This document shows positions 1 to 64,000 of a DNA stretch of 64,000 nt, one piece after another (position 1 is the first letter of the stretch; each line of letters opens with the position of its first letter). This DNA comes from Paenirhodobacter populi (GTDB lineage: Bacteria > Pseudomonadota > Alphaproteobacteria > Rhodobacterales > Rhodobacteraceae). The position numbers and the translations under genes are program-made. A model generated the notes under the pieces. That model was not told where the DNA came from. It did no database searches and saw only the letters and a program-made list of their open reading frames with translations. Location of the stretch: positions 1 to 64,000 of the forward strand of contig NZ_SAUZ01000023.1 of NCBI RefSeq assembly GCF_004022215.1, written 5' to 3'.

Positions 1-286
1 CGCTCTTCGCCAGCGCCGTCGAGGGCGCGACGATGTGGCTGTAGTCGCCCGCCAGAGACACGATCAGATCGGCCAGCGGCTCGGCCAGACCATGCGCATA
101 GGCGGCATCGTCCGCCACCAGCACCTTGGCCACACCGTCGAGCGCCGCGACCGGCGCCGCATCGACCCCCTGCCCCGCCACCAGAACCGTCACCGGGCCA
201 AGCCGTTTCGCCGCCGTCAGCGCCTTCGCCGTCGCGTCCAGCGCCACCGCGCCGCCCTGCACTTCCGCAATCAGAAGAACCGCCAT
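1..286 (-). CDS. etfA: Electron transfer flavoprotein alpha subunit, N-terminal part (cut by window edge)
   Basis: About 95 N-terminal residues are present; the rest lies beyond the left edge. The protein begins [20 protein letters not shown] and continues with an ETF-alpha-like segment (VTVLVAGQGVDAAPVAALDG). Its ATG overlaps the stop of etfB (TGATG), so the two subunits are translationally coupled. In the family, EtfAB is a soluble heterodimer holding FAD and AMP that takes electrons from acyl-CoA dehydrogenases and passes them to ETF:ubiquinone oxidoreductase. Here it is the last visible gene of a run that starts with an acyl-CoA dehydrogenase, which fits a dedicated electron acceptor for that enzyme. 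Whether the genome carries another etf pair cannot be seen. Confidence 0.9.
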   Translation of the reverse strand, partial: MAVLLIAEVQGGAVALDATAKALTAAKRLGPVTVLVAGQGVDAAPVAALDGVAKVLVADDAAYAHGLAEPLADLIVSLAGDYSHIVAPSTALAKS

Positions 287-1044
287 CAGATCGCCCCCGC
301 TTCCTTCAGTTTCGCCACCAGCTCATCGACCGAGCCGACCCTGACCCCGGCCTTGCGCCCGGCGGGCTCGGCCGTCTTCACCACCGTCAGCCGGGGGCTG
401 ACGTCGACGCCGTAATCGGCGGCGGTCTTTTCAACCAGAGGTTTCTTCTTTGCCTTCATGATGTTGGGCAGGCTCGCGTAGCGCGGCTCGTTCAGCCGCA
501 GGTCGGCGGTGACGATCGCCGGCAGCGTGACCTCGATCGTCTGAAGCCCGCCATCGACCTCGCGCGTCACCTTGGCCTTCCCGCCCTCGACGGTGATTTC
601 CGAGGCGAAGGTCGCCTGCGGCCAGCCCAGCAGCGCCGCCAGCATCTGTCCCGTCGCGTTCATGTCGTTGTCGATCGCCTGCTTGCCGGTCAGGATCAAG
701 CCGGGCTGTTCCTCTTTGGCCACGGCGGCGAGGATCTTCGCCACCGCAAGCGGCTCGATATCCGTGCCCGCATCCTCGGAGGCCACAACCAGTACAGCCC
801 GGTCCGCCCCCATCGCCATCGCCGTGCGCAACGTCTCCTGCGCCTGCTTCACCCCGATCGACACCACCACGATCTCAGACGCGACGCCCTTCTCCTTCAG
901 CCGGATCGCCTCTTCCACCGCGATCTCGTCAAACGGATTCATCGACATCTTCACATTCGCAAGGTCGACGCCCGTGCCATCGGGGCGCACCCGCGGCTTG
1001 ACGTTATAGTCGATCACCCGTTTCACCGGGACCAGAACTTTCAT
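286..1044 (-). CDS. etfB: Electron transfer flavoprotein beta subunit
   Basis: A 252-aa protein beginning [20 protein letters not shown], with the conserved [20 protein letters not shown] segment and the central [20 protein letters not shown] stretch typical of EtfB, of normal family length. EtfB carries AMP and the recognition loop that docks on acyl-CoA dehydrogenases. The start at 1044 has a GGAGGAGA-type ribosome site just upstream. An upstream in-frame extension exists, but it runs through the neighbouring isomerase gene in another frame and is not coding. The gene sits 20 bp after the isomerase and overlaps etfA by one base. Probably part of the 1-5 kb operon controlled from the 5005-5020 operator. 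Confidence 0.95.
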
Positions 1045-1064
1045 CTTCTCCTCCGATACTGAAA

Positions 1065-1922
1065 TCAGCAGACCGTGCGGAACCGCATCACGATGGTGTC
1101 GAGCACCTCGTCCGGATCGCGCTTCCACCAGTTGTCCGCCGAGAATATCTCGACCTCGCAGAGGCCGTCGTAGCCCGCGCCCTCGACGGCGGCGCGCAGG
1201 CCCTTCAGGTCGGCCACGCCGTCGCCCATCATGCCGCGGTCGAGCAGCACGTCGCGGGTTCCGGCGAGCCAGTCGCACAGGTGATAGCCGAGGATGCGCT
1301 CCCCGGCGCGGGCAAGCTGTGCGGGCAGGTCGGTGTCCCACCAGACATGATAGACATCGACCGCCACCCCCAGATGCGGCGAACCGATCCGGTCGCAGAT
1401 GTCCAGCGCGTCGCGCAGCGTCGTCAGGCAGGAACGGTCGCCCGCATAGACCGGATGCAGCGGCTCGATCGCCAGCCGCACGCCCTGCGCGGCCGCATGG
1501 TCGAGCGCCGCCGCGATCCGATCCGTGACCAGACCGAGGCTGCGCGCCACGCCCTTCGTCCCCGGCTCGACCCCGCCGACGACGATGGTCAGGACCGGCG
1601 CCCCCACCTCCGCCGCCATGTCGATCGAGGCGCGGAAATCGTCCATCACCGCCTGCGCCCCCACGGGCGCCAGCGGCCCGACGAGGAACGGCGTGCGGCA
1701 CAGCCCCGCCACCGCCACCCCCGCCGCGCGGGCATGGGCGCCGATGGCGGCGGCGCGGGCGCCCAGCTCGCGCCGCCAGAACACGATCCCGCCATAGCCG
1801 CGCGCGGCGCAGGCGTCGATCGTGCGTTCGGGCGACCACCCGGCGCCGGCGCCGTCCACGTTGTGGCCCAACGTTGCTGTGTTCAGAGCAAGCGCCGAGT
1901 GGTCTTTCGTGAAGTCCCGCAT
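1065..1922 (-). CDS. TIM-barrel sugar phosphate isomerase/epimerase family protein
   Basis: A 285-aa protein of the xylose-isomerase-like TIM-barrel superfamily (AP endonuclease 2 / sugar phosphate isomerase group). Visible family marks are the N-terminal strand ALNTATLG, the central [16 protein letters not shown] with a candidate metal-binding Glu and His, [15 protein letters not shown] with Asp and His, and [20 protein letters not shown] near the end, which supplies the last Glu. These residues normally bind a divalent metal for an isomerase, epimerase or dehydratase reaction on a polyol or sugar-like compound. It starts one base after the stop of the DUF993 gene, a pairing that suggests the two act on the same intermediate. 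The exact substrate cannot be named. Confidence 0.8.
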
Positions 1923-1923
1923 C

Positions 1924-3072
1924 TCAGGCTCCGTAGAGCCCGAGCAGGGACTTCATCCGGCTCACCGCCAGATCGGGGTCGCGCAGCAGGCCGCAGGCGT
2001 CCGACTGGCGGAAGATCTCGGTGAAATAGGGCAAGGGGCGCATCGCCTGATGGCCGTTCAGCATGATGAAATGGTCCTGGAACCCGTTCAGCCATGCAAG
2101 GAACACCACCCCCGTCTTGTAATACTGCGTCGGCGCGCGGAAGATCGTGCGGGCGAGCGGCACCGTCGGGTCGAGCGTCGCGCGGAAGCCCGCCTTGTCC
2201 CCCTCGGCCAGACGGCTGACGGCATAGGCCGCGGCGGGCGCCAGCGGATCGAAGATCCCCAGAAGCGCGTGGCTGAAGCCCTGATCGTCGCCCTCGATCA
2301 GCTCGGGATAGTTGAAATCGTCGCCGGTATACATCTTCACGCCTTCGGGCAGGCGGCGGCGCAGGGTGATTTCCTTGTCCTTGTCGAGCAGCGACATCTT
2401 GATGCCGTCGACCTTGGCGAGGTTCTGTTCGATCACCGCCAGCACGGTCTCCAGCGCCTGCGGGAAATCGGACGATCCCCAGTAGCCCGCCAGCGCCGGG
2501 TCGAACATCTCGCCCAGCCAGTGCAGGATCACCGGCTCGTCGCAGGCGGCCAGAACCTTGGCGTAGACATGCAGGTAATCGTCGGGCGAGGTGGCGACGC
2601 GGGCGAGCGCCCGGCTCGCCATCAGCACGATCCGCCCGCCAAGGGACTGGATCGCCTCGACCTGCTCCAGATAGGCGCGGATCACGTCGTCGAGCGTCTT
2701 TGCATCGGCCGGGTCCAGATGGTCGGTGCCGCAGCCGTTGCCGACGAGCGCCTCGGGAACCTCGGCGCGGGTGCGCCGGATCAGCTCCAGCGCGCCGGGC
2801 CAGTCGAGCCCCATGCCGCGCTGCGCGGTGTCCATCGCCTCGGCGATGCCAAGGCCCAGCCCCGCCAGATAGCGGCGGAATTCCATCGTCTTGTCCCAAT
2901 CCACCGCCGCCCGGCCCGAAGGATCGTTGGCGGTGAAGGGATCGGCGACGACATGCGCCGCGGAATAGACGATGCGGGCCGGATTGGCGGGCAGCACCGC
3001 CTTGGCGATCGGCGTGCCGGTCAGGTGATAGTCGCTCAGGCGGCCCTGAGTGTCAGGAAGTGCGATCTTCAT
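1924..3072 (-). CDS. DUF993 / dihydrodipicolinate-synthase-like family protein
   Basis: A 382-aa protein matching the DUF993 family, often labelled dihydrodipicolinate synthase-like, a group thought to have an aldolase-type TIM barrel. The N-terminus has MKIALPDTQGRLSDYHLTGT and the middle has GIKMSLLDKDKEITLRRRLP, which provides a Lys placed as expected for a Schiff-base lysine, followed by VKMYTGDDFNYPELI. Start at 3072 is preceded by a GAGGACATGCC ribosome site. It lies between an SDR and the isomerase in a tight operon. By position it may be the carbon-carbon bond cleaving or forming step of the local pathway. That role is inference; no reaction is known to me for this family. Confidence 0.75.
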   Translation of the reverse strand: MKIALPDTQGRLSDYHLTGTPIAKAVLPANPARIVYSAAHVVADPFTANDPSGRAAVDWDKTMEFRRYLAGLGLGIAEAMDTAQRGMGLDWPGALELIRRTRAEVPEALVGNGCGTDHLDPADAKTLDDVIRAYLEQVEAIQSLGGRIVLMASRALARVATSPDDYLHVYAKVLAACDEPVILHWLGEMFDPALAGYWGSSDFPQALETVLAVIEQNLAKVDGIKMSLLDKDKEITLRRRLPEGVKMYTGDDFNYPELIEGDDQGFSHALLGIFDPLAPAAAYAVSRLAEGDKAGFRATLDPTVPLARTIFRAPTQYYKTGVVFLAWLNGFQDHFIMLNGHQAMRPLPYFTEIFRQSDACGLLRDPDLAVSRMKSLLGLYGA

Positions 3073-3081
3073 GGCATGTCC

Positions 3082-3849
3082 TCAGAAGCGGGGAACCAGC
3101 AACCCGGCGTCGGCCGAGATCGCCTGTCCGGTGGTATAGGGCAGCCGCCCCGATGCCAGCGACGCGATGATGCCGCCCATGTCGGCGGGCTGGCCGACGC
3201 GCGGGAAGAGGGTCAGCCCCTCCTCGGCGCGCTTGCGGTAGCTGTCGATGACGGGGGCGGTCATTTCCGTGGCGATGAGGCCGGGCTGCACGTCGTAGAC
3301 GGCGATGTTCTCCGGCCCGAGCCGCACGGCGAGCGCCTTCGACACCATCGCGGCGGCGGCTTTCGACGCGCAGTATTCCGCCCGCTGCACCGCCACCGCC
3401 ACCGCGTTGGACGAGGTGACGTTGACGATGGAATGGAACAGGTCGACCGGGCGCTCGCGCGTCAGCAGACGCCGGGCGAAGGCCTGCGAGAGGAAGAACA
3501 TCGCCTTGGTGTTGACGGTCAGGCAGCGGTCCCAGCTTGCTTCGGAGACGTCGAGCAGGTCGCCGCGTTGCAGCACCCCGACGCCCGCGTTGTTCACCAG
3601 CGTCGTCAGCGGGCCGATCTGGTCTTCGATCCGCGCCAGCGCCGCGTCATGGCCGGCGATGTCGGTCACGTCGAAGGGCGCGGCGCAGACCGGCACGCCA
3701 AGCGCCGCGATCCGCGCGACGGCGGCGTGGAGTTCTGCGTCGTCGAAGGGGCCGTTCACCGCGATGGCAAAGCCTTCGCGGGCCAGCGCCTCGGCCGCCG
3801 CGAGGCCGATGCCGCGCGACGATCCGGTGACAAGGGCTGCCTGTCTCAT
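3082..3849 (-). CDS. SDR-family 3-ketoacyl reductase/dehydrogenase
   Basis: A 255-aa classical short-chain dehydrogenase/reductase. The NAD(P) loop is VTGSSRGIG near residue 7, the NAG motif appears in LVNNAGVGVLQRG, and the catalytic pair is Y-x-x-x-K in AEYCASKAAA, preceded by Ser in VNVTSSNA. It ends with a typical dimerising C-terminus (GQAISADAGLLVPRF). The ATG overlaps the stop of the upstream acyl-CoA dehydrogenase as ATGA, so both are made together. In a beta-oxidation-like order it would interconvert a 3-hydroxyacyl and a 3-oxoacyl compound after desaturation and hydration. The real substrate may instead be a polyol. Confidence 0.88.
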   Translation of the reverse strand: MRQAALVTGSSRGIGLAAAEALAREGFAIAVNGPFDDAELHAAVARIAALGVPVCAAPFDVTDIAGHDAALARIEDQIGPLTTLVNNAGVGVLQRGDLLDVSEASWDRCLTVNTKAMFFLSQAFARRLLTRERPVDLFHSIVNVTSSNAVAVAVQRAEYCASKAAAAMVSKALAVRLGPENIAVYDVQPGLIATEMTAPVIDSYRKRAEEGLTLFPRVGQPADMGGIIASLASGRLPYTTGQAISADAGLLVPRF

Positions 3850-4988
3850 CCCCGGGCCCCTTTCTTCAGCAGCTCGCGCGCGATGATCATGCGCTGGATC
3901 TGGTTGGTGCCCTCGTAGATCTGGGTGATCTTGGCGTCGCGGTAGAGCCTTTCGACCTCGAAGCCCCGGATATAGCCCGAGCCCCCGAACACCTGCACCG
4001 CATCCGCCGTGCGCGCGACCGCCATGTCACCGGCGAAGCATTTCGCCATCGAGCAGGCCTTGGTCGCGTCCTGCCCCCGGTCGATTTTCGTCGCGGCGGA
4101 ATGGACCAGCAGCCGCGCCGCCTCGATGTCCTTCGCCATGTCGGCGAGCAGCCATTGCACGCCCTGAAATTCGGCGATCGCCTTGCCGAACTGCTTGCGG
4201 GTGCCCGCGTATTCCAGCGCCGCTTCAAGCCCCGCCTGCCCGATGCCCACGGCGAGCGAGGCGATCCCCACCCGGCCCTTGTCGAGCACGCTCATCATCA
4301 TGTGGAAGCCGCGGTTCTGCTCGCCCAGAAGCGCATCCGCCCCGAGCCGCACATCGGTGAAGTTCAGCGCGCCGACCTGGCTCGCCCGCTGGCCCATCTT
4401 GTGTTCCTTGGGGCCACGCTCGACGCCCGCCGCATGCAGGTCGACGATGAAGATCGACATGCCGCGGTTGCCCGCCTCCTTGTCCGTGCGGGCAAGGACG
4501 AAGCCGGTATCGGCGACGGGGGCGTTGTGGATCCAGATCTTGCCGCCGTTCAGCACCCAGCCGTCGCCATCGCGAACGGCGGTGGTGCGGATGCCGGACA
4601 CATCGGTCCCGGCCTCCGGCTCGGTGATGCAATAGGCGACCTTGCGCTTCATCGCCAGCACCTCGGGCAGCATCTTGCGCTGCGCCTCGGTGCCGTGGCG
4701 CACCAGCAGCGTCGAGATCAGTTCGAGCAGGCCGCACTGGTCGGCGACGCTCGCGTAGCCGCGCGCCAGCTCCTCCATCACCACGGCATAGGTGAGCGTG
4801 TCGAAGCCGGGTCCGCCCAGTTCCTCGGGCACGCCGATGCCGAACAGGCCAAGTTCGGCCATCTGGTCGTAGATTTCGGACGGAAAGCGTTCGTCGCGAT
4901 CCAAGGCCTCGGCCGCGGGGCGGATGACCTCGTCGGCGAAGGCGCGCGTCATGTCGCGGACCTGTTCCTGCGTTTCGGTGAGATACAT
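3846..4988 (-). CDS. Acyl-CoA dehydrogenase
   Basis: A 380-aa protein of normal family length that uses FAD to introduce a trans-2,3 double bond in an acyl-CoA. It shows the signature YCITEPEAGTDVSGI, the middle beta-domain WVLNGGKIWIHNAPVADT, the FAD/ETF region GRVGIASLAVGIGQAG and the C-terminal catalytic-Glu segment QIYEGTNQIQRMIIAREL. Start was set at 4988 (MYLTETQEQ) because AGGGAGG precedes it; a TTG 15 bases upstream is weaker. First gene of an operon that ends in etfBA, which supplies its electron acceptor. The promoter region holds a palindrome (5005-5020) overlapping the likely start of transcription. Confidence 0.95.
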   Translation of the reverse strand: MYLTETQEQVRDMTRAFADEVIRPAAEALDRDERFPSEIYDQMAELGLFGIGVPEELGGPGFDTLTYAVVMEELARGYASVADQCGLLELISTLLVRHGTEAQRKMLPEVLAMKRKVAYCITEPEAGTDVSGIRTTAVRDGDGWVLNGGKIWIHNAPVADTGFVLARTDKEAGNRGMSIFIVDLHAAGVERGPKEHKMGQRASQVGALNFTDVRLGADALLGEQNRGFHMMMSVLDKGRVGIASLAVGIGQAGLEAALEYAGTRKQFGKAIAEFQGVQWLLADMAKDIEAARLLVHSAATKIDRGQDATKACSMAKCFAGDMAVARTADAVQVFGGSGYIRGFEVERLYRDAKITQIYEGTNQIQRMIIARELLKKGARG

Positions 4989-5004
4989 CGATTCCTCCCT
5001 CAAT

Positions 5005-5020
5005 GTAACTATCCAGTTAC
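5005..5020. promoter_or_regulatory. Candidate operator A: GTAACTATCCAGTTAC
   Basis: Perfect 6-bp arms (GTAACT and AGTTAC) around a 4-bp centre, 16 bp upstream of the acyl-CoA dehydrogenase start. The same 16-mer with one change lies at 8817-8832, and related sites lie at 5109-5124 and 18781-18796. The position fits a repressor blocking the acyl-CoA dehydrogenase operon. The TetR protein encoded at 18937 is the likely binder (inference). Confidence 0.7.
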
Positions 5021-5108
5021 TTTTATTTTCCCCACCGTCCTCCGGTCAAGCCCGAAAAACGGCGGATCGGCGATTGTCGCTTGAAATTCCGCCGGAAGCG
5101 GTCCAGCA

Positions 5109-5124
5109 ATAACCATATGGTTAC
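5109..5124. promoter_or_regulatory. Candidate operator B: ATAACCATATGGTTAC
   Basis: Contains the perfect 14-bp palindrome TAACCATATGGTTA directly in front of the ribosome site of the aldo/keto reductase at 5139. It has the same half-site (GGTTAC) and spacing as operator A, 88 bp away in the same divergent promoter region, so each transcription direction has its own site. Confidence 0.65.
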
Positions 5125-5138
5125 TTGGAGGAGGACCA

Positions 5139-6155
5139 ATGAAACCCGCAGTCATGAACAAATTCGGCCGCACCGACCTTGAGGTGACGTCCTTCGCCTT
5201 CGGCACCGCGCCCGTCGGCAACATCTTCCGCGAGATCGACGACGCGACGTCCGAGGCGATGTTCGACCACGCCTGGGAGGCCGGCGTGCGCTATTTCGAC
5301 ACCGCGCCGATGTATGGCCACGGCCTGTCCGAACTGCGCACGGGCCATGCCCTGCGCTGGAAGAACCGCGACGATTACGTGCTGTCGTCCAAGGTCGGCC
5401 GGGTGCTGCATCCGGCGCCGCGCGGCTCCATCGATTTCGCGCCCTGGGTCAACGCGGGCGCGTTCCGCATGGAATTCGACTACAGCTACGACGGCACGAT
5501 GCGGTCCTTCGAGGACAGCCTGCAACGGCTCGGCCTCGAACGCATCGACATCGTGTTCATCCACGACATCGACGTCTACACCCGCGGCGCGGAACAGCCC
5601 GAGGTCTTCCGTCAGGCGATGGACGGCTGCTACCGCGCGCTGGCGCGGCTGCGCGACGAAAAGGTGGTCAAGGCGATCGGCGTCGGCGTCAACGAATGGG
5701 AGGTCTGCCACGAGGCGCTGAAGCAACGAGATTTCGACGGCTTCCTGCTGGCCGGGCGCTATACCCTGCTGGAACAGGACGCGCTGAACGAATTCCTGCC
5801 TTTGTGCGAGGAACGCGGCGCCTCGGTCGTGGTCGGGGGCGGGTTCAACTCGGGCATTCTGGCGACGGGGGCGAAGCCCGGCGCGAAATACAACTACGCC
5901 CCCGCGCCCGAGGAGATCATGACCCGCGTGGCGAAGATCGAGGAGGTCTGCGCGGATCACGACGTGCCCCTCGCGGCGGCGGCGCTGCAATTCGTGGTGG
6001 CGCATCCGGCGGTGGCGTCCTTCTGCGCGGGCACCCGCACGGTCGGGCAACTGGAACACAACCTCGCCTGGATGAACCATCCGATTCCCGCGGAGTTCTG
6101 GACCACACTGAAGGATCGCGGCCTCTTGCGGCAGGATGCGCCGGTGCCGGGCTGA
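5139..6155 (+). CDS. Aldo/keto reductase (D-threo-aldose 1-dehydrogenase-like)
   Basis: A 338-aa aldo/keto reductase. The catalytic tetrad is visible: Asp and Tyr in YFDTAPMYGHG, Lys in VLSSKVGRV and His in VFIHDIDVY. The long loop after the Lys (HPAPRGSIDFAPWVNAG) and overall length resemble the L-fucose / D-threo-aldose dehydrogenase and pyridoxal dehydrogenase subgroup, which oxidises cyclic hemiacetals to lactones with NAD(P). The start has a strong GGAGGAGGA site. It is divergent from the acyl-CoA dehydrogenase operon, with a shared 150-bp promoter region carrying operators A and B, so it is predicted to be induced together with that operon. Substrate unknown. Confidence 0.88.
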   Translation: MKPAVMNKFGRTDLEVTSFAFGTAPVGNIFREIDDATSEAMFDHAWEAGVRYFDTAPMYGHGLSELRTGHALRWKNRDDYVLSSKVGRVLHPAPRGSIDFAPWVNAGAFRMEFDYSYDGTMRSFEDSLQRLGLERIDIVFIHDIDVYTRGAEQPEVFRQAMDGCYRALARLRDEKVVKAIGVGVNEWEVCHEALKQRDFDGFLLAGRYTLLEQDALNEFLPLCEERGASVVVGGGFNSGILATGAKPGAKYNYAPAPEEIMTRVAKIEEVCADHDVPLAAAALQFVVAHPAVASFCAGTRTVGQLEHNLAWMNHPIPAEFWTTLKDRGLLRQDAPVPG

Positions 6156-6271
6156 CGTATTTGCCCCCGGACAAATGGCTTTCGCGAGCGAGCCGGAAAC
6201 AAGCGTCCTTCCAGTGGAAGGACGCGCAGGCATCTCCGAAACCGGGATCGCACTCCCCATGGATGGGCTGG

Positions 6272-6378
6272 CAGGGGGCCAGCCCCCTCGCCCGTTCCGG
6301 GCATTCGGCGAGCCAATCTTCCACCGGAAGATCGGCTTGCCCGCCTCATCCCGGGATATTTATGGAAACACGAAAGGC
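6272..6378 (+). repeat. Intergenic element copy 1 (interrupted)
   Basis: Lies in the convergent gap 6156-6437. It has the conserved hairpin GGGGGCCAGCCCCC, then stem GCCCG-TTC-CGGGC, then about 46 extra bases, then the core TCCCGGGATATTTATGG. The spacer between stems and core is unique to this copy. The rest of the gap shows no gene. Confidence 0.75.
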
Positions 6379-6437
6379 GATACGCGGCATCGTGGGATAT
6401 TGGCATGCGGTCGGATCCCCGGGCGTGGGATCGGGGA

Positions 6438-7220
6438 TCAATCCCCCGGCGAATCGAAGCGGGTCGGGCGTTTTTCGCGGAAGGCGGCGAGGCCTTCACG
6501 CAGATCGTCGGATCCCGCCGCGACGATTCCGGCGAGGGTTTCCAGAACCCGTTCCCGTTCCTCGCCCTCGGCGGCGTTGATCAGCATCTTGCACAGCTCG
6601 GTCGCGCGCGGGGCGCGGGCGATCACCTGCGCCGCCAGCGCCTCGGCCGCCGCCATGCCCCCGCCCTGCGGCACGACCTGATCGACGAGGCCGAGGCGCA
6701 GGGCCTCCTCGGCCCCGAAGACCTCGCCGAACAGCGCCATCCGCCGCACCGTGCCGGCACCGAAGCGGCGCACGGCGCGCTGTGTGCCAGACCAGCCGGG
6801 AATGATGCCCAAGCCCGCCTCGGGCAGACCGATGCGGACATGCGCCTCGGCCAGCCGGTAATCGGCGCAGGCGGCGAGTTCCAGCCCGCCGCCGAGGCAG
6901 GAGCCGTTCAGCACCGCGATCAGTGGCTGGCGCAGGCGGGCGAGCGCGTCGAAGGCGTCATGCCCGCCGCGCAGCCAGAACCGCCCGAAATCCTCGGGCG
7001 TGAGCGCCGACCATGCCGCGATGTCGCCCCCCGCGCAGAAGGCCCGGTCCCCCGCGCCGGTCAGGATCACCACCCGCGCGGGCGAGCGCTCGATCCGCGC
7101 ACAGAGCACGGGCAGGGCGGCGACCATCTCGGCATCGAGGGCGTTGAGCTTGTCCGCCCGCCGGATCGTCAGGCGGGCGATGCCGCCCTCGATCCGCAGG
7201 TCCAGCCGCGGGTCGGTCAC
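6438..7220 (-). CDS. Enoyl-CoA hydratase/isomerase family protein
   Basis: A 260-aa crotonase-fold protein. The oxyanion-hole segments are AFCAGGDIAAW and NGSCLGGGLELAACADY, and both catalytic glutamates of true hydratases are present (LELAA and GLPEAGLGIIPGWSGTQR). It therefore probably adds water to an enoyl-CoA rather than acting as a hydrolase or isomerase. Its ATG overlaps the end of the CoA-transferase gene (ATGA), so the two are coupled. In the predicted regulon it follows acyl-CoA dehydrogenase. It ends convergently with the aldo/keto reductase gene. Confidence 0.92.
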   Translation of the reverse strand: MTDPRLDLRIEGGIARLTIRRADKLNALDAEMVAALPVLCARIERSPARVVILTGAGDRAFCAGGDIAAWSALTPEDFGRFWLRGGHDAFDALARLRQPLIAVLNGSCLGGGLELAACADYRLAEAHVRIGLPEAGLGIIPGWSGTQRAVRRFGAGTVRRMALFGEVFGAEEALRLGLVDQVVPQGGGMAAAEALAAQVIARAPRATELCKMLINAAEGEERERVLETLAGIVAAGSDDLREGLAAFREKRPTRFDSPGD

Positions 7221-8788
7221 AGCCGCAGCCCCATCGGGTCCTCGGCAAACAGCGCCGCGTCCATCACCCGCAGATTCTCCGCCACGCGCAGCGGCGTCGC
7301 CGCCTGATCCAGCACGTCGCGCTGCAGGTCGATGCCCGGCGCGATTTCCGTCACCGTCAGCCCCTCGGGCAGCAGGCGCAGCACGCAGCGTTCGGTGACA
7401 TAGGACACCTCCTGCCCCTGCGCCACCGCGCGACGACCGGAGAAGCTGACCTGATCCACCTTCGGCACGATCTTCGCCACCTTGCCCTCGCGGTCGATCA
7501 CCAGCCGGCCATCCTCGATCCGCATCTTCGCCCCGGCGTTGAAATTGCCGGAAAAGACGATCTTGCGCGCCCGCGCGGTGATGTCGACGAAGCCCCCCGC
7601 CCCGGCGGTGCGGTGCGGCGTCGCGGCGAGGCGGCTGACATTGACCGAGCCCTCGGCGTCGATTTCAAGGAAGGACAGCAGCGAGCAATCGAACCCGCCC
7701 GCCTGGAAATAGCTGAACTGATGCGGCGAGGCGACGAAGGCCTCGGCGTTGCTGGCGCAGCCGAACTTGAAGTCGAGCAGCGGCACCCCGCCGACCGGGC
7801 CCTGCTCGATCACCCATGTCACCGCGCCGTGCAGGCCCTCCTCGATCAGGATGCGCGGCACGTTGGCGGAGATGCCGAAGCCGATGTTCACCGCCCAGCC
7901 GGATTTCAGCTCCTGCGCGACGCGCCGCGCAATCACCTTGCCGGGGTTGAACGCCGCCATCTGGAAGCTGGAGAGCGGGCGGAAGATCTCGCCCGAGATC
8001 GCCGGGTCGTAGACCGTCGCGGTGGTCTGCAGCTGATCCGGCGCCTCGACGATGACATCGACCAGAATCCCCGGCACCCGCACGTCATGCGGCTTCAGCG
8101 TGCCCTGCGCCGCCACCCGCTTGACCTGCGCGATCACCAGCCCGCCGCAGTTATGCGCGGCCAGCGCCATTTCCATCGCGCCAAGCGTCGCGCCCTCGTT
8201 CTCGAAGGTCAGGTTGCCGTTCTCGTCCGCCGTGGTCGCGCGGATGATCGCCACATCGGGGCGCAGCGCGGGGAAGTAAAGCCAGTCCTCCCCCTCGAAC
8301 GCCACGCGCCGGACGATGGGCGCATCGCGCGCCACCGCGTTCATCGCCCCGCCTTCCAGTTCCGGATCGACGAAGGTGTCCATCCCCACCTTGGTCAGCA
8401 CGCCGGGCCGCTGCGCCGCGCCCTCGCGCAGCATGTCGAAGACGACGCCCGACGGCAGGTTGTAGGCCGCAAGGTCGTTCGCCAGAATCCGTTGCCAGAT
8501 GCGCGGCGGCTCGGCGTTCGACGGGCCCGAGGGGTAGGACCCGCCGATGATCCGCGAAATCATCCCCGGGAACGCAATGTGGTCCACGCCGGGCGAGCCG
8601 AACATGTCCCCCGCCGCGATCGGGTGGATCGTCGTCAGCCCCCTTGGCGCCCCCTCGCGCTCGAACCTCTCGCCCAAAGCCTTGAGCACCGCATCCGGGC
8701 ACAGAAGCCCCGAAGACGCATTGACGGCGACCATCGCGCCCTCACGAACCAGACCGACCGCCTCCTGCGCGGATTTGACTTTCGACAT
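7217..8788 (-). CDS. Acyl-CoA:acetate/3-ketoacid CoA transferase (fused alpha-beta)
   Basis: A 523-aa single-chain family I CoA transferase like E. coli YdiF, with the alpha half (about 1-280) and beta half (about 300-515) fused. The expected catalytic Glu is E328 in VTWVIEQGPVGGVP, which forms the glutamyl-CoA thioester in this family. NIGFGISANVPR marks the start of the beta half. It would activate a carboxylic acid using acetyl-CoA or another acyl-CoA as donor. The start at 8788 has an AGGAGGAG site. It heads a two-gene operon with enoyl-CoA hydratase, controlled from operator C, and is probably the acid-activation step of the local pathway. Confidence 0.92.
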   Translation of the reverse strand: MSKVKSAQEAVGLVREGAMVAVNASSGLLCPDAVLKALGERFEREGAPRGLTTIHPIAAGDMFGSPGVDHIAFPGMISRIIGGSYPSGPSNAEPPRIWQRILANDLAAYNLPSGVVFDMLREGAAQRPGVLTKVGMDTFVDPELEGGAMNAVARDAPIVRRVAFEGEDWLYFPALRPDVAIIRATTADENGNLTFENEGATLGAMEMALAAHNCGGLVIAQVKRVAAQGTLKPHDVRVPGILVDVIVEAPDQLQTTATVYDPAISGEIFRPLSSFQMAAFNPGKVIARRVAQELKSGWAVNIGFGISANVPRILIEEGLHGAVTWVIEQGPVGGVPLLDFKFGCASNAEAFVASPHQFSYFQAGGFDCSLLSFLEIDAEGSVNVSRLAATPHRTAGAGGFVDITARARKIVFSGNFNAGAKMRIEDGRLVIDREGKVAKIVPKVDQVSFSGRRAVAQGQEVSYVTERCVLRLLPEGLTVTEIAPGIDLQRDVLDQAATPLRVAENLRVMDAALFAEDPMGLRL

Positions 8789-8816
8789 TGCGCTCCTCCT
8801 GCGACATTGCCATGAT

Positions 8817-8832
8817 GTAACTATCCGGTTAC
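8817..8832. promoter_or_regulatory. Candidate operator C: GTAACTATCCGGTTAC
   Basis: Matches operator A at 15 of 16 bases and lies in the 112-bp divergent promoter between the CoA transferase (minus) and an aldo/keto reductase (plus). One site could control both directions. Confidence 0.7.
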
Positions 8833-8900
8833 ATATCTACCGGCGTTCGGAGGGTGCGGCAAGACGGAATCTTCCGCCCGCGGACGATGGAGGGGGAGAG

Positions 8901-9719
8901 ATGGATCATCTTGTGGATCAAGGCCTCGCGCGCGGGTTCGGAACCTATCCGCTGACGGGCGAAACGCTGGCCCGCGCGATCGAGGCAGCGGTGCAGACCG
9001 GCTACCGCGCCTTCGACACGGCGCAGGGCTATGGCAACGAGGCCGATACCGGCGCGACGCTGGCAGGCTGCGGCATCCCGCGCGACCGGCTTTTCATCAC
9101 CACCAAGGTGCGGATCGAGAATTTCGCCGAAGACCGTTTCATGCCCTCGGTCGAGGCAAGCCTGAAGGCGCTGCGGCTCGACCGGGTGGATCTGCTTCTG
9201 CTGCACTGGCCGCCGGTCGGCGGAAACGTGACACCCTCGCTGCAGCTCCTGCAAAAAGCACAGGAGCTTGGGCTGACCCGGCATATCGGCGTCTCGAACT
9301 ACAATGCCGCGATGATGCGCGTGGCGCGGGAAGTGGTCGAGGCGCCGCTCCTGACCAATCAGGTGGAATTTCATCCGCTGCTGGACCAGACCAAACTTCT
9401 CGCCGCGGCGGCGGAAACGGGGATACCGCTGTCCTCCTACTGCTCGCTCGCGCGCGGCGCGGTGTTCCAGTATCCGCTGTTCGGGGAAATCGGTGCTGCT
9501 CACGGCAAATCCGCCGCGCAGGTCGCCTTGCGCTGGATCCTGCAAAAGGGTCTGGCGATGAACACGATGTCGACAAAGCCGGAAAACATCCGCGCGAATT
9601 TCGAGATCATGGATTTCACCCTCAACCCGGCGGAGATGGCGCGGATCGACGCGCTGACCGCGACGGGCCTGCGTCTGGTCACGGGCGCGCGGGTGCCGCA
9701 GGAACCCGACTGGAGCTGA
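8901..9719 (+). CDS. Aldo/keto reductase (2,5-diketo-D-gluconate reductase-like)
   Basis: A 272-aa aldo/keto reductase of the short prostaglandin-F-synthase / 2,5-diketogluconate reductase group. The tetrad is visible as Asp and Tyr in AFDTAQGYGNE, Lys in FITTKVRI and His in LLLLHWPPVG, followed by the cofactor-site segment GVSNYN. Start 8901 was chosen because AGGGGGAG lies directly upstream; the frame stays open further 5' but would run across operator C. Divergent from the CoA transferase operon and likely co-regulated with it. It would reduce or oxidise an aldehyde or ketone in the pathway. Confidence 0.87.
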   Translation: MDHLVDQGLARGFGTYPLTGETLARAIEAAVQTGYRAFDTAQGYGNEADTGATLAGCGIPRDRLFITTKVRIENFAEDRFMPSVEASLKALRLDRVDLLLLHWPPVGGNVTPSLQLLQKAQELGLTRHIGVSNYNAAMMRVAREVVEAPLLTNQVEFHPLLDQTKLLAAAAETGIPLSSYCSLARGAVFQYPLFGEIGAAHGKSAAQVALRWILQKGLAMNTMSTKPENIRANFEIMDFTLNPAEMARIDALTATGLRLVTGARVPQEPDWS

Positions 9720-9786
9720 AAGCAAAGGGCGTCCCGCGCCGCCCCCATGTTTGCCTCATATCCACCCGAAACAGCCTTCCTGCCTT

Positions 9787-9855
9787 CATTCTTCCATAAA
9801 TATCCCGGGGGTGCCGCGGGCTCCGCCGGCGAGGGGGCAGCACCCCCTGCCCCCC
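9787..9855 (-). repeat. Intergenic element copy 2
   Basis: Core CCATAAATATCCCGGGGG at 9793-9810, followed by a variable stem (GCCG...CCGGC) and a GGGGGC/GCACCCCC-type stem. It fills most of the 158-bp convergent gap between an aldo/keto reductase and the GMC oxidoreductase. Confidence 0.8.
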
Positions 9856-9877
9856 TCTCCACCCGCGCCAACGCCTC

Positions 9878-11479
9878 TCAGGCATTCCCCCGGATCATGT
9901 CCGAGGCCTTCTCACCGATCATGATCGTCGCCGCATTGGTGTTCGAGCCGACCAGCGACGGCATCACCGAACTGTCGCAGATCCGCAGCCCGTCGATCCC
10001 ATGCACCCGCAGCTGCGGATCGACCACGGCCATCTGGTCCCGCCCGATCTTGCAGGTGCAGGTCGGATGATAGGACGTGCGCCCGTATTGCCGGGCATAG
10101 GCCTCCAGATCGGCCTGACTGCGGACCGAGGCATCGGGGAAACGCAGCTCGCGGATGTATTTCGCCAGGGGCCCTTGCGAAAATATCTCGCGGCTGATGC
10201 GCACCCCTTCGACCGAGACCCGCAGATCGTCCGGCTCCGCCAGAAAGTTCGGATCGACCACCGGCCGGTCGCGCGGATCGGCCGAGCGCAGCGTGATCGT
10301 GCCGCGCGATTTCGGCCGCAGGGTATAGCTGTTCAGGGTGATCCCCGAAGACCCCTTGCGGACCGAGGGCACGCCCGCCTCCGCCCCCGCCCCGGCGAGG
10401 AAATGGAACTGCAGGTCGGGCCGCATCTGGTCGCGGTCGGCATACCAGAAGGCCCCGCCCTCGACCACGTTCGAGGTCACCGGACCTTCGCGGAACAGCG
10501 CATATTCCATCCCCGCCCACAGCATCCAGTGCAGCTTGTTGTATTTATCAAGGCTCTCATGCCCCTTCAGCTCGGCCACGATGTCGATGCCGAAATGGTC
10601 CTGAAGGTTCTGCCCGACGCCCGGCAGGTCCTGCACCACGTCGATCCCATGCGCGCGGATATGGTCGGCCGGGCCGATCCCCGACAGCATCATCAACTTC
10701 GGCGAGCCGACCGCGCCCGAGGTCACCAGAACCTCGTGGCTCGCGGTGGCAGTGCGGATGTGGCGGTCCTTGCCGAGCGTGTATTCCACCCCCGTCGCGC
10801 GCCCGCCCCGGATCACCAGCCGCAGCACCGTCGCTCCGGTCAGCAGCGTCAGGTTCTTGCGCCCCAGAACCGGATGCAGATAACCCACCGCCGCCGAACA
10901 GCGCCGTTTGTTGCGGGTCGTGGTCTGGTAAGGCCCCGCCCCTTCCTGCACCGCGCCGTTGAAATCCGGGTTGAACGGGATGCCATATTCCTGACAGGCC
11001 TGCACGAAGGCCCGCGTCAGCGTGTTCGGCGCGGTCTGCGACGACACGCCGAGCGGCCCCTCGGTCCCGTGCATCTCGCCCGCGAGGGTGTTGTTCCCCT
11101 CCGAGCGCAGGAAATAGGGCAGCACCTCGTTGAAGCTCCAGCCCTCGGCCCCCTCCTCGACCCAGCGGTCGTAGTCCGAGGGATGGCCGCGGGTGAAGAC
11201 CTCGGCGTTGATCGAGGACCCGCCCCCCAGCACGCGCGCCTGCGCATAGAGGATCTCGCGGTTGTTGGCGTGCTTTTGCGGCGCCGTGGTCAGCCCCCAG
11301 GTCAGCGGCCCCGTCGTCATCTTGGCGAAGCCGACGGGAACGTGGATCAGCGGGTTGGTATCCTTGCCGCCCGCCTCGATCAGGCAGACGCGGACATCCG
11401 GGTTTTCCGACAGCCGCGCCGCCAGGACGCAGCCGGCCGAGCCGCCGCCGACGATGACATAATCGAACCCCTGTTCCAT
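9878..11479 (-). CDS. GMC-family FAD oxidoreductase (choline/alcohol dehydrogenase-like)
   Basis: A 533-aa glucose-methanol-choline oxidoreductase. The FAD-binding loop is DYVIVGGGSAGCVLAARLSE at the N-terminus, the second signature is ARVLGGGSSINAEVFTRG, and the C-terminal catalytic His sits in SYHPTCTCKIGRD with a partner Asn in GSNTNAAT. Such enzymes oxidise primary or polyol alcohols to aldehydes. No signal peptide is seen, so it is probably cytoplasmic. The ATG at 11479 overlaps the aldehyde dehydrogenase stop by one base; a GTG three bases upstream is possible. It is the last gene of the ABC transporter operon and pairs functionally with the aldehyde dehydrogenase. Confidence 0.92.
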   Translation of the reverse strand: MEQGFDYVIVGGGSAGCVLAARLSENPDVRVCLIEAGGKDTNPLIHVPVGFAKMTTGPLTWGLTTAPQKHANNREILYAQARVLGGGSSINAEVFTRGHPSDYDRWVEEGAEGWSFNEVLPYFLRSEGNNTLAGEMHGTEGPLGVSSQTAPNTLTRAFVQACQEYGIPFNPDFNGAVQEGAGPYQTTTRNKRRCSAAVGYLHPVLGRKNLTLLTGATVLRLVIRGGRATGVEYTLGKDRHIRTATASHEVLVTSGAVGSPKLMMLSGIGPADHIRAHGIDVVQDLPGVGQNLQDHFGIDIVAELKGHESLDKYNKLHWMLWAGMEYALFREGPVTSNVVEGGAFWYADRDQMRPDLQFHFLAGAGAEAGVPSVRKGSSGITLNSYTLRPKSRGTITLRSADPRDRPVVDPNFLAEPDDLRVSVEGVRISREIFSQGPLAKYIRELRFPDASVRSQADLEAYARQYGRTSYHPTCTCKIGRDQMAVVDPQLRVHGIDGLRICDSSVMPSLVGSNTNAATIMIGEKASDMIRGNA

Positions 11480-12975
11480 CACTTGATCCAGTGCGCGCGA
11501 TTGCCGAATTCGATGTGGACGGATTTGATCTGGGTATATTCCTCGACGCCGTAAACCCCCGCCTCGCGGCCCCAGCCCGATTGCTTGAACCCGCCAAGCG
11601 GCATTTCCGGCCCGCCCGCCATGATCGTGTTGACCCAGAACCGCCCGGCCCGCACCCGGCGGGAAACGGTCAGCGCGGTCTCGATGTTCTGCGACCAGAC
11701 CGAGGCCGCCAGCCCGTAGATCGTGTCGTTGGCGATCTCGATCGCCTCCTCGAGAGTGTCGAAATGGAAGCTCGACAGCACCGGGCCGAAGATCTCCTCG
11801 CGGGCGATCTCCATGTCCCGGCCGACGCCGGAAAACAGCGTCGGCGCGATGTAGCGCCCGCCGCCGATCTCAAGCGTATTGCCACCGGTCACCAGCGTCG
11901 CCCCCTCTTCCCGCCCCTTGGCGATGAAGCCGAGGATCGTGTCATTCTGCGCGTCCGTGGTGATCGCGCCGACCTGCGTTTCCTCGTCCAGCGGGTCGCC
12001 GATGCGGATGCGGGCCATCTTCTCGGCGAGCTTGCGCTCGAACTCCGCGGCGATCGAACGTTCCACGATCAGCCGGCTCGACGACACGCAGCACTGCCCG
12101 GTGTTGAAGCTGATGCCGAAGGCCACCGCATCCACCGCGTCGTCGATATTCGCATCGGCAAAGACGATGAACGGGTTCTTGCCGCCCAGTTCCAGCCCGA
12201 GCTTCTTGAAATTGCTGTCGGCCGCCGCATGGACGCAGGAGCGCCCCACCGCGGTCGAGCCGGTGAAGGACAGCATGTCGATATCGGGATGTTCCGCCAT
12301 CGCCTGCCCGATCACCCGGCCCGAACCGGTGACGACGTTGTAGACGCCCGCAGGCAGCCCCGCCTGTTCCAGCACTTCGGCAAGGATCAGGGTCGTGGCG
12401 CTGGTCACCTCGGAGGGTTTCGCCACGATGGTGCAGCCCGAGGCGAGGATGAACGGCACCCTTTCGCACAACAGCAGGAAGGGGAAGTTCCACGGCGTGA
12501 TCAGGCCGACGACGCCCACCGGCTCGCGCAGCACAAGGCCGAAGAGGTTGTCGCCAAGCGAATTGTAGCTGTCGCCATGCAGCGTCCGCGCGACGCCCGC
12601 CGCCATTTCAAAGCAGGCGATGCAATGCTCGATCTCGCCCCGCGCCTGGGCAATGGGCTTGCCGTTTTCCAAGACCTCCCAATAGGCGATCTCGTCGCGC
12701 CGCTCGCGCAGGATGGCGGCCGCGCGCAACAGCACACCGGCGCGGTCGGCCCCCGACAGGCCCGCCCAGCTCCGGTCCTCGAACGCGCGGCGGGCGGCGG
12801 CGACGGCTTCGTTCAGATCCTCGACGGTGCATTTCGGGATCAGCGTCACCGGCACGCCATGGCCGGGCGACAGGCGCTCGAACAGCGGCCGTCCGCCGCG
12901 CCATGCGCCGTCGACGTAAAAGCCGAATTCGCGCGCGGATTCCGGCAGGGCGGCGGTTTTGGTGATCTTGTCCAT
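11479..12975 (-). CDS. NAD(P)-dependent aldehyde dehydrogenase
   Basis: A 498-aa aldehyde dehydrogenase of normal length. It shows the Rossmann segment VGLITPWNFPFLLLCERV, FTGSTAVG, the general-base Glu in LELGGKNPFIV and the catalytic Cys in SFNTGQCCVSSSRL. It converts an aldehyde to a carboxylic acid. A strong GAGGAGGA site precedes the ATG at 12975. It overlaps the GMC gene and follows the Zn-alcohol dehydrogenase by 50 bp, giving an alcohol to aldehyde to acid series. The acid could then be taken by the CoA transferase at 7.2 kb. Substrate range cannot be read from the sequence. Confidence 0.95.
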   Translation of the reverse strand: MDKITKTAALPESAREFGFYVDGAWRGGRPLFERLSPGHGVPVTLIPKCTVEDLNEAVAAARRAFEDRSWAGLSGADRAGVLLRAAAILRERRDEIAYWEVLENGKPIAQARGEIEHCIACFEMAAGVARTLHGDSYNSLGDNLFGLVLREPVGVVGLITPWNFPFLLLCERVPFILASGCTIVAKPSEVTSATTLILAEVLEQAGLPAGVYNVVTGSGRVIGQAMAEHPDIDMLSFTGSTAVGRSCVHAAADSNFKKLGLELGGKNPFIVFADANIDDAVDAVAFGISFNTGQCCVSSSRLIVERSIAAEFERKLAEKMARIRIGDPLDEETQVGAITTDAQNDTILGFIAKGREEGATLVTGGNTLEIGGGRYIAPTLFSGVGRDMEIAREEIFGPVLSSFHFDTLEEAIEIANDTIYGLAASVWSQNIETALTVSRRVRAGRFWVNTIMAGGPEMPLGGFKQSGWGREAGVYGVEEYTQIKSVHIEFGNRAHWIK

Positions 12976-13025
12976 TTCGGATCCTCCTCTCCGGCAGAGC
13001 CGGTCATTTGGCGTGATCCCGGCCC

Positions 13026-14060
13026 TCAGGCCAGGACGATCTGGGTCTTGAGATCCGCGGGCCGCTCGGCCAGCGTCTCGAAAGCGGTCTGGATGTCGGC
13101 CAGCGGGTAGCTTGCGCCGACGAAGGCCTCGGTGCGGAAGCGGCCATGGGCGAGCAGGGTCAGCGCGTCGTGCATGTCCTCGCCCATCCCCGCGACCGAT
13201 CCCTTGAGGCTGTTTTCCTCAAGGATGGTGCGCAGGATCGGCACGTCCACCGTCGCCTCGGGGCCGCTGAGGCCGAAGAAGGCGACATGGCCGCCCTTGC
13301 GGATCAGCTCGAAGGCGGTGGCGTAAAGGCGCGGGCTGCCGACGCTTTCGATCACCAGATCGGCGCCGCGCCCGCCCGTCGCCGCGCGCGCTCGGGTCTG
13401 CAGTTGCGCGGGGTCGCTGACGGCGATGTCAGCCCCCGCGGCCAGCGCCATCTCGCACCGCTCGGGCGAGAGGTCGGCCACGATCACCGGCGCCGCGCCG
13501 ATCAGGCGCATCATCTGCACATGCAGATTGCCCACCGGCCCCGCGCCCAGCACCACGACCGATTGCGCAAAGCCCGCCCCCGCCTTGCGCGCCGCCCGCA
13601 CCACGCAGGAGACGGGTTCCGTAAGGGCAAGGATCTCGGGCGCCACGCCCTCGGGCGCGGGGATCACCAGACGCGCGGGCACCACGACATATTCGGCAAA
13701 GGCCCCGTCGCGGGTAATGCCGATCTGCGCCATGTCGGGGCAGTTCAGCACCTCGTTCCGGCGGCACCAGTAGCAGGTGCCGCAGCCCACGTTGATGTCG
13801 GCGACGACCATCTGCCCTTCGGCCAGATGCCGCACATCGGCCCCCGTTTCCGCCACCGTGCCGCAGAATTCGTGGCCCGGGATGATCGGCAGCCGGTCGG
13901 CGGCGTAATGGCCGTGGAACATGTGGACATCGGTGCCGCAGACGCCGGTGCGGGTGACGCGGATCAGCACCTCGTCGCGGCCGGGCGCGGGGCGCGGCAC
14001 CTCGCGCAGATCGAACCGGTGCGGCGCGGTCAGGACGGCGGCTTGCATCGTCTGCGTCAT
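13026..14060 (-). CDS. Zinc-dependent alcohol dehydrogenase (sorbitol/threonine dehydrogenase-like)
   Basis: A 344-aa medium-chain dehydrogenase. Catalytic zinc ligands are in GVCGTDVHMFHG and IPGHEFCGTV, the structural zinc lobe is CGTCYWCRRNEVLNC, and the cofactor loop is VVLGAGPVGNLHVQ. Start 14060 (MTQTMQAAVLTAP) overlaps the permease stop as ATGA; the longer open frame upstream is the permease gene read in another frame. It belongs to the transporter operon and probably oxidises the imported sugar or polyol-like compound. The closest groups by motif are sorbitol and L-threonine dehydrogenases; this is a family-level statement only. Confidence 0.92.
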   Translation of the reverse strand: MTQTMQAAVLTAPHRFDLREVPRPAPGRDEVLIRVTRTGVCGTDVHMFHGHYAADRLPIIPGHEFCGTVAETGADVRHLAEGQMVVADINVGCGTCYWCRRNEVLNCPDMAQIGITRDGAFAEYVVVPARLVIPAPEGVAPEILALTEPVSCVVRAARKAGAGFAQSVVVLGAGPVGNLHVQMMRLIGAAPVIVADLSPERCEMALAAGADIAVSDPAQLQTRARAATGGRGADLVIESVGSPRLYATAFELIRKGGHVAFFGLSGPEATVDVPILRTILEENSLKGSVAGMGEDMHDALTLLAHGRFRTEAFVGASYPLADIQTAFETLAERPADLKTQIVLA

Positions 14061-14998
14061 TTCACCGTCCTCAGCTTCGATCGGTCGATCGTCGTCGCGA
14101 TCGCCACGATCAGCACCAGCCCGAACAGCATCTGCTGCTGCGTCGCCTCGATCCCGAAATAGAGCATCGAGGCCCGGATCACCGCCACGATCAGCGTGCC
14201 GATCATGGTGTTGAGCACGCCGCCCACCCCGCCCGTCAAGGGCGTGCCGCCGACCAGCACCGCGACGATGGCGGGCAGCAGGAAACCGTTCGCGATGGTC
14301 GGCGCGCCGCCCGACAGCTTGACCGAGAACATCAGCCCCGCGATCGCCGCCAGCGCCCCCGAGATGGCGAAGGCGAGGATCTTGTAGCGCGCCACATTGA
14401 TCCCCGAGGCGCGGGCCGCCAACTCGCCCGCCCCCACCGCCTTGAACGCGCGGCCAAGCGTGGTGCGCCGCTCGATGAACAGGCAGATGGCCAGCAGGGC
14501 GCCCGCGATGAACAGCTCGTTCGGGATGATCCCCGTGCGCCCGATCATCCAGCCGAAGACGGCGTTCCTTTGCTCGGCATCCATGTTCAGCGCGCGGTTG
14601 CCCGACAGCCATTGCGCGATGGAAAAGCAGATGCCCCCCACCGCCAGCGTCGAGATGAAGGACGGCACGAACAGCCGTGTCGTGACGAAGCCCGACAACA
14701 TGCCGAGCGCGAATCCCGCCCCCACGCAGAGCACCGCCACCCAGCCGCCCAGAGACGCCAGATAGACCGAGGCGACGACCGTGATCATGTTCGCCATCGA
14801 CTGCACCGACAGATCGATGCCGCCAATGTAGATCGCGAAGGTCAGGCCAAGCGCCATGATGAACAGCGGCACGATATCGCCCGCCAGCCCCAGCAGGTTC
14901 GCCGGACGCAGGAAGCCCGGATTGGCGATGCCGACCAGCGCGACCAGCACGACCAGCGCGATCCAGGGCATGTACTGTCTGATTTGCTGCAAGTTCAT
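14057..14998 (-). CDS. CUT2-type sugar ABC transporter permease
   Basis: A 313-aa very hydrophobic protein of the RbsC/branched-chain permease superfamily, with about eight to ten membrane segments. It carries the family stretch GGIDLSVQSMANMITVVASV near residues 60-80 and the C-terminal LVGGTPLTGGVGGVLNTMIG. In CUT2 systems two such chains form the membrane channel. It is one of two non-identical permeases in this operon, so the channel is probably a heterodimer. GAGGGG lies upstream of the ATG. It overlaps the Zn-alcohol dehydrogenase by 4 bp. Confidence 0.92.
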   Translation of the reverse strand: MNLQQIRQYMPWIALVVLVALVGIANPGFLRPANLLGLAGDIVPLFIMALGLTFAIYIGGIDLSVQSMANMITVVASVYLASLGGWVAVLCVGAGFALGMLSGFVTTRLFVPSFISTLAVGGICFSIAQWLSGNRALNMDAEQRNAVFGWMIGRTGIIPNELFIAGALLAICLFIERRTTLGRAFKAVGAGELAARASGINVARYKILAFAISGALAAIAGLMFSVKLSGGAPTIANGFLLPAIVAVLVGGTPLTGGVGGVLNTMIGTLIVAVIRASMLYFGIEATQQQMLFGLVLIVAIATTIDRSKLRTVK

Positions 14999-15008
14999 GT
15001 CAAACCCC

Positions 15009-16514
15009 TCAGATCATGTGGTGGAGCAGGTCGAAGAGCGACGGCTTCGCCCCCGGACGGCAATCGAAGACATGCTGGATCGCCCCGTCCTTGAGGACGA
15101 CGATCGTATGCGACAGGCCGATCGCCTCTTCGAGCGTATCGGCCACGAGGACCACGCCCACGCCATCGGCGCTCATCTCGCGGATCATGTCGTAGACATC
15201 TTCCTTGGCGCCGATATCAAGGCCCCGCGTCGGATGGTCCAGCAGCACGATCCGCGACCCGCCGGAGCGCCATTTCGCCAGCACGACCTTTTGCTGGTTG
15301 CCGCCCGACAGGTTGCCGCAATCGGCATATTCGGAATGCGCCTTGATCTTGAGTTTCGCGATCCAGTCGCGCGCCAGCGCCTTTTCCCGGCCGACCGCCA
15401 GCACGCCCCACGAGGAATACCGGCCAAGCTGCGAGAGCGTCATGTTCTCGTAGACGTTCATGCCGGACACGATGCCCTCGATCTTGCGCTCGCGCGGGAC
15501 GTAGCCGACGCCCCTGGCGACCGCCGATCCGGGTGTCAGGCGCGGCTGCACCGCGCCGTCGATCCTCACCTCGCCCTCGGCGGGCTGAACCATGCCGAAG
15601 ATCGTGCGCAGGATCGCCTCGCGGCCCGAGCCCTCGGTGCCGACAAGGCACAGCACCTCGCCCGCGTGGAGCTTCAGCGAGATGTCCTCGATCCGCCCCG
15701 ATATCCCGACGCCCGAGAGTTCCAGCAGCACCTTGTCCGCGTCATAGGGCACCTGCTTCTGTTCGCGGTAATATTCGCGGTCGATGTCGCGGCCGACCAT
15801 CTTGCGCTGGATTTCCGGCGCCTCGGCCTGACCCCGCGCCAGAACGTCCATCACCTGACCGTCCTTCATCACATAGATCCGGTCGGACAGGTCCATCACC
15901 TCGTCCATCCGGTGGCTGACGAAGATGAAGGACGCCCGGCTGGTCAGTTCCCGCACCAGCTTGAACAGCAGCGCCACCTCTTCCTTGTTCAGCACCGAGG
16001 TGGGTTCGTCGAGCAGGATCACCAGATCGCCCTCGACCCGTTCCTCCAGCGTCAGCACCTTGGCGAGTTCCACCAGCTGGCGCTGCGCGAAGGACAGGGC
16101 CGAGGTCACCATCCGCGGGTCGATGTCCAGCTTGACCTTGGCCAGTTGCTTGCGCGCCGCCGCGGCCATCGCCTTCCAGTCGATCACGCCGAGCCGGGTG
16201 AACTGTTCCTGATAGCCAAGGAAGATGTTCTCCATCACCGTCAGGTTCGGGATCAGGGACTGTTCCTGAAACACCATCCCGATGCCCTTTTCCATCGCCT
16301 GACGCGGATTGGCGAAGCGCACCGCCTTGCCGTCGATCAGGATCTGGCCGCCGTCCGGCTGATAGGCGCCGTAGATCACCTTCATCAGAGTCGACTTGCC
16401 CGCGCCGTTTTCCCCGACAAGCCCGACGATCTCGCCCCGCGCGATCTTGAAATCGACCGATTTCAGCGCATGCACGCCGGGGAATTTCTTCTCTACCGCC
16501 CTGAGTTCATACAT
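15009..16514 (-). CDS. CUT2-type sugar ABC transporter ATP-binding protein (tandem ATPase)
   Basis: A 501-aa duplicated ATPase like RbsA/XylG. Domain one (about 1-240) has Walker A GENGAGKST, signature LSFAQRQLVELAKVL and Walker B LVILLDEPTSVL. Domain two (about 250-500) has the degenerate Walker A GTEGSGRE and signature LSGGNQQKVVLAKWR that are normal for this family. It energises uptake through the two flanking permeases. The ATG at 16514 has a GTGAGGT site. It lies between the permease genes, 10 and 7 bp away. Confidence 0.95.
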   Translation of the reverse strand: MYELRAVEKKFPGVHALKSVDFKIARGEIVGLVGENGAGKSTLMKVIYGAYQPDGGQILIDGKAVRFANPRQAMEKGIGMVFQEQSLIPNLTVMENIFLGYQEQFTRLGVIDWKAMAAAARKQLAKVKLDIDPRMVTSALSFAQRQLVELAKVLTLEERVEGDLVILLDEPTSVLNKEEVALLFKLVRELTSRASFIFVSHRMDEVMDLSDRIYVMKDGQVMDVLARGQAEAPEIQRKMVGRDIDREYYREQKQVPYDADKVLLELSGVGISGRIEDISLKLHAGEVLCLVGTEGSGREAILRTIFGMVQPAEGEVRIDGAVQPRLTPGSAVARGVGYVPRERKIEGIVSGMNVYENMTLSQLGRYSSWGVLAVGREKALARDWIAKLKIKAHSEYADCGNLSGGNQQKVVLAKWRSGGSRIVLLDHPTRGLDIGAKEDVYDMIREMSADGVGVVLVADTLEEAIGLSHTIVVLKDGAIQHVFDCRPGAKPSLFDLLHHMI

Positions 16515-16521
16515 GGCGACC

Positions 16522-17487
16522 TCACTTCACGAAGGCGACCGCACGGCGGTCCGTAGCCAGCACGACGGCGAGGATCACCAGAACCCCCAGCACACCGTCC
16601 TGAAGGAAATTGGGCAGGCCGATGACCACCATGCCGTTGGCGATGACATTGACGATCAGCACGCCGACGACCGCGTTCCACACACCGCCGACGCCACCCC
16701 AGAGCGCCACGCCCCCGACCACGACCGAGGTGATCGAGACGAACATGAAATTGGCCCCCGTCGCCGCCTCGGCCTGACCGAGCTTGGCCACCTGAAAGAT
16801 CGCGCCGATGGCGTAGAAGGCCCCCGCCAGCGCGAAGCCCGCGATCCGCACCGCCCGCACGTTCACGCCAGAGGCATGGGCCAGTTCCTCGCCGCCGCCG
16901 ATGGCGTAGAAGTTGCGGCCGAGGACCGTGTGCTTCTGGATGAACAGCGCGACGAAGATGCAGGCGATCGCCACATAGACCATCAGCGGATAGCCGAGGA
17001 TGCGCCACGTCAGCAGCATGCGGAAGGTGCTGTCGCCGATGCGCACGATCTCGCCCCCGGTGATCATCACCGCGGCGCCGGTGCCGACGAAGCCCATGGC
17101 GAGGCTCGCCATGAAGGAGGGGATCTTCAGTCGGACGTGCACGAGCCCGGTCAGCATCCCGTAGAATGCGCCGAACAGCACGATCACCGGCACCGCAAGC
17201 CAACCCCAAGGGAGCAGCGCACCGCCCAGTTTCACGAACAGCAGACAGAACAGCACCGCCGCCAGCGACACCGCCCCTTCCATCGACAGGTCGATGGAGC
17301 CCATGACGATGACGAAAGTGACCCCAAGCGCCACCATCATCGCCGGAGCCGCCGCGATGGCGATCCGCGCCAGATTGCGCTGTGACAGGAACGCCGGATT
17401 CAGCGCCGTGAACAGCGCGATCAAGGCCAGCAGGACCAGCAGCGCCGCCCATCTGATGATATTCTCACGAGACAATATGCCCCCCAC
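16522..17487 (-). CDS. CUT2-type sugar ABC transporter permease (second)
   Basis: A 321-aa RbsC-like permease from the chosen GTG at 17487, which has the strong site GAGGAGGAGAC a few bases upstream. The family stretch GSIDLSMEGAVSLAAVLFC and the C-terminal VVGGVALWGGVGGVWNAVVG are clear. A longer start at 17571 would add an Arg/Pro-rich leader not expected in this family and would put the 17542-17561 hairpin inside the gene, so it was not used. It differs from the 14.06 kb permease, consistent with a heterodimeric channel. Confidence 0.88.
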   Translation of the reverse strand: MGGILSRENIIRWAALLVLLALIALFTALNPAFLSQRNLARIAIAAAPAMMVALGVTFVIVMGSIDLSMEGAVSLAAVLFCLLFVKLGGALLPWGWLAVPVIVLFGAFYGMLTGLVHVRLKIPSFMASLAMGFVGTGAAVMITGGEIVRIGDSTFRMLLTWRILGYPLMVYVAIACIFVALFIQKHTVLGRNFYAIGGGEELAHASGVNVRAVRIAGFALAGAFYAIGAIFQVAKLGQAEAATGANFMFVSITSVVVGGVALWGGVGGVWNAVVGVLIVNVIANGMVVIGLPNFLQDGVLGVLVILAVVLATDRRAVAFVK

Positions 17488-17541
17488 CGCGGGTCTCCTC
17501 CTCACCGCTTGCAGCCGCGTCCACGGCTTTGGCTGTGTCGC

Positions 17542-17561
17542 GGGGCCGCCGGAACGGCCCC
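17542..17561 (-). terminator. Intercistronic hairpin after the binding-protein gene
   Basis: GGGGCC and GGCCCC arms around an 8-base loop, just 3' of the substrate-binding-protein gene and before the permease. No U-run follows. In many ABC operons such a hairpin protects or partly terminates the binding-protein message so that it is made in excess; that role is inferred here. Confidence 0.5.
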
Positions 17562-17574
17562 TTGCCATCATGGA

Positions 17575-18687
17575 TCAGTTGTATTGGATCTGGCCGTTCG
17601 TCGGGCCCCAGAAGTCGTTCCAGTCATAGTCCGGAACGGCGTCGATATATTTGGCCGAGAACTCCGCCGCGTCTTCCTGCGTGATGAGAACCGTCGGCCC
17701 GTAGAACTCGCGGTGCTCGTTCGGTTCCTCGGACGGTTTGAACGTGCCGATCGCCGCGTGATAGGCAAGCGAGGTCAGGATGCCGCCGCCCCAGTAGGGG
17801 TTGGTGTAGACCGTCGCCAGAAGCTTGCCGTCCTGCACCAGCTTCACCGCCTCGGGGTTGCCGTCGTAGGACACGATCGGCATGTCGTCGATGCCCTCGG
17901 CCAGCAGCGCCTCGATCACGCCATAGGCCATCTGGTCCGAGGCGCAATGCACGCCCGTGATCCGGTCGCCGTAGCGCGTCAGATAGGACGACATCAGCGC
18001 CGCGGCCTTGGTCGTGTCCCAGTCGGCGGGCTGCGCGTCCAGCAGCTCGATGTCCGGGAAATCCGCCAGCGCGTTCTTCAGCCCCTGCAACCGCTCGATC
18101 GCCGGGTTGTTCGCCGCGATGCCGCCCAGATGCACGACGCCGCCCTTGCCGCCCATCGCCTCGAACAGGATGCGCGCGGTGTCCTCGGCCGGCTTCACGT
18201 CGGACCAGGTCATGTGGCAGACGTAGTTGTCGCCGAAGTCCCACGGATGCAGGTCGTCGGTCTTGTTCCACATGGTCGATACATAGGCGTTGGCGGCCTT
18301 GACCGCCTCGACCACCGGGCGCGCGTTCGGGCTGTCGTTCGCGTCGCAGGCGATGGCGCAGTTGCCGCCGGTCTTCGCAAGGAACGATTTCAGATCCGAA
18401 AGCGACTTCTCCGAGGAGCCCTCGTTGATCAGGTTGACCAGCGCCGATTTCGGCTTGCCGAGCGATTCGGCGAAAGCCTCGCCGCCCGAGACGACCGAGT
18501 TCCAGTAGGCCGTGGCGCGGTCGCGGTAGCTCCACGCAAGCGCCGGGTCATTGGTGGCGGCCATGGCCCGCCCCTTGCCGAAAACGCCGGGGACGGTCAT
18601 CGCCCCCAGCCCCGCGGCCCCGGCCAGCAGGAACCGGCGCCGGTGCAGCACCTCCTGCTCAATGAGAGTCCGAATGAACGTCGACAT
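17575..18687 (-). CDS. Sugar ABC transporter substrate-binding protein (CUT2, periplasmic)
   Basis: A 370-aa protein with a Tat-like leader (RRRFLLAGAAGLGAMTV, likely cleaved after about residue 43 near RAMAA) followed by a periplasmic-binding-protein type I fold (Peripla_BP_4). Recognisable parts are GGVVHLGGIAANNPAIERLQ and AIGVH-like ITGVHCASDQMAYGVIEALL, where the Asp/Gln normally contact the ligand, and IVSYDGNPEAVKL. First gene of the transporter operon, with AGGGGAGG before its ATG. Operator D lies 94 bp upstream. Ligand unknown; family members bind pentoses, hexoses, polyols or AI-2. Confidence 0.92.
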   Translation of the reverse strand: MSTFIRTLIEQEVLHRRRFLLAGAAGLGAMTVPGVFGKGRAMAATNDPALAWSYRDRATAYWNSVVSGGEAFAESLGKPKSALVNLINEGSSEKSLSDLKSFLAKTGGNCAIACDANDSPNARPVVEAVKAANAYVSTMWNKTDDLHPWDFGDNYVCHMTWSDVKPAEDTARILFEAMGGKGGVVHLGGIAANNPAIERLQGLKNALADFPDIELLDAQPADWDTTKAAALMSSYLTRYGDRITGVHCASDQMAYGVIEALLAEGIDDMPIVSYDGNPEAVKLVQDGKLLATVYTNPYWGGGILTSLAYHAAIGTFKPSEEPNEHREFYGPTVLITQEDAAEFSAKYIDAVPDYDWNDFWGPTNGQIQYN

Positions 18688-18780
18688 GGTGATCCTCCCC
18701 TGACTGGCGACGGGCCGGAACGCGGAGTGCCGCAGGTCTCCTCAAACCTCTTGCGGCGTGACCGGCCCCATCGCGGATAA

Positions 18781-18796
18781 CGCACTATCTGGTTAC
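18781..18796. promoter_or_regulatory. Candidate operator D: CGCACTATCTGGTTAC
   Basis: Matches operator C at 12 of 16 bases; the right half (CTATCTGGTTAC) is well kept while the left arm is degraded. It lies in the 249-bp divergent region between the transporter operon and the TetR gene. Lower certainty than A-C. Confidence 0.5.
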
Positions 18797-18936
18797 TTCC
18801 CGGACAATGCCGAAGTCAAGTGTTCTTTGATGCCCCGGCAGCGCGTATGGCGGATTGCGGTCGGGCCTCTATTTTGACACTATGAAGCCCTGCCTGCCGT
18901 CAGGCGCCGCCTTTTTCAGCCAGACAGGGTCAATAC

Positions 18937-19590
18937 GTGACGAAAGACACCCCATCCGAACCCGCCCTGGCCCCCCGCACGAGAGACGCCGAAGCGACCA
19001 AGGCCCGCATCCTGAAAGCCGCGCTGAACGAATTCGCCCGCTACGGGCTGGCCGGCGCGCGGGTCGATACGATCGCGGAAAAAGCCAAGGCGAACAAACG
19101 GATGCTGTATCACTACTTCGGCAGCAAGGAGGAGCTTTTCCAGATCGTTCTGGAAAACGCCTATCTGGATATCCGTCAGGCCGAACAGAAGCTGCGCCTG
19201 CATGAGCTGGACCCCGTCGAGGCAATGGAACGGCTGGTCCGGTTCACCTGGGAATACTATCTCAAGCACCCCGAGTTCATCCGGCTGGTGAACAGCGAAA
19301 ACCTCCACCGCGGGCAGCACCTGCGGAAATCGAAGCTCGTCTCGATCTTCAGCCGCAAGCTGGTCGAGATGGTGTCGGACATCCTCGACCGGGGCGTCGC
19401 GCAGGGGGTTTTCCGTCCCGGAGTGGATCCGGTCCACCTGAACCTGACCATCGCGGCCATCGGTTTCTACTACCTGACGAATCGCTACACCGGCTCGATC
19501 ATCTTTGAGCGCGACCTGATGGACAAGGCGGCGCTGGACGAACGGCTGGCGTTCAACATCGACACGATCCTGCGTCTGGTCCGCGCCTGA
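18937..19590 (+). CDS. TetR-family transcriptional regulator
   Basis: A 217-aa protein with an N-terminal TetR HTH: TKARILKAALNEFARYGLAG, then ARVDTIAEKAKANKRMLYHY with the usual FGSKEELF ending. The C-terminal ligand domain resembles the RutR/TetR_C group (NSENLHRGQHLRKSKLV). The start is GTG at 18937, the first codon giving full HTH spacing. It is divergent from the ABC transporter operon. TetR repressors bind 14-18 bp palindromes, which fits the GTAAC...GTTAC sites at four local promoters. The inducer is probably the transported compound or a CoA ester derived from it (inference). Confidence 0.9.
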   Translation: MTKDTPSEPALAPRTRDAEATKARILKAALNEFARYGLAGARVDTIAEKAKANKRMLYHYFGSKEELFQIVLENAYLDIRQAEQKLRLHELDPVEAMERLVRFTWEYYLKHPEFIRLVNSENLHRGQHLRKSKLVSIFSRKLVEMVSDILDRGVAQGVFRPGVDPVHLNLTIAAIGFYYLTNRYTGSIIFERDLMDKAALDERLAFNIDTILRLVRA

Positions 19591-19618
19591 GAATCGTCAG
19601 GCTTGGGTGGAGAGCGTG

Positions 19619-19680
19619 CAAGGGGGCCTGCCCCCTCGGCGCAAGCGCCTCACCCCCGGGATATTTATGGAAACACGATG
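19619..19680 (+). repeat. Intergenic element copy 3
   Basis: Stem GGGGGCCTGCCCCC, stem GGCGCAAGCGCC, then core CCCCCGGGATATTTATGG. It sits between the TetR gene and the transglutaminase-like gene, both on the plus strand. Confidence 0.8.
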
Positions 19681-19803
19681 GGAAGACGGTCCCGCATGGG
19701 GTGAGCCGCGCTCCTACAGGCTGTTCCCACGGAAATCGGTCCTTTGAGGGGAACCTTCGACCCCGGGAGGTGTTGTCTCCCCATTGTGTCGTGGAGAGGT
19801 GTG

Positions 19804-20652
19804 ATGTTCATTCGACTGGGCTATGAAATCGGAATTTCCTGCAACCAGCCGACGGAGATCATCGCCCTTCTGGATGTCCACCCGGATTCGGCGGACAGGA
19901 TCATCGCCTCGTCGGGGCTGAAGATCTCGCCCGAGCTGCCGGTCCACTATTATCTTGACGCCTATGGCAATTCCTGCCTGCGCTTCACCGCCCAGCCGGG
20001 CGAGGTGACGCTCTATCGCGACAGCCTGATCGAGGATGACGGCCAGCCCGATCCCTGGGACAGCATGGTGACCGAGGCGCCGGTGCCCGACCTGCCGGAC
20101 GAGGTGATGGCCTATCTGCTGGCCAGCCGCTATTGCGAGACCGATCTGATGATGGACCGGGCATGGGGCCTTTTCGGGCATCTGCCGCCCGGATGGGCGC
20201 GGGTGCGGGCGATCTTCGATCATGTCGATCAGCGGCTGACCTTCGGCTATCAATATGCCCGCGCCACCCGCACCGCCGCCGAAGCCTATGACGAACGGAT
20301 CGGTGTGTGCCGCGATTTCGCCCATCTGGCGATCACGCTCTGCCGCTGCATGAACATCCCGGCGCGCTATGTGAACGGATATCTGGGCGATATCGGCGTG
20401 CCGCCGGATCCCGCACCGATGGATTTCAACGCCTGGTGCGAGGTCTGGCTGGGCGGGCGCTGGATCACGCTGGACGCGCGCCACAACCAGCCCCGCATCG
20501 GCCGCATCGTCGTCGCCCGCGGGCGGGACGCGACGGACATTCCCCTGATCCAGAGCTTCGGGCCGCATATGCTGACCAGGTTCCGCGTCTGGACGGAGGA
20601 GGAGCAGGACAACGCCGCCCTGACCAGATACCACGGCGCGGTCCCCTCCTGA
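19804..20652 (+). CDS. Transglutaminase-like family protein
   Basis: A 282-aa protein with an N-terminal beta-rich domain and a transglutaminase-like core. The nucleophile Cys169 is in GVCRDFAHLAITL and Asp224 in WITLDARHNQPRIGRIVVAR. The position that normally holds the catalytic His in (H)AW-E is Asn209 in MDFNAWCEVWLGGRW, so the classic Cys-His-Asp triad is not complete. This group is usually annotated as transglutaminase or protease-like, of unknown substrate. Start was put at ATG 19804; the adjacent GTG at 19801 would add one residue. No signal peptide is seen. It is monocistronic by spacing. Confidence 0.85.
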   Translation: MFIRLGYEIGISCNQPTEIIALLDVHPDSADRIIASSGLKISPELPVHYYLDAYGNSCLRFTAQPGEVTLYRDSLIEDDGQPDPWDSMVTEAPVPDLPDEVMAYLLASRYCETDLMMDRAWGLFGHLPPGWARVRAIFDHVDQRLTFGYQYARATRTAAEAYDERIGVCRDFAHLAITLCRCMNIPARYVNGYLGDIGVPPDPAPMDFNAWCEVWLGGRWITLDARHNQPRIGRIVVARGRDATDIPLIQSFGPHMLTRFRVWTEEEQDNAALTRYHGAVPS

Positions 20653-20765
20653 CCCCCTCCTGCGCATCCATGCCGCAGCCGGCCGGCCCCACGGCATATT
20701 GGCACCCGATGCCGACAGTGGCACAATGACCGCGATGCCCGTTACACCAGACAATGGAGGGGCAA

Positions 20766-21812
20766 ATGACGACAGCACCACAACAGAACATTCCGGCCGC
20801 GGCCCCCGCCCTGGCTCCCGCCACGTCAATGGTGGCCATGGTCCTGCACCGGATCCACACGCCGCTGGTGCAGGAGGAACGCCCCCTGCCCACCCCCGGC
20901 CCCGGCGAGATCCGCGTCAGGGTCGAGGCCTGCGCCGTCTGCCGCACCGACCTGCACGTGGTCGACGGGCAACTGCCGGACGGCACCTATCCGATCGTGC
21001 CGGGGCATGAGATCGTCGGCCGCATCGAGGCCATCGGCCCCGGCGTCACCGGCCACAGGATCGGCGCGCGCGTCGGTATCCCGTGGCTCGGCCATACCTG
21101 CGGCCATTGCCCCTATTGCGAGGCCGGGCACGAGAACCTCTGCGACCATCCCGAATTCACCGGCTTCACCCGCGATGGCGGCTTCGCCACCCATGTCGTC
21201 GCGGATGCGAGCTATGCCTTCCCGCTCGACGGTTTCGACGATCCGGTCGAGGCGGCGCCGCTGATGTGCGCGGGGCTGATCGGCTGGCGCTCGCTGAGGA
21301 TGGCGGGCGACGGCAAGCGGATCGGGCTTTACGGCTTTGGCGCGGCGGCGCATCTGCTGGCGCAGCTCCTGCGCTGGCAGGGGCGCGAGGTCTATGCCTT
21401 CACCCGCGCGGGCGATACCGCCGCGCAGGACCACGCCCGCCATCTGGGCGCGGTCTGGGCCGGCGCCTCCGAGGACGCCCCGCCCGAGCTTCTGGACGCC
21501 GCGATCATTTTCGCCCCGGTCGGCCCGCTGGTGCCACTGGCGCTGAAGGCGGTGCACAAAGGCGGCCGGGTCGTCTGCGGCGGCATCCATATGAGTGATA
21601 TCCCCACTTTCCCCTACAGCATTCTGTGGGAGGAACGGCAGATCGTCTCGGTCGCCAATCTCACCCGCGCGGATGCGGTCGAATTCCTTGCCCTCGCGCC
21701 GAAGGCCGGGATCCGGGCCGACACGATCACCTATCCGCTCGCCCGCGCGAATGAGGCGCTCGACGATCTGCGCCACGGCCGCTTTCAGGGCGCCGCGGTG
21801 CTGATCCCCTGA
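20766..21812 (+). CDS. Zinc-dependent alcohol dehydrogenase (AdhA/AdhP-like)
   Basis: A 348-aa medium-chain alcohol dehydrogenase. Zinc ligands are visible in ACAVCRTDLHV and VPGHEIVGRI for the catalytic site and in CGHCPYCEAGHENLC for the structural site; the cofactor segment IGLYGFGAAAHLLAQL is the variant Rossmann loop typical of this zinc-binding alcohol dehydrogenase group. The ATG at 20766 was chosen because TGGAGGGG lies just before it; the ATG at 20754 overlaps that site. The N-terminal 20 residues are Ala/Pro-rich and unstructured. A flavin-reductase-like gene follows after 13 bp, suggesting co-transcription. Confidence 0.9.
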   Translation: MTTAPQQNIPAAAPALAPATSMVAMVLHRIHTPLVQEERPLPTPGPGEIRVRVEACAVCRTDLHVVDGQLPDGTYPIVPGHEIVGRIEAIGPGVTGHRIGARVGIPWLGHTCGHCPYCEAGHENLCDHPEFTGFTRDGGFATHVVADASYAFPLDGFDDPVEAAPLMCAGLIGWRSLRMAGDGKRIGLYGFGAAAHLLAQLLRWQGREVYAFTRAGDTAAQDHARHLGAVWAGASEDAPPELLDAAIIFAPVGPLVPLALKAVHKGGRVVCGGIHMSDIPTFPYSILWEERQIVSVANLTRADAVEFLALAPKAGIRADTITYPLARANEALDDLRHGRFQGAAVLIP

Positions 21813-21825
21813 GAGGGAGGACACC

Positions 21826-22368
21826 ATGGAAACGCTGCCGCTGAGCCGGGCCTTCACGCTGATCGAGCCGGGGCCGGTCACCCTTGTCGTCACGAACGAC
21901 GGTCACAAGGACAACGTGATGACCATCACATGGACCATGGTGATGGATTTCTCCCCGACCTTCGCCATCACCACCGGCCCGTGGAACCATTCCTGGGCCG
22001 CGCTGTGCGACCGGCGCGAATGCGTGATCGCCATCCCGACGGTGGACATGATCGACACGGTGATCGGGATCGGCACCTGTTCCGGCGCGGATACGGACAA
22101 GTTCCCGAAATTCGGCCTGACCCGCGTCGCCGCCCATCATGTCGGCGTGCCGCTGATCGGCCAATGCCTTGCGAATATCGAATGCCGGGTGATCGACATC
22201 GTGGAAAGGCACGGCATCGTCGTGCTGGAAGGGCTCGCCGCCTGGATCGACCCCGCGCGCAAGGAAAAACGGATGCTGCATGCGGTGGGCGACGGCACCT
22301 TCATCGTGGACGGCGAAAAGCTCGACCGGCGCGAGGCGATGCGCTCGAAACTCCCCGACGGCGTCTGA
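21826..22368 (+). CDS. Flavin reductase-like (FMN-binding split barrel) protein
   Basis: A 180-aa protein of the flavin reductase-like domain family. NDGHKDNVMTITWTMVMDFS and FAITTGPWNHSWAAL match the split-barrel FMN site, and CSGADTDKFPKFGLTRVAA fits the family helix. Members either reduce free flavin or bind FMN for other uses. It starts 13 bp after the alcohol dehydrogenase with a GAGGGAGG site. Since the ssu cluster at 31-35 kb lacks its own flavin reductase, this gene could in principle supply reduced FMN, but nothing in the local layout links them. Confidence 0.85.
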   Translation: METLPLSRAFTLIEPGPVTLVVTNDGHKDNVMTITWTMVMDFSPTFAITTGPWNHSWAALCDRRECVIAIPTVDMIDTVIGIGTCSGADTDKFPKFGLTRVAAHHVGVPLIGQCLANIECRVIDIVERHGIVVLEGLAAWIDPARKEKRMLHAVGDGTFIVDGEKLDRREAMRSKLPDGV

Positions 22369-22402
22369 GCCAGCCCGTTCCATGGGCGCGCCCTTCTTGT
22401 CC

Positions 22403-22470
22403 TTCATTCTTCCATAAATATCCCGGGGGTGAATTTGCGCGTCAGCGCAAAGAGGGGGCTGGCCCCCTTT
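22403..22470 (-). repeat. Intergenic element copy 4
   Basis: Core CCATAAATATCCCGGGGG, then stem TTTGCGCGTCAGCGCAAA (first stem unlike any other copy in sequence, still paired), then GGGGGCTGGCCCCC. Faces copy 5 in the same convergent gap. Confidence 0.82.
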
Positions 22471-22535
22471 CTTCTGACCTTGCCACCGTAACTCCGTCTT
22501 GAAATTGACTCCTGCAAGAGCAATCGGTGAAGGAG

Positions 22536-22600
22536 AAAGGGGGCCAGCCCCCTCGCCCGTGCCGGGCTCACCCCCGGGATATTTATGGAAGAATGAAAGG
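22536..22600 (+). repeat. Intergenic element copy 5 (inverted relative to copy 4)
   Basis: GGGGGCCAGCCCCC, stem GCCCG-TGC-CGGGC, core CCCCCGGGATATTTATGG. Together with copy 4 it makes an inverted repeat with about 60-base arms and a 65-base spacer; the match continues past the core into CTTCATTC/GAATGAAAGG flanks. Confidence 0.82.
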
Positions 22601-22627
22601 CAAGAAGGGCGTGGGACCCGGTCCCGA

Positions 22628-23482
22628 CTAGACCGCGGCGTCGAGGGCGGCCACCTCCTCGGGCGCCAGAGACAGCCCCGCCGCGGCGACGTTTTCCTCC
22701 AGATGGACAACGCTGGCCGTGCCGGGGATGGGCAGGATGACCGGGCTACGCTGCAGGAGCCATGCGAGCGCCACCTGCCCGCCCGTCGCGCCGCGCGCCT
22801 TGGCGATGCGGTCCACCACCGCGCCGGGACGAGCGAGTTCCCCCGCCGCCAGCGGGAACCACGGGATGAAGCCGATGCCGTGCGATGTGCAATGGGCCAG
22901 CACCGCCTCGCTGCTGCGATCGATGAGGTTGTAGCGGTTCTGCACGGTTGCCACCGGGAAGACCTTGCCCGCCGCCTCGATCTCGGCGACCGAGACCTCG
23001 CTCAGCCCGGCATTGGCGATGATCTCTTCGTCCAGCAGGTGCCGGATCGCGCCGAACTGTTCGTCGCGGGGGACCTTGGGGTCGATGCGGTGCAGCTGCC
23101 ACAGGTCGATCCGGTCGACGCCCAGCTTGCGCAGGCTGCCCTTGGCCCGTTCGATCAGATATTCGGGGCGGCCATTCGGGGTCCAGAGATCCGGGCCTTC
23201 GCGCGTCAGGCCGCCCTTGGTGGCGATCAGCAGCCCGTCGTAGGGATGGAGCGCCTCGCGGATCAGTTCCTCGGACACGTCGGGGCCGTAGCTGTCGGCG
23301 GTGTCAATGAAATCGACGCCCAGTTCCGGCAGCCGGCGCAGGGTGGCCAGCGCCGCCTTGCGGTCGGCGGGCGGTCCCCAGATGCCGGGTCCGGTGATCC
23401 GCATCGCCCCATAGCCGAGGCGGTTGATCGTGATCCCGCCGATCCGGAACTGCCCCGAAAGGCTCGCATCGATCGTGTTCAT
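22628..23482 (-). CDS. Aldo/keto reductase (YajO/Tas-like)
   Basis: A 284-aa aldo/keto reductase. The tetrad appears in [16 protein letters not shown] (Asp, Tyr), LIATKGGL (Lys) and DLWQLHRID (His). Start 23482 was chosen because AAGGGAG is about 6 bases upstream; the ATG at 23488 abuts that site with no spacing. It shows little resemblance to the 5.1 and 8.9 kb reductases beyond family motifs. Convergent with the flavin-reductase-like gene and facing the double copy of the intergenic element. Substrate unknown. Confidence 0.87.
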
Positions 23483-23661
23483 TGTCATCTCCCTTGCCTG
23501 ACGGAAAGGTCGCCGCGCGGCGCGCGGATACCTTTTCCTTCAACGCATACGATCCGGCACCGGATCCGCGATCCCGCGCCAAGCATCACCCCGATCGGGG
23601 GGCATGACCACTATCTCGCGGGGAATGACCCGTTCGTCCGGCTGCTTTCCGCTCATCCCGC

Positions 23662-23694
23662 CCAAACGAAAGCCGCCCCGGATTCCGGGGCGGC
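23662..23694 (-). terminator. Rho-independent terminator of the FepA-YncE operon
   Basis: On the minus strand GCCGCCCCGG-AAT-CCGGGGCGGC is followed by TTTCGTTT, 43 bp after the stop of the beta-propeller gene. Strong stem with a short interrupted U-run. Confidence 0.8.
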
Positions 23695-23736
23695 CTCTGC
23701 GGGCGCTACGGCCCGCGGCAGGTCAGATGGAGGACG

Positions 23737-25212
23737 TCAGTGCGCGACGGGCGTGATCTTCCACACGCGGTCGCCATCGGGATCATCCTCGCCCCGCGAC
23801 TTGTTCACCGCCCAGACATTGCCCTTGCCGTCGGCACGCAGCTGGTTCGGCAGGTTGCCCGCATCGAGGTTCGCCACGATCTTGCCCGCGGTATCCACCA
23901 CCGTGATCGTGCCCGAGCCCCGGTTCGCCACATAGGCCAGACGGCTCACCGGCTCGAACGCGACGTTGAGCGGCTGCGCCCCGGTCTTGACGTCATGCAG
24001 CACCTCGCCGCTGTCGGCTTTGACGATCAGCAGGTTGTCCGTCTGCTGCGAGACGACGAAGATCAGCCCGTCCTGCGGATCGTAAGCCACGCCCGAGGCC
24101 CCCTTGGCGCCCGGCAGCGGGAACACCTTGACCTCGCCCGAAGCGAGATCGACCAGCGCCGCCTCGTTCGTCGACATCGACACGGTGACCAGCCGCCCGT
24201 CCTTCGGATCGACATCCAGCGCCATCGCCGAGAATTCGCCGCCGCGCTGCGCCGAGCGGATCACGATCGGTTCGAGCTTTTCGAGCGTCTTGGTATCGAA
24301 GACCTCGATATTGCCGGTGCGGGTGGCGCTGGCATAGGCGCGGCCGTTGGCCTCGTCCACCAGCACGTCGCGGGCATGGTTCACGGCGCCCGGCTCGAAC
24401 TGCTTGACTAGCGACAGGTCGGACTGCTTGTAGACCGCGACGGTGTTCTGCCGGCTGTTGGTCACCCAGACATTGCCGTTCGCGTCGTCGACGCCGATGC
24501 CGTAGACGGCGAAGAGCGCGGGGCGCCCGTCATCCGGCTGACCGCCTGCGGGACCGGCGGCCGGAGGTCCGCCCTGCGGACCGCCCTCGGCCGAGCGCAC
24601 CGGGGCGGGTGCCTCGGGCGGGGTGACCTGCGCGGTGATCTTCAGCGTATCGGCGTCGATCCGGGTGACGGCGGATTCCTTGACCGGCGGGCGGCCGACG
24701 GCCGAGGCGATGAAGACCGCGTTCGAGGCCGGCGAATAGGCGACCTGATAGAGCCCGCGGGTGACCTTCTCGCTGAGCACCGAGAAATTGTCCGTGCCCG
24801 AGACCGGCACATCCGGCGAAACCTTGAGGTCGATGACCGAGGCCGCGGCGGGCTTTTCGGCGATCACCACGACCGGCTGCAGGCCGGGGGCCGCTTCCTC
24901 GTCCACATCCACCTCGAAGCTGAACTTGCCATCGGCGTCCACGGTGATCGGGCCGGCGGCGTTCAGCACGGTTGCGCCCCGCATCAGGGTGATCTGCTGG
25001 CCGGGGATCAGCCCCTGACCGGCGATCGTCGCCTTGCCGCCCGGATAGATCGGGCTGCCCTGCTGGGCCGAAGCCGCCCGGACTTGACCGGCGAAGCCGT
25101 TGCCCGTCGGGGTGAAGACCGTATCGGCCAGAACCGGGGCCGCAGCCAGCGCCAGAAGCAGCGCGGAGCCGCCCAGCAGGTTGCGAAGCGCCAGGCGCGA
25201 ATGTTTGGGCAT
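23737..25212 (-). CDS. Periplasmic YncE-like beta-propeller protein
   Basis: A 491-aa secreted protein. A signal peptide (LGGSALLLALAAAPVLADTV, cleavage near residue 30) precedes an Ig-like or filamin-like segment (about 45-120) and a seven-bladed YVTN/NHL-type propeller (about 150-490). Repeats include GVDDANGNVWVTNSRQNTVA, VLVDEANGRAYASATRTGNI and VAFEPVSRLAYVANRGSGTI. A Pro/Gly/Ala-rich insert (PVRSAEGGPQGGPPAAGPAG) sits in an early blade. E. coli YncE is iron-regulated and linked to the TonB receptor YncD; here the gene shares an operon with a FepA-like receptor. Start 25212 has GGAG 8 bases upstream. Confidence 0.85.
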   Translation of the reverse strand: MPKHSRLALRNLLGGSALLLALAAAPVLADTVFTPTGNGFAGQVRAASAQQGSPIYPGGKATIAGQGLIPGQQITLMRGATVLNAAGPITVDADGKFSFEVDVDEEAAPGLQPVVVIAEKPAAASVIDLKVSPDVPVSGTDNFSVLSEKVTRGLYQVAYSPASNAVFIASAVGRPPVKESAVTRIDADTLKITAQVTPPEAPAPVRSAEGGPQGGPPAAGPAGGQPDDGRPALFAVYGIGVDDANGNVWVTNSRQNTVAVYKQSDLSLVKQFEPGAVNHARDVLVDEANGRAYASATRTGNIEVFDTKTLEKLEPIVIRSAQRGGEFSAMALDVDPKDGRLVTVSMSTNEAALVDLASGEVKVFPLPGAKGASGVAYDPQDGLIFVVSQQTDNLLIVKADSGEVLHDVKTGAQPLNVAFEPVSRLAYVANRGSGTITVVDTAGKIVANLDAGNLPNQLRADGKGNVWAVNKSRGEDDPDGDRVWKITPVAH

Positions 25213-25236
25213 CGGAAACTCCATTTCTGTGGGTAA

Positions 25237-25617
25237 TCAGTTTTCAACGGCGCGCAGCGTTGCGCGCCCGTGCTGCCGGTGGGTGAAGGCGATGTCCCAT
25301 TCCCTGCGGGTGGCGTCGCGGGTTACACGGGCGCTGGCGCGGGTTCCGTCGCTGCAGGTCAGGCGCACCGCGCTCGAGGCGGCATAGCTGCTACCCGAGG
25401 ATCCGCCGCGACTGCCCTTGTTGCCGCTCTTGCCGGACGGGACCTCGGATTTGCCGGTGCAGGACCAGCCATCGGGGCTGATGATGTCGAACTGGGCCAC
25501 GGTTCCGCGCAGGCTCACGCTGGCGGCGACACGGTTCGAGATATCCTCCACCGTCTGCGCATGGGCGACCGTCGCCATGCCGATCACGATCCATGAAACC
25601 ATCGAGAGTTTCACCAT
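25237..25617 (-). CDS. Small secreted protein of unknown function
   Basis: A 126-aa protein with a signal peptide (VSWIVIGMATVAHAQ, cleavage after AHA). The mature part has two Cys (DGWSCTGKS and LTCSDGT, possibly a disulfide) and a Gly/Ser/Lys-rich linker (GKSGNKGSRGGSSGSS) between two beta-like halves. I do not recognise the family. The ATG has a GGAGAAGAAGA site. It lies 24 bp before the YncE-like gene and 58 bp after the methyltransferase gene, so it is most likely a periplasmic partner in the receptor operon. Confidence 0.7.
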   Translation of the reverse strand: MVKLSMVSWIVIGMATVAHAQTVEDISNRVAASVSLRGTVAQFDIISPDGWSCTGKSEVPSGKSGNKGSRGGSSGSSYAASSAVRLTCSDGTRASARVTRDATRREWDIAFTHRQHGRATLRAVEN

Positions 25618-25675
25618 TCTTCTTCTCCATGAGATGTATGGCTGGATCGGGGATCTGGCTCGGATTTGCGAAAGC

Positions 25676-27040
25676 TCAGGCGTCCAGCACGAACATCAGG
25701 CGCAGATGCGGCGCCCCGCCCCCGGCGGACAGCGCGGCCAGATCCTCGGCCGAGACCTCGAAGCCCGAGCCAAGGGCGGGCGCCGACAGCGCCGGCACAT
25801 GCGCCCCCGCCTGCGCCTCCTGCAGCAGCAGCCGGTTCAGCCGCCCCGCCCCGAAGGGATCCCTCACCGGCTGCACCGGATGCGCGAACCGCGCGCCAAG
25901 CGCCATCTGGAACACCTGGTTCAACAGGCCCGGACGCCCGGCAAAGGGCGGCACCTGTTCCAGATCGGCAAAGCGCGCTGGCCCCTTGCCCAGCCGCTGC
26001 AACAGCGGGCGGAAGACGCGGGCATCCCCCTCGACCGGGCCGATGCGCGTGTCGAAGACGATCGTTTCCGCCTCGGGGCCAAGGAAGGGCGCGCCGGGCA
26101 GCATCCCCCAGACCGGCTGCCGCAACAGCGCCATATGTGCCGCATTGCCCGGCGCTGGCGCGGGATGGGCGAACAGGTCGTAGCGCATCGCCTGATTGCG
26201 GGCCATGTCCTTCATCGTCTCGCGCAGGACCGGGTCGCGGATCTCTTCGATGACCCGCGCGGCCTCGGCGGGCAGCGACAGGGCGTCGACATTCTCGACC
26301 GGCATGGCGCTGCCGAGCCAGTCGAGCCCCGCCTGCGCGAAAGCGCCCTGCACCTCGCGGAAGGCGAGCGGGCGGAAATCGGGGTTCATGTATTCATGCG
26401 CGATGTAATCCGCGTCCCGGGTCAGCAGATCGTCGAGCGACGCCCCCGCATGCGGATAAAGCTGAAAGAACCCCGCCCCCGCATCGCGCATCGCCGTCAG
26501 CAGGCGCAGCCCCTCGGCCACCGCATCGGGGCGGCCGGCAAGCTGGCGGAAGACGGAATGGAAGGCGCGGAAGGCCGAGCCGCCCGGCTCGGACATGTAC
26601 TGCACCGCCGCGATGCCGCCCGGCGCCAGATGGCGGGCGGTGAAGGCGACAAAGGCTTCGCGCACGTCATCGCCGACCCAGGACAGCACGCCATGCGTGA
26701 CGATATGGCTGAACGATCCCTCGACCGCATCCGGATCGCGGACATCGGCGCACAGGAACCGCACGTTTTCAAGCCCGGCCGCATCGGCACGGCGGCGGGC
26801 GATCTCGATATGCTCGGGGTTGATGTCGATGCCGGTGAACCGGACCGAGGGATTCGCCGCCGCAAGCACCAGCGCGCCAAACCCCTGACCGCAGCCCACC
26901 TCGCACCACGACGTGGTCCCCGGCGGAACCCGGCCAAGCGCCGCCAGCACCGCAGCCAGCCACAAGGGCGCCTGCTCCGCGTGGAAATGCGCCGGATACC
27001 GGACATCCGTCAGGTAACCCGCGCCGCGCGCCTGATCCAT
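25676..27040 (-). CDS. SAM-dependent methyltransferase with C-terminal regulatory domain
   Basis: A 454-aa protein. The N-terminal class I methyltransferase has motif I in WCEVGCGQGFGALVLAAANP, the acidic loop in FTGIDINPEHIEIARRR and motif IV in FSHIVTHGVLSWVGDDV. The C-terminal half (about 230-454) looks like the methyltransferase regulatory domain found in rickettsial protein-lysine methyltransferases that modify an outer-membrane protein. AGGAGGATGCG precedes the ATG. It directly follows the FepA-like receptor gene. A protein substrate such as that receptor or a secreted neighbour is an attractive but untested idea; small-molecule methylation is equally open. Confidence 0.82.
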   Translation of the reverse strand: MDQARGAGYLTDVRYPAHFHAEQAPLWLAAVLAALGRVPPGTTSWCEVGCGQGFGALVLAAANPSVRFTGIDINPEHIEIARRRADAAGLENVRFLCADVRDPDAVEGSFSHIVTHGVLSWVGDDVREAFVAFTARHLAPGGIAAVQYMSEPGGSAFRAFHSVFRQLAGRPDAVAEGLRLLTAMRDAGAGFFQLYPHAGASLDDLLTRDADYIAHEYMNPDFRPLAFREVQGAFAQAGLDWLGSAMPVENVDALSLPAEAARVIEEIRDPVLRETMKDMARNQAMRYDLFAHPAPAPGNAAHMALLRQPVWGMLPGAPFLGPEAETIVFDTRIGPVEGDARVFRPLLQRLGKGPARFADLEQVPPFAGRPGLLNQVFQMALGARFAHPVQPVRDPFGAGRLNRLLLQEAQAGAHVPALSAPALGSGFEVSAEDLAALSAGGGAPHLRLMFVLDA

Positions 27041-27117
27041 CGCATCCTCCTCCCGGAACCGCCCTGTGGGCGATGCCGCCCGGACAAGCCGGACGGCAGT
27101 CTGTCAGATCCGCCGGA

Positions 27118-29352
27118 TCAGAACGTCTTGGTCAGACCGATGTAGAAGGCGCGTCCCGGCTCGTTGTAGGTATTGGCACCGTTGCCGGTGCGCTCCAGCC
27201 GTTCGTCGAACAGGTTCGTGATACCGCCGATCAGGGTCGCCCCGTTTGCGAAGTCATACTTCAGGTTGATGTTCGCAATCGCATAGGGGTCACGCGGTTC
27301 CAGATCAGTCGTGTCGGTGATCTCCTCATCGGTGTTCCAGCTGTAGGTCCGCGCCTTGGTCTTGCCATAGAAGCTGGCCGAGGGCGTCACCGTGAACTGC
27401 TCGGTCACCATCCAGTCAACCGAAGCGTTGATCGTGTATTTCGGGATCAGCGACAGCGGATCGCCCGTCGTCTCGTTCTTCGACTGGATCATGTAGGTCG
27501 CGTTGACCGCGAAGCGCACATCCTCGCGGAAGTCGTGGGTGAAGCTGGCTTCAAGACCAGAGATCTTGGCCCGCGGGATGTTTTCCCACTTGTAGTAGCG
27601 CAGATCGTCGGTGCCATTATTGAAGGTACCGACAGGGGTGATACCGCCCATGATGTAGTTGCGGAAATCGTTGTGGAACGCGGTCAGCGTCCCGGTCGTA
27701 CCATTCAGGCTGTCATAGGCGACGCCGATTTCGGTATTGACCGAGGTTTCCGGCTTCAGATCCGGATTGCCGACGACATAGCACTGCCGACCGGTGGCAC
27801 CGACATTGGTATACTCGCCGGTACAGCCGTTCCCCATCGACGTGTAGACGTAGTTCGGGTTCAGCTGATACAGGTTCGGCGCCTTAAACGCACGGGCGAT
27901 ACCGGCCTTCATCTGCCAGCTGTCATTCAACTGATAGGTGGCATTGAGGCTGGGCGAGACGTTATCGCCAAACGTATCGCCATGATCGAGCCGCAGCGCG
28001 GGAGTCAGTGTCAGCGATTCATTCCAGACGATGTTACCTTCGGCATAGACCCCCACGACTGTTTGTTCGGTTTTCGGGTCGCGGTCGGCGGGGTCCGAGA
28101 TCGTGCCGGGGATCGTACCAGTGATCGACTGCGTGTTGGAAACGGAGTCGTCCATCTTCTCGTAGCGGAAATCCGCGCCGAGTGTCAGCGACAAGTGCTT
28201 GCCACCGATATTGCCGGGCAGGATCCATTCCGACTTGCCCGAAAGCGTGTCGAGCTTGATGGTCTTGAACTCATCCGTGTTGATCTGGCCTTCCACACGA
28301 CCAGCCGACCCTTCGGGCAGGCGGGTGTTGCGGGTGCGTTCAAGTTGCAGATAGCTGAACGATTCGCCAAAGGCATAGTCACCGCGATGCGTCACGCCAA
28401 AGTTCTGGCGATACATCTTGTTGGTTTCCTTACCGTAGAGGTTCTCGATCAACTCGGTTTCAGAACAGTTCGAAAGCTGGCAATCACCGGAATAGAGGTT
28501 GCCCTGACGGCTGAAGCCAAATTCGAAATCAAGCGACTGACCATCGACCGGTTCCCAGGTCAGAAGTGCGCTGAAGTCCTTGTTCTCGACGCCTTCGCGC
28601 CCGGCAGGAACATTGGTCGCGGTTCCACCTTCCTCAAGAACCGCATCCGCGTTGATGTCGAAAGCGTCAGGCTCAGTCTTGTTCCAGTTCGCGTTGAAAC
28701 GCGCATGCAGGTTCTGCGTCAGCGGCAGCGCATACATCAGGTTGACACGCTTGGTATCGCCCTCGTCGCTGTGCTGAGGCGCATTGTAGCGCACCGAAAC
28801 CTGCCCCATCGCCGTTTCGGGACGCTTGGTGATGATGTTGACCACACCGCCCGCCGCGCCCGAGCCATAACGTGCCGCCGCCGGGCCCCGGATGACTTCG
28901 ATCCGTTCGATCAGTTCCGGCGCGATCCAGTTGGAATCGCCGCGGGTGTCGCGCTCGCCCATGCGGCCCATCCGCACCGAGTTGCGCGACAGCACCGGCT
29001 TGCCGTCGATCAGGATCAGCGTGTTTTCCGGCCCCATGCCGCGAATGTCGATCTGACGGTTGTTGCCGCGCTGGCCGGTCGTGGTGTTGCCGGTCAGGTT
29101 GACGCCCGGCATCTTGCGCACGATTTCCGAAATGTCGTTCACCACCGGCGTCCGTTCCAGATCGCCCGCTGTGATGTTCGACACCCCCAGGGATTGCTTG
29201 GTCTGCTGCTCGGCGGAAATGACAATCGTATCGAGCGTGGTTTCGTCGTCGACAGACGCTTCCTGCGCGACGGCCACACCGGTGAAAATTCCGACAGACA
29301 TCAAAAGGGAAAGGGCCGTGCCCGAGGCCAGACGCGAACTGGAAGTCGCCAT
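27118..29352 (-). CDS. TonB-dependent outer-membrane receptor, FepA-like (ferric enterobactin/catecholate)
   Basis: A 744-aa receptor. A signal peptide ends at VAVAQ, a TonB-box-like DTIVISA follows, the plug holds IRGMGPENTLILIDGKPV and VIRGPAAARYGSGAAGGVVN, and the 22-strand barrel ends in FYIGLTKTF with terminal Phe. NPNYVYTSMGNGCTGEY and DCQLSNCSE match the cysteine loops of FepA/PfeA. It imports ferric catecholates using TonB energy. Start 29352 has AGGAG 6 bases upstream. By eye its codon use is less GC-rich at third positions than its neighbours (many A/T-ending codons), suggesting acquisition or relaxed use. First gene of an operon with the methyltransferase, the small secreted protein and the YncE-like propeller. 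Confidence 0.93.
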   Translation of the reverse strand: MATSSSRLASGTALSLLMSVGIFTGVAVAQEASVDDETTLDTIVISAEQQTKQSLGVSNITAGDLERTPVVNDISEIVRKMPGVNLTGNTTTGQRGNNRQIDIRGMGPENTLILIDGKPVLSRNSVRMGRMGERDTRGDSNWIAPELIERIEVIRGPAAARYGSGAAGGVVNIITKRPETAMGQVSVRYNAPQHSDEGDTKRVNLMYALPLTQNLHARFNANWNKTEPDAFDINADAVLEEGGTATNVPAGREGVENKDFSALLTWEPVDGQSLDFEFGFSRQGNLYSGDCQLSNCSETELIENLYGKETNKMYRQNFGVTHRGDYAFGESFSYLQLERTRNTRLPEGSAGRVEGQINTDEFKTIKLDTLSGKSEWILPGNIGGKHLSLTLGADFRYEKMDDSVSNTQSITGTIPGTISDPADRDPKTEQTVVGVYAEGNIVWNESLTLTPALRLDHGDTFGDNVSPSLNATYQLNDSWQMKAGIARAFKAPNLYQLNPNYVYTSMGNGCTGEYTNVGATGRQCYVVGNPDLKPETSVNTEIGVAYDSLNGTTGTLTAFHNDFRNYIMGGITPVGTFNNGTDDLRYYKWENIPRAKISGLEASFTHDFREDVRFAVNATYMIQSKNETTGDPLSLIPKYTINASVDWMVTEQFTVTPSASFYGKTKARTYSWNTDEEITDTTDLEPRDPYAIANINLKYDFANGATLIGGITNLFDERLERTGNGANTYNEPGRAFYIGLTKTF

Positions 29353-29719
29353 CCCGTGCTCCTGCAAATGAAGTTGAATCGTTGGCTGGCACGTGGCGGG
29401 CTGTCACGGGGGTTCAAACATCCGTGAAACGACAAGCGCAACTGAATTCTCTGAAAATCATGTCGAAATGCCGCCCACTGTGTCGTTTTCGTCATTCGGC
29501 AGTCCGATTGCCGGGATCGGCGGCAGTTCGGGGACGCTTCGGCGGGGATGAAATCCCGTCGCGCCGTGATCGTGCCGGGCGATCCGGCGGCCCTTCATGC
29601 ACCGGGGGAATCGCCTGCGGGGCGCGGGATCTGTCATCCCGGACGATGATCGGATAAAAGGGTTTTTCCGGGTCCGCCTTTATGCGAGGCCCCCGGCCGA
29701 CATGCGCAAGGCAGGTTTC
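29353..29719. other. Divergent promoter region, fepA-like / exonuclease
   Basis: 367 bp without a supported gene. The first 120 bp next to the receptor gene are AT-richer (AACTGAATTCTCTGAAAATC at 29440-29459) and probably hold its promoter; no clear Fur or RirA box could be recognised. Confidence 0.5.
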
Positions 29720-30664
29720 ATGACGCCCCTCGACCCCCTCCCCGGCCCACCGCCGAAACCGCAGGACACGCCGCGGCGGAGGGACTTCGGGCATCTTGGA
29801 ACCCCGCCCGAGGGCGATTTCCGCTTCGTCGCGCTGGATGTCGAAACCGCCTGCGGCGATGCCGGCAGCATCTGCCAGATCGGGCTGGCCTGCGTCCTGC
29901 CGGACAACGGGATCCGGACCTTTTCGATGCTGGTGAACCCGGGCACCCGCTTCGATCCGTTCAACATCCGGCTGCATGGCATCGGCCCCGGCCATGTCGC
30001 GGATGCGCCGGGCTTTCCGCAGGCGCTGGCGTTGCTGCTGCCGCTGTTGCGCGCGCATCCGTTGATCCAGCACAGCAATTTCGACAGGCTGGCGATTCAG
30101 GCGGCCTGCCGCGCCCACGGGATAGAGCCGCCCGCCCTGCGGTGGAGCGACAGCGTCGCCATCGCCCGCCGCGCCTGGCCCGAGCTGAAGGGCAATGGCG
30201 GTCATGGGCTGGCGAACCTCAAGTGGGTCCTGCGGCTGGACTTCCACCACCATGACGCGGGCGAGGATGCCCGTGCCGCGGCGCTGGTGGTGCTGCATGC
30301 CGAAACCCGTCTGGCGCTGCCGTTCGAGCAACTGACCGCGGCCCGCCCCACCTCGCGGACGCGCGCGGCCCGGCCCGTCCCGGTGGCCGATCCCGAAGGC
30401 CCGCTTGCCGGCGCGGTGGTGGTCTTTACCGGCACTCTGGGCCTCCCGCGCGACCGCGCCGCGGAAATGGCCGCCCGCGTGGGGATGGAGGTGGCGCAGG
30501 GCGTCACCGAACGGACCACCCATCTGGTCGTCGGGCCGGACCCGGCCACGGCCCTGCAAAGCACCAAGCTGCGCAAGGCCGAACAGCTGCGCGCGGCGGG
30601 CTATCCGATCCGGATCATCGATGAAAGCGTGTTCCGGGCGCTGGTCGATCCCCGCCCGGAATAG
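29720..30664 (+). CDS. DEDDh exonuclease with C-terminal BRCT domain (DnaQ/ExoX-like)
   Basis: A 314-aa protein. The exonuclease core (about 30-205) has FVALDVETACGDAG (D-x-E), HSNFDRLAIQAA (second Asp) and HHHDAGEDARAAALV (His-4-Asp), a complete DEDDh set. A BRCT domain occupies the C-terminus (LAGAVVVFTGTLGLPRDRAA to THLVVG). Such DnaQ-BRCT proteins act as 3'-5' exonucleases in DNA repair. ATG 29720 is preferred because AAGGCAGG lies 5 bases upstream; ATG 29702 is a possible alternative. Transcribed alone. Confidence 0.85.
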   Translation: MTPLDPLPGPPPKPQDTPRRRDFGHLGTPPEGDFRFVALDVETACGDAGSICQIGLACVLPDNGIRTFSMLVNPGTRFDPFNIRLHGIGPGHVADAPGFPQALALLLPLLRAHPLIQHSNFDRLAIQAACRAHGIEPPALRWSDSVAIARRAWPELKGNGGHGLANLKWVLRLDFHHHDAGEDARAAALVVLHAETRLALPFEQLTAARPTSRTRAARPVPVADPEGPLAGAVVVFTGTLGLPRDRAAEMAARVGMEVAQGVTERTTHLVVGPDPATALQSTKLRKAEQLRAAGYPIRIIDESVFRALVDPRPE

Positions 30665-31102
30665 ACGCCGGCGATCCTGCCCTTCGCCGCCGGCCCCGAA
30701 AGGCCCGGGGACAGTGCGTCTGGCCTTCGCGGAATGGCGGGCAGACCGTCCCCCGAACCGCGTCCCGCAACCGCTTTCGGCAGGCTGCCGGCACGCCATG
30801 AGGCGTTGCACATCCGTTGGGCATTCGGGGGGATGAATATTCCGGGCGTTCTGGGGCGCGCTGCGAGAATAATTATCTCCGCGCTCCGCCCCCTTGAGAA
30901 TGACATGCCACGGGCGTCCGCATGGCAGGGATGCGCGATTCATTTCAACGCATTGATATCATTCAACGATCCGGAAGACCCGCGCCGGTTTGCACGCCCC
31001 CCGCATCGCTGGCCCCGCAAAAATAACGATTCATTGACTCGTGATAGGATTTTCGCTGCAACGTCCCTGCATAGCCGCCAGAAACAACGGCCGGAGGACA
31101 AA
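30665..31102. promoter_or_regulatory. Upstream region of the ssu operon
   Basis: 438 bp without a supported gene, AT-richer towards ssuA. It contains GAGAATAATTATCTC at 30865-30879, which resembles a 7-1-7 Fur box at most positions, and a TTGACT hexamer at 31034-31039. Neither can be assigned with certainty. Confidence 0.4.
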
Positions 31103-32071
31103 ATGAACAGTTTGACACGGCGTCAGTTCAGCATCGCCAGCATCGCGGGCCTTGGGGCCGCAACCATGGGGTTCGGCGCCGCCCCTGCCTTTGCGGCGCA
31201 GGTCAAGACGCTGAAGATCGGCTATCAGAAAACCGGGTTGCCGGTGATCGCGCAGCAGCAGAAATCCATCGAGACGGCGCTGAAACCGCTTGGCACCGGT
31301 GTCGAATGGGTCGAATTCTCGGCCGGGCCGCCGCTGGTCGAGGCGCTGAACGTCGGCTCGATCCATCTTGGCTGGACGGGCGATGCGCCGCCGGTCTTCG
31401 GTCAGGCCTCCGGCGCGGCGATTTCCTACATCGCGGCCTTCCCGCCAAGTGGCAAGGGCGAGGCGATCTTTGCCAAATCCGGCTCGGGCATCACCACCGT
31501 CGCCGATCTGAAGGGCAAGAAGGTTGCCTTCGGCAAGGGCACCAGCTCCAACAACCTCGTCGTCGCGGCGCTTGAGGCGAACGGGCTGCAATTCACCGAT
31601 ATCGAGCCGGTCTACCTGTCCCCCGCCGATGCGGGCGCGGCCTTCGCCGCCGACAAGGTGGACGCATGGGCCGTCTGGGACCCGTTCTTCGCCATCGCCG
31701 AGGTGCGCTACAAACCCACCGTGATCGTGCGCACGGCGGATGTGCTGACGGTGAACAGCTACTTCCTCGCCAACCGGGATTTCCCGCCCGACAATGCCGA
31801 GATCATCCACAAGACGCTCGACGCGCTGCGCGAATCCGCCGCCTGGGCCGCCGCGAACCGCGACAAGGTCGCGCAGGCCCTGCACGAGGTGACGGGCGTT
31901 CCGCTGGCCGCGCAGCAGCTTGCGGCCGAACGGCAGGATTTCGGCGTTTCCCCCATCACGCCCGAGATCATCGCCGGGCAGCAGGCCACCGCCGACCGCT
32001 TCTACCGCATCGGTCTGATCCCGAAGCAGATCGATGTCGCGGATGCGGTCTGGTCCGGTGGAAAGGCGTGA
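31103..32071 (+). CDS. ssuA: Aliphatic sulfonate ABC transporter substrate-binding protein
   Basis: A 322-aa periplasmic binding protein with a Tat-like leader (TRRQFSIASIAGLGAATM, cleavage near AFA-A). The core matches SsuA: LKIGYQKTGLPVIAQQQKSI, WVEFSAGPPLVEALNVGSIH, TGDAPPVFGQASG and DLKGKKVAFGKGTSSNNLV. It delivers alkanesulfonates to the SsuCB transporter as a sulfur source. CCGGAGGA precedes the ATG. First gene of ssuACBD; the order differs from E. coli ssuEADCB and no ssuE is present here. Confidence 0.93.
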   Translation: MNSLTRRQFSIASIAGLGAATMGFGAAPAFAAQVKTLKIGYQKTGLPVIAQQQKSIETALKPLGTGVEWVEFSAGPPLVEALNVGSIHLGWTGDAPPVFGQASGAAISYIAAFPPSGKGEAIFAKSGSGITTVADLKGKKVAFGKGTSSNNLVVAALEANGLQFTDIEPVYLSPADAGAAFAADKVDAWAVWDPFFAIAEVRYKPTVIVRTADVLTVNSYFLANRDFPPDNAEIIHKTLDALRESAAWAAANRDKVAQALHEVTGVPLAAQQLAAERQDFGVSPITPEIIAGQQATADRFYRIGLIPKQIDVADAVWSGGKA

Positions 32072-32081
32072 GGAGGCCGGC

Positions 32082-32912
32082 ATGACCGCTGTAACCACGG
32101 AAACCGACACCAAGACCAAAGGGCGCGGCGCGCCCTTTCGGTTTTTGGCCCCGCGCGGCCTGATCGGCTGGGTGCTGCCGCTGATCATCGTCCTGCTGTG
32201 GGAGGCGCTGTCCCGCACCGGCGTCATCACCGAAAACGTCCTGCCCGCCCCGTCCGAGGTGCTGGCGGCGGGCTGGCAGTTGCTGCTGTCGGGCGAGCTT
32301 GTCCACAACATCGCCATCAGCACGCAGCGCGCGTTGATCGGTTTCGTCATCGGCGGCGGCTTCGGCTTTGCCTTCGGGCTGGCGAACGGGCTCTGGTCCC
32401 GGTCGCGCGACGTCACCGACACGACGCTGCAGATGATCCGCAACGTGCCGCATCTGGCGCTGATCCCGCTGGTGATCCTGTGGTTCGGCATCGGCGAAGA
32501 GGCAAAGATCTTCCTCGTCGCGCTTGGCGTGTTCTTCCCGATCTACGTGAACACCCTGCTGGGCATTCAGGGGATCGACCCGCAACTGACGGAAATGGGC
32601 CGCATCTACGGCATGAGCCCCTCGCGCCTGTTCTGGCGGGTGATCCTGCCGGGCGCGCTGCCCGCGATCTTCACCGGGCTGCGCTATGCGCTTGGCATCA
32701 TGTGGCTGACGCTGATCGTCGCGGAAACCATCGCCGCCAATTCGGGCCTTGGCTACATGGCTATGCAGGCGCGCGAATTCATGCAGATCGACGTGGTGGT
32801 GCTGTCGATCCTGATCTACGCACTGCTGGGGAAACTAGCCGACAGTCTCGCGCGCCTCGCCGAAAGCCTGTCGCTGCAATGGCACCCCGCCTTTCAGAGA
32901 AAGGACGCATGA
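32082..32912 (+). CDS. ssuC: Aliphatic sulfonate ABC transporter permease
   Basis: A 276-aa permease with about six membrane segments and the BPD_transp_1 EAA loop ([20 protein letters not shown]). [20 protein letters not shown] is typical of SsuC/TauC. The ATG at 32082 follows AGGAGG by 5 bases, 10 bp after the ssuA stop. It overlaps the ssuB start by 4 bp. It forms the membrane channel for sulfonate import. Confidence 0.95.
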
Positions 32913-33643
32913 TGTCCACCGCCTTCACCTTTCAGGGCGTGCAGCGGGTCTTCGGATCGAAGCAGGTCCTGCGCGGCATCAACCTTGAGGTCCCCGAGGG
33001 CCAGTTCGTCGCCATCATCGGCAAATCGGGCTGCGGCAAGTCCACGCTCTTGCGCCTGCTGGCCGGGCTCGACCAGCCCGATGGCGGCCGCATCACCCGG
33101 GGCGAGGCCGCGCGCGGCGCCGCCGGCACCCGCATCATGTTTCAGGAACCCCGCCTGCTGCCCTGGGCACGGGTGACGGAAAACGTCGCCGTCGGGCTGA
33201 CCGGCATCGCGCAGGGCGCGGCGGCGAATGCCCGTGCCGCCGACTATCTGGCAGAGGTGGGGCTGGCGGATCGCGGCAGCGAATGGCCATCCGTCCTGTC
33301 GGGCGGACAGCGCCAGCGCGTCGCGCTGGCCCGCGCGCTGGTGGGGCAACCGGCGATCCTCGCGCTCGACGAACCGCTTGGCGCGCTCGACGCCCTGACC
33401 CGGATCGAGATGCAGCAGCTTCTGGAACGGATCTGGCGCGAGAAGGGCTTCACCGCCGTCCTCGTCACCCATGACGTGGCCGAGGCGGTGATCCTCGCCG
33501 ACCGGGTGATCTTGCTGGAAGAAGGGCATGTCGCGCTCGACCTGACCATCGACCTGCCGCGTCCGCGCCGTCACGGGTCGCCCGAAGTCGCGGCCTATGA
33601 ACAGGAAATCCTCGACAGGCTGCTCGGCCGCAACGCCGCCTGA
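32909..33643 (+). CDS. ssuB: Aliphatic sulfonate ABC transporter ATP-binding protein
   Basis: A 244-aa ATPase. Walker [11 protein letters not shown]-loop FQEPRLLPW, signature [17 protein letters not shown], Walker [13 protein letters not shown] and H-loop [12 protein letters not shown] are intact, and [17 protein letters not shown] is characteristic of SsuB/TauB. ATGATG at the ssuC stop gives two starts (32909 or 32912); the first has a better spaced AAGGA. It powers SsuC. Confidence 0.95.
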
Positions 33644-33687
33644 CCCATTCCCCGCGCCCCGGCGCGACACAGAGAAAAGACAGTCCC

Positions 33688-34851
33688 ATGACCGACAAAC
33701 CCCTCGATTTCCTCTGGTTCATTCCCTCGTCCGGCGATGGCAGCTATCTGGGCACCGACCAGCTCAGCCGCCCCACCGATCCCGATTACTTCCGCGAAAT
33801 CGCCACCGCCGCCGACCGGCTCGGCTATTCCGGGGTGCTGATCCCGACGGGCGTCGCCTGCGAGGAAAGCTTCATCCTCGCCGCCGATCTGGCCGCCCAT
33901 ACGGAACGGCTGAAGTTCCTCGTGGCGATCCGGCCGGGCACCGCCTCGCCCGCCTATTACGCGCGGCTCGCCTCGACGCTCGACCGGGTGTCGCGGGGGC
34001 GGCTGCTTCTGAACATCGTCGTCGGCGGATCGGCGCAGGAGCTGGCGGGGGACGGCGTCTTCCTTGGCCATGACGAACGCTACGACCATGCGGACGAATT
34101 CTTTCAGGTGTTCAACAGCCTGATGGAGACCGGCCACGCCAATCTGGACGGCAAATACATCCGCGCGCTGGACGCGCGGCTTGGACTGCCGCCGGTGCAG
34201 CAGCCGCGCCCGCCGCTGTATTTCGGCGGCTCCTCCGATGCCGGGATCGATTTCGCCGCCGGCATCACCGAGAAATACCTGACCTGGGGCGAGCCCCCGG
34301 CGCAGGTCGCCGAAAAGATCGCCCATGTGCGCAAGGCGGCGGCGAAACGCGGCCATGATGTCAGCTTCGGCATCCGGCTGCATTTCATCGTGCGCGAAAC
34401 GGACGACGAGGCGTGGGAGGCCGCGGACCGGCTGATCTCCCACCTCTCCGACGACACCATCGCCGCCGCGCAGGAGGTGCAGCGCGCCCAATCCGATTCC
34501 GTCGGGCAGGCGCGGATGCAGGCGCTGCACAACGGCCGGCGCGACCGGCTGGAGGTGTCGCCGAACCTCTGGGCCGGGGTCGGGCTGGTGCGCTCGGGCG
34601 CGGGGACGGCGCTGGTCGGCTCGCCCCCGACGGTGGCGGAACGGCTGCGGGAATATCAGGCGCTCGGCATCGATACGGTCATCGCCTCGGGCTATCCGCA
34701 TCTTGAGGAATCCTACCGCGTGGCGGAACTGCTGTTCCCCGAGCTTGGCATTCACGCCCCGGTGCCGCCGCTGCGGCAATCCTTCGGGGCAAAGCAGGTG
34801 TTCGGCGGCGGCGGTCACGGCGGCAATATGAAGGCCGCGGCGGCGTCCTGA
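33688..34851 (+). CDS. ssuD: FMNH2-dependent alkanesulfonate monooxygenase
   Basis: A 387-aa bacterial-luciferase-fold monooxygenase. [33 protein letters not shown] with the conserved active-site Cys, and [17 protein letters not shown] with the conserved Arg and His match SsuD. It splits alkanesulfonates to aldehyde and sulfite using reduced FMN and O2. The FMN reductase partner SsuE is not in this operon; a flavin-reductase-like gene lies at 21.8 kb. It ends facing a convergent gap with two copies of the intergenic element. Confidence 0.95.
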
Positions 34852-34880
34852 TCCAAGCGGGAGCGCCTGTGGATAGTGGG

Positions 34881-34943
34881 AAAGGGGGCCAGCCCCCTCG
34901 CCCGTGCCGGGCTCACCCCCGGGATATTTAAGGAAAGATGAAA
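34881..34943 (+). repeat. Intergenic element copy 6
   Basis: GGGGGCCAGCCCCC, stem GCCCG-TGC-CGGGC, core CCCCCGGGATATTTAAGG. The core has TTTAAGG instead of TTTATGG, the only core change seen among nine copies. Confidence 0.8.
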
Positions 34944-35226
34944 AGCAGAAAAAACCCGATCCGGGACGCTCGGCGAAGCCGGGCCGGACCTTTATCCTTC
35001 ACGGCCATCGGCCTCCCCGCCCGTTCCGCAGGTCCGGAAGTGTCGGATCTGGTAACTGACGCCTTAACCAAAAAGTCGGTGTGACAGGGTAGGCTTGGCC
35101 GGAAACTGGGAAGTCTGTCTTGAATTGGCGGGAAATGCCGGGATTTCAGGCCGATCTTCACCAGATACAGAACGATTTTCGCGCTGATGCCTGCTCAAGA
35201 TCCTTTTTCAGCAGCCTTCTAATGGC
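34944..35226. other. Gene-free spacer between element copies 6 and 7
   Basis: 283 bp between the two inverted copies in the ssuD/DUF1194 convergent gap (whole gap 34852-35345). No convincing coding sequence; a 77-codon minus-strand frame has no ribosome site or family match. Confidence 0.5.
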
Positions 35227-35288
35227 CTTCGTGTTTCCATAAATATCCCGGGGGTGAGCGCGGAACGCGCGAGGGGGCTGGCCCCCTT
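35227..35288 (-). repeat. Intergenic element copy 7
   Basis: Core CCATAAATATCCCGGGGG, stem GCGCGGAACGCGC, stem GGGGGCTGGCCCCC. Inverted relative to copy 6. Confidence 0.82.
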
Positions 35289-35345
35289 GCTCCCTCTCCG
35301 GACACGCCCCGGTCCCGGTCGAAAGCCTTCCGGAAGAAACGTCCT

Positions 35346-36215
35346 TTATTCGTTGCCCCAGCGGCGCTGACGGTCTTCCCACATCCGTTCGCCCACGCGG
35401 CAATCCGAGGCGGCACTCTGGATCCGGATCAGCCTTTCCGGACCCGCCGTCATCCCGGGTCCGGGCCCGGGCGTGTCGCCTGCCAGCTCCAGCACCAGCT
35501 TGCGCTGCACGGCCCCGGCGAACTGCTCCCAATCGGTGACCGGGATCAGGAAGGATCCCGGTCCGCCGATCACGCAATCCGCATAGTATTTGTCCAGATC
35601 GGCGATATCGCCCCAGCCGCCAAAGGCCATGTCCGGATCATTGGTCATCAGAGGCAGGCCGTTGATGGTGATCCCCCGCGCGATCGCGGCGTCGCGCGCC
35701 TCGGCCACATCGCGGCCCTGATTGTTCGGCCCGTCGCCCGAGATGTCGATCACCCGCCGCAGGCCGGAAAACCCGTTCTTCTCGAACAGCCCGACAGAGA
35801 AGTCGATGGCCGCGGAAATCGAGGTGCGCGAGGCGCCGTTCGGCGGCCCGGCCTCGATCTCGGCGGCAAAGGCCTCGGCCGCGGCCCGGCTGTCGATCAG
35901 CGTCCAGGGGATCATCACCGATTGCGACCAGACCCCGGCCCATTCGACATAGGTGATCGCCACCCGGCCCCAGCCACCGTTGAGGATGGCGTTCTGCACC
36001 GCGCCGCTGCGAAAGGCCTCGGCATAGCCGCGGCGCTGGATCATCTGTTCACGATAATCGATCGACCGCGAGGCATCGACGGCCAGAACCAGCTCCACCC
36101 CCACACCTATGTCCGGCGCCGGCGCCGATGTCTGCGAAAATGCTGCGGTTACGCCGATCGCCCAAAGCGCCGTCACCCGCAATGTGAAAAGAGAGGCGTC
36201 CTGACATGTGCTCAT
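35346..36215 (-). CDS. Secreted DUF1194 von Willebrand A-like protein
   Basis: A 289-aa protein with a signal peptide (LFTLRVTALWAIGVTAAFSQ) and a vWA fold. VELVLAVDASRSIDYREQM supplies the DxSxS metal site (MIDAS), and RRVIDISGDGPNNQGRDVAE the later Asp. DUF1194 members are periplasmic or extracellular proteins of unknown role in Rhodobacterales and relatives. ATG 36215 gives the best signal peptide; an upstream in-frame ATG at 36242 would add nine residues. The ribosome site is weak for either. Monocistronic and divergent from the FAD oxidoreductase gene. Confidence 0.85.
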   Translation of the reverse strand: MSTCQDASLFTLRVTALWAIGVTAAFSQTSAPAPDIGVGVELVLAVDASRSIDYREQMIQRRGYAEAFRSGAVQNAILNGGWGRVAITYVEWAGVWSQSVMIPWTLIDSRAAAEAFAAEIEAGPPNGASRTSISAAIDFSVGLFEKNGFSGLRRVIDISGDGPNNQGRDVAEARDAAIARGITINGLPLMTNDPDMAFGGWGDIADLDKYYADCVIGGPGSFLIPVTDWEQFAGAVQRKLVLELAGDTPGPGPGMTAGPERLIRIQSAASDCRVGERMWEDRQRRWGNE

Positions 36216-36483
36216 GCAAAAAGTGTCGCCGATTCCCCCCATATCGCAATTCACGTTTCCGCCGATCCGGAAACAGAGGCCCGCGCGGCACCGGATTGCG
36301 GCGAGATTCCGCCTCTCGCCCGCGTGATGGGCAGATTTCGCCGGGATCCCGCGCGGCGGTTGCCCGCGAAATCGGCACACTCCGCCCCGCGCGATCCGGC
36401 GGGTGCGAAAACCGCGTGACATCGCCCGCCCCCGGCGCCAAACCGGGACCGTCCGCGGTTCAAGGTCCTGCCAGAGGTTTGCC

Positions 36484-37806
36484 ATGCCACTTTCGATCCC
36501 CGTCGCGCCGTTCCAGGGGGATGCCGACCTGCCGAAACAGACCGAGGTCGTGGTGATCGGCGGCGGCATCATCGGGGTGATGACCGCGCTCACGCTGGCC
36601 GAACGCGGCATTCCGGTGGTGCTGTGCGAAAAGGGCGTGATCGGCGGCGAACAATCGGCCCGCAACTGGGGCTGGGTGCGGCAACTGGGCCGCGACGCGG
36701 CGGAAATCCCGCTGGCCATCGCATCGCGCGATCTGTGGCGCGGGATGAACGCCCGTGTCGGCGCCGAAACCGGATTTCGCGAAACCGGGATCAGCTATCT
36801 GTGCTACGACCGGGCCGATCTTGAGACATGGGGCGCCTGGCACGCGAAGGGCGCGGCCGCCGGGGTCGAGGCCGAAATGCTCGATGCGAAACAGGCGCAG
36901 GCTCTGCTGCCCGGCGCGCAGCCGGGGCTGCTCGGCGCGCTCCATTGCGCCAGCGACGGGCGCGCCGAGCCCTGGCTCGCCACGACCGCGATGGCCGAGG
37001 CCGCGCGCAGGGCCGGGGCGCGGATCCTGACCGGCTGCGCCGTGCGCACGGTGGAAACCGCCGCGGGCCGGGTCAGCGGCGTCGTCACCGAGCGCGGCGC
37101 CATCGCCTGTTCGCAGGTGGTGCTGGCGGGCGGGGTCTGGTCGCGGCTCTTCGCCGGCAACCTCGGCATCGACTTTCCGCAGCTCAGGGTGATCGGCACG
37201 GTGGCGCGGGTGACCGGGGTCTCGGGGCTCAGCGACATGCCGGTGGGCGCCAGCCATTTCGCCTATCGCAAGCGGCTGGACGGCGATTATTCGATCGCGC
37301 TGCGCAACGCCAATATCACGCCGATCCTGCCCGACAATTTCCGCCTGATGGGGGAATACCTGCCCTCTCTCGTCACCGCATGGCGCGAGCTGCGCCTGCG
37401 CATCGGTCCGGACTTCGTGCAGGAGCTGCGCATGCCCCGGCACTGGACGGGCGACGCCCCCACCCCGTTCGAGCGGATCCGCACCCTCGACCCCGCGCCG
37501 ACGCGGCCCTTCATCCGCAAGGCGCTGGAAAATCTGCGGCAGGCCTTCCCGGCCTTCGCGCAGGCGCGCGTGGTGCAGGAATGGGCGGGGGTGATGGATG
37601 TCACGCCCGATGCCGTGCCGGTGGCCGGCCCGATCGCCAGCCTGCCCGGCTTCTTCATCGCCTCGGGCTGTTCCGGGCATGGCTTCGGCATCGGCCCGGC
37701 GATGGGGCAGCTGACGGCGGATCTGATCACCGGGGCCACCCCCATCGTCGATCCCGCGCCGTTTTCCATCGCGCGGCTGCGGCCGAAACTGGCGCAGGCG
37801 GCCTGA
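36484..37806 (+). CDS. FAD-dependent amine/amino-acid oxidoreductase (DadA/DAO-like)
   Basis: A 440-aa DAO-family flavoprotein. The FAD-binding VVVIGGGIIGVMTALTLAER is near residue 22 and the C-terminal FAD segment is FFIASGCSGHGFGIGPAMGQ. Family members oxidise D-amino acids, glycine-like amines or opines. SARNWGWVRQLGRD is typical of the DadA-like subgroup common in alphaproteobacteria. An AGAGG site precedes ATG 36484, in a tail of GC-rich noncoding DNA. A GFA-family gene follows after 61 bp. The actual amine is unknown. Confidence 0.87.
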   Translation: MPLSIPVAPFQGDADLPKQTEVVVIGGGIIGVMTALTLAERGIPVVLCEKGVIGGEQSARNWGWVRQLGRDAAEIPLAIASRDLWRGMNARVGAETGFRETGISYLCYDRADLETWGAWHAKGAAAGVEAEMLDAKQAQALLPGAQPGLLGALHCASDGRAEPWLATTAMAEAARRAGARILTGCAVRTVETAAGRVSGVVTERGAIACSQVVLAGGVWSRLFAGNLGIDFPQLRVIGTVARVTGVSGLSDMPVGASHFAYRKRLDGDYSIALRNANITPILPDNFRLMGEYLPSLVTAWRELRLRIGPDFVQELRMPRHWTGDAPTPFERIRTLDPAPTRPFIRKALENLRQAFPAFAQARVVQEWAGVMDVTPDAVPVAGPIASLPGFFIASGCSGHGFGIGPAMGQLTADLITGATPIVDPAPFSIARLRPKLAQAA

Positions 37807-37867
37807 GGCATGGCGACAAGACCCGGTTCGGTGTAACCTGCCGCCAACGGGGTCAGGGGAGGCCGGC

Positions 37868-38260
37868 ATGGACCATTTCACCGGAGGCTGCCTTTGCGGC
37901 AATGTGCGGATCGTGGCGACAGGCCGCCCCTACCGGGTCGGGCTGTGCCATTGCCTCGATTGCCGCAAGCATCACGGTGCGCTTTTCCACGCCTCCGCGA
38001 TATTCCCGCAAGACGCCGTGACGATCGAGGGCGAAACGCGCGGCTATAACGGGCGGTTCTTCTGCCCCCGCTGCGGCTCGCCCGTGTTCGGGCGCAGCGG
38101 GGATGAGGTCGAGGTGAATCTGGGCGCGCTCGACGCCCCGGATCAGTTGACGCCGACCTATGAACTCTGGACCGTCCGGCGCGAATCCTGGCTGCCGCCC
38201 TTTCCGCTTGCGAAACGATACACCCATGATCGGGCCTCAACCGGCCGCTTCGAGGATTAG
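37868..38260 (+). CDS. GFA-family zinc protein (glutathione-dependent formaldehyde-activating-like)
   Basis: A 130-aa protein with the zinc cysteines in GGCLCGNVRIVATG, VGLCHCLDCRKHHGALFHA and RFFCPRCGSPVFG. GFA-fold members include formaldehyde-glutathione condensing proteins, but most paralogues have no proven function. Amine oxidation by the upstream flavoprotein can release formaldehyde if the substrate is N-methylated, which gives a plausible but untested link. GAGGCCGG lies before the ATG. Confidence 0.88.
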   Translation: MDHFTGGCLCGNVRIVATGRPYRVGLCHCLDCRKHHGALFHASAIFPQDAVTIEGETRGYNGRFFCPRCGSPVFGRSGDEVEVNLGALDAPDQLTPTYELWTVRRESWLPPFPLAKRYTHDRASTGRFED

Positions 38261-38275
38261 CGCGCCCGCTGCCGT

Positions 38276-38337
38276 CGTTTTTCCATAAATATCCCGGGGG
38301 TGAGGGCCGAAGGCCCGAGGGGGCGGCGCCCCCTGCC
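38276..38337 (-). repeat. Intergenic element copy 8
   Basis: Core CCATAAATATCCCGGGGG, stem GGGCCGAAGGCCC, stem GGGGGCGGCGCCCCC. It fills the convergent gap between the GFA gene and ada. Confidence 0.82.
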
Positions 38338-38340
38338 ACC

Positions 38341-39438
38341 CTATCCGCCCGCGCTCCGGCTCGGCTCCCGCAGGTCCGCGCCGGCATCCGCCACATACTG
38401 GCGCTCGATCTCCAGCAGGCGCTGTTTGCGCCACAACCCGCCGCCATAGCCGGTCAGCGATCCGTCCGCGCCGATCACCCGGTGGCACGGCACCATCAGC
38501 GCGATCTGATTGGCCCCATTGGCGCGCGCCACGGCGCGGATGGCCGAGGGGCGGCCGATGCGGCGGGCGATCTCGGCATAGCTGCGGGTCCCGCCCGCCG
38601 GAATGCGCCGCAGTTCGTCCCAGACCGCCTGACTGAAGACGCTTCCCGCCTGAAACAGCGGCGTCGTGAACACCGGCGCGCGCCCCTCGAAAAAGGCCCG
38701 CAATTCCGCCGCCGCCTGTTCGGTCACCCGGGTGCGCCCGATGCCGATGCCGCCCTTCGTCGCTTCGCGCAGCTTGCGCAACTCCGCCGGCAGCGCCTTG
38801 CGCTCGACGAATTCCAGCAGATGCAGATGGCTTTCGCTGGCAACGGCGATCATGTCGCCAAGCGGCGTGCCGATCCAGCTTGCGCGCAACAGCCCGTCCT
38901 GCCGCAGCGCCCCCGGCGCGCAGCCGAGGATGCGGGCAAAGGCGGCGCGGAAGGCGCTTGGCGAGTCGAACCCCGCCTCATGCTGTGCGGCGATCACCTT
39001 GCCGCCCAAGGCCAGCGTCTCGAACCCCTCCCGCAACCGCCTCTGCCGCGCCATTTCAAGGAAGGTCATCCCGAACTGCCGCTTGAAGCTGCCCCGCACG
39101 GTCGAGGGATCGTAGCCCATCCGCACCACATCGCCTTCGGACCAGCGCAGGCCGGGCCGTTCGTCGAGCGCCTTCAGCAGCGCCGCGATGGCCGGGTCCG
39201 CGCCGGCGGCGGCCTGCAACGGGTGGCATCGCCTGCAGGGGCGGAACCCCGCCTCGATACATTCGGCGATCGTGGCGCGGAAGGTGCAGTTTTCCGGCAA
39301 CGGCTTTCGCGCCGGGCAGGTCAGGCGGCAGAAGACGCCGGTGGAGGCGACGCAGACATAGGCCTGACCGTCGTAACGGTCATCGCGGGCAAGCAGCGCC
39401 TGATACAGGGTGTGGTGGTCTGGAAGATCGAACAGCAT
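38341..39438 (-). CDS. ada: Bifunctional Ada methyltransferase/transcriptional regulator
   Basis: A 365-aa protein. The N-terminal Zn domain has Cys37, Cys41, Cys68 and Cys71 (GVFCRLTCPAR and PCRRCHP), where the first Cys accepts a methyl from phosphotriesters. An AraC-type HTH follows (about 85-180), then a C-terminal O6-alkylguanine transferase with the acceptor Cys in IALMVPCHRVIGADGSLTGY. The protein repairs alkylated DNA and, once methylated, activates alkylation-repair genes. The divergent ycaQ-like glycosylase across a 154-bp promoter is a likely target. Confidence 0.95.
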   Translation of the reverse strand: MLFDLPDHHTLYQALLARDDRYDGQAYVCVASTGVFCRLTCPARKPLPENCTFRATIAECIEAGFRPCRRCHPLQAAAGADPAIAALLKALDERPGLRWSEGDVVRMGYDPSTVRGSFKRQFGMTFLEMARQRRLREGFETLALGGKVIAAQHEAGFDSPSAFRAAFARILGCAPGALRQDGLLRASWIGTPLGDMIAVASESHLHLLEFVERKALPAELRKLREATKGGIGIGRTRVTEQAAAELRAFFEGRAPVFTTPLFQAGSVFSQAVWDELRRIPAGGTRSYAEIARRIGRPSAIRAVARANGANQIALMVPCHRVIGADGSLTGYGGGLWRKQRLLEIERQYVADAGADLREPSRSAGG

Positions 39439-39592
39439 GGCCTGTCATAGCATCCCGCAGCACCCCCGTCGGTCGAAAATCGGGCGCGTATTGCGGGATT
39501 TCGTCCCGCCGGCCCGCGCGGGGCGGATCGTTGCAAACCATCCGCCGGCATGGTTTCAATATGCGTCCGGGACTTCGGAACATGGGGACAGC

Positions 39593-40774
39593 GTGACGCC
39601 AGAGGAAAAGATCAGCCCCGCGCAGGCCCGGCGCATCGCGCTGGCCGCGCAGGGGTTCGGCACCGCCCGGCCCGCCTCGCCCCATCAGGGCCATCTGCGC
39701 CGCACGGTCGAGCGGCTGGGTCTGCACCAGATCGACAGCGTGAACGTCCTGACCCGGGCGCATTACCTGCCGGCGTTTTCGCGCCTCGGCGCCTATGATC
39801 GGGACCTGCTCAACCGCGCCGCATGGGGCCGCCGGGGCGAGCGGCGCCTATTCGAATACTGGGCGCATGAGGCATCGCTGCTGCCGCTTGCGACCCATCC
39901 GCTCCTGCGCTGGCGGATGGACCGCGCCGACCGGGGGGCTGCGGGCTATTCCTCCATGCGCGCCATCGCGCGGGACCGCCGGGCCGAGGCGATGGCGGTT
40001 CTGGACCGCATCCGGCAGGAAGGGCCCCTCGCCGCCTCGGATTTCGAATCCAGCCGCACGGGATGGTGGGAATGGAGCGCCTCGAAGGCCATGCTCGAAT
40101 GGCTCTTTTACGCCGGCCACATCACCACCGCCACCCGGCGGCGCAGCTTTGAGCGCGTCTACGACCTGACCGAGCGGGTGATCCCCGCGGCGATCCTCGC
40201 CCTCCCCACCCCGCCGGAGGCCGAGGCCCACCGCCAGCTGATCGACCGCGCGGCCCGCGCGCTCGGGATCGCGACGGCGGGTGAGCTGCGGGACTATTTC
40301 CGCCTCGCGCCGGAGGACGCGCGGATCGCCATCGCCACGCTGGTCGAGGAAGGCGTCCTGATCCCGGCGACCGTCCCCGGCTGGCCCCCCGCCTTTCTGC
40401 ACCGCGAGGCCCGCCGTCCGCGCCGGATCGAGGCGCGTGCCCTGCTCGCCCCCTTCGACCCGCTGATCTGGGAACGCGGCCGGACCGAGCGCCTGTTCGC
40501 CTTCCGCTACCGGATCGAGATCTACGTTCCGCTGGCAAAGCGCCAGCATGGCTATTACGTGCTGCCCTTCCTGCTGGGCGACCGCCTTGTGGCGCGGGTC
40601 GACCTCAAGGCCGACCGCAAGAGCGCGCGCCTTCTCGTCCTTGCCGTGCATCGCGAACCGGACGCCCCCGCCGAAACGGATGAAGCGCTTCAGGCGGAAC
40701 TGCTGCTGCTGGCGCAATGGCTCGGCCTGTCGGAGGTTTCGGTCCCGCAGCGGCAGAATCCGCAGAAACCGTGA
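39593..40774 (+). CDS. YcaQ/AlkX-like winged-helix DNA glycosylase
   Basis: A 393-aa protein of the HTH_42 (YcaQ/AlkZ) family: three winged-helix segments and a C-terminal beta-barrel. The catalytic QxD motif of the family is visible as HQIDSVN. Later marks are LLPLATHPLLRWRM and ALLAPFDPLIWERGRTERLF. YcaQ removes alkylated bases and unhooks interstrand cross-links. GTG 39593 was chosen because GGGGA is 5 bases upstream and the preceding in-frame sequence lacks family similarity. It sits divergent from ada, consistent with control by methylated Ada. Confidence 0.9.
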   Translation: MTPEEKISPAQARRIALAAQGFGTARPASPHQGHLRRTVERLGLHQIDSVNVLTRAHYLPAFSRLGAYDRDLLNRAAWGRRGERRLFEYWAHEASLLPLATHPLLRWRMDRADRGAAGYSSMRAIARDRRAEAMAVLDRIRQEGPLAASDFESSRTGWWEWSASKAMLEWLFYAGHITTATRRRSFERVYDLTERVIPAAILALPTPPEAEAHRQLIDRAARALGIATAGELRDYFRLAPEDARIAIATLVEEGVLIPATVPGWPPAFLHREARRPRRIEARALLAPFDPLIWERGRTERLFAFRYRIEIYVPLAKRQHGYYVLPFLLGDRLVARVDLKADRKSARLLVLAVHREPDAPAETDEALQAELLLLAQWLGLSEVSVPQRQNPQKP

Positions 40775-41284
40775 CGAAGCAGACGTAAACCGCATAAATA
40801 TACAATAATGCGGAAAACTGGCGTGGGCCGCAAAGGCATTGCAACGCCCGATATTCTCCGCCGTGACGGCCCTGAATGGAAGCCGCTCACCGCCCCCCAT
40901 GCGGGTTCACAAAGGCCAATGCCGGGTTGGCAGACCCGAAGGGAAACGGCCCTCGCGATCGCCGCATGACCTGCCCCCCTTCCCCGCCGGGGTCCCGCGA
41001 CGGACAGGGCGCTGGGGCGAATGCCCCCGCCGCGCGGGCCCCTCGATGGGGCCTGCGCGGCGTTCCCCCTTGCGGCTTCGCGCGTCTCCCGAACGGACCG
41101 AGACATAAGCTCCGCCTCGCCGCCCCGAGCCTGAACCAGACAGACCCGGATCAATTCCCGGGCAGAATGGTCCCGGATCGCATATTCCGGCAGCAACAGA
41201 TAAAATCCTGAAATTTTCCGATATGCGGAACTTCAATACAGTCATTATTCCGTATTCAGAAATACATGTGAGGAAAACATACGC
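40775..41284. promoter_or_regulatory. Region between ycaQ-like and lrp-type genes with ATGCGG inverted repeats
   Basis: 510 bp without a supported gene. CCGCAT (40790-40795) and ATGCGG (40808-40813) form an inverted repeat with an AT-rich 12-base centre; ATGCGGAA recurs at 41223-41230 facing TTCCGTAT at 41248-41255, just upstream of the Lrp gene. The middle is GC-rich and featureless. Confidence 0.5.
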
Positions 41285-41773
41285 ATGACAGAACTTGGAC
41301 AGATCGAAAAACGGATCCTTCTGCTCTTACAGATGGACGGGCGGATGCCGCTTTCCGAAATCGCGCGGCGGGCGGAGGTTTCCGAACCCACCGTGCGCAA
41401 GAAGATGGCGGCGATGACCGAAAGCGGCCTGCTCAAGGTCGCGGCCATCGTCGATCCCGCCTGTCTGGGCTACGAGGCGGCGGCGATCATCGGCATCGAC
41501 GTGGACCGCCCCCGCATCGCCGAGGTCGCGCAGAAGCTGGCGTCCTATCCCTTCGTCGACAGCGTCTCGGTCACCACCGGACCGTGGGACATCATGATCC
41601 GCGCCTTCTTCGAAACGGTGCGCGACCTGCATGATTTCGTCTTCGTCGAGCTGGGCGCGGTCGAGGGCATCCGGGATTCGCAAAGCCATCTCGTCATGCG
41701 TTCCTACAAGTTCGAGGGCCTGCGCGGTGTCGCCGGCATGGCCGAAACGCCTCCCTTCCCTGCAACAGACTGA
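41285..41773 (+). CDS. Lrp/AsnC-family transcriptional regulator
   Basis: A 162-aa regulator. The N-terminal HTH is MPLSEIARRAEVSEPTVRKK and the C-terminal RAM ligand domain follows (about 65-150: AAIIGIDVDRPRIAEVAQKL, DSVSVTTGPWDIMIRAFF). Lrp proteins bind amino acids or related ligands and work as octamers on AT-rich sites. GAGGAAAA lies upstream of the ATG. The monooxygenase gene follows after 14 bp, so it probably controls its own operon, perhaps through the ATGCGGAA repeats. Confidence 0.92.
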   Translation: MTELGQIEKRILLLLQMDGRMPLSEIARRAEVSEPTVRKKMAAMTESGLLKVAAIVDPACLGYEAAAIIGIDVDRPRIAEVAQKLASYPFVDSVSVTTGPWDIMIRAFFETVRDLHDFVFVELGAVEGIRDSQSHLVMRSYKFEGLRGVAGMAETPPFPATD

Positions 41774-41787
41774 CCACAGGACCAGAC

Positions 41788-43110
41788 ATGCCCCAACCCT
41801 TCCATCTTTCCTACTTCCTGCAAGGCTCCAGCGTGCATGCCTGGGGCGCGCCCTTCATCGGCACGATCGGACAGGACTGGAAAAGCGCCAGCTTCTTCCG
41901 GGAACTGGCGCAGAACCTCGAACGCGCCTGTTTCGACTATCTGCTGATCGAGGATTCGATCTATGTGGGCGAAAACTGGCAGGGCAAGCGCGACATCTTC
42001 CTGAAGAACGGGCTGTGCATCCCGCGGCAGGAGCCTTCTGTCGTGGCGACGCTGCTGGCCGCGTCCACAACCCGGCTCGGCATCGTGCCGACGCTGTCGA
42101 CCTTCGCCTATCATCCCTACCTCACGGCGCGGATCACCGGCTCGATCGACCAGATCTCGAACGGGCGCGCGGGGTGGAACATGGTCACCGGATCGTCCGA
42201 CCTCGCCGCGCAGAATTTCGGCATGGATGCGATGCCCGAACATGATCTGCGCTATGAAATGGCCGAGGAATATGTGGAAATCGTCAAGCGCCTGTGGAAT
42301 TCGTGGGAGCCGGATGCCCAAGTCGGCGGCCTGACGGCGGGTGAGGAAACGGGTGTCCTCTTCGATCCGGACAAGGTGCATACCATCGACTACACGGGGG
42401 AATACTACGCCTCGCGCGGGCCGCTGAATTCCGGCCCGACGGTGCAGCATCCGCCGGTGATCGCGCAGGCGGGCGGCTCGAAACCCGGGATGGCCTTTGC
42501 CGCGCGCCATGCGGATACGATCGTCGCCGCGCCGAACAGCCCCGAGGCGATGCGCGACTACCGCACGGAAATCCGCCGCCAGATGGTGGCGAACGGCCGC
42601 GATCCGAACCATTGCAAGGTGCTGTTCCTCGCCTCGCCCATCGTCGCCGAAACCGAGGAGCAGGCGCAGTATCTGCTGGAACAGCGCCGCGTCAGCGCCG
42701 AAAAGAACATCGACCTGCGGCTCGCCCGGCTTGGCTGGCACACGAACATCGACTTTTCGGATTTCGACCTCGATCAGCCGGTGGGCGAGCTGACGACGAA
42801 TGGGCACCAAAGCTCGCTGCGGAACTTCCTGATGCGCGCGGGCAAAAGCACCCTGCGCGAGGCGGTCATCGACAATTCGGTCAAGGGCTATGGCGTCAAT
42901 CTGGTCGGCACGCCCGAAACCGTCGCCTGCCAGATGGCCGAGGCGATGGAAACCGCGGGCGGCGACGGCTTCCTGATCGAACTGGGCGATCTGTCGCGCC
43001 GTTCCCTCGCCACCCTGACGGACGGGCTGGTGCCCGCCCTGCAGCGCAAGGGCCTGATGCGGCGCAGATACGAATTCGAGCATCTGCGCGACAACCTGCT
43101 GTCCTTCTGA
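41788..43110 (+). CDS. NtaA/DmoA-family FMN-dependent monooxygenase
   Basis: A 440-aa luciferase-like monooxygenase of the NtaA/SnaA/DsoA(DmoA) group. STFAYHPYLTARITGSIDQI, GRAGWNMVTGSSDLAAQNFG and VIAQAGGSKPGMAFAARHAD are family hallmarks. Members use reduced FMN from a separate reductase to attack nitrilotriacetate, dimethyl sulfide and similar xenobiotics. It is co-transcribed with the Lrp regulator and meets the damaged transporter gene tail to tail 25 bp later. Substrate unknown; sulfur or amine scavenging is likely given the nearby ssu genes. Confidence 0.9.
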   Translation: MPQPFHLSYFLQGSSVHAWGAPFIGTIGQDWKSASFFRELAQNLERACFDYLLIEDSIYVGENWQGKRDIFLKNGLCIPRQEPSVVATLLAASTTRLGIVPTLSTFAYHPYLTARITGSIDQISNGRAGWNMVTGSSDLAAQNFGMDAMPEHDLRYEMAEEYVEIVKRLWNSWEPDAQVGGLTAGEETGVLFDPDKVHTIDYTGEYYASRGPLNSGPTVQHPPVIAQAGGSKPGMAFAARHADTIVAAPNSPEAMRDYRTEIRRQMVANGRDPNHCKVLFLASPIVAETEEQAQYLLEQRRVSAEKNIDLRLARLGWHTNIDFSDFDLDQPVGELTTNGHQSSLRNFLMRAGKSTLREAVIDNSVKGYGVNLVGTPETVACQMAEAMETAGGDGFLIELGDLSRRSLATLTDGLVPALQRKGLMRRRYEFEHLRDNLLSF

Positions 43111-43135
43111 AACGGCAGCGGCCCTTTGCAACCGT

Positions 43136-44642
43136 TCAGCTGAGGCGCTCTTCCAGATGCGCCTCAAGCTTTTCCAGCGACCGGCCGCGGGTTTCGGGCA
43201 CCACGCGGATCACGAAGATCAGCGACAGCACGTTGATCGCCGCGAAAAGGAAAAAGGTGCCCGATCCGAACAGATGCAGCAGCACCGGGAAACAGAAGGC
43301 CACGGTCGCGTTGAACAGCCACTGCACGGCGATGGCGAGCCCGGCGATCAGCCCGCGCACCCGCTGCGGGAACAGCTCGGACATCATCAGCCAGTAGACG
43401 GTGGCGATCATCCCCTGATGGAAGAACAGGAAGACGAGGATCGACGCCAGCGCCAGATAGCTCCGCACAAGGCCCGGGGTCACCAGCTCCAGCACCAGCC
43501 CGATGGCAAGCTGCGCCGCGATGACGCCGGTCAGCCCCACCATCAGCATCCGGCGGCGCGGATGGCGCGTGATGAACCAGATGCCCAAGGCCGTGGCGAC
43601 GACGGAAACGACTCCGTTGGCGATGGTGGCGCGGATGGCGCGTGATGAACCAGATGCCCAAGGCCGTGGCGACGACGGAAACGACTCCGTTGGCGATGGT
43701 GGCGGTCAGCGCCGCCTCGGTGCCAAGGCCGGTGGATTGCAGGATGATCGGGGTGAAATACATGAAGGCGTTGACGCCGGTGAACTGGATCACGAAGCCC
43801 AGTCCGATCCCGATCAGCAGCAGGCTGCGGATCCACGGCTCCTTCAGATGGGACCAGCTGGCCGCCTGTTCGCCATCGGGCGTCGCCGCGACCATGGCCG
43901 CCAGTTCGCGCTCGCGCGTTTCCTCATCCTGACGGATGCGGCTCAGGATCCTGCGCGCCTCGTCCTCGCGATTGTGCAGTGCAAGCCAGCGCGGCGATTC
44001 CGGCACGGTCAGCATGCCCAGCCACAGCAGCGCCGCCGGCACCGCCGCCACCGCCAGCATGATGCGCCAGACACCGTGATCGTTGATCGTGATCGCCAGA
44101 ACCGCGCTAGCGACATAGGCGATGAGCTGGCCCGAGACGATCATCATCTCGGTCCGGGTGACAAGCCGGGCGCGCCGGTTGGCCGGTGCCATCTCGGCGA
44201 TGAAGACCGGAACGACGGCCGAGGCGCCGCCGACCCCCAGCCCCAGCAGGAACCGCATCAGCACCATCACCGGGACATCGGGCGCCCAGGCCGTGCCGAG
44301 CGCGCCGAAAAAGAAGATGAACGCCAGCACCAGCAGCGCCCTGCGCCGGCCGTAGCGATCCGAAAAGCGGCCCGCGATCAGCGATCCGATCGCCGCACCG
44401 AAAATCAGCGACGAGGTGACAAGCCCCTCGGTGACGGGATTCAGTCCCAACCCGCCCTCTGACGGGTTCAGCGTCATATAGGGCAGCGCGCCCGCGATGA
44501 CCCCGGTATCATATCCGAACGCGAGCGACCCCATCGTCGCCACTGCCGTGATCAGCAGCACGAAACGATATTCGTCGCTTTTCGGTTTGGAAGGGATGGG
44601 TGAATTGTAATCGGTCTTCGGCTCCGTTTCGGAAATATTCAT
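43136..44642 (-). pseudogene. MFS sugar porter gene frameshifted by a 73-bp tandem duplication
   Basis: Without one copy of the duplication the gene would encode a 477-aa sugar porter (MFS SP family, IolT/XylE-like) with 12 membrane segments: [51 protein letters not shown] and the C-terminal PETRGRSLEKLE. As it stands the N-terminal frame reads through segment eight to GIWFITRHPR, then leaves frame inside the second copy and continues with nonsense. The C-terminal 150 codons (43136-43588) are intact in another frame. The start at 44642 (MNISETEPK) has a weak ribosome site. It may be a recent loss, a reversible switch, or an assembly error. Confidence 0.85.
43555..43704. repeat. Perfect 73-bp tandem duplication inside the sugar porter gene
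   Basis: 43555-43631 and 43628-43704 are identical over 77 bases at an offset of 73, sharing the 4-base GGCG junction. Because 73 is not a multiple of three it shifts the frame. Confidence 0.95.
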
Positions 44643-45362
44643 ATCGATATCTGAGCGTCCTTCTGTCGGTCGATTGTTTGTCCGGATGCCCTTCAGCCAG
44701 TCGTCTTGGAATCCTCTCCGTCCCCGGAGAGAACATATGGCGCCGTAAGGGCATGATATGATTGTCGAATCCCCCAAGCCGCGATCAATCCAAAGATGAT
44801 GCAGCCACACACCCGGACAAGATCATGCCGGGCATCCAAGGGGGAACGTTGATTGACGGGACTCAGGGTAACGTCGCGTCCCCCGAGGGTCAACCCGATC
44901 GCCGACCAGCGCCGCAGGCCCCCGAATCCGCGGCGCTGCTACCCGGCGATGGCCCCGCGCGCCCCTGAACCAGCCTCCCATGAGTGCGCTGCGGAACCGC
45001 CCAGAGCGCCCTCCCTGCCATCATCTTTCCATAAATATCCCGGGGGTGAGCGCGGAACGCGCGAGGGGGCTGGCCCCCTGCTGCCCCTCCATACGCGCGC
45101 ATTTCGGTTTTGAAGGCCCATCCGCCAGCCCGATGATACCGGATGACCGACATGACCCGATCCCGCGCCGCCACAAACCTCCCCGCCCGCCAGACCTGAA
45201 CGCATCCGTCAAGTTAGCTATGACGAGATCGCGGTTCACAAACCCCCGGACTGCTTCTAAGCCTCGGATGTCCCGGCCTGACTCACCGGATCGGGATGTA
45301 TCTTCCGACCCGGCGCCGGGATCCGGAAGCAGGACCAACACCAACCGATCAGGAGCCGGAAC
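44643..45362. other. Divergent region, sugar porter / nitroreductase
   Basis: 720 bp with no supported gene. It holds element copy 9 (45024-45082) and AT-richer DNA near the porter start that probably contains its promoter. Short frames here lack ribosome sites and family similarity. Confidence 0.5.
45024..45082 (-). repeat. Intergenic element copy 9
   Basis: Core CCATAAATATCCCGGGGG, stem GCGCGGAACGCGC, stem GGGGGCTGGCCCCC; nearly identical to copy 7. The only copy in a divergent gap. Confidence 0.82.
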
Positions 45363-45962
45363 GTGCCGAACAAGGAAATCGAGGTTCTCACAAAGCGCAG
45401 AACCCATTACGCGCTGTCGAATACCCTGCCGCTGCCCGCTGCCGAAGTGGATGCGCTGATCCGCGAAGCGATCCGCCTCGCGCCGTCGTCGTTCAACTCG
45501 CAAAGCTCGCGGGCCGTCATCCTGTTCGGCGCGGAAAGCGTGAAGCTGTGGAACATCATCCGCGAAACCCTGCGCAAGATCGTTCCGGCGGAGGCCTTCG
45601 CCTCGACCGACAAGAAGATGGACAGCTTCGCCGCCGGCGCGGGAACCGTGCTGTTCTTCGAGGACAGCGACACGATCGCCAAACTGCAGGAACAGTATCC
45701 GCTCTATGCCGACAACTTCCCGATCTTCTCGGAACAATCGGCGGGGATGGCGCAGCTTGCGGTCTGGTCGGCACTGTCCGAAGCCGGGATCGGTGGCAGC
45801 CTGCAACACTACAACCCGCTGCCGGATATGGAGATCGCCGCGACCTGGGACCTGCCCGCCTCGTGGAAGCTGCGCGCGCAGATGCCCTTCGGCGTGCCGG
45901 TGGCGGAGCCGGGGCCGAAATCCTTCGTCGACGACGCGACCCGCTTCAAGACCTTCGGCTGA
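45363..45962 (+). CDS. Frm2/Hbn1-like nitroreductase
   Basis: A 199-aa nitroreductase-fold FMN protein. LAPSSFNSQSSRAVILFG, ETLRKIVPAEAF, TVLFFEDSDTIAKLQEQYPL, YADNFPIFSEQSAGMAQLAV and PASWKLRAQMPFG are the hallmarks of the Frm2/Hbn1 (fatty-acid-repression-like) subgroup rather than NfsA/B. These enzymes reduce nitro compounds and quinones and are tied to oxidative stress. The start is GTG 45363 with AGGAG 8 bases before it. Transcribed alone; ends 61 bp from the MBL-fold gene. Confidence 0.9.
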   Translation: MPNKEIEVLTKRRTHYALSNTLPLPAAEVDALIREAIRLAPSSFNSQSSRAVILFGAESVKLWNIIRETLRKIVPAEAFASTDKKMDSFAAGAGTVLFFEDSDTIAKLQEQYPLYADNFPIFSEQSAGMAQLAVWSALSEAGIGGSLQHYNPLPDMEIAATWDLPASWKLRAQMPFGVPVAEPGPKSFVDDATRFKTFG

Positions 45963-46023
45963 GGCCGACAGGAGGATGCCGTCCATCGGCGTCCTCCACG
46001 TCGTCTTCGCGGAAATCGCCCGG

Positions 46024-46890
46024 CTAGGGCAGCAGCGCGGGTTCCAGCACCCGCACCGTCGGCTGGCGCGGCAGGGTATCAAGCGAAAGTTCGGTGAAGC
46101 TGACGCCCTGCCTCTCGATCAGGAAATCCTCCTGCATCCCGTCCAGAAACCGCTCCAGCCGCTGTCCGCTGAACCAGTGCATCGGGATCACCACCGAGGC
46201 GCGCAGCCGTTTCATCACCCGGATCATCGACGGCTGGTCCAGTGTCACCGTCCCGTCCACCGGCGCGAACACCACGTCGAGCCGCCCGATCCGCGCATAT
46301 TGCGCGGGCGTGGGTTCGTGATGCAGATGGCTGAGATGGCCGATGCACAGGCCCGCCGCCTCGAAGATGAAGATCGAATTGCCGTCCGGCTCGACCCCCT
46401 CGGTGCCATAGTAGCGGATGTCCGTGGTGACATTGCGCACCAGCATCGCGCCAAGGTCCAGTCGGTGCTCCGCCGGTTGGCCGGCCTCGGGCCAGCCGCG
46501 CAGCACATGCGGGATGCGCGGATCGGGCCGGTCGGTCCAGTGCGTGCTGTGCGCGTGGTTCATCGTGACCACATCCGGCACGACATCCGCCCCGCCGAGC
46601 CATCCGGTGTAATCCGTCACCGCCGTCACGTTCCCCGATGCCTCGATGGCGAAGGTCGCGTGGTCGATATAGGAAATCCGCACGCTGTCCTGCGCGACGG
46701 GATCGCCGAACCCCGCAGGCCAGACCCGCTCGGGCCCCGTCTGCACCGGACCGGCAAGCGCGATGCAATGGCTGGGAATGCGGTCCTGCGCCGCGACGGC
46801 CGAAGCCACGGCCATTCCCGCAAGCAAGGCGGCGCCGAACACCCCGGCCCGAAGGCGCGCAATCCGTTCCGGCCTGATCGCTATCGCCAT
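46024..46890 (-). CDS. Secreted MBL-fold metallo-hydrolase (UlaG-like)
   Basis: A 288-aa protein with a signal peptide (AGVFGAALLAGMAVASAVAA, cleavage before QDR). The core has ISYIDHATFAIEASGNVTAV, the metal-binding NHAHSTH (reduced HxHxDH), the later LSHLHHEPT and VIPMHWFSGQRL. It belongs to the UlaG-like beta-lactamase-fold group, hydrolases of lactones or phosphoesters. The usual HxHxDH Asp is replaced (HAHSTH), so the metal site may differ. Substrate unknown. Convergent with the nitroreductase. Confidence 0.85.
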   Translation of the reverse strand: MAIAIRPERIARLRAGVFGAALLAGMAVASAVAAQDRIPSHCIALAGPVQTGPERVWPAGFGDPVAQDSVRISYIDHATFAIEASGNVTAVTDYTGWLGGADVVPDVVTMNHAHSTHWTDRPDPRIPHVLRGWPEAGQPAEHRLDLGAMLVRNVTTDIRYYGTEGVEPDGNSIFIFEAAGLCIGHLSHLHHEPTPAQYARIGRLDVVFAPVDGTVTLDQPSMIRVMKRLRASVVIPMHWFSGQRLERFLDGMQEDFLIERQGVSFTELSLDTLPRQPTVRVLEPALLP

Positions 46891-47126
46891 TCCGCCATCC
46901 CCGTCTGCATCACCTCCGGGATCATGCCCCGAAATGGGGATTCGGACCAGCCCGCCCTGCCCCTGCGTAAACTTTTCCGGCCGCGGCGGCGTATTGTGCC
47001 GAAATCGCCCGCCCTACCCCAAAGTTTCACGCTCATGCGGCCAAAGCCCGGCTCCTTCGCCGCGCCGCGGTCTTGCCCATCCCCCGCCGAACCCATACGG
47101 TGGCCGAAATCGAAAGCCCACGATAC

Positions 47127-49637
47127 ATGCCTTCCGCCAGCCGCTATCACGCCGCCCGCCGAGTCCTCTCCCACTTCTATCATATCCGCATGCGGGCAAA
47201 GCTGCGGAATATCGCGCTGCCTTCCGGGGGCGGGAAGATCACCGAAATCAGCCTGAGGGATGGCTTCATCACGCTCAGCGGGCAGGCCTCGCAGCCGTTC
47301 CGGCTGGTCAGCGACCGGGCCAGCGCCAGTCTTTTCCCCCGGCAGGACGGACAGTTTCAGGCCGTGCTCGAAGGGGCGCGCTACCTGACCATCGCCGATG
47401 CCGCGCAGGACGGCGAGACGGTGACGTTCCTCCTCGGCCGCCGCCGCGATCATGTTCTGGCGGCCCTGCGCTGCGCGACGGTCCTTGCGGCCTTTCCGCT
47501 GCAACATCATCGCGATCTGCGCGCCTATTTCCTGCGTGGCGACAGCGAGGCGGGTGACAGGCTGGAACGCAGCCTGCTGCCGATCCTCGCGCCCGCGGGC
47601 GGGATTCCGGTCCCGCGTGGGGCGACCGGGCTGCCGCCCGCGCCCCGCCCCGCGCCGCCCGTGCCGCAGGACAGGCCGGCCATCGTCATCCTGCCGGTCT
47701 ACAATGCCGCCGATCTGGTGCGGGAATGCCTCGACCACCTCGGCCGGAACACCACCTGCCCGCATCGCGTCCTGATCATCGACGACGCCTCGCCGGATCC
47801 GGTCATCCGGCCCCTGCTCGAGGCATGGGTCGCCGCCCATCCGCAGGCGGAGCTGTTGCGCAATCCGGAAAACCTCGGCTTCGTCGGCACGGTGAACCGC
47901 GGGCTTGCCCATGCGGCGGGGCATGATGTCGTGCTTCTGAACTCGGATGCGATGGTGCCGCCCGGCTGGCTCGAACGGCTGCTGCGCGCCTTGCACGAGA
48001 ATGACGAGATCGCCTCGGTCACCCCCCTGTCCAACGACGCCGAGATTTTCGCCGCGCCGGTCGAATGCCGCCCCCGCATCCTCGCCCCCGGCGAGGCGGA
48101 GGCCGCGGACCGCATGGCCGCCCGCCTCGACGGCACCGTCGCATGGGCCGAGGCACCGACCGGCGTCGGCTTCTGCATGGCGATGCGCCGTGAATGGCTG
48201 GAACGGCTGCCGCAGCTCGACACGATCTTCGGCCGCGGCTACGGCGAGGAGGTCGACTGGTGCCGCCGCACGGCGGCCCTTGGCGCGCGCCATGTCGGCA
48301 CGGGAACGCTGTTCGTCGAACACCGCTCCGGCAGTTCCTTTGGCGATGAAAAGCCCGCGCGGGTGCAGGCCAACAACCGGATCATCTCGGCCCGTTATCC
48401 CGGCTATGACCTGATGGTGCAGCAGTTCCGCGACCGCGATCCGCTGGCGGGGCCGCGCCTTGCCGTCGGGCTGGCGCTGCTGGCGGGGCGGCGGGACCGG
48501 CCTGAGCGGGGCTTTCCGGTCTGGCTGGCGCATCGCTGGGGTGGCGGGGCCGAGCTGTGGCTGAACGGCCAGATCGCCGAGGACATCGCGCAGGAAAACG
48601 GCGCGCTGGTGCTGCGCGATGCGAGCGAGGAAAGGGATGCCCCCGAAGGCGCTGTGCTGGCCGAGCTGCATTCCGCCGAGGGGATCACCCGCGTCATCCT
48701 TGAAGGCGAGGACATGGCCCGCCTGCTGGCGCAGATCCCGGTGCCGCTGGCGATCGGCTATTCCTGCCTTGCGGGCGCGCGCGATCCACTGGGCTTCATG
48801 CGCCGTCTGGACGAAACACTGACGCTTCGCGCCCGTGACGGCGACAGCTTGACCTTCCTGTTCCACGATTACCTGCCGCTGTGTCCCTCCTACACGCTGA
48901 TGGGGGCGAACCGGCAATATTGCGGGCTGCCGGGGCCGGAGGCGTGCCAGAAATGCTATGCCGCGCTGCCGGTGACCTCCGGCCGGCGTCCGGCGCGGAT
49001 CGCCGAGTGGCGCGCCGAATGGCTGCGGCTTGCCCGGCGGGCGCGGGAGATCATCGTCTTCTCGGCGGACAGCCGGCGGCATGTGGAAACCGTCTGGCCC
49101 GAGCTGGCGCCGAAAATCCGTCTCGCGCCGCACGAGGCCGGGCATCTGCCGCCACCCGTCGCACCGGGCGGATCGGCCGCGCTGACCGTCGGGGTTCTGG
49201 GGGCCATCGGCTACAACAAGGGCGCGGCGATCCTGCGCGATCTGGCGGCGCGGACGGGAAAGAGCTTCCGGCTGGTGCTGATCGGCAAGATCGACCCCGC
49301 CTATGCCCATCCCGGCATGACGATCCACGGCCCCTATCAGCGCGACGAGATCGCCGAGCTGGCGCGCCGCTATGCGCTGGATTGCTGGTTCCTGCCCTCG
49401 ATCTGGCCCGAGACATTTTCCTATACCGTCCACGAATGTCTGGCGACGGGGCTGCCGGTTCTGGGCTTCGATCTGGGCGCGCAGGGCGACAGCCTCAGGC
49501 AGGCCCCGAACGGGCTCGTCCTGCCGCTCGGCACGCCGCTGACGCCCGAATTGTTCGCCCAATCCCTGGGCCGCGATCCCTTGGCTGCCGTTGCGGCGGG
49601 GAAATCGGCGGCCAGACCGGCCCCGCATGACAATTAG
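47127..49637 (+). CDS. Two-domain glycosyltransferase (GT2 + GT4-like)
   Basis: An 836-aa protein from ATG 47127; a TTG 54 bases upstream is less likely. Residues 1-180 are a beta-rich region I do not recognise. A GT2 domain follows (about 184-440) with AIVILPVYNAADLVRECLDH, VLIIDDASPD (nucleotide-binding Asp), LLNSDAMVPPGWLERL and the acceptor-side GYGEEVDWCRRTAALGA. A GT-B/GT4-like domain ends the protein (about 460-836) with FHDYLPLCPSYTLMG, a Cys cluster (YCGLPGPEACQKC), GAIGYNKGAAIL and SIWPETFSYTVHECLATGLP. Such proteins build surface polysaccharide or glycolipid. It lies 305 bp upstream of the polyketide synthase on the same strand; a joint role is possible but not shown. Confidence 0.87.
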   Translation: MPSASRYHAARRVLSHFYHIRMRAKLRNIALPSGGGKITEISLRDGFITLSGQASQPFRLVSDRASASLFPRQDGQFQAVLEGARYLTIADAAQDGETVTFLLGRRRDHVLAALRCATVLAAFPLQHHRDLRAYFLRGDSEAGDRLERSLLPILAPAGGIPVPRGATGLPPAPRPAPPVPQDRPAIVILPVYNAADLVRECLDHLGRNTTCPHRVLIIDDASPDPVIRPLLEAWVAAHPQAELLRNPENLGFVGTVNRGLAHAAGHDVVLLNSDAMVPPGWLERLLRALHENDEIASVTPLSNDAEIFAAPVECRPRILAPGEAEAADRMAARLDGTVAWAEAPTGVGFCMAMRREWLERLPQLDTIFGRGYGEEVDWCRRTAALGARHVGTGTLFVEHRSGSSFGDEKPARVQANNRIISARYPGYDLMVQQFRDRDPLAGPRLAVGLALLAGRRDRPERGFPVWLAHRWGGGAELWLNGQIAEDIAQENGALVLRDASEERDAPEGAVLAELHSAEGITRVILEGEDMARLLAQIPVPLAIGYSCLAGARDPLGFMRRLDETLTLRARDGDSLTFLFHDYLPLCPSYTLMGANRQYCGLPGPEACQKCYAALPVTSGRRPARIAEWRAEWLRLARRAREIIVFSADSRRHVETVWPELAPKIRLAPHEAGHLPPPVAPGGSAALTVGVLGAIGYNKGAAILRDLAARTGKSFRLVLIGKIDPAYAHPGMTIHGPYQRDEIAELARRYALDCWFLPSIWPETFSYTVHECLATGLPVLGFDLGAQGDSLRQAPNGLVLPLGTPLTPELFAQSLGRDPLAAVAAGKSAARPAPHDN

Positions 49638-49942
49638 GCTCTTTGTGGTCGCGATGCTACGAAGTCTTTACGAACCATCCCCAACATGATCCCGACGGCG
49701 ATATTCGCTTGCGCATATGCCGCATAGCAGCAAGAAATAATCCCATCAGGGTATCCGTATGAACCGGCAGGGTAGTTAACGCATGACGATGGAATTCATT
49801 GATGTCCCGGACATTTCCTGCCTCGACTTTGGCTGAGTGAATATTTTATCAGCGGCGTCATTGTCGCGCCGCTTTCGCGCGGAGGGTGAAGGCCCGACAT
49901 TCTGGCTGGATGAAACGGCTGTTGGAAAGATAAGAACGCTTG
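49638..49942. promoter_or_regulatory. Upstream region of the polyketide synthase
   Basis: 305 bp without a gene, clearly AT-richer than its surroundings (49660-49860), as expected for a promoter. No specific operator or -35/-10 pair could be settled on. Confidence 0.5.
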
Positions 49943-52900
49943 ATGTCTCAAACAGTTACTGTCGGATACGCGGCACGGTTGCCGAATGCCGGGGATGCCG
50001 GCGCCGCATGGCATATCCTGCGCGACGGGCAATGCACCGTATCGCAAATCCCGGATGACCGCTGGTCCTCGCTGAAATTCCTTGATCCGACGGGCACGCT
50101 GGCCGGGCACAGCCATACCCGCGCCGCGGGTGTTCTGGACGATCCCTGGGGTTTCGATCCGGCGGCCTTCGGGATTTCCCCGCGCGAGGCGGCGCAGATG
50201 GATCCGCAGCAGCGGCTGTTGCTGGAACTCGCCTCCGAGGCATTCGATCACGCCGGAATCAATCCGCAACGGCTCGACCGCGACCGCACCGGGGTTTTCA
50301 TCGGCGCTTCCGCCGCCGACCATTCGACCATCGGGTTGCAGGATCCGACGCTGATCGAATCGCATTACATGCTGGGCAATACGCTGTCGATTCTGGCGAA
50401 CCGGATTTCCTATCAATGGGACCTGCACGGGCCGAGTATGACCGTCGACACGGCCTGTTCCTCGGGGCTGGTGGCCTTCGACCTCGCCCGCAAGGCGATC
50501 GAGGCGGGCGAGATCGACACGGCCATCGTCGGCGGGGTCAGCCTGCTGCTGTCGCCGGTGGCCTTCATCGGCTTTTCCAACGCCGGAATGCTGTCGCACC
50601 GGGGCCGCTGCGCGGCCTTTGGCGCCGGGGGCGACGGTTACGTGCGGGCCGAAGGCGCGGTGGTCTTCATCCTCTCGCGCGCCGAAACCGCGCGCGCGGC
50701 GGGCTTGCGGCTGCGCTCGGTCGTCGCCGGCAGCGGGGTCAACACGGCGGGCTACACGCGCGGCATCACCATCCCCTCGCAAAGTCGTCAGGCGGACCTG
50801 ATCCGCGAGGTGATGGCCAGCAGCGGCATCGACCCCGACGACCTCGCCTTCGCCGAGGCGCATGGCACCGGCACCCCCGTCGGCGACCCGCGCGAGGCCG
50901 GGGCGCTTGGCGAAACCTACGGGCGGCTGCGCAAGACGCCTTTGCCGATCGGCTCGGCCAAAAGCAACTTCGGCCATCTGGAACCGGCCTCCGGCCTTGT
51001 CGGCCTGCTGAAGGCGCAGCTTGCGCTGGAACACCACTACATGCCGGCGACGCTGTTCGCGGACACGCCGAACCCTGACATCGATTTCACCGCCCTCAAT
51101 CTGGAACCGATGACCGAGGCCCGGCCCATGCCGCCCCATGCGCGGCCCTGGGCGGTTTCGGTCAATTCCTTCGGCTTCGGCGGCGCCAATGCGCATGTCG
51201 TGATCCGCGAACCGGATCCCGAGGACCGGATCGCCGAGGAAGACGATACCACCCTGCCGCCCGCGCTGATGATGACGGGGCAGAGCGAAACGGCCCTGAC
51301 AGCCGTGGCGCAGGACTGGCAATGGCTTCTGTCGGGGGCCGAACCGGACGACGCGCAACTGGCCACGCTGATCGCCAATGCCAACCACAATCTGGCCCGG
51401 CGCGCCCACCGCCTGTGCCTTGCCGCCGGCAGCCGCGAGGCGCTGCGCGACCAGGTCGACCGCTGGATCGCCGGGGATCACCCGGACCGCGCCGGCTTCC
51501 GCACGCGCGGGGATGACCTGCCCGTCGCCTTCGTCTTTTCCGGCAACGGCGCGCTGTGGGACGGGATGGCGCGGCAGAACTACATGAAGGACGCCGCCTT
51601 CCGCAAATCCTTCACCGAGATCGCCGCGCTGGTCGCGCAGGACGGTGGGCCCGATCTCGTCACCCTGCTGATGACCCCGCAGGACGAAGAGGCGATGCGC
51701 CCCGCGGGCATCGCGCAACCCCTGCATTTCGCCATTCAGGTGGCGCTGGTCGATTCCCTCGCCGCCACCGGGCTGCGCCCCGCCGCGGTGATGGGGCATT
51801 CCCTGGGCGAGGTCGCCGCCTCGGTCATCGCCGGGCGGATCAGCCGCAAGGAGGGCGTGCATATCATCCTCAGCCGCAGCGCGGCCTTCGCGCCGCTGGA
51901 AAATACCGGCGGCATGGCGGCGCTGTCGGGCGGGCGGCAGGCGGTGGCGGATCTGATCGCAGGTCTGGGCCTGCCGATCGACATCTCGGCGGAAAACGCC
52001 CCGGCCAGCGTGACGGTCAGCGGCGCGCAGGCGGATCTGGCGGCGCTGGTCAAGGCCGCGCGCAAGGCCCGCATCGCGGGCAAGGTCCTGCCCGTCGCCT
52101 ATCCCTACCACGGCCGCGCGGTCGCGGCGCTGGAATCGCGGATGCGGGCCGATCTGGCCGGCCTTGCGCCGCAGGCGGGAACCATCCCCTTCTATTCCGG
52201 CTCTCTGGGCTGCCGCGCCGATGCCGTCCCGTCGGACGCGGATTACTGGTGGTCCAACGCCCGCAACGCGGTCGAATTCCGCGCGGCGGCGGCGGCGATG
52301 GTGGCGGATGGCTATCGGATCTTCCTCGAAATCTCGCCCCGCAGCGTGCTGCGCGGCTATCTGGGCGAGATCATCGCGCAGAGCGGCGAACCCGCCGTGG
52401 TGATCGACGGGCTGGACCGCAGCCACCCCGAACTGCGTCTGGCCAGTGACATCGCCCGCCGGGTTCTGGCCGTCGGCGGCGCGGTGGAGGAAGAGCGGGT
52501 TCTGGGCCTCCGCCGCACGATGCGCTCGACCCCGCCACGCCCGGCCTTTGAACGCCAGCCCTTCCGTCTGGCCACCACGCATGGCCCCGATATCTTCGGC
52601 CGCGCGCCCGCCCATCCGCTGCTTGGCGCGCGAAGCGAGGCGGAGGGGACGATCTGGCGCAATGATCTGAGCCTCGCGCTGATGCCCTGGCTCGGCGATC
52701 ACCGGGTCGGCGGGCGCGTCCTGCTGCCCGCGACCGGCATGGCCGAGATATTCCTCGCCGCGGCGACAGATCTGGCCCGCGAGGGTGAGGCCGCCCCCGG
52801 CCCCTGCGAGATCGCCGATCTCGACATCTTCCACGCCGTGGTGATCCCCGAGGAAGGCGCGGCCCCGATCCGCGTGATCCACGATACGGCGGCGCGGCGG

Positions 52901-55900
52901 CTGACGCTGGAAACCGGCGGCGACGGGCAATGGCAGGCGGTGGCGACGGCGCGGCTATTCAGCGCCGCCAGCGCGGCCGACCTGATCCCCGAGGTGATGC
53001 GCAATCCCGGTGCGAATGATCCCGCGCCGCTGCCCGGACTGTATGACGGCCTGCGCCGCGCCGGTCTGGAGTACGGCCCCGCCTTCGCGCGGCTGGCCGG
53101 TCTGTCGCAGACCCCGAACGGCGCGCTGGCGGACCTGTCCCCCGCGCTGGTCCCCGGCGATTTCCTGCTCGATCCCACGGCTTTCGACGCGGCGCTGCAT
53201 GCGGTGGCGGCGCTTCCGGCCTTTGCGGCGATGGCGGCGGGCAACGGGCCGATGGTGCCCGGCCGGATGGGTCGCCTGCGCTGGTTCGACAAGGCTCCGG
53301 TGACCCGCGCCCGGCTGCATCTGCGCTCCTTCGGGCCGGAAAGCGCCTGCCTTGACCTCGCGCTGTTCGGTGACGATGGCGGGCTCGTCGCGCTGATCGA
53401 GGAAATCCGTCTGCGCCGGATGCCGATGACCCACGGGGCCGAGACGCTCTACTGGGATGAGGTCCTGCTGCCCCTGGCCGGGGAACGCCGGATCGCCCTT
53501 GCCGATCCGCTGTCCCGTTTCAGCGCTGGCGAAGACGCGGCGAGCGATGCCGATGTGCTGCGCGCCGCCATCGCCGCGCGGCTCGCCTGGGATATCGCCG
53601 GTTCCGACGACACCACGATCCCCGAAGCCCGCCGGCAGCTCAGCCGCGCCTGGCTGAACGAGGCGGGATACCTGTCGCCCGAGGGTCTGGCGGGGGAATG
53701 CCCCTGGCCGCCGGTCGGCGAGTTGGTCGCCATGCTCGGCGCCCTGCCCGGGGATGTGCAGGACGATCTGCAGGCGAGCCTGAGCCTTGCCGCCGGGCGG
53801 ACGCCAAAGCCGGATGCGGGCACACACCCGACCGCGCAACTGATCGACATGCTGGACAGCCTGCCCGAAGGCAGCGCGGGCCGGGTGCTGATCGCGGGCC
53901 GCGCCGATGCCACGCTGATCGCCGCGGCGGCGCGGGTCGGCGGCGGCTATGTCACGCTTGCGGCGGCGGATGCTGCCGGGGCCGGGGCGCTGCGGCCCCT
54001 CGTGGCCGAGGCAGAGGCGGCGGTGGCGGTCCTGCGTCTGGACGAAGAGGCGCAGGCCGGTCAGCTCTTCGATCTGATCCTTGGCGCCGGGGTGTCGAAC
54101 GGCCCCCTCGCCCCGCGTCAGTTGGCCCGGTTCGTCGCCCCCGGTGGTTCCGTGCTGTTCGCCGAGGAAACGCCGGACCTTTTCGCCCTTCTCAGCGGCC
54201 GTCACACCGATGGCGAGGCGATCGAGCGGCTGCAAGCCGCCTTCGCCGCAACCGGGGTTTCGCTTGCCGCGCGGCCCTCGCACAAGTCCGAAGCGGTGAC
54301 GCTGCTGCAAGGCGCACGGACCGGGGAGGCGCAGGATCTCGCCCTTCCCGAAGGCGACCTTGCGGCTGTCCTGGCCGCGATGCCGGATGCCCCCCTGTTC
54401 CGGCTGGTGCCGGATGCGCCGGCGGGCGAAACCGCGTCGGCGCGGGCGATCCGCCATGCCGCGACCTTCCGCGATCTGCCCGAGACGGACGGGCCGCTGT
54501 GGATCGTGGCGCTGTCGGCAGAGGACTCGGCGGCGCTGTTCGCGCTCCGCCGGGTGGTCGCCAATGAAAGCGGACGGGATCTGCGGGTGCTTGCGCTGAC
54601 CCCTGCGGCCCCGGCGACGACGGGCGATCTGGCGCGGCGCATTGCGCGGCTGACGCAGGCCCCGGAACGCGAGATCGTGGCGGACGACCGGCAGGGAACC
54701 CCCGCCGCCAGCCCGCGGATCGTCGCGGTCACCCCGCCGCAGCCACCCGCAGCCGGGGGGGAAGACACGCTCCTGCGGCTGTCGGCACGGCGGCGGACGC
54801 CGGTGCTCGACGGGCTTTACTGGCAACGCCTGCCGCGCCCCGCACCCGCCCCGGGCGAGGTCGAGATCGCGGTCGAGGCATCGGCGCTCAACTTCCGTGA
54901 CGTGATGTGGGGACAGGGCCTGATCCCGCCCGAGGCGCTGGAAGGCGGCTTTGCCGGGCAGGGTTTCGGCATGGAATGCGCGGGCCGCGTGCTGCGCTGC
55001 GGGGCCGACGTGCCGCCGCATCTGGCACCGGGAACGCCGGTCATCGCCTTTGCGCCGCATGCCTTTGCCAGCCATGTGACCGTCCCCGCCCATGCGGTGA
55101 TGCCGCGCGGCGCGGACATGCCCGCCGAGATCGCCACCGCCGCGCCCGTCGTCTTCCTGACCGCGGATTACGCGCTGAACGAGCTGGCGCGCCTGACGAC
55201 CGGGGAGACGATCCTGATCCACGGCGCGGCCGGCGGTGTCGGCATCGCGGCGATCCAGATCGCGCAGCGGATCGGGGCGCGGATCATCGCCACCGCCGGT
55301 TCCGTGGAAAAGCGGCTCTGGCTGGGCATGATCGGAGTCGACACGGTGCTGGACAGCCGGGCGGGCGATTTCGCCGACCGGGTGATGGCGGAAACCGGCG
55401 GCCACGGCGTCGATGTGGTGCTGAACGCGCTGGCGGGCGAAGGGCTGGAACGCGGTCTGTCCTGCCTTGCGCCCTTCGGCCGGTTCGTCGAACTGGGCAA
55501 GCGCGACATCTATGAGAACAACCTGATCGCACTCAGGGCGTTTCGCAACAATATCAGCCTGCTGGCGGTGGATGCGGATCAGCTTCTGGCCTATCGGCCC
55601 AAGGTGGCGGCGCGGATCATGGACCGCGTCGGCCGCGGGCTGGCGGAAGGCACGCTGACCCCGCCGCCGGTGCGGGTCATGGCCGCGGATGAGGTGACGG
55701 ACGCCTTCCGGCTGATGCAGCGCTCGGGCCATATCGGCAAGATCGTCGTGCGTGCGCCCCACCCCGCCGGGCGGGCTCCGGCGCGGCGGACGGATCTGTC
55801 GGGCAACTGGCTGATCACCGGCGGCACCGGCGGCTTCGGCTACCGGACCGCGCTCTGGCTGAAGCAGCAGGGGGCGGAGCGGATCTGGCTGACCTCGCGC

Positions 55901-56962
55901 TCGGGCCGTCATGAAGGTGCGCTGCCCGAGGGCTTCACGCTGCGCGCGGCGGATGCGACGGATGCCGTGGCGATGCAGGCGGTTCTGGACGAAATCGCGG
56001 CGGCGGGCGGCCTTTCGGGCGTCATCCACAGCGCGGCGGTGCTGGACGACGCGCTGTTCGCCACGCTGGATCCCGCGCGCATCGGCCGGGTGGCCGGGGC
56101 CAAGGCCGGGGGGGCCGAACTGCTCGACCGGCTGACGCGCGACCTGCCCTTGCGGCATTTCTGGTGCTTCAGTTCCGTCGCGGCGCGGTTCGGCAACCCC
56201 GGACAGGCGGCCTATGCCGCCGCCAATGCGGAGACCGAGGCGCTGATGCGCCGCCGCCGGGACGCGGGCCTGCCCGGTCTGGCGATCGCCTGGGGGCCGA
56301 TCTCGGATACCGGGATGCTCGCCCGCGACGCGGCGCTGCGCGCGACGCTGACGGCACAGCTTGGCCGGCTGCTCACGGCGGAGGAGGCCTTGCAGGCCCT
56401 TGCCGCATGGCTTGCCGACGCGCCCGCGCAGGCGGCGACCGTCACCATCGCGCCCATTCGCTGGGGCCGTCTGGCGGGCGACCTGCCCGTCCTGTCCTGC
56501 CCCCTCTTTGCCGCCATCGACACGGAAATGGCGCGCGCCGCAGGCAGCGTCGATCTTGCCGCGCTGATAGCTGCCGGCAAGGAAGGCGAGGCGCGGCGCA
56601 TCGCGCTGGAGGCGGTGCTGACCGAGGCGGCGCAGATCATGCGCACCACCCCCGCCGCGATCGACCCGCAGCGCCCGCTGACGGATCTGGGACTCGACAG
56701 CCTGATGGCGATGAACCTTAAACTGGCGATCGAGGAACGCTTCGGCGTGGACATCCCGGCCCGCGCGCTTGCGGGCGAACCCAGCCCCGCGCGGCTGGTC
56801 CAGAGCCTGTTCGACACGATCAGCGGCGGCAGCGCCGGGGCGCAGGGCGCCGTTCTGGTCGAGGCGCATCTGAGCGAAACCATCCTGACCGACGTCGTCA
56901 GGGCGGAAATCATGGAACGCACACGCGCCCCTTCGGCGGGCATGGAGGCACGGCGGAACTGA
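49943..56962 (+). CDS. Monomodular reducing type I polyketide synthase (KS-AT-DH-ER-KR-ACP)
   Basis: A 2339-aa single-module synthase. KS (about 5-425): Cys172 in VDTACSSGLVAFDLA, His307 in EAHGTGTPVGD, His345 in NFGHLEPASG. AT (about 525-830): Ser620 in GHSLGEVAAS. DH (about 888-1165): His920 in WLGDHRVGGRVLLPATG, Asp1082 in FDAALHAV. A central region (about 1180-1600) has no clear catalytic motif. ER (about 1605-1940): ALNFRDVMWGQG and HGAAGGVGIAAIQIAQ. KR (about 1950-2185): LITGGTGGFGYRTALWL and Tyr in GQAAYAAANAE. ACP: Ser2253 in LGLDSLMAMN. All reducing domains look intact, so an iterative synthase making a saturated or mostly reduced chain is expected. There is no thioesterase; the next gene is a candidate release enzyme. 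Confidence 0.95.
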   Translation: MSQTVTVGYAARLPNAGDAGAAWHILRDGQCTVSQIPDDRWSSLKFLDPTGTLAGHSHTRAAGVLDDPWGFDPAAFGISPREAAQMDPQQRLLLELASEAFDHAGINPQRLDRDRTGVFIGASAADHSTIGLQDPTLIESHYMLGNTLSILANRISYQWDLHGPSMTVDTACSSGLVAFDLARKAIEAGEIDTAIVGGVSLLLSPVAFIGFSNAGMLSHRGRCAAFGAGGDGYVRAEGAVVFILSRAETARAAGLRLRSVVAGSGVNTAGYTRGITIPSQSRQADLIREVMASSGIDPDDLAFAEAHGTGTPVGDPREAGALGETYGRLRKTPLPIGSAKSNFGHLEPASGLVGLLKAQLALEHHYMPATLFADTPNPDIDFTALNLEPMTEARPMPPHARPWAVSVNSFGFGGANAHVVIREPDPEDRIAEEDDTTLPPALMMTGQSETALTAVAQDWQWLLSGAEPDDAQLATLIANANHNLARRAHRLCLAAGSREALRDQVDRWIAGDHPDRAGFRTRGDDLPVAFVFSGNGALWDGMARQNYMKDAAFRKSFTEIAALVAQDGGPDLVTLLMTPQDEEAMRPAGIAQPLHFAIQVALVDSLAATGLRPAAVMGHSLGEVAASVIAGRISRKEGVHIILSRSAAFAPLENTGGMAALSGGRQAVADLIAGLGLPIDISAENAPASVTVSGAQADLAALVKAARKARIAGKVLPVAYPYHGRAVAALESRMRADLAGLAPQAGTIPFYSGSLGCRADAVPSDADYWWSNARNAVEFRAAAAAMVADGYRIFLEISPRSVLRGYLGEIIAQSGEPAVVIDGLDRSHPELRLASDIARRVLAVGGAVEEERVLGLRRTMRSTPPRPAFERQPFRLATTHGPDIFGRAPAHPLLGARSEAEGTIWRNDLSLALMPWLGDHRVGGRVLLPATGMAEIFLAAATDLAREGEAAPGPCEIADLDIFHAVVIPEEGAAPIRVIHDTAARRLTLETGGDGQWQAVATARLFSAASAADLIPEVMRNPGANDPAPLPGLYDGLRRAGLEYGPAFARLAGLSQTPNGALADLSPALVPGDFLLDPTAFDAALHAVAALPAFAAMAAGNGPMVPGRMGRLRWFDKAPVTRARLHLRSFGPESACLDLALFGDDGGLVALIEEIRLRRMPMTHGAETLYWDEVLLPLAGERRIALADPLSRFSAGEDAASDADVLRAAIAARLAWDIAGSDDTTIPEARRQLSRAWLNEAGYLSPEGLAGECPWPPVGELVAMLGALPGDVQDDLQASLSLAAGRTPKPDAGTHPTAQLIDMLDSLPEGSAGRVLIAGRADATLIAAAARVGGGYVTLAAADAAGAGALRPLVAEAEAAVAVLRLDEEAQAGQLFDLILGAGVSNGPLAPRQLARFVAPGGSVLFAEETPDLFALLSGRHTDGEAIERLQAAFAATGVSLAARPSHKSEAVTLLQGARTGEAQDLALPEGDLAAVLAAMPDAPLFRLVPDAPAGETASARAIRHAATFRDLPETDGPLWIVALSAEDSAALFALRRVVANESGRDLRVLALTPAAPATTGDLARRIARLTQAPEREIVADDRQGTPAASPRIVAVTPPQPPAAGGEDTLLRLSARRRTPVLDGLYWQRLPRPAPAPGEVEIAVEASALNFRDVMWGQGLIPPEALEGGFAGQGFGMECAGRVLRCGADVPPHLAPGTPVIAFAPHAFASHVTVPAHAVMPRGADMPAEIATAAPVVFLTADYALNELARLTTGETILIHGAAGGVGIAAIQIAQRIGARIIATAGSVEKRLWLGMIGVDTVLDSRAGDFADRVMAETGGHGVDVVLNALAGEGLERGLSCLAPFGRFVELGKRDIYENNLIALRAFRNNISLLAVDADQLLAYRPKVAARIMDRVGRGLAEGTLTPPPVRVMAADEVTDAFRLMQRSGHIGKIVVRAPHPAGRAPARRTDLSGNWLITGGTGGFGYRTALWLKQQGAERIWLTSRSGRHEGALPEGFTLRAADATDAVAMQAVLDEIAAAGGLSGVIHSAAVLDDALFATLDPARIGRVAGAKAGGAELLDRLTRDLPLRHFWCFSSVAARFGNPGQAAYAAANAETEALMRRRRDAGLPGLAIAWGPISDTGMLARDAALRATLTAQLGRLLTAEEALQALAAWLADAPAQAATVTIAPIRWGRLAGDLPVLSCPLFAAIDTEMARAAGSVDLAALIAAGKEGEARRIALEAVLTEAAQIMRTTPAAIDPQRPLTDLGLDSLMAMNLKLAIEERFGVDIPARALAGEPSPARLVQSLFDTISGGSAGAQGAVLVEAHLSETILTDVVRAEIMERTRAPSAGMEARRN

Positions 56963-58321
56963 ATGACCCAGCAGACCAACAGCCAGAAGCTGGACGCCCT
57001 GCGCCGGCTTCACGCCAGCACCCGCCACGCCCGCCCGGCCACGCCGGAACGGGGTGTGGCGAAGCCTGCCTCCTCCCGCACCGATTTCACCACGCTGCCG
57101 GCCTGGAAGGAAATGCAGTTCGGCCTTGCCACGGCGGCGGCGCTTGGCCTCGATCCGCCGTTCTTCCGGCCGGTTTCGGCGGCGCGGGGCACGCAATTGT
57201 GCATCAACGGCCAGTGGGTGGAGAATTTCGCCTCCTACGACTACCTGTCGCTGAACCGCAGCCCGGCGGTGGCGGGCGCGGTGGCGCAGGCGGTGGCCGA
57301 CTGGGGCGTGTCCGCGACCGCCTCGCGGCTGGTCGGCGGCAATCTGGCCTATCACGACGCGCTTGAGGATGAGCTGGCCGATTTCCTTGGCACCGAGGCG
57401 GCGCTGACGATGGTGTCCGGCCACGGCACCAATCAGGCGATCCTGCGCACGCTCTGCGGGCCGGGCGACCTGATCGCGGTCGATCAACTCGCGCATAATT
57501 CGATCTACGAGGGCATCCGGGTTTCCGGTGCCGCGCATGTGACCTTTCCGCATAACAATACCGACTGGCTCGACCGCAAGCTGTCGGAAATCCGCGAGGA
57601 TTACGACCGCGTGCTGGTGGTGACAGAGGGGCTGTTTTCCATGGATGGCGACGTGCCCGATCTGGCGCGGTTCACCGCGATCCGGCGCCGGCACGACACC
57701 TGGCTGATGCTCGACGAGGCGCATTCCATCGGGGTTCTGGGCAAGACCGGCCGTGGCATCCGCGAGGAACAGGGCATCGACCCCGGTGAGGTCGACATCG
57801 TCATGGGCACGCTGTCCAAGACCTTCTGTTCCGCCGGGGGCTTTGTCGCCGGGTCGCGCGCGCTGATCGAGACGATCGGCTTCAAGGCGCCGGGGTTCAT
57901 CTATTCGGTGGGCCTGTCGGCGCCGCATGCGGCGGCCTCGCTCGCCGCGCTGCGGGCGTTGCGCGCGGATCCGGGCCTGACCGAACGGCTGCGCGGGCTC
58001 GGCCGGCATTTCCGTGCGCGGGCGCAGGCGGCCGGGCTCGATTGCGGGCCGAGCGAGGGCTACGCCATCGCCCCGGTCATGCTGGGCGACAGCGTGCGCG
58101 CGACATGGATCTCGAACCAGTTGCTGGCGGCGGGGTTCAACGTGCTGCCGATCATCGCGCCCGCGGTGCAGGAACGTCACGCGCGGCTGCGGTTCTTCCT
58201 CAACGTCGGGCATGACGAAGCGGTGATCGATGCGGTGATCGCCAAGACGGCCGAACTGGTGGCGCTTGCCACGCAGGGCGGGTTCGACATTGCCGCGACG
58301 GCCGCGGCTCAGCGGGGCTGA
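56963..58321 (+). CDS. PLP-dependent alpha-oxoamine synthase (AONS-like), likely chain-release enzyme
   Basis: A 452-aa fold-type I PLP enzyme of the 8-amino-7-oxononanoate synthase / serine palmitoyltransferase / KBL family. PLP Lys286 is in MGTLSKTFCSAGGF, Asp251 in LMLDEAHSIGVLGKTGRG, and the ring-stacking His178 region is VDQLAHNSIYEGI. The roughly 75-residue N-terminal extension is longer than in BioF. The ATG directly follows the synthase stop (TGAATG), so both are coupled. Alpha-oxoamine synthases join an acyl thioester and an amino acid with loss of CO2. Placed after a synthase without thioesterase, it most likely releases the chain as an alpha-amino ketone, as in fumonisin or vitroprocine biosynthesis. 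The amino acid used cannot be read. Confidence 0.93.
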   Translation: MTQQTNSQKLDALRRLHASTRHARPATPERGVAKPASSRTDFTTLPAWKEMQFGLATAAALGLDPPFFRPVSAARGTQLCINGQWVENFASYDYLSLNRSPAVAGAVAQAVADWGVSATASRLVGGNLAYHDALEDELADFLGTEAALTMVSGHGTNQAILRTLCGPGDLIAVDQLAHNSIYEGIRVSGAAHVTFPHNNTDWLDRKLSEIREDYDRVLVVTEGLFSMDGDVPDLARFTAIRRRHDTWLMLDEAHSIGVLGKTGRGIREEQGIDPGEVDIVMGTLSKTFCSAGGFVAGSRALIETIGFKAPGFIYSVGLSAPHAAASLAALRALRADPGLTERLRGLGRHFRARAQAAGLDCGPSEGYAIAPVMLGDSVRATWISNQLLAAGFNVLPIIAPAVQERHARLRFFLNVGHDEAVIDAVIAKTAELVALATQGGFDIAATAAAQRG

Positions 58322-58336
58322 TCCGCGGCCCGGGGG

Positions 58337-59095
58337 CTATTCCGCCGTCCAGCCGCCATCCAGCAGCATCGACGTCCCCGTCATCAGGGCGGAGGCGTCC
58401 GAGGCCAGATACAGCGCCGCCCCGACGATATCGGACACCTGCCCCAGCCGGCCGATCTTGATCATCCGCATGCAATGCGCGTGAAAGGCCGGATCCTCGA
58501 AATAGGGTTTCGTCAGAGGGGTTTCGATGAAGGTCGGGCAGATCGTGTTGACCCGGATCTTCAGCGGCGCCAGTTCGATCGCCGTCGCCTTCGTCAGCCC
58601 CTCGATCCCCCATTTCGTCGCACAATAGAGCGCGCGGTTCTCGGCCCCGATATGGCCCATCTGCGAGGACATGTTGATCACCGAGCCGCCCCGGCCGAGC
58701 GCCTTCATCCGCCGCGTCGCGCTTTGCAGCGCGAAGAAGGCCGCGCGCAGGTTCAGCCCCACGACCAGATCGAAATCCTCCTCGGTCACCTCCATCTGCG
58801 GCCTCGGGCGGTTCGTGCCGGCGTTGTTGACGAAGATGTCCAATCGGTCGAGCCCCTCGGTCACCGCGCGGAAGGCCGCGATATCGGTGACGTCGCAGGG
58901 CACGGCGCGGGCCCGGTAGCCGTTCGACGTCAGGTCCCGGGCAAGCGCGCCGATCTCGTCGGCGGAACGGGCGCACAGGATCACCTCGGCGCCCGCCTGG
59001 GCATAGACCTCGGCGATGGCGCGACCGATGCCCCGCCCCGCCCCCGTCACCAGAGCGGTCCGTCCCCTGAGCGAAAAGTCCGGCATCGGGGTCAT
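58337..59095 (-). CDS. SDR-family dehydrogenase/reductase
   Basis: A 252-aa classical [23 protein letters not shown] is the cofactor loop, [13 protein letters not shown] the NAG motif, and Ser-Tyr-Lys are in [12 protein letters not shown] and [13 protein letters not shown]. The Asp-free loop ([10 protein letters not shown]) hints at NADP preference. The start at 59095 overlaps the stop of the HisD-like gene (ATGA); a longer frame upstream is not used. It is the last gene of the 58-64 kb operon and converges on the oxoamine synthase with 15 bp between stops. A role in polyketide ketone reduction is conceivable, but the operon places it in catabolism. Confidence 0.9.
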
Positions 59096-60402
59096 TGCGC
59101 GGCCTCCCCATAGGCGACGTTGTCGCCGCCATAACGGCGGACACGGATATTGGCTTGTTCGGCATGGCCGACAAAGCCCTCGAGCAGGCACAGACGTGAA
59201 CAATAGCGCCCGACATGCGCGGCGGCCTCGTCCGTGGTGACCCGCTGATAGGTGTGGGTCTTGAGGAATTTCCCGACCCACAGACCCCCGGTATAGCGCC
59301 CGGCGCGGCGGGTGGGCAGCGTGTGGTTCGTACCGATGACCTTGTCGCCATTCGCCACATGCGTGCGCGGGCCAAGGAACAGCGCCCCATAGGCCCGCAT
59401 GTTTTCCAGATACCAGTCGTCGCGGTCGGTCATGACCTGCACATGTTCCGAGGCGATTTCATTGGCGACATCCAGCATCTCCTCATGCGTGTCGCACAGG
59501 ATGACCTCGCCGTAATCCGCCCAAGATCTGCCGGCGGTCGCGGCGGTGGGCAGGATTTGCAGCAGCCGCTCGATTTCCGCCATCGTGCCCTCGGCCAGCG
59601 CGCGCGAATTGGTCAGCAGGACGGCGGGCGAGTTGTAGCCATGCTCGGCCTGTCCCAGAAGGTCGGTGGCGCAAAGCTCGGCGTCGACCGTATCGTCGGC
59701 GATCACCATCGTCTCGGTCGGCCCGGCGAAGAGGTCGATGCCGACGCGGCCGAACAGCTGCCGCTTCGCCTCGGCGACGAAGGCGTTGCCGGGGCCGACC
59801 AGCATGTCGACCGGCGCGATCGTTTCGGTGCCGATCGCCATCGCCCCGATCGCCTGGATGCCTCCGAGAACGTAGATTTCATGCGCGCCGGCGAAATGCA
59901 TCGCGGCGATGACGGCGGCGTTCGGCTTGCCCTGAAACGGCGGCGTCGCGGCGATGATCCGCGGCACCCCCGCCACCGCCGCCGTCAGCACCGACATATG
60001 CGCCGAGGCGACCATCGGGAACTTCCCCCCCGGCACGTAGCAGCCGACCGCCTGCACCGGGATGTGCTTGTGGCCGAGGATCACGCCGGGAAGGGTTTCC
60101 ACCTCGACATCGCGCATGGATTCCCGCTGGATCCGCGCGAAGTTCCGCACCTGATCCTGGGCAAAGCGGATATCGGCGATCTCGCTATCGCTCAGCGTGG
60201 CGATCAGCGCGTCGATCTGGTCCGGCGACAGGCGGAAGCTGTCGGGCGTGTAGCCGTCGAATTTGGCGGCCATCTCGCGGACCGCCACGTCGCCGCGCGC
60301 CGCGATATCGGCAAGCGCCGCCTCCACGGCCTCGCGCGTCTGGCGGTCATCCTCGGCGCGGGCGGTGTCGCTGCGGCCGCGTTTCAGGTAAGTGATGGTC
60401 AT
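59092..60402 (-). CDS. Histidinol-dehydrogenase-like zinc alcohol dehydrogenase
   Basis: A 436-aa HisD-family protein. It keeps the NAD region ([20 protein letters not shown]), [13 protein letters not shown], the zinc ligands Gln and His in [17 protein letters not shown] and the conserved late [15 protein letters not shown]. The gene is outside any his operon and among catabolic genes. Like sulfopropanediol 3-dehydrogenase HpsN, such paralogues oxidise a primary alcohol to a carboxylate in two NAD steps. Its YLKRG start resembles that group. AGGAGGATGCA precedes ATG 60402. Substrate not known. Confidence 0.88.
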
Positions 60403-60412
60403 TGCATCCTCC

Positions 60413-61345
60413 TCAGAAATCCACCCGGTCGCCGCCCTTGAGCGCCAGCATCTCGCGTGCCTCGTCCGGGGTGGCGACGGTCAGCCCCAGCCCTTCGATG
60501 ATCTGGCGCGCCGCGCGGACCTGTGCGGCGTTGCTTTCCGCCAGACGGCCCTTGCCCGCCCACAGATTGTCCTCCAGCCCGACGCGCACATGCCCGCCCA
60601 TCGCCGCCGACATCGCCGCGATCGGCAACTGGTTTCTTCCCGCGCCCAGAACCGACCAGCGGTAATCGTCGCCGAACAGCCGGTCAGCGGTGCGCTTCAT
60701 GTGCAGGACATCATCGGGATGCGCGCCGATACCGCCCATCAGCCCGAAGACGGTCTGGATGAACAGCGGCCCCCGGACCAGCCCACGATCGAAAAAGTGC
60801 TTCAGGTTGTAGAGATGCGAGATGTCGTAGCATTCGAATTCGAACCGTGTGCCACCGGCGCCAAGGGTGGACATGACATGTTCCACATCGCCGAAGGTGT
60901 TGCGGAAGATGATGTCCTTGTTGCCCAGATAGTCCCGTTCCCATTGATGCCTGAGTTGCGGGGCATAGCGGTCCAGCATCGGGAACAGGCCGAAATTCAT
61001 CGTCCCCATGTTGAGCGAGGCCAGCTCCGGCCGGTAATGCTGCGCGGGGCGGATACGCTCGGCGATCGCCATGGTCGGCGCGCCGCCCGTTGTGATGTTC
61101 AGCACCGCATCCGTCGCCTGCCGGATGACGCCGAGGATCGGGCGGAAGGCCTCGACGCTCTGGTCCGGCGCGCCGTCGCTTTCGTTGCGCGCATGCAGAT
61201 GGACGATGGCGGCGCCCGCCTCGGCCGCGCCGATGGCGGCCTCGGCGATCTCGGCGGCGCTGACCGGCAGGTAGGGCGACATCGAGGGGGTGTGGATCGC
61301 GCCCGTCACGGCGCAGGTGATGATGACTTTTCCTTGCAGGCTCAC
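60413..61345 (-). CDS. BKACE-family (DUF849) beta-keto acid cleavage enzyme
   Basis: A 310-aa TIM-barrel zinc enzyme. The zinc HxH is in [18 protein letters not shown] and the catalytic Glu in [38 protein letters not shown] is the usual opening. BKACE enzymes react a beta-keto acid with acetyl-CoA to give acetoacetate and a new CoA ester. GTG 61345 was chosen with AGGAG about 9 bases upstream; an upstream ATG would overlap the preceding gene deeply. It lies between the hydroxyacyl dehydrogenase and HisD-like genes, which could make its beta-keto acid substrate. Confidence 0.92.
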
Positions 61346-61349
61346 GGCG

Positions 61350-62300
61350 TTACTCCTGTGCGTGATCATGTTGCGCCCGCGCGGCCAGATGCTGCGCAAG
61401 GGCGGCGAGTTCAGCGTCGCGCCAGTTCTGGCGCGCGCGCACGGTTTCGGGGGCGGAGACATCCGCGAAGGCCGCCCCGACGGTGGCGGCGACCGCGAGG
61501 GTGAAGGCCTCGTCCCGCGCCGCGCCTTGTGCGAGACCCGCCATCATCGCGCCGTAGCGCGTCAGGTAATCCCCCGCCCCGCCCGGGGCATTGAGGTTGA
61601 TCGTCTCCATCGGCCCCATGAAGGCCCATCGGCGGCCAAGCCCGTGCCGGATCGTGTCGTCCAGCCCCCGCACGTCGACATAACCCTGTTCGATCAGCCG
61701 CAGGCTTTCGGCCAGCACCACGGCCTGCAGGCGGTTGAGGATGAAGCCGTCGATCTCGCGTTGCAGCACGACGGGCACCTGCCCCGCGGCGGCGTAGATC
61801 GCCCGGGCGCGGTCCGTCACCGCCGGGTCGGTGAACGGAGCGGGGGCGATTTCCACCACCGGCACCAGATGCGGCGGGTTGACCGGATGCCCGACCAGAC
61901 AACGGGCCCGCCCCGGCAGTCCCCCGGCGAAGCGCGAGGCCATGAGCGCCGAGCTGCTGGAGGCAAGGATCGTCTCCGGCGCGGCGATGGCATCCAGCCG
62001 CGCGAAAAGCGCGCGCTTGGTGTCCAGCACCTCGGGGCCGCTTTCCTGCGCAAGCGCGGCGCCGTCCAGCGCCTCCTCGGGCGTCGTGACGGCGCGGATC
62101 CGCGCCGCCGTCGCCCTCGGATCCGTGCCCGCCTGACCGAAGGGCGCGGTCTGTTCCACCATCCCGGCGATATCGTCGGGCAGGCGGTCCAGCACGGCGG
62201 GCTGCGGGTCCCAGACGCGGACCTCGGTCCCCGCGCGGGCGAAGACGAAGGCCCAGCCCCGTCCGATCAGCCCCGCCCCGATGATGGCGATATGGGTCAT
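61350..62300 (-). CDS. 3-hydroxyacyl-CoA dehydrogenase-like (carnitine dehydrogenase/lambda-crystallin group)
   Basis: A 316-aa NAD-dependent dehydrogenase. The NAD loop is IAIIGAGLIGRGWAFVFARA, the catalytic His-Pro is in CLVGHPVNPPHLVPVVEIAP with Asn close by, and FILNRLQAVVLAESLRLIEQ marks the C-terminal helical domain. The single-domain length fits L-carnitine dehydrogenase and L-gulonate 3-dehydrogenase rather than fused FadB. It oxidises a 3-hydroxy acid to a 3-oxo acid, exactly what the BKACE enzyme encoded next would use. GAGGAGGCAGGC precedes the ATG. Confidence 0.9.
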   Translation of the reverse strand: MTHIAIIGAGLIGRGWAFVFARAGTEVRVWDPQPAVLDRLPDDIAGMVEQTAPFGQAGTDPRATAARIRAVTTPEEALDGAALAQESGPEVLDTKRALFARLDAIAAPETILASSSSALMASRFAGGLPGRARCLVGHPVNPPHLVPVVEIAPAPFTDPAVTDRARAIYAAAGQVPVVLQREIDGFILNRLQAVVLAESLRLIEQGYVDVRGLDDTIRHGLGRRWAFMGPMETINLNAPGGAGDYLTRYGAMMAGLAQGAARDEAFTLAVAATVGAAFADVSAPETVRARQNWRDAELAALAQHLAARAQHDHAQE

Positions 62301-62310
62301 GCCTGCCTCC

Positions 62311-64000
62311 TCACATCCACAGCATTTCGCGGCGCAGCTCGATATTCTCGGCGATGCGACGGGATTCGATTTCATGCAGCACCCGGCCGCGTTCCAGCAC
62401 GATGGTCCGGTCCGACAGCGCCAGCGCGAGGTCGAGGTTGTGGTCCACGATCACGATGGAAAGCCGGTCGCGCAGCCTGTCGAAGGTGCGGAAAAGCTGT
62501 TCCACGATGGCGGGGGCCAGGCCCTCGAACGGCTCGTCCAACAGCAGCACGCGGATGTCGCCCGACAGCGCCCGGGCGACGGCGGCCATCTGCTGTTCGC
62601 CCCCCGACATCCGGTCCGCCGGCATGTCGAGCCGGTCGCGCAGGCGCGGGAAATAGTCGAGGATCTCGTCCAGCGACCAATGCGTGCCCTCGCCCGTCTG
62701 GCGCCGGATGCGCCCCAGCTCCAGATTCTCGCGCACGGTCATGCCGGCGAACAGCCCCCGCCCCTGCGGCACATAGCCGATGCCCAGTCGCGCGATCTGC
62801 GCGCTGCTGCGCCCCGCCAGTTCGTGATCCATCAGCCGGATCGAGCCAGAGGACGGCTTCACGATCCCCGTCACCGCCTTCAGGACCGAGGACTTGCCCG
62901 CCCCGTTGCGCCCCAGCAGGGCCAGAATCTCCCCCCTGTGCAGGTCGAAGCTGATATCTTGCAGGATATGGCTTTTGCCGTAATGCAGGTTGACCTTGTC
63001 CAGCGTCAGGATCTTCTCGTCCGAGAATTGCCCCTGCCGGGCCGAGGCCGCGACCTCGGTGGTGCCGGAGCCGATGTAGATCTCGCGCACCTCCTGCGAG
63101 TTGCGGGCATCGTCCACGGTGCCGTCGACCAGAACCTTGCCGTCGGCCATGACCGTCACATGGTCGGCCAGTTCGAAGATGCGGTCGATGTCATGTTCCA
63201 CCAGCAGCACCGGCAGCACCGTCGAGACATCCTTTATCAGCAGCCCGACCCGTTCGCGCTCGGCCACGGACAGCCCGGCCAGCGGTTCGTCCGCCAGCAG
63301 CACCCGCGGTTCCGTCGCCAGCGCCAGCCCCAGATCCAGCAGCCGCTGCCCGCCGTAGGAAAGCGAGCCCGCGCGGGCGTCCTCCATCCCCGCCAGCCCG
63401 ACCCAGAGCAGCATGTCCTCGACCTTGGCATGGACCTCGGCCACGCCATCCTTGTCGCGCAGCATGGCGGAGCGGCTCGGATGCCGGGCCTGCACGGCAA
63501 GGCGGATGTTCTCCGCCACCGTCAGATCGGGAAACAGGTTGGTGATCTGGAACGAGCGGCCAAGGCCGAAGTTCGCGATCCGGTCCGGCGCATGGCCGGA
63601 CATGTCCTGCCCCAGCAGCGACACCCGGCCGGCGCTGGTCGGGATGAGCCCCGACATCAGGTTGAACGCGGTGGTCTTGCCCGCCCCGTTCGGCCCGAGC
63701 AGCGCGTGCAGCGTGCGGTCCTGCACCCGGATCGACACATCGCTGACCGCCTTGAGCGCGCCGAAGGTCTTGGAAATCCCCTCGGCCACCAGAACGTCGC
63801 CACCGCCCGCGTCGCGCGCGGTGATCGCCGCAGGCATCGGATGTTTGCCCGCCTTTCGCCCGGCCATCGCCGCCCCGGTTTCGGGCGCCGGGAACAGCCG
63901 CCTGCGCACCTGCCCCGCGATCCCGACCAGCCCCTGACGCGCATACATCACGAAGCCCAGAAAGATCAGGCCGAACCAGAACAGCCAGTTTTCCGTGTAG
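62311..64000 (-). CDS. Fused branched-chain-type ABC transporter: LivM C-terminus + LivG + LivF (cut by window edge)
   Basis: An open frame that runs off the right edge. The first residues (YTENWLFWFGLIFLGFVMYA) are the last membrane segment of a LivM-type permease; no stop separates them from two ATPases. ATPase one (LivG-like): GPNGAGKTT, LSYGGQRLLDLGLAL, LLADEPLAGLS. ATPase two (LivF-like): GRNGAGKSS, MSGGEQQMAAVARALSGD, LLLDEPFEGLAP. It would therefore be a permease-ATPase-ATPase triple fusion of the HAAT family, which imports amino acids, amides and short organic acids. ATG/GTG codons near 63951 are internal. The four catabolic genes follow within 10 bp steps. Confidence 0.88.
   Translation of the reverse strand, partial: YTENWLFWFGLIFLGFVMYARQGLVGIAGQVRRRLFPAPETGAAMAGRKAGKHPMPAAITARDAGGGDVLVAEGISKTFGALKAVSDVSIRVQDRTLHALLGPNGAGKTTAFNLMSGLIPTSAGRVSLLGQDMSGHAPDRIANFGLGRSFQITNLFPDLTVAENIRLAVQARHPSRSAMLRDKDGVAEVHAKVEDMLLWVGLAGMEDARAGSLSYGGQRLLDLGLALATEPRVLLADEPLAGLSVAERERVGLLIKDVSTVLPVLLVEHDIDRIFELADHVTVMADGKVLVDGTVDDARNSQEVREIYIGSGTTEVAASARQGQFSDEKILTLDKVNLHYGKSHILQDISFDLHRGEILALLGRNGAGKSSVLKAVTGIVKPSSGSIRLMDHELAGRSSAQIARLGIGYVPQGRGLFAGMTVRENLELGRIRRQTGEGTHWSLDEILDYFPRLRDRLDMPADRMSGGEQQMAAVARALSGDIRVLLLDEPFEGLAPAIVEQLFRTFDRLRDRLSIVIVDHNLDLALALSDRTIVLERGRVLHEIESRRIAENIELRREMLWM

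What the first reader, a model, noticed from the sequence alone, without database searches (positions are those of the whole stretch)
49943..58321. Stand-alone reducing polyketide synthase coupled to an alpha-oxoamine synthase: predicted amino-ketone (sphingoid-like) product
A complete KS-AT-DH-ER-KR-ACP module without thioesterase is followed with zero spacing by a PLP oxoamine synthase with intact Lys286/Asp251. Oxoamine synthases are known to release polyketides in fumonisin (Fum1/Fum8) and vitroprocine biosynthesis. A two-gene bacterial version with one iterative module could make a long-chain alpha-amino ketone resembling 3-ketosphinganine.
Basis: partly seen in the sequence, partly recalled or inferred. 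Interest (0 to 1): 0.78.

Follow-up and report, generated by a model that had tools for sequence, protein, structure and literature searches.

The report
Sphingoid-lipid synthase pair, capsule-type
Two adjacent bacterial genes look like a known kind of machine that builds a sphingolipid-like fat, and their relatives and a partner gene elsewhere in the genome point to a job making the lipid end of a cell-surface sugar capsule.

Summary
Window 49943-56962(+) encodes an intact KS-AT-DH-[~470 aa]-ER-KR-ACP polyketide synthase (PKS) with no thioesterase hit. Abutting it, 56963-58321(+) encodes a PLP alpha-oxoamine synthase (AOS; K286, D251). The predicted chemistry is supported by homology but not new: the Pseudomonas two-gene cluster PfSgaAB (PMC12134224, 2025) makes C24-C28 sphinganines. 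The window pair is a new member of that kind. 'Stand-alone' is misleading. In 53 of 67 named relatives with at least 5 kb held downstream, scored capsule genes lie nearby; Ensifer relatives show the rkpA-G-H-I-J order. The reductase-type SDR, often next to the pair in relatives, is in this genome on another contig (C78) inside a KpsS/KpsM/T/E/D-like capsule locus. In a sample of 149 family genomes, the seven with the best PF05159 (KpsS/KpsC) score are exactly the seven with the adjacent pair, seen after the fact. Best reading: PKS + AOS + C78 SDR make a sphingoid base that serves as lipid terminus of a capsule, which would explain the 'lipid carrier' role assigned to rkp-1. The sphingoid step rests on a published homologous enzyme; the capsule step is inferred. 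No RkpI-type headgroup enzyme was found in this genome.

The parts
49943..56962 (+). Iterative-type reducing type I PKS (SgaA/RkpA-like), 2339 aa
   Evidence: iteration is inferred
49955..51208 (+). KS domain (DTACSSG, HGTGT, NFGH intact)
51530..52432 (+). AT domain (GHSLGE; YPYH near the usual substrate motif)
52613..53428 (+). DH domain (HxxxGxxxxP and DPTAFDAAL)
53429..54838 (+). Region between DH and ER, about 470 aa, probably degenerate methyltransferase plus structural pseudo-KR; about 60-165 aa shorter than in 26 of the 29 relatives aligned
   Evidence: no Pfam hit; naming is inference; structure prediction could not be run
54851..55750 (+). ER domain (LIHGAAGGVG)
55802..56305 (+). KR domain (GGTGGFG, Tyr/Asn motif)
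56612..56803 (+). ACP domain (Ser in GLDSL)
56963..58321 (+). PLP alpha-oxoamine synthase (SgaB/RkpG-like), 452 aa, start codon abuts the PKS stop codon
47073..49637 (+). Fused GT2+GT1/4 glycosyltransferase, 854 aa, 305 bp upstream; among the loci held, homologues lie in PKS-AOS loci of three other genomes (L031 44% over 754 aa; L020/L028, one genome, 37% over 695 aa; L075 41% over 252 and 33% over 224 aa); tentative part, as such glycosyltransferases are common

Best explanation
The pair is an SgaAB/RkpAG-type sphingoid-base synthase displaced from an rkp-type capsule locus. Step 1 (inferred from domains and homology): the PKS repeats full reduction cycles to make a long saturated acyl chain on its ACP; without a thioesterase the chain stays bound. 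Step 2 (shown for the published homologue PfSgaB, inferred here): the AOS takes the acyl group and condenses it decarboxylatively with L-serine, giving a 3-ketosphinganine. Step 3 (inferred): the RkpH/SgaC-type SDR on contig C78 (101604-102374) reduces it to a sphinganine-like base. Step 4 (inferred, least certain): the base receives a phosphoglycerol-type headgroup, becomes a lyso-PG-like acceptor for the KpsS-type Kdo transferases encoded beside that SDR, and ends up as the lipid terminus of a capsule exported by the KpsM/T/E/D-like proteins of that locus. My estimates: sphingoid-type product 0.85; dedicated to the C78 capsule locus given that, 0.65; phosphoglycerol headgroup in this organism 0.35.
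For: Domains and AOS intact, no TE hit. The window AOS is below the curated cut-offs of the BioF, KBL, ALAS and SPT models and groups in a tree with PKS-linked L031, L026 and L027 (no support values shown). PfSgaAB precedent. Of 80 named loci, 76 carry a PKS ORF over 600 aa, 75 of them immediately upstream. Scored capsule genes lie in 53 of 67 named loci with at least 5 kb held downstream, 54 of 79 overall (cluster labels checked on one or two representatives each). An SDR of one BLAST cluster lies within 150 bp downstream of the AOS in 43 of the 86 non-window stretches. Own genome: the C78 SDR scores 3.3e-96 against 2.0e-41 for the next of 48 hits and lies beside two KpsS-like genes, KpsM-, KpsE- and Poly_export-like genes and an ABC ATPase. 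Six C78 proteins (SDR, both KpsS-like, KpsM, KpsT, KpsE) are 43-67% identical to those of the L026 and L027 loci, which keep the PKS-AOS pair. In 149 family genomes AOS and this SDR co-occur (7 both, 4 AOS only, 1 SDR only; Fisher 9.2e-9; 1.9e-5 without three genomes whose SDRs built the profile). The seven genomes with the best PF05159 score are exactly the seven with the adjacent pair.
Against: No product was measured, and PfSgaAB could not be aligned. The strict test (adjacent pair against SDR, trained-in genomes removed) is weaker: 2 both, 2 pair only, 3 SDR only, p 0.0055, and the own genome counts as a carrier by construction. G012 and G104 carry the pair without an SDR at 1e-60, though each has a more distant SDR of the same cluster in its capsule locus. 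14 of 67 well-flanked named loci show none of the scored capsule genes. The PF05159 ranking was noticed after the fact, the genomes are not independent, and the margin to the eighth is thin (205.9 against 203.4 bits). In this genome the pair is at least about 36 kb from the capsule locus, so co-regulation is unproven. In the second split genome, G083, the SDR lies beside two KpsS-like genes but no KpsM or KpsE match was found in the 20 kb taken, only a weak ATPase match. No RkpI-type headgroup enzyme was found (without a positive control; the PF00884 hit on C45 is unrelated). A reference title calls the S. meliloti 1021 poly-Kdo anchor a 'phospholipid anchor' (Fraysse 2005, seen only in a reference list), which may mean an ordinary phospholipid. 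From recall only, rkp-1 mutants still make intracellular polymer, which argues against an obligatory primer role.
Confidence: 0.58

Rival explanations
1. Same chemistry, different purpose: the pair makes free sphingoid bases or PG-sphingolipids as secreted or membrane lipids (secondary metabolites), unconnected with capsule in this organism since it left the capsule locus.
For: PfSgaAB products are free sphinganines and putative PG-sphingolipids, and the paper's main text does not mention capsule, rkp or wcb. In this genome the pair is not next to the capsule genes.
Against: The reductase and two KpsS-like genes of the C78 locus match the capsule locus of close relatives, and the best PF05159 score ranks exactly the pair-carrying genomes first. 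A glycosyltransferase with homologues in PKS-AOS loci sits just upstream of the window pair.
Confidence: 0.27
2. The AOS is the organism's biotin (BioF), KBL or ALAS enzyme and has no link to the PKS.
For: TIGR00858 bioF is its best NCBIfam hit (327.6 bits).
Against: Below the bioF cut-off of 426.45 and below those of the KBL, ALAS and SPT models. The genome holds another homologue on C78:53210, 33% identical, presumably ALAS (identity not tested). Most AOS sampled around it lie directly behind a PKS.
Confidence: 0.03
3. The PKS releases a free acid or passes its chain to another enzyme, and the AOS works on ordinary acyl-CoA or acyl-ACP from fatty acid synthesis.
For: PfSgaB was assayed with, and accepts, C16-CoA and two further acyl-CoAs.
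Against: No TE hit in the PKS, conserved two-gene adjacency, AOS and PKS matches in one open frame in L141, and loss of sphinganines in the sgaA deletion.
Confidence: 0.08
4. The pair is a silent remnant, left behind when the capsule locus on C78 changed its lipid supply.
For: Separation from the capsule locus; patchy distribution: 11 of 149 family genomes have the AOS at 1e-60, and a same-genus genome (G046) does not.
Against: Both reading frames and all motifs looked for are intact, and the C78 SDR frame is open.
Confidence: 0.06

Closest known systems
PfSgaA-PfSgaB(-SgaC), Pseudomonas fluorescens MYb115 (PMC12134224, 2025)
   Same: Monomodular iterative PKS plus adjacent AOS, with a reductase SDR as third enzyme. 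Locus-tag spacing of sgaA, sgaB and sgaC (RS19805, RS19800, RS19775) equals that of PKS, AOS and SDR in Pseudomonas sp. TMW 2.1634 (RS26445, RS26440, RS26415), where the genes between and after include capsule genes; that MYb115 has the same genes there is inference.
   Different: The window has no SDR of this type beside the pair.
RkpA-RkpG-RkpH-RkpI-RkpJ, Sinorhizobium rkp-1 capsule region
   Same: Ensifer loci such as L074 show PKS, AOS, SDR, RkpI-like and KpsS-like proteins in this order; a Sinorhizobium meliloti record shows PKS, AOS, SDR, an unannotated stretch of about 1.7 kb and a capsule biosynthesis protein. Window AOS and PKS are 44-45% and 38% identical to the latter. The names rkpG-J are assigned by gene order, not by a labelled record.
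   Different: No RkpI found in the window genome; pair and SDR are on different contigs.
WcbR-type capsule PKS of Burkholderia (as described in PMC3908369, passages)
   Same: PKS linked to capsule genes; a Paraburkholderia dioscoreae plasmid locus has PKS, AOS, SDR, LTA-synthase-family and capsular genes together.
   Different: There a deacetylase gene lies between PKS and AOS; the window has none.
Fungal Fum1/Fum8 and sphingofungin PKS-AOS
   Same: Works alike: reducing PKS chain offloaded by an AOS (recalled; PMC12134224 names the KDSR homologues FUM13 and SphF).
   Different: Not tested by sequence here.
SwfA of sponge symbionts (PMC3908369, abstract and passages)
   Same: Mono-modular KS-AT-DH-ER-KR-ACP.
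   Different: Swf is followed by a reductase-sulfotransferase, not an AOS, and has altered DPQQR and HGTGT motifs; the window PKS has both.

Membership tests
SgaAB/RkpAG PKS-AOS pair | One complete reducing PKS module without TE | tested here: met
SgaAB/RkpAG PKS-AOS pair | AOS encoded directly downstream, catalytic residues intact | tested here: met
SgaAB/RkpAG PKS-AOS pair | AOS groups with PKS-linked AOS | tested here: met
   58 sequences, FastTree, rooted on the C78 homologue L113, no support values displayed; 18 named loci chosen from 79; two genomes occur twice; PKS linkage of the short loci judged on about 1.5 kb of flank
SgaAB/RkpAG PKS-AOS pair | Direct sequence relationship to PfSgaA/PfSgaB | not tested
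   MYb115 sequence not obtained; Pseudomonas sp. TMW 2.1634 pair used as a stand-in (AOS 46% identical over 393 aa)
SgaAB/RkpAG PKS-AOS pair | Serine-specific condensation and sphinganine product | not testable with these tools
   needs enzymology and LC-MS
rkp-1 type capsule-lipid pathway | RkpH/SgaC-type SDR present | tested here: met
   C78:101604-102374, E 3.3e-96, first of 48 hits, next 2.0e-41; the SDR beside the window pair is not it
rkp-1 type capsule-lipid pathway | KpsS/KpsM/T/E/D-like genes with that SDR | tested here: met
   L115; PF05159 far above its cut-off, the NCBIfam Kps models hit below their equivalog cut-offs
rkp-1 type capsule-lipid pathway | RkpI-like (LTA-synthase-superfamily) protein | tested here: not met
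   no hit in own genome (no positive control); PF00884 hit on C45 unrelated by BLAST
rkp-1 type capsule-lipid pathway | PKS-AOS pair clustered with the capsule genes | tested here: not met
BioF / KBL / ALAS / canonical SPT models | Score above curated NCBIfam cut-off | tested here: not met
Swf PKS family | R+ST partner; DPQQR and HGTGT altered | tested here: not met

The most novel reading that the evidence does not exclude
Rkp/Wcb-type capsules across Proteobacteria are anchored on a PKS-made phosphosphingolipid instead of a glycerophospholipid. RkpA/SgaA and RkpG/SgaB make a ketosphinganine, RkpH/SgaC reduces it, RkpI (LTA-synthase superfamily) adds glycerophosphate to give the +154 Da PG-sphinganine proposed for MYb115, and KpsS starts the Kdo linker on this lyso-PG look-alike. 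The sga sphingolipid cluster and the rkp-1 lipid-carrier cluster would then be the same pathway, and the window genome carries a split version of it.
Probability: 0.42. Interest if true: 0.82.

Novelty: new member of a known kind. Interest (0 to 1): 0.52.

Why it matters
On its own the pair adds one more carrier of a pathway published in 2025. The wider value is that two lines of work seem to describe one pathway: bacterial PKS-derived sphingolipids (Sga) and the rhizobial and burkholderial capsule 'lipid carrier' genes (Rkp/Wcb). If so, the question which lipid the rkp-1 cluster makes, raised by work from 1993 and 1997 cited in the papers seen, becomes testable by targeted lipidomics and a KpsS assay, and many of the 6,101 reported PKS-AOS clusters could be surface-polysaccharide genes. 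That the link is not in print is claimed only for what I searched: the Sga paper's main text has no rkp, wcb, capsule or capsular (its supplements were not seen), and searches listed no other paper that makes it.

Tried and rejected
Window SDR 58337-59281(-), convergent and 16 bp from the AOS, sits where many relatives carry the reductase, so I first took it for SgaC/RkpH; BLAST and tree reject this (24-31% identity to the adjacent SDRs compared, outgroup) and it lies against the HisD-like gene. BioF/KBL/ALAS/SPT naming rejected by curated cut-offs. Swf family rejected. PF05159 presence alone is not informative, since 133 of 149 family genomes have it; only the ranking of the best score is, and that was noticed after the fact. 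My label 'KpsC' for one neighbour cluster found no NCBIfam hit and was left out, with RkpI, of the capsule count; the earlier count (63 of 87) included both. RkpI as an explanation of the headgroup step fails for this genome. In one search an LTA-type Thr motif was found in 19 of 22 RkpI-like ORFs plus both plasmid proteins; L068, L075 and L051 lack it by that pattern. A sulfatase CxPxR pattern was absent in 22 of 22 but matched once in the Paraburkholderia plasmid protein. Neighbour clusters come from single-linkage BLAST of open-frame ORFs and include antisense frames; counts are by locus, labels rest on one or two representatives. The 87 stretches hold two genomes twice (L019/L026, L020/L028). 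Structure prediction of the DH-ER region could not be run.
Full report
What is there. The reported genes are real and correctly placed. The PKS (49943-56962, 2339 aa) contains KS, AT, DH, ER, KR and ACP domains in this order with intact motifs and no thioesterase hit. The AOS (56963-58321, 452 aa) starts with the base after the PKS stop codon and has Lys286 in LSK and D251EAH. Between DH and ER lie about 470 aa without a Pfam hit; in the alignment of the window and 29 relatives I see by eye a methyltransferase-like stretch without a SAM-binding motif and the conserved 'LWGxGRVxxNE' of a pseudo-KR (the naming is mine). The window and three near relatives have 471-474 aa here, the other 26 have 531-639.

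What the AOS is. It scores 327.6 bits against bioF (cut-off 426.45) and lies below every curated cut-off among the ALAS, KBL and SPT models listed. Solved relatives are headed by bacterial serine palmitoyltransferases 3a2b and 8guh, E 5.2e-61. In a tree of 58 AOS it groups with L031, L026 and L027, all PKS-linked. Eight AOS without a detected PKS (L016-L018, L143, L144, L146, L147, L150) form their own clade, and three more lie elsewhere (L015, L135, L148); linkage of the short loci was judged on about 1.5 kb. The genome's other close homologue, on C78, is 33% identical and I take it to be ALAS without having tested it.

The family is known. Peters et al. 2025 (PMC12134224; abstract, sections 7, 8, 9 and 15, and passages read) showed that PfSgaAB of Pseudomonas fluorescens MYb115 makes C24, C26 and C28 sphinganines, that PfSgaB condenses acyl-CoAs with L-serine almost exclusively, that compounds 154 Da heavier, most likely phosphoglycerol sphingolipids, also occur, that an SDR (SgaC) is the proposed ketosphinganine reductase, and that 6,101 homologous clusters exist. 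I could not fetch PfSgaAB; the nearest stand-in is the pair on the Pseudomonas sp. TMW 2.1634 plasmid, AOS 46% identical.

Distribution. In 149 genomes of the window's family, 11 have the AOS at 1e-60; 7 of these 11 have the PKS adjacent, the window's own included. In 398 phylum genomes, 24 have the AOS at 1e-110. Of these 80, 76 hold a PKS ORF over 600 aa, 75 of them directly upstream; of the four without, three have at most about 2 kb upstream of the AOS in the contig, and L094 has 10 kb without one.

Surroundings of relatives. Clustering the ORFs of 87 stretches (window, 6 unnamed, 80 named; two genomes counted twice) showed recurring neighbours: an SDR, KpsS-like proteins (PF05159), KpsM, an ABC ATPase, KpsE, a KpsD/Wza-like exporter, KpsF and an RkpI-like sulfatase/LTA-synthase-superfamily protein; the labels rest on representatives. 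Scored capsule genes (KpsS, D, M, T, E, F) occur in 53 of 67 named loci with at least 5 kb held downstream of the AOS, in 1 of 12 with less, 54 of 79 in all (one of the 80 had no clustered AOS ORF). Ensifer loci show PKS, AOS, SDR, RkpI-like and KpsS-like in this order; a S. meliloti record shows PKS, AOS, SDR, an unannotated stretch and a capsule protein. This matches the order rkpA-G-H-I-J. [quoted passage not shown] Kiss 1997 and Mueller 2009 were not held.

The missing partner in this genome. The SDR next to the window pair is a different SDR. A profile of ten RkpH/SgaC-type SDRs finds, among 48 hits, one at 3.3e-96 on C78:101604-102374, next best 2.0e-41. It lies beside two KpsS-like genes and KpsM-, KpsE- and Poly_export-like genes and an ABC ATPase. 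Six of these proteins are 43-67% identical to those of the L026 and L027 loci, which still contain PKS and AOS; the Poly_export protein had no match there, where the held stretches end soon after KpsT. Contig lengths put at least about 36 kb between pair and locus. A second family genome, G083, is also split: pair on C58, SDR and two KpsS-like genes on C72. Its SDR is 44% identical to that of C78 over 229 aa and its KpsS-like proteins 41-44%; no KpsM or KpsE match and only a weak ATPase match turned up in the 20 kb taken.

Statistics. AOS against SDR in 149 genomes: 7 both, 4 AOS only, 1 SDR only, 137 neither, Fisher 9.2e-9; without the three genomes whose SDRs were in the profile 4/4/1/137, 1.9e-5. 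Adjacent pair against SDR: 5/2/3/139, 2.0e-6; without the three, 2/2/3/139, 0.0055. The own genome is a carrier by construction. The two pair carriers without the SDR at 1e-60, G012 and G104, have a more distant SDR of the same BLAST cluster in their capsule loci. PF05159 occurs in 133 of 149, so presence says nothing, but the seven genomes with the best score are exactly the seven with the pair (3.6e-12 if genomes were independent and the test planned, and neither is so; the margin to the eighth genome is 2.5 bits).

Mechanism proposed. PKS chain on ACP, AOS plus serine to 3-ketosphinganine, C78 SDR to sphinganine, headgroup addition, KpsS-type Kdo transfer, polymer and export. KpsS starts the Kdo linker on (lyso-)PG in E. 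coli K5 (PMC7694667, passages). A sphinganine carrying phosphoglycerol resembles lyso-PG (inference). RkpI-like ORFs lack the sulfatase CxPxR pattern (22 of 22) and 19 of 22 have a 'GYTLRTEF' motif that I read as LTA-synthase-like (motif meaning recalled); RkpI-like proteins are 25-34% identical to proteins annotated 'LTA synthase family' in two plasmid loci, of which the Paraburkholderia one does match CxPxR once. They are candidates for the glycerophosphate step where present. The window genome has none that I could find, so the headgroup step is open there. One PPTase-family hit (C5:87663) could activate the ACP. The fused glycosyltransferase at 47073-49637, upstream of the pair, has homologues in PKS-AOS loci of three other genomes (L031, L020/L028, L075).

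Verdict. Observation confirmed, chemistry supported by homology, class known, a new member with a split gene arrangement. The capsule connection is the part worth following up.

Noticed in passing
window 58337-63951 (-): SDR, HisD-like dehydrogenase, BKACE, 3-hydroxyacyl-CoA dehydrogenase-like and ABC transporter genes form an apparent catabolic operon convergent with the AOS; its SDR imitates the position of the SgaC reductase but is not of that type.
   Followed up: partly
window 43136-44810 (-): An MFS sugar transporter is split over two reading frames (Sugar_tr 2-314 and 306-450), with what looks by eye like an imperfect tandem repeat of about 70 bp near 43560-43680 at the break.
   Followed up: partly
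L141; Planktothrix agardhii plasmid NZ_LR882937.1 30545-31708: AOS and PKS matches lie in one open frame (L141), and in Planktothrix the AOS match lies under an annotated type I PKS: possible fused PKS-AOS proteins.
   Followed up: no
L016, L017, L018, L143, L144, L146, L147, L150: A separate clade of AOS without a detected PKS, 38-48% identical to the window AOS; two family genomes with PKS-less AOS (G095, G126) also have an SDR at 1e-60 against the RkpH/SgaC profile. Function not examined.
   Followed up: no
L151 6335-29089 (Pseudomonas sp. TMW 2.1634 plasmid): PKS-AOS with phytanoyl-CoA dioxygenase, GNAT, LTA synthase family, SDR, capsular and kdsA/kdsB/KpsF-family genes on a plasmid typed as mobilizable.
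   Followed up: partly
L152 (CP090106.1): The S. meliloti record holding the rkp-1-like region is titled pSymB but is 3.7 Mb and carries secD, while PMC3557214 calls rkp-1 chromosomal; the title may be wrong.
   Followed up: no
L033 391-2037 and seven other loci, mostly Roseibium: A cluster of ORFs just upstream of the PKS in eight loci; its one representative tested resembles trimethylamine methyltransferase, below the cut-off.
   Followed up: no
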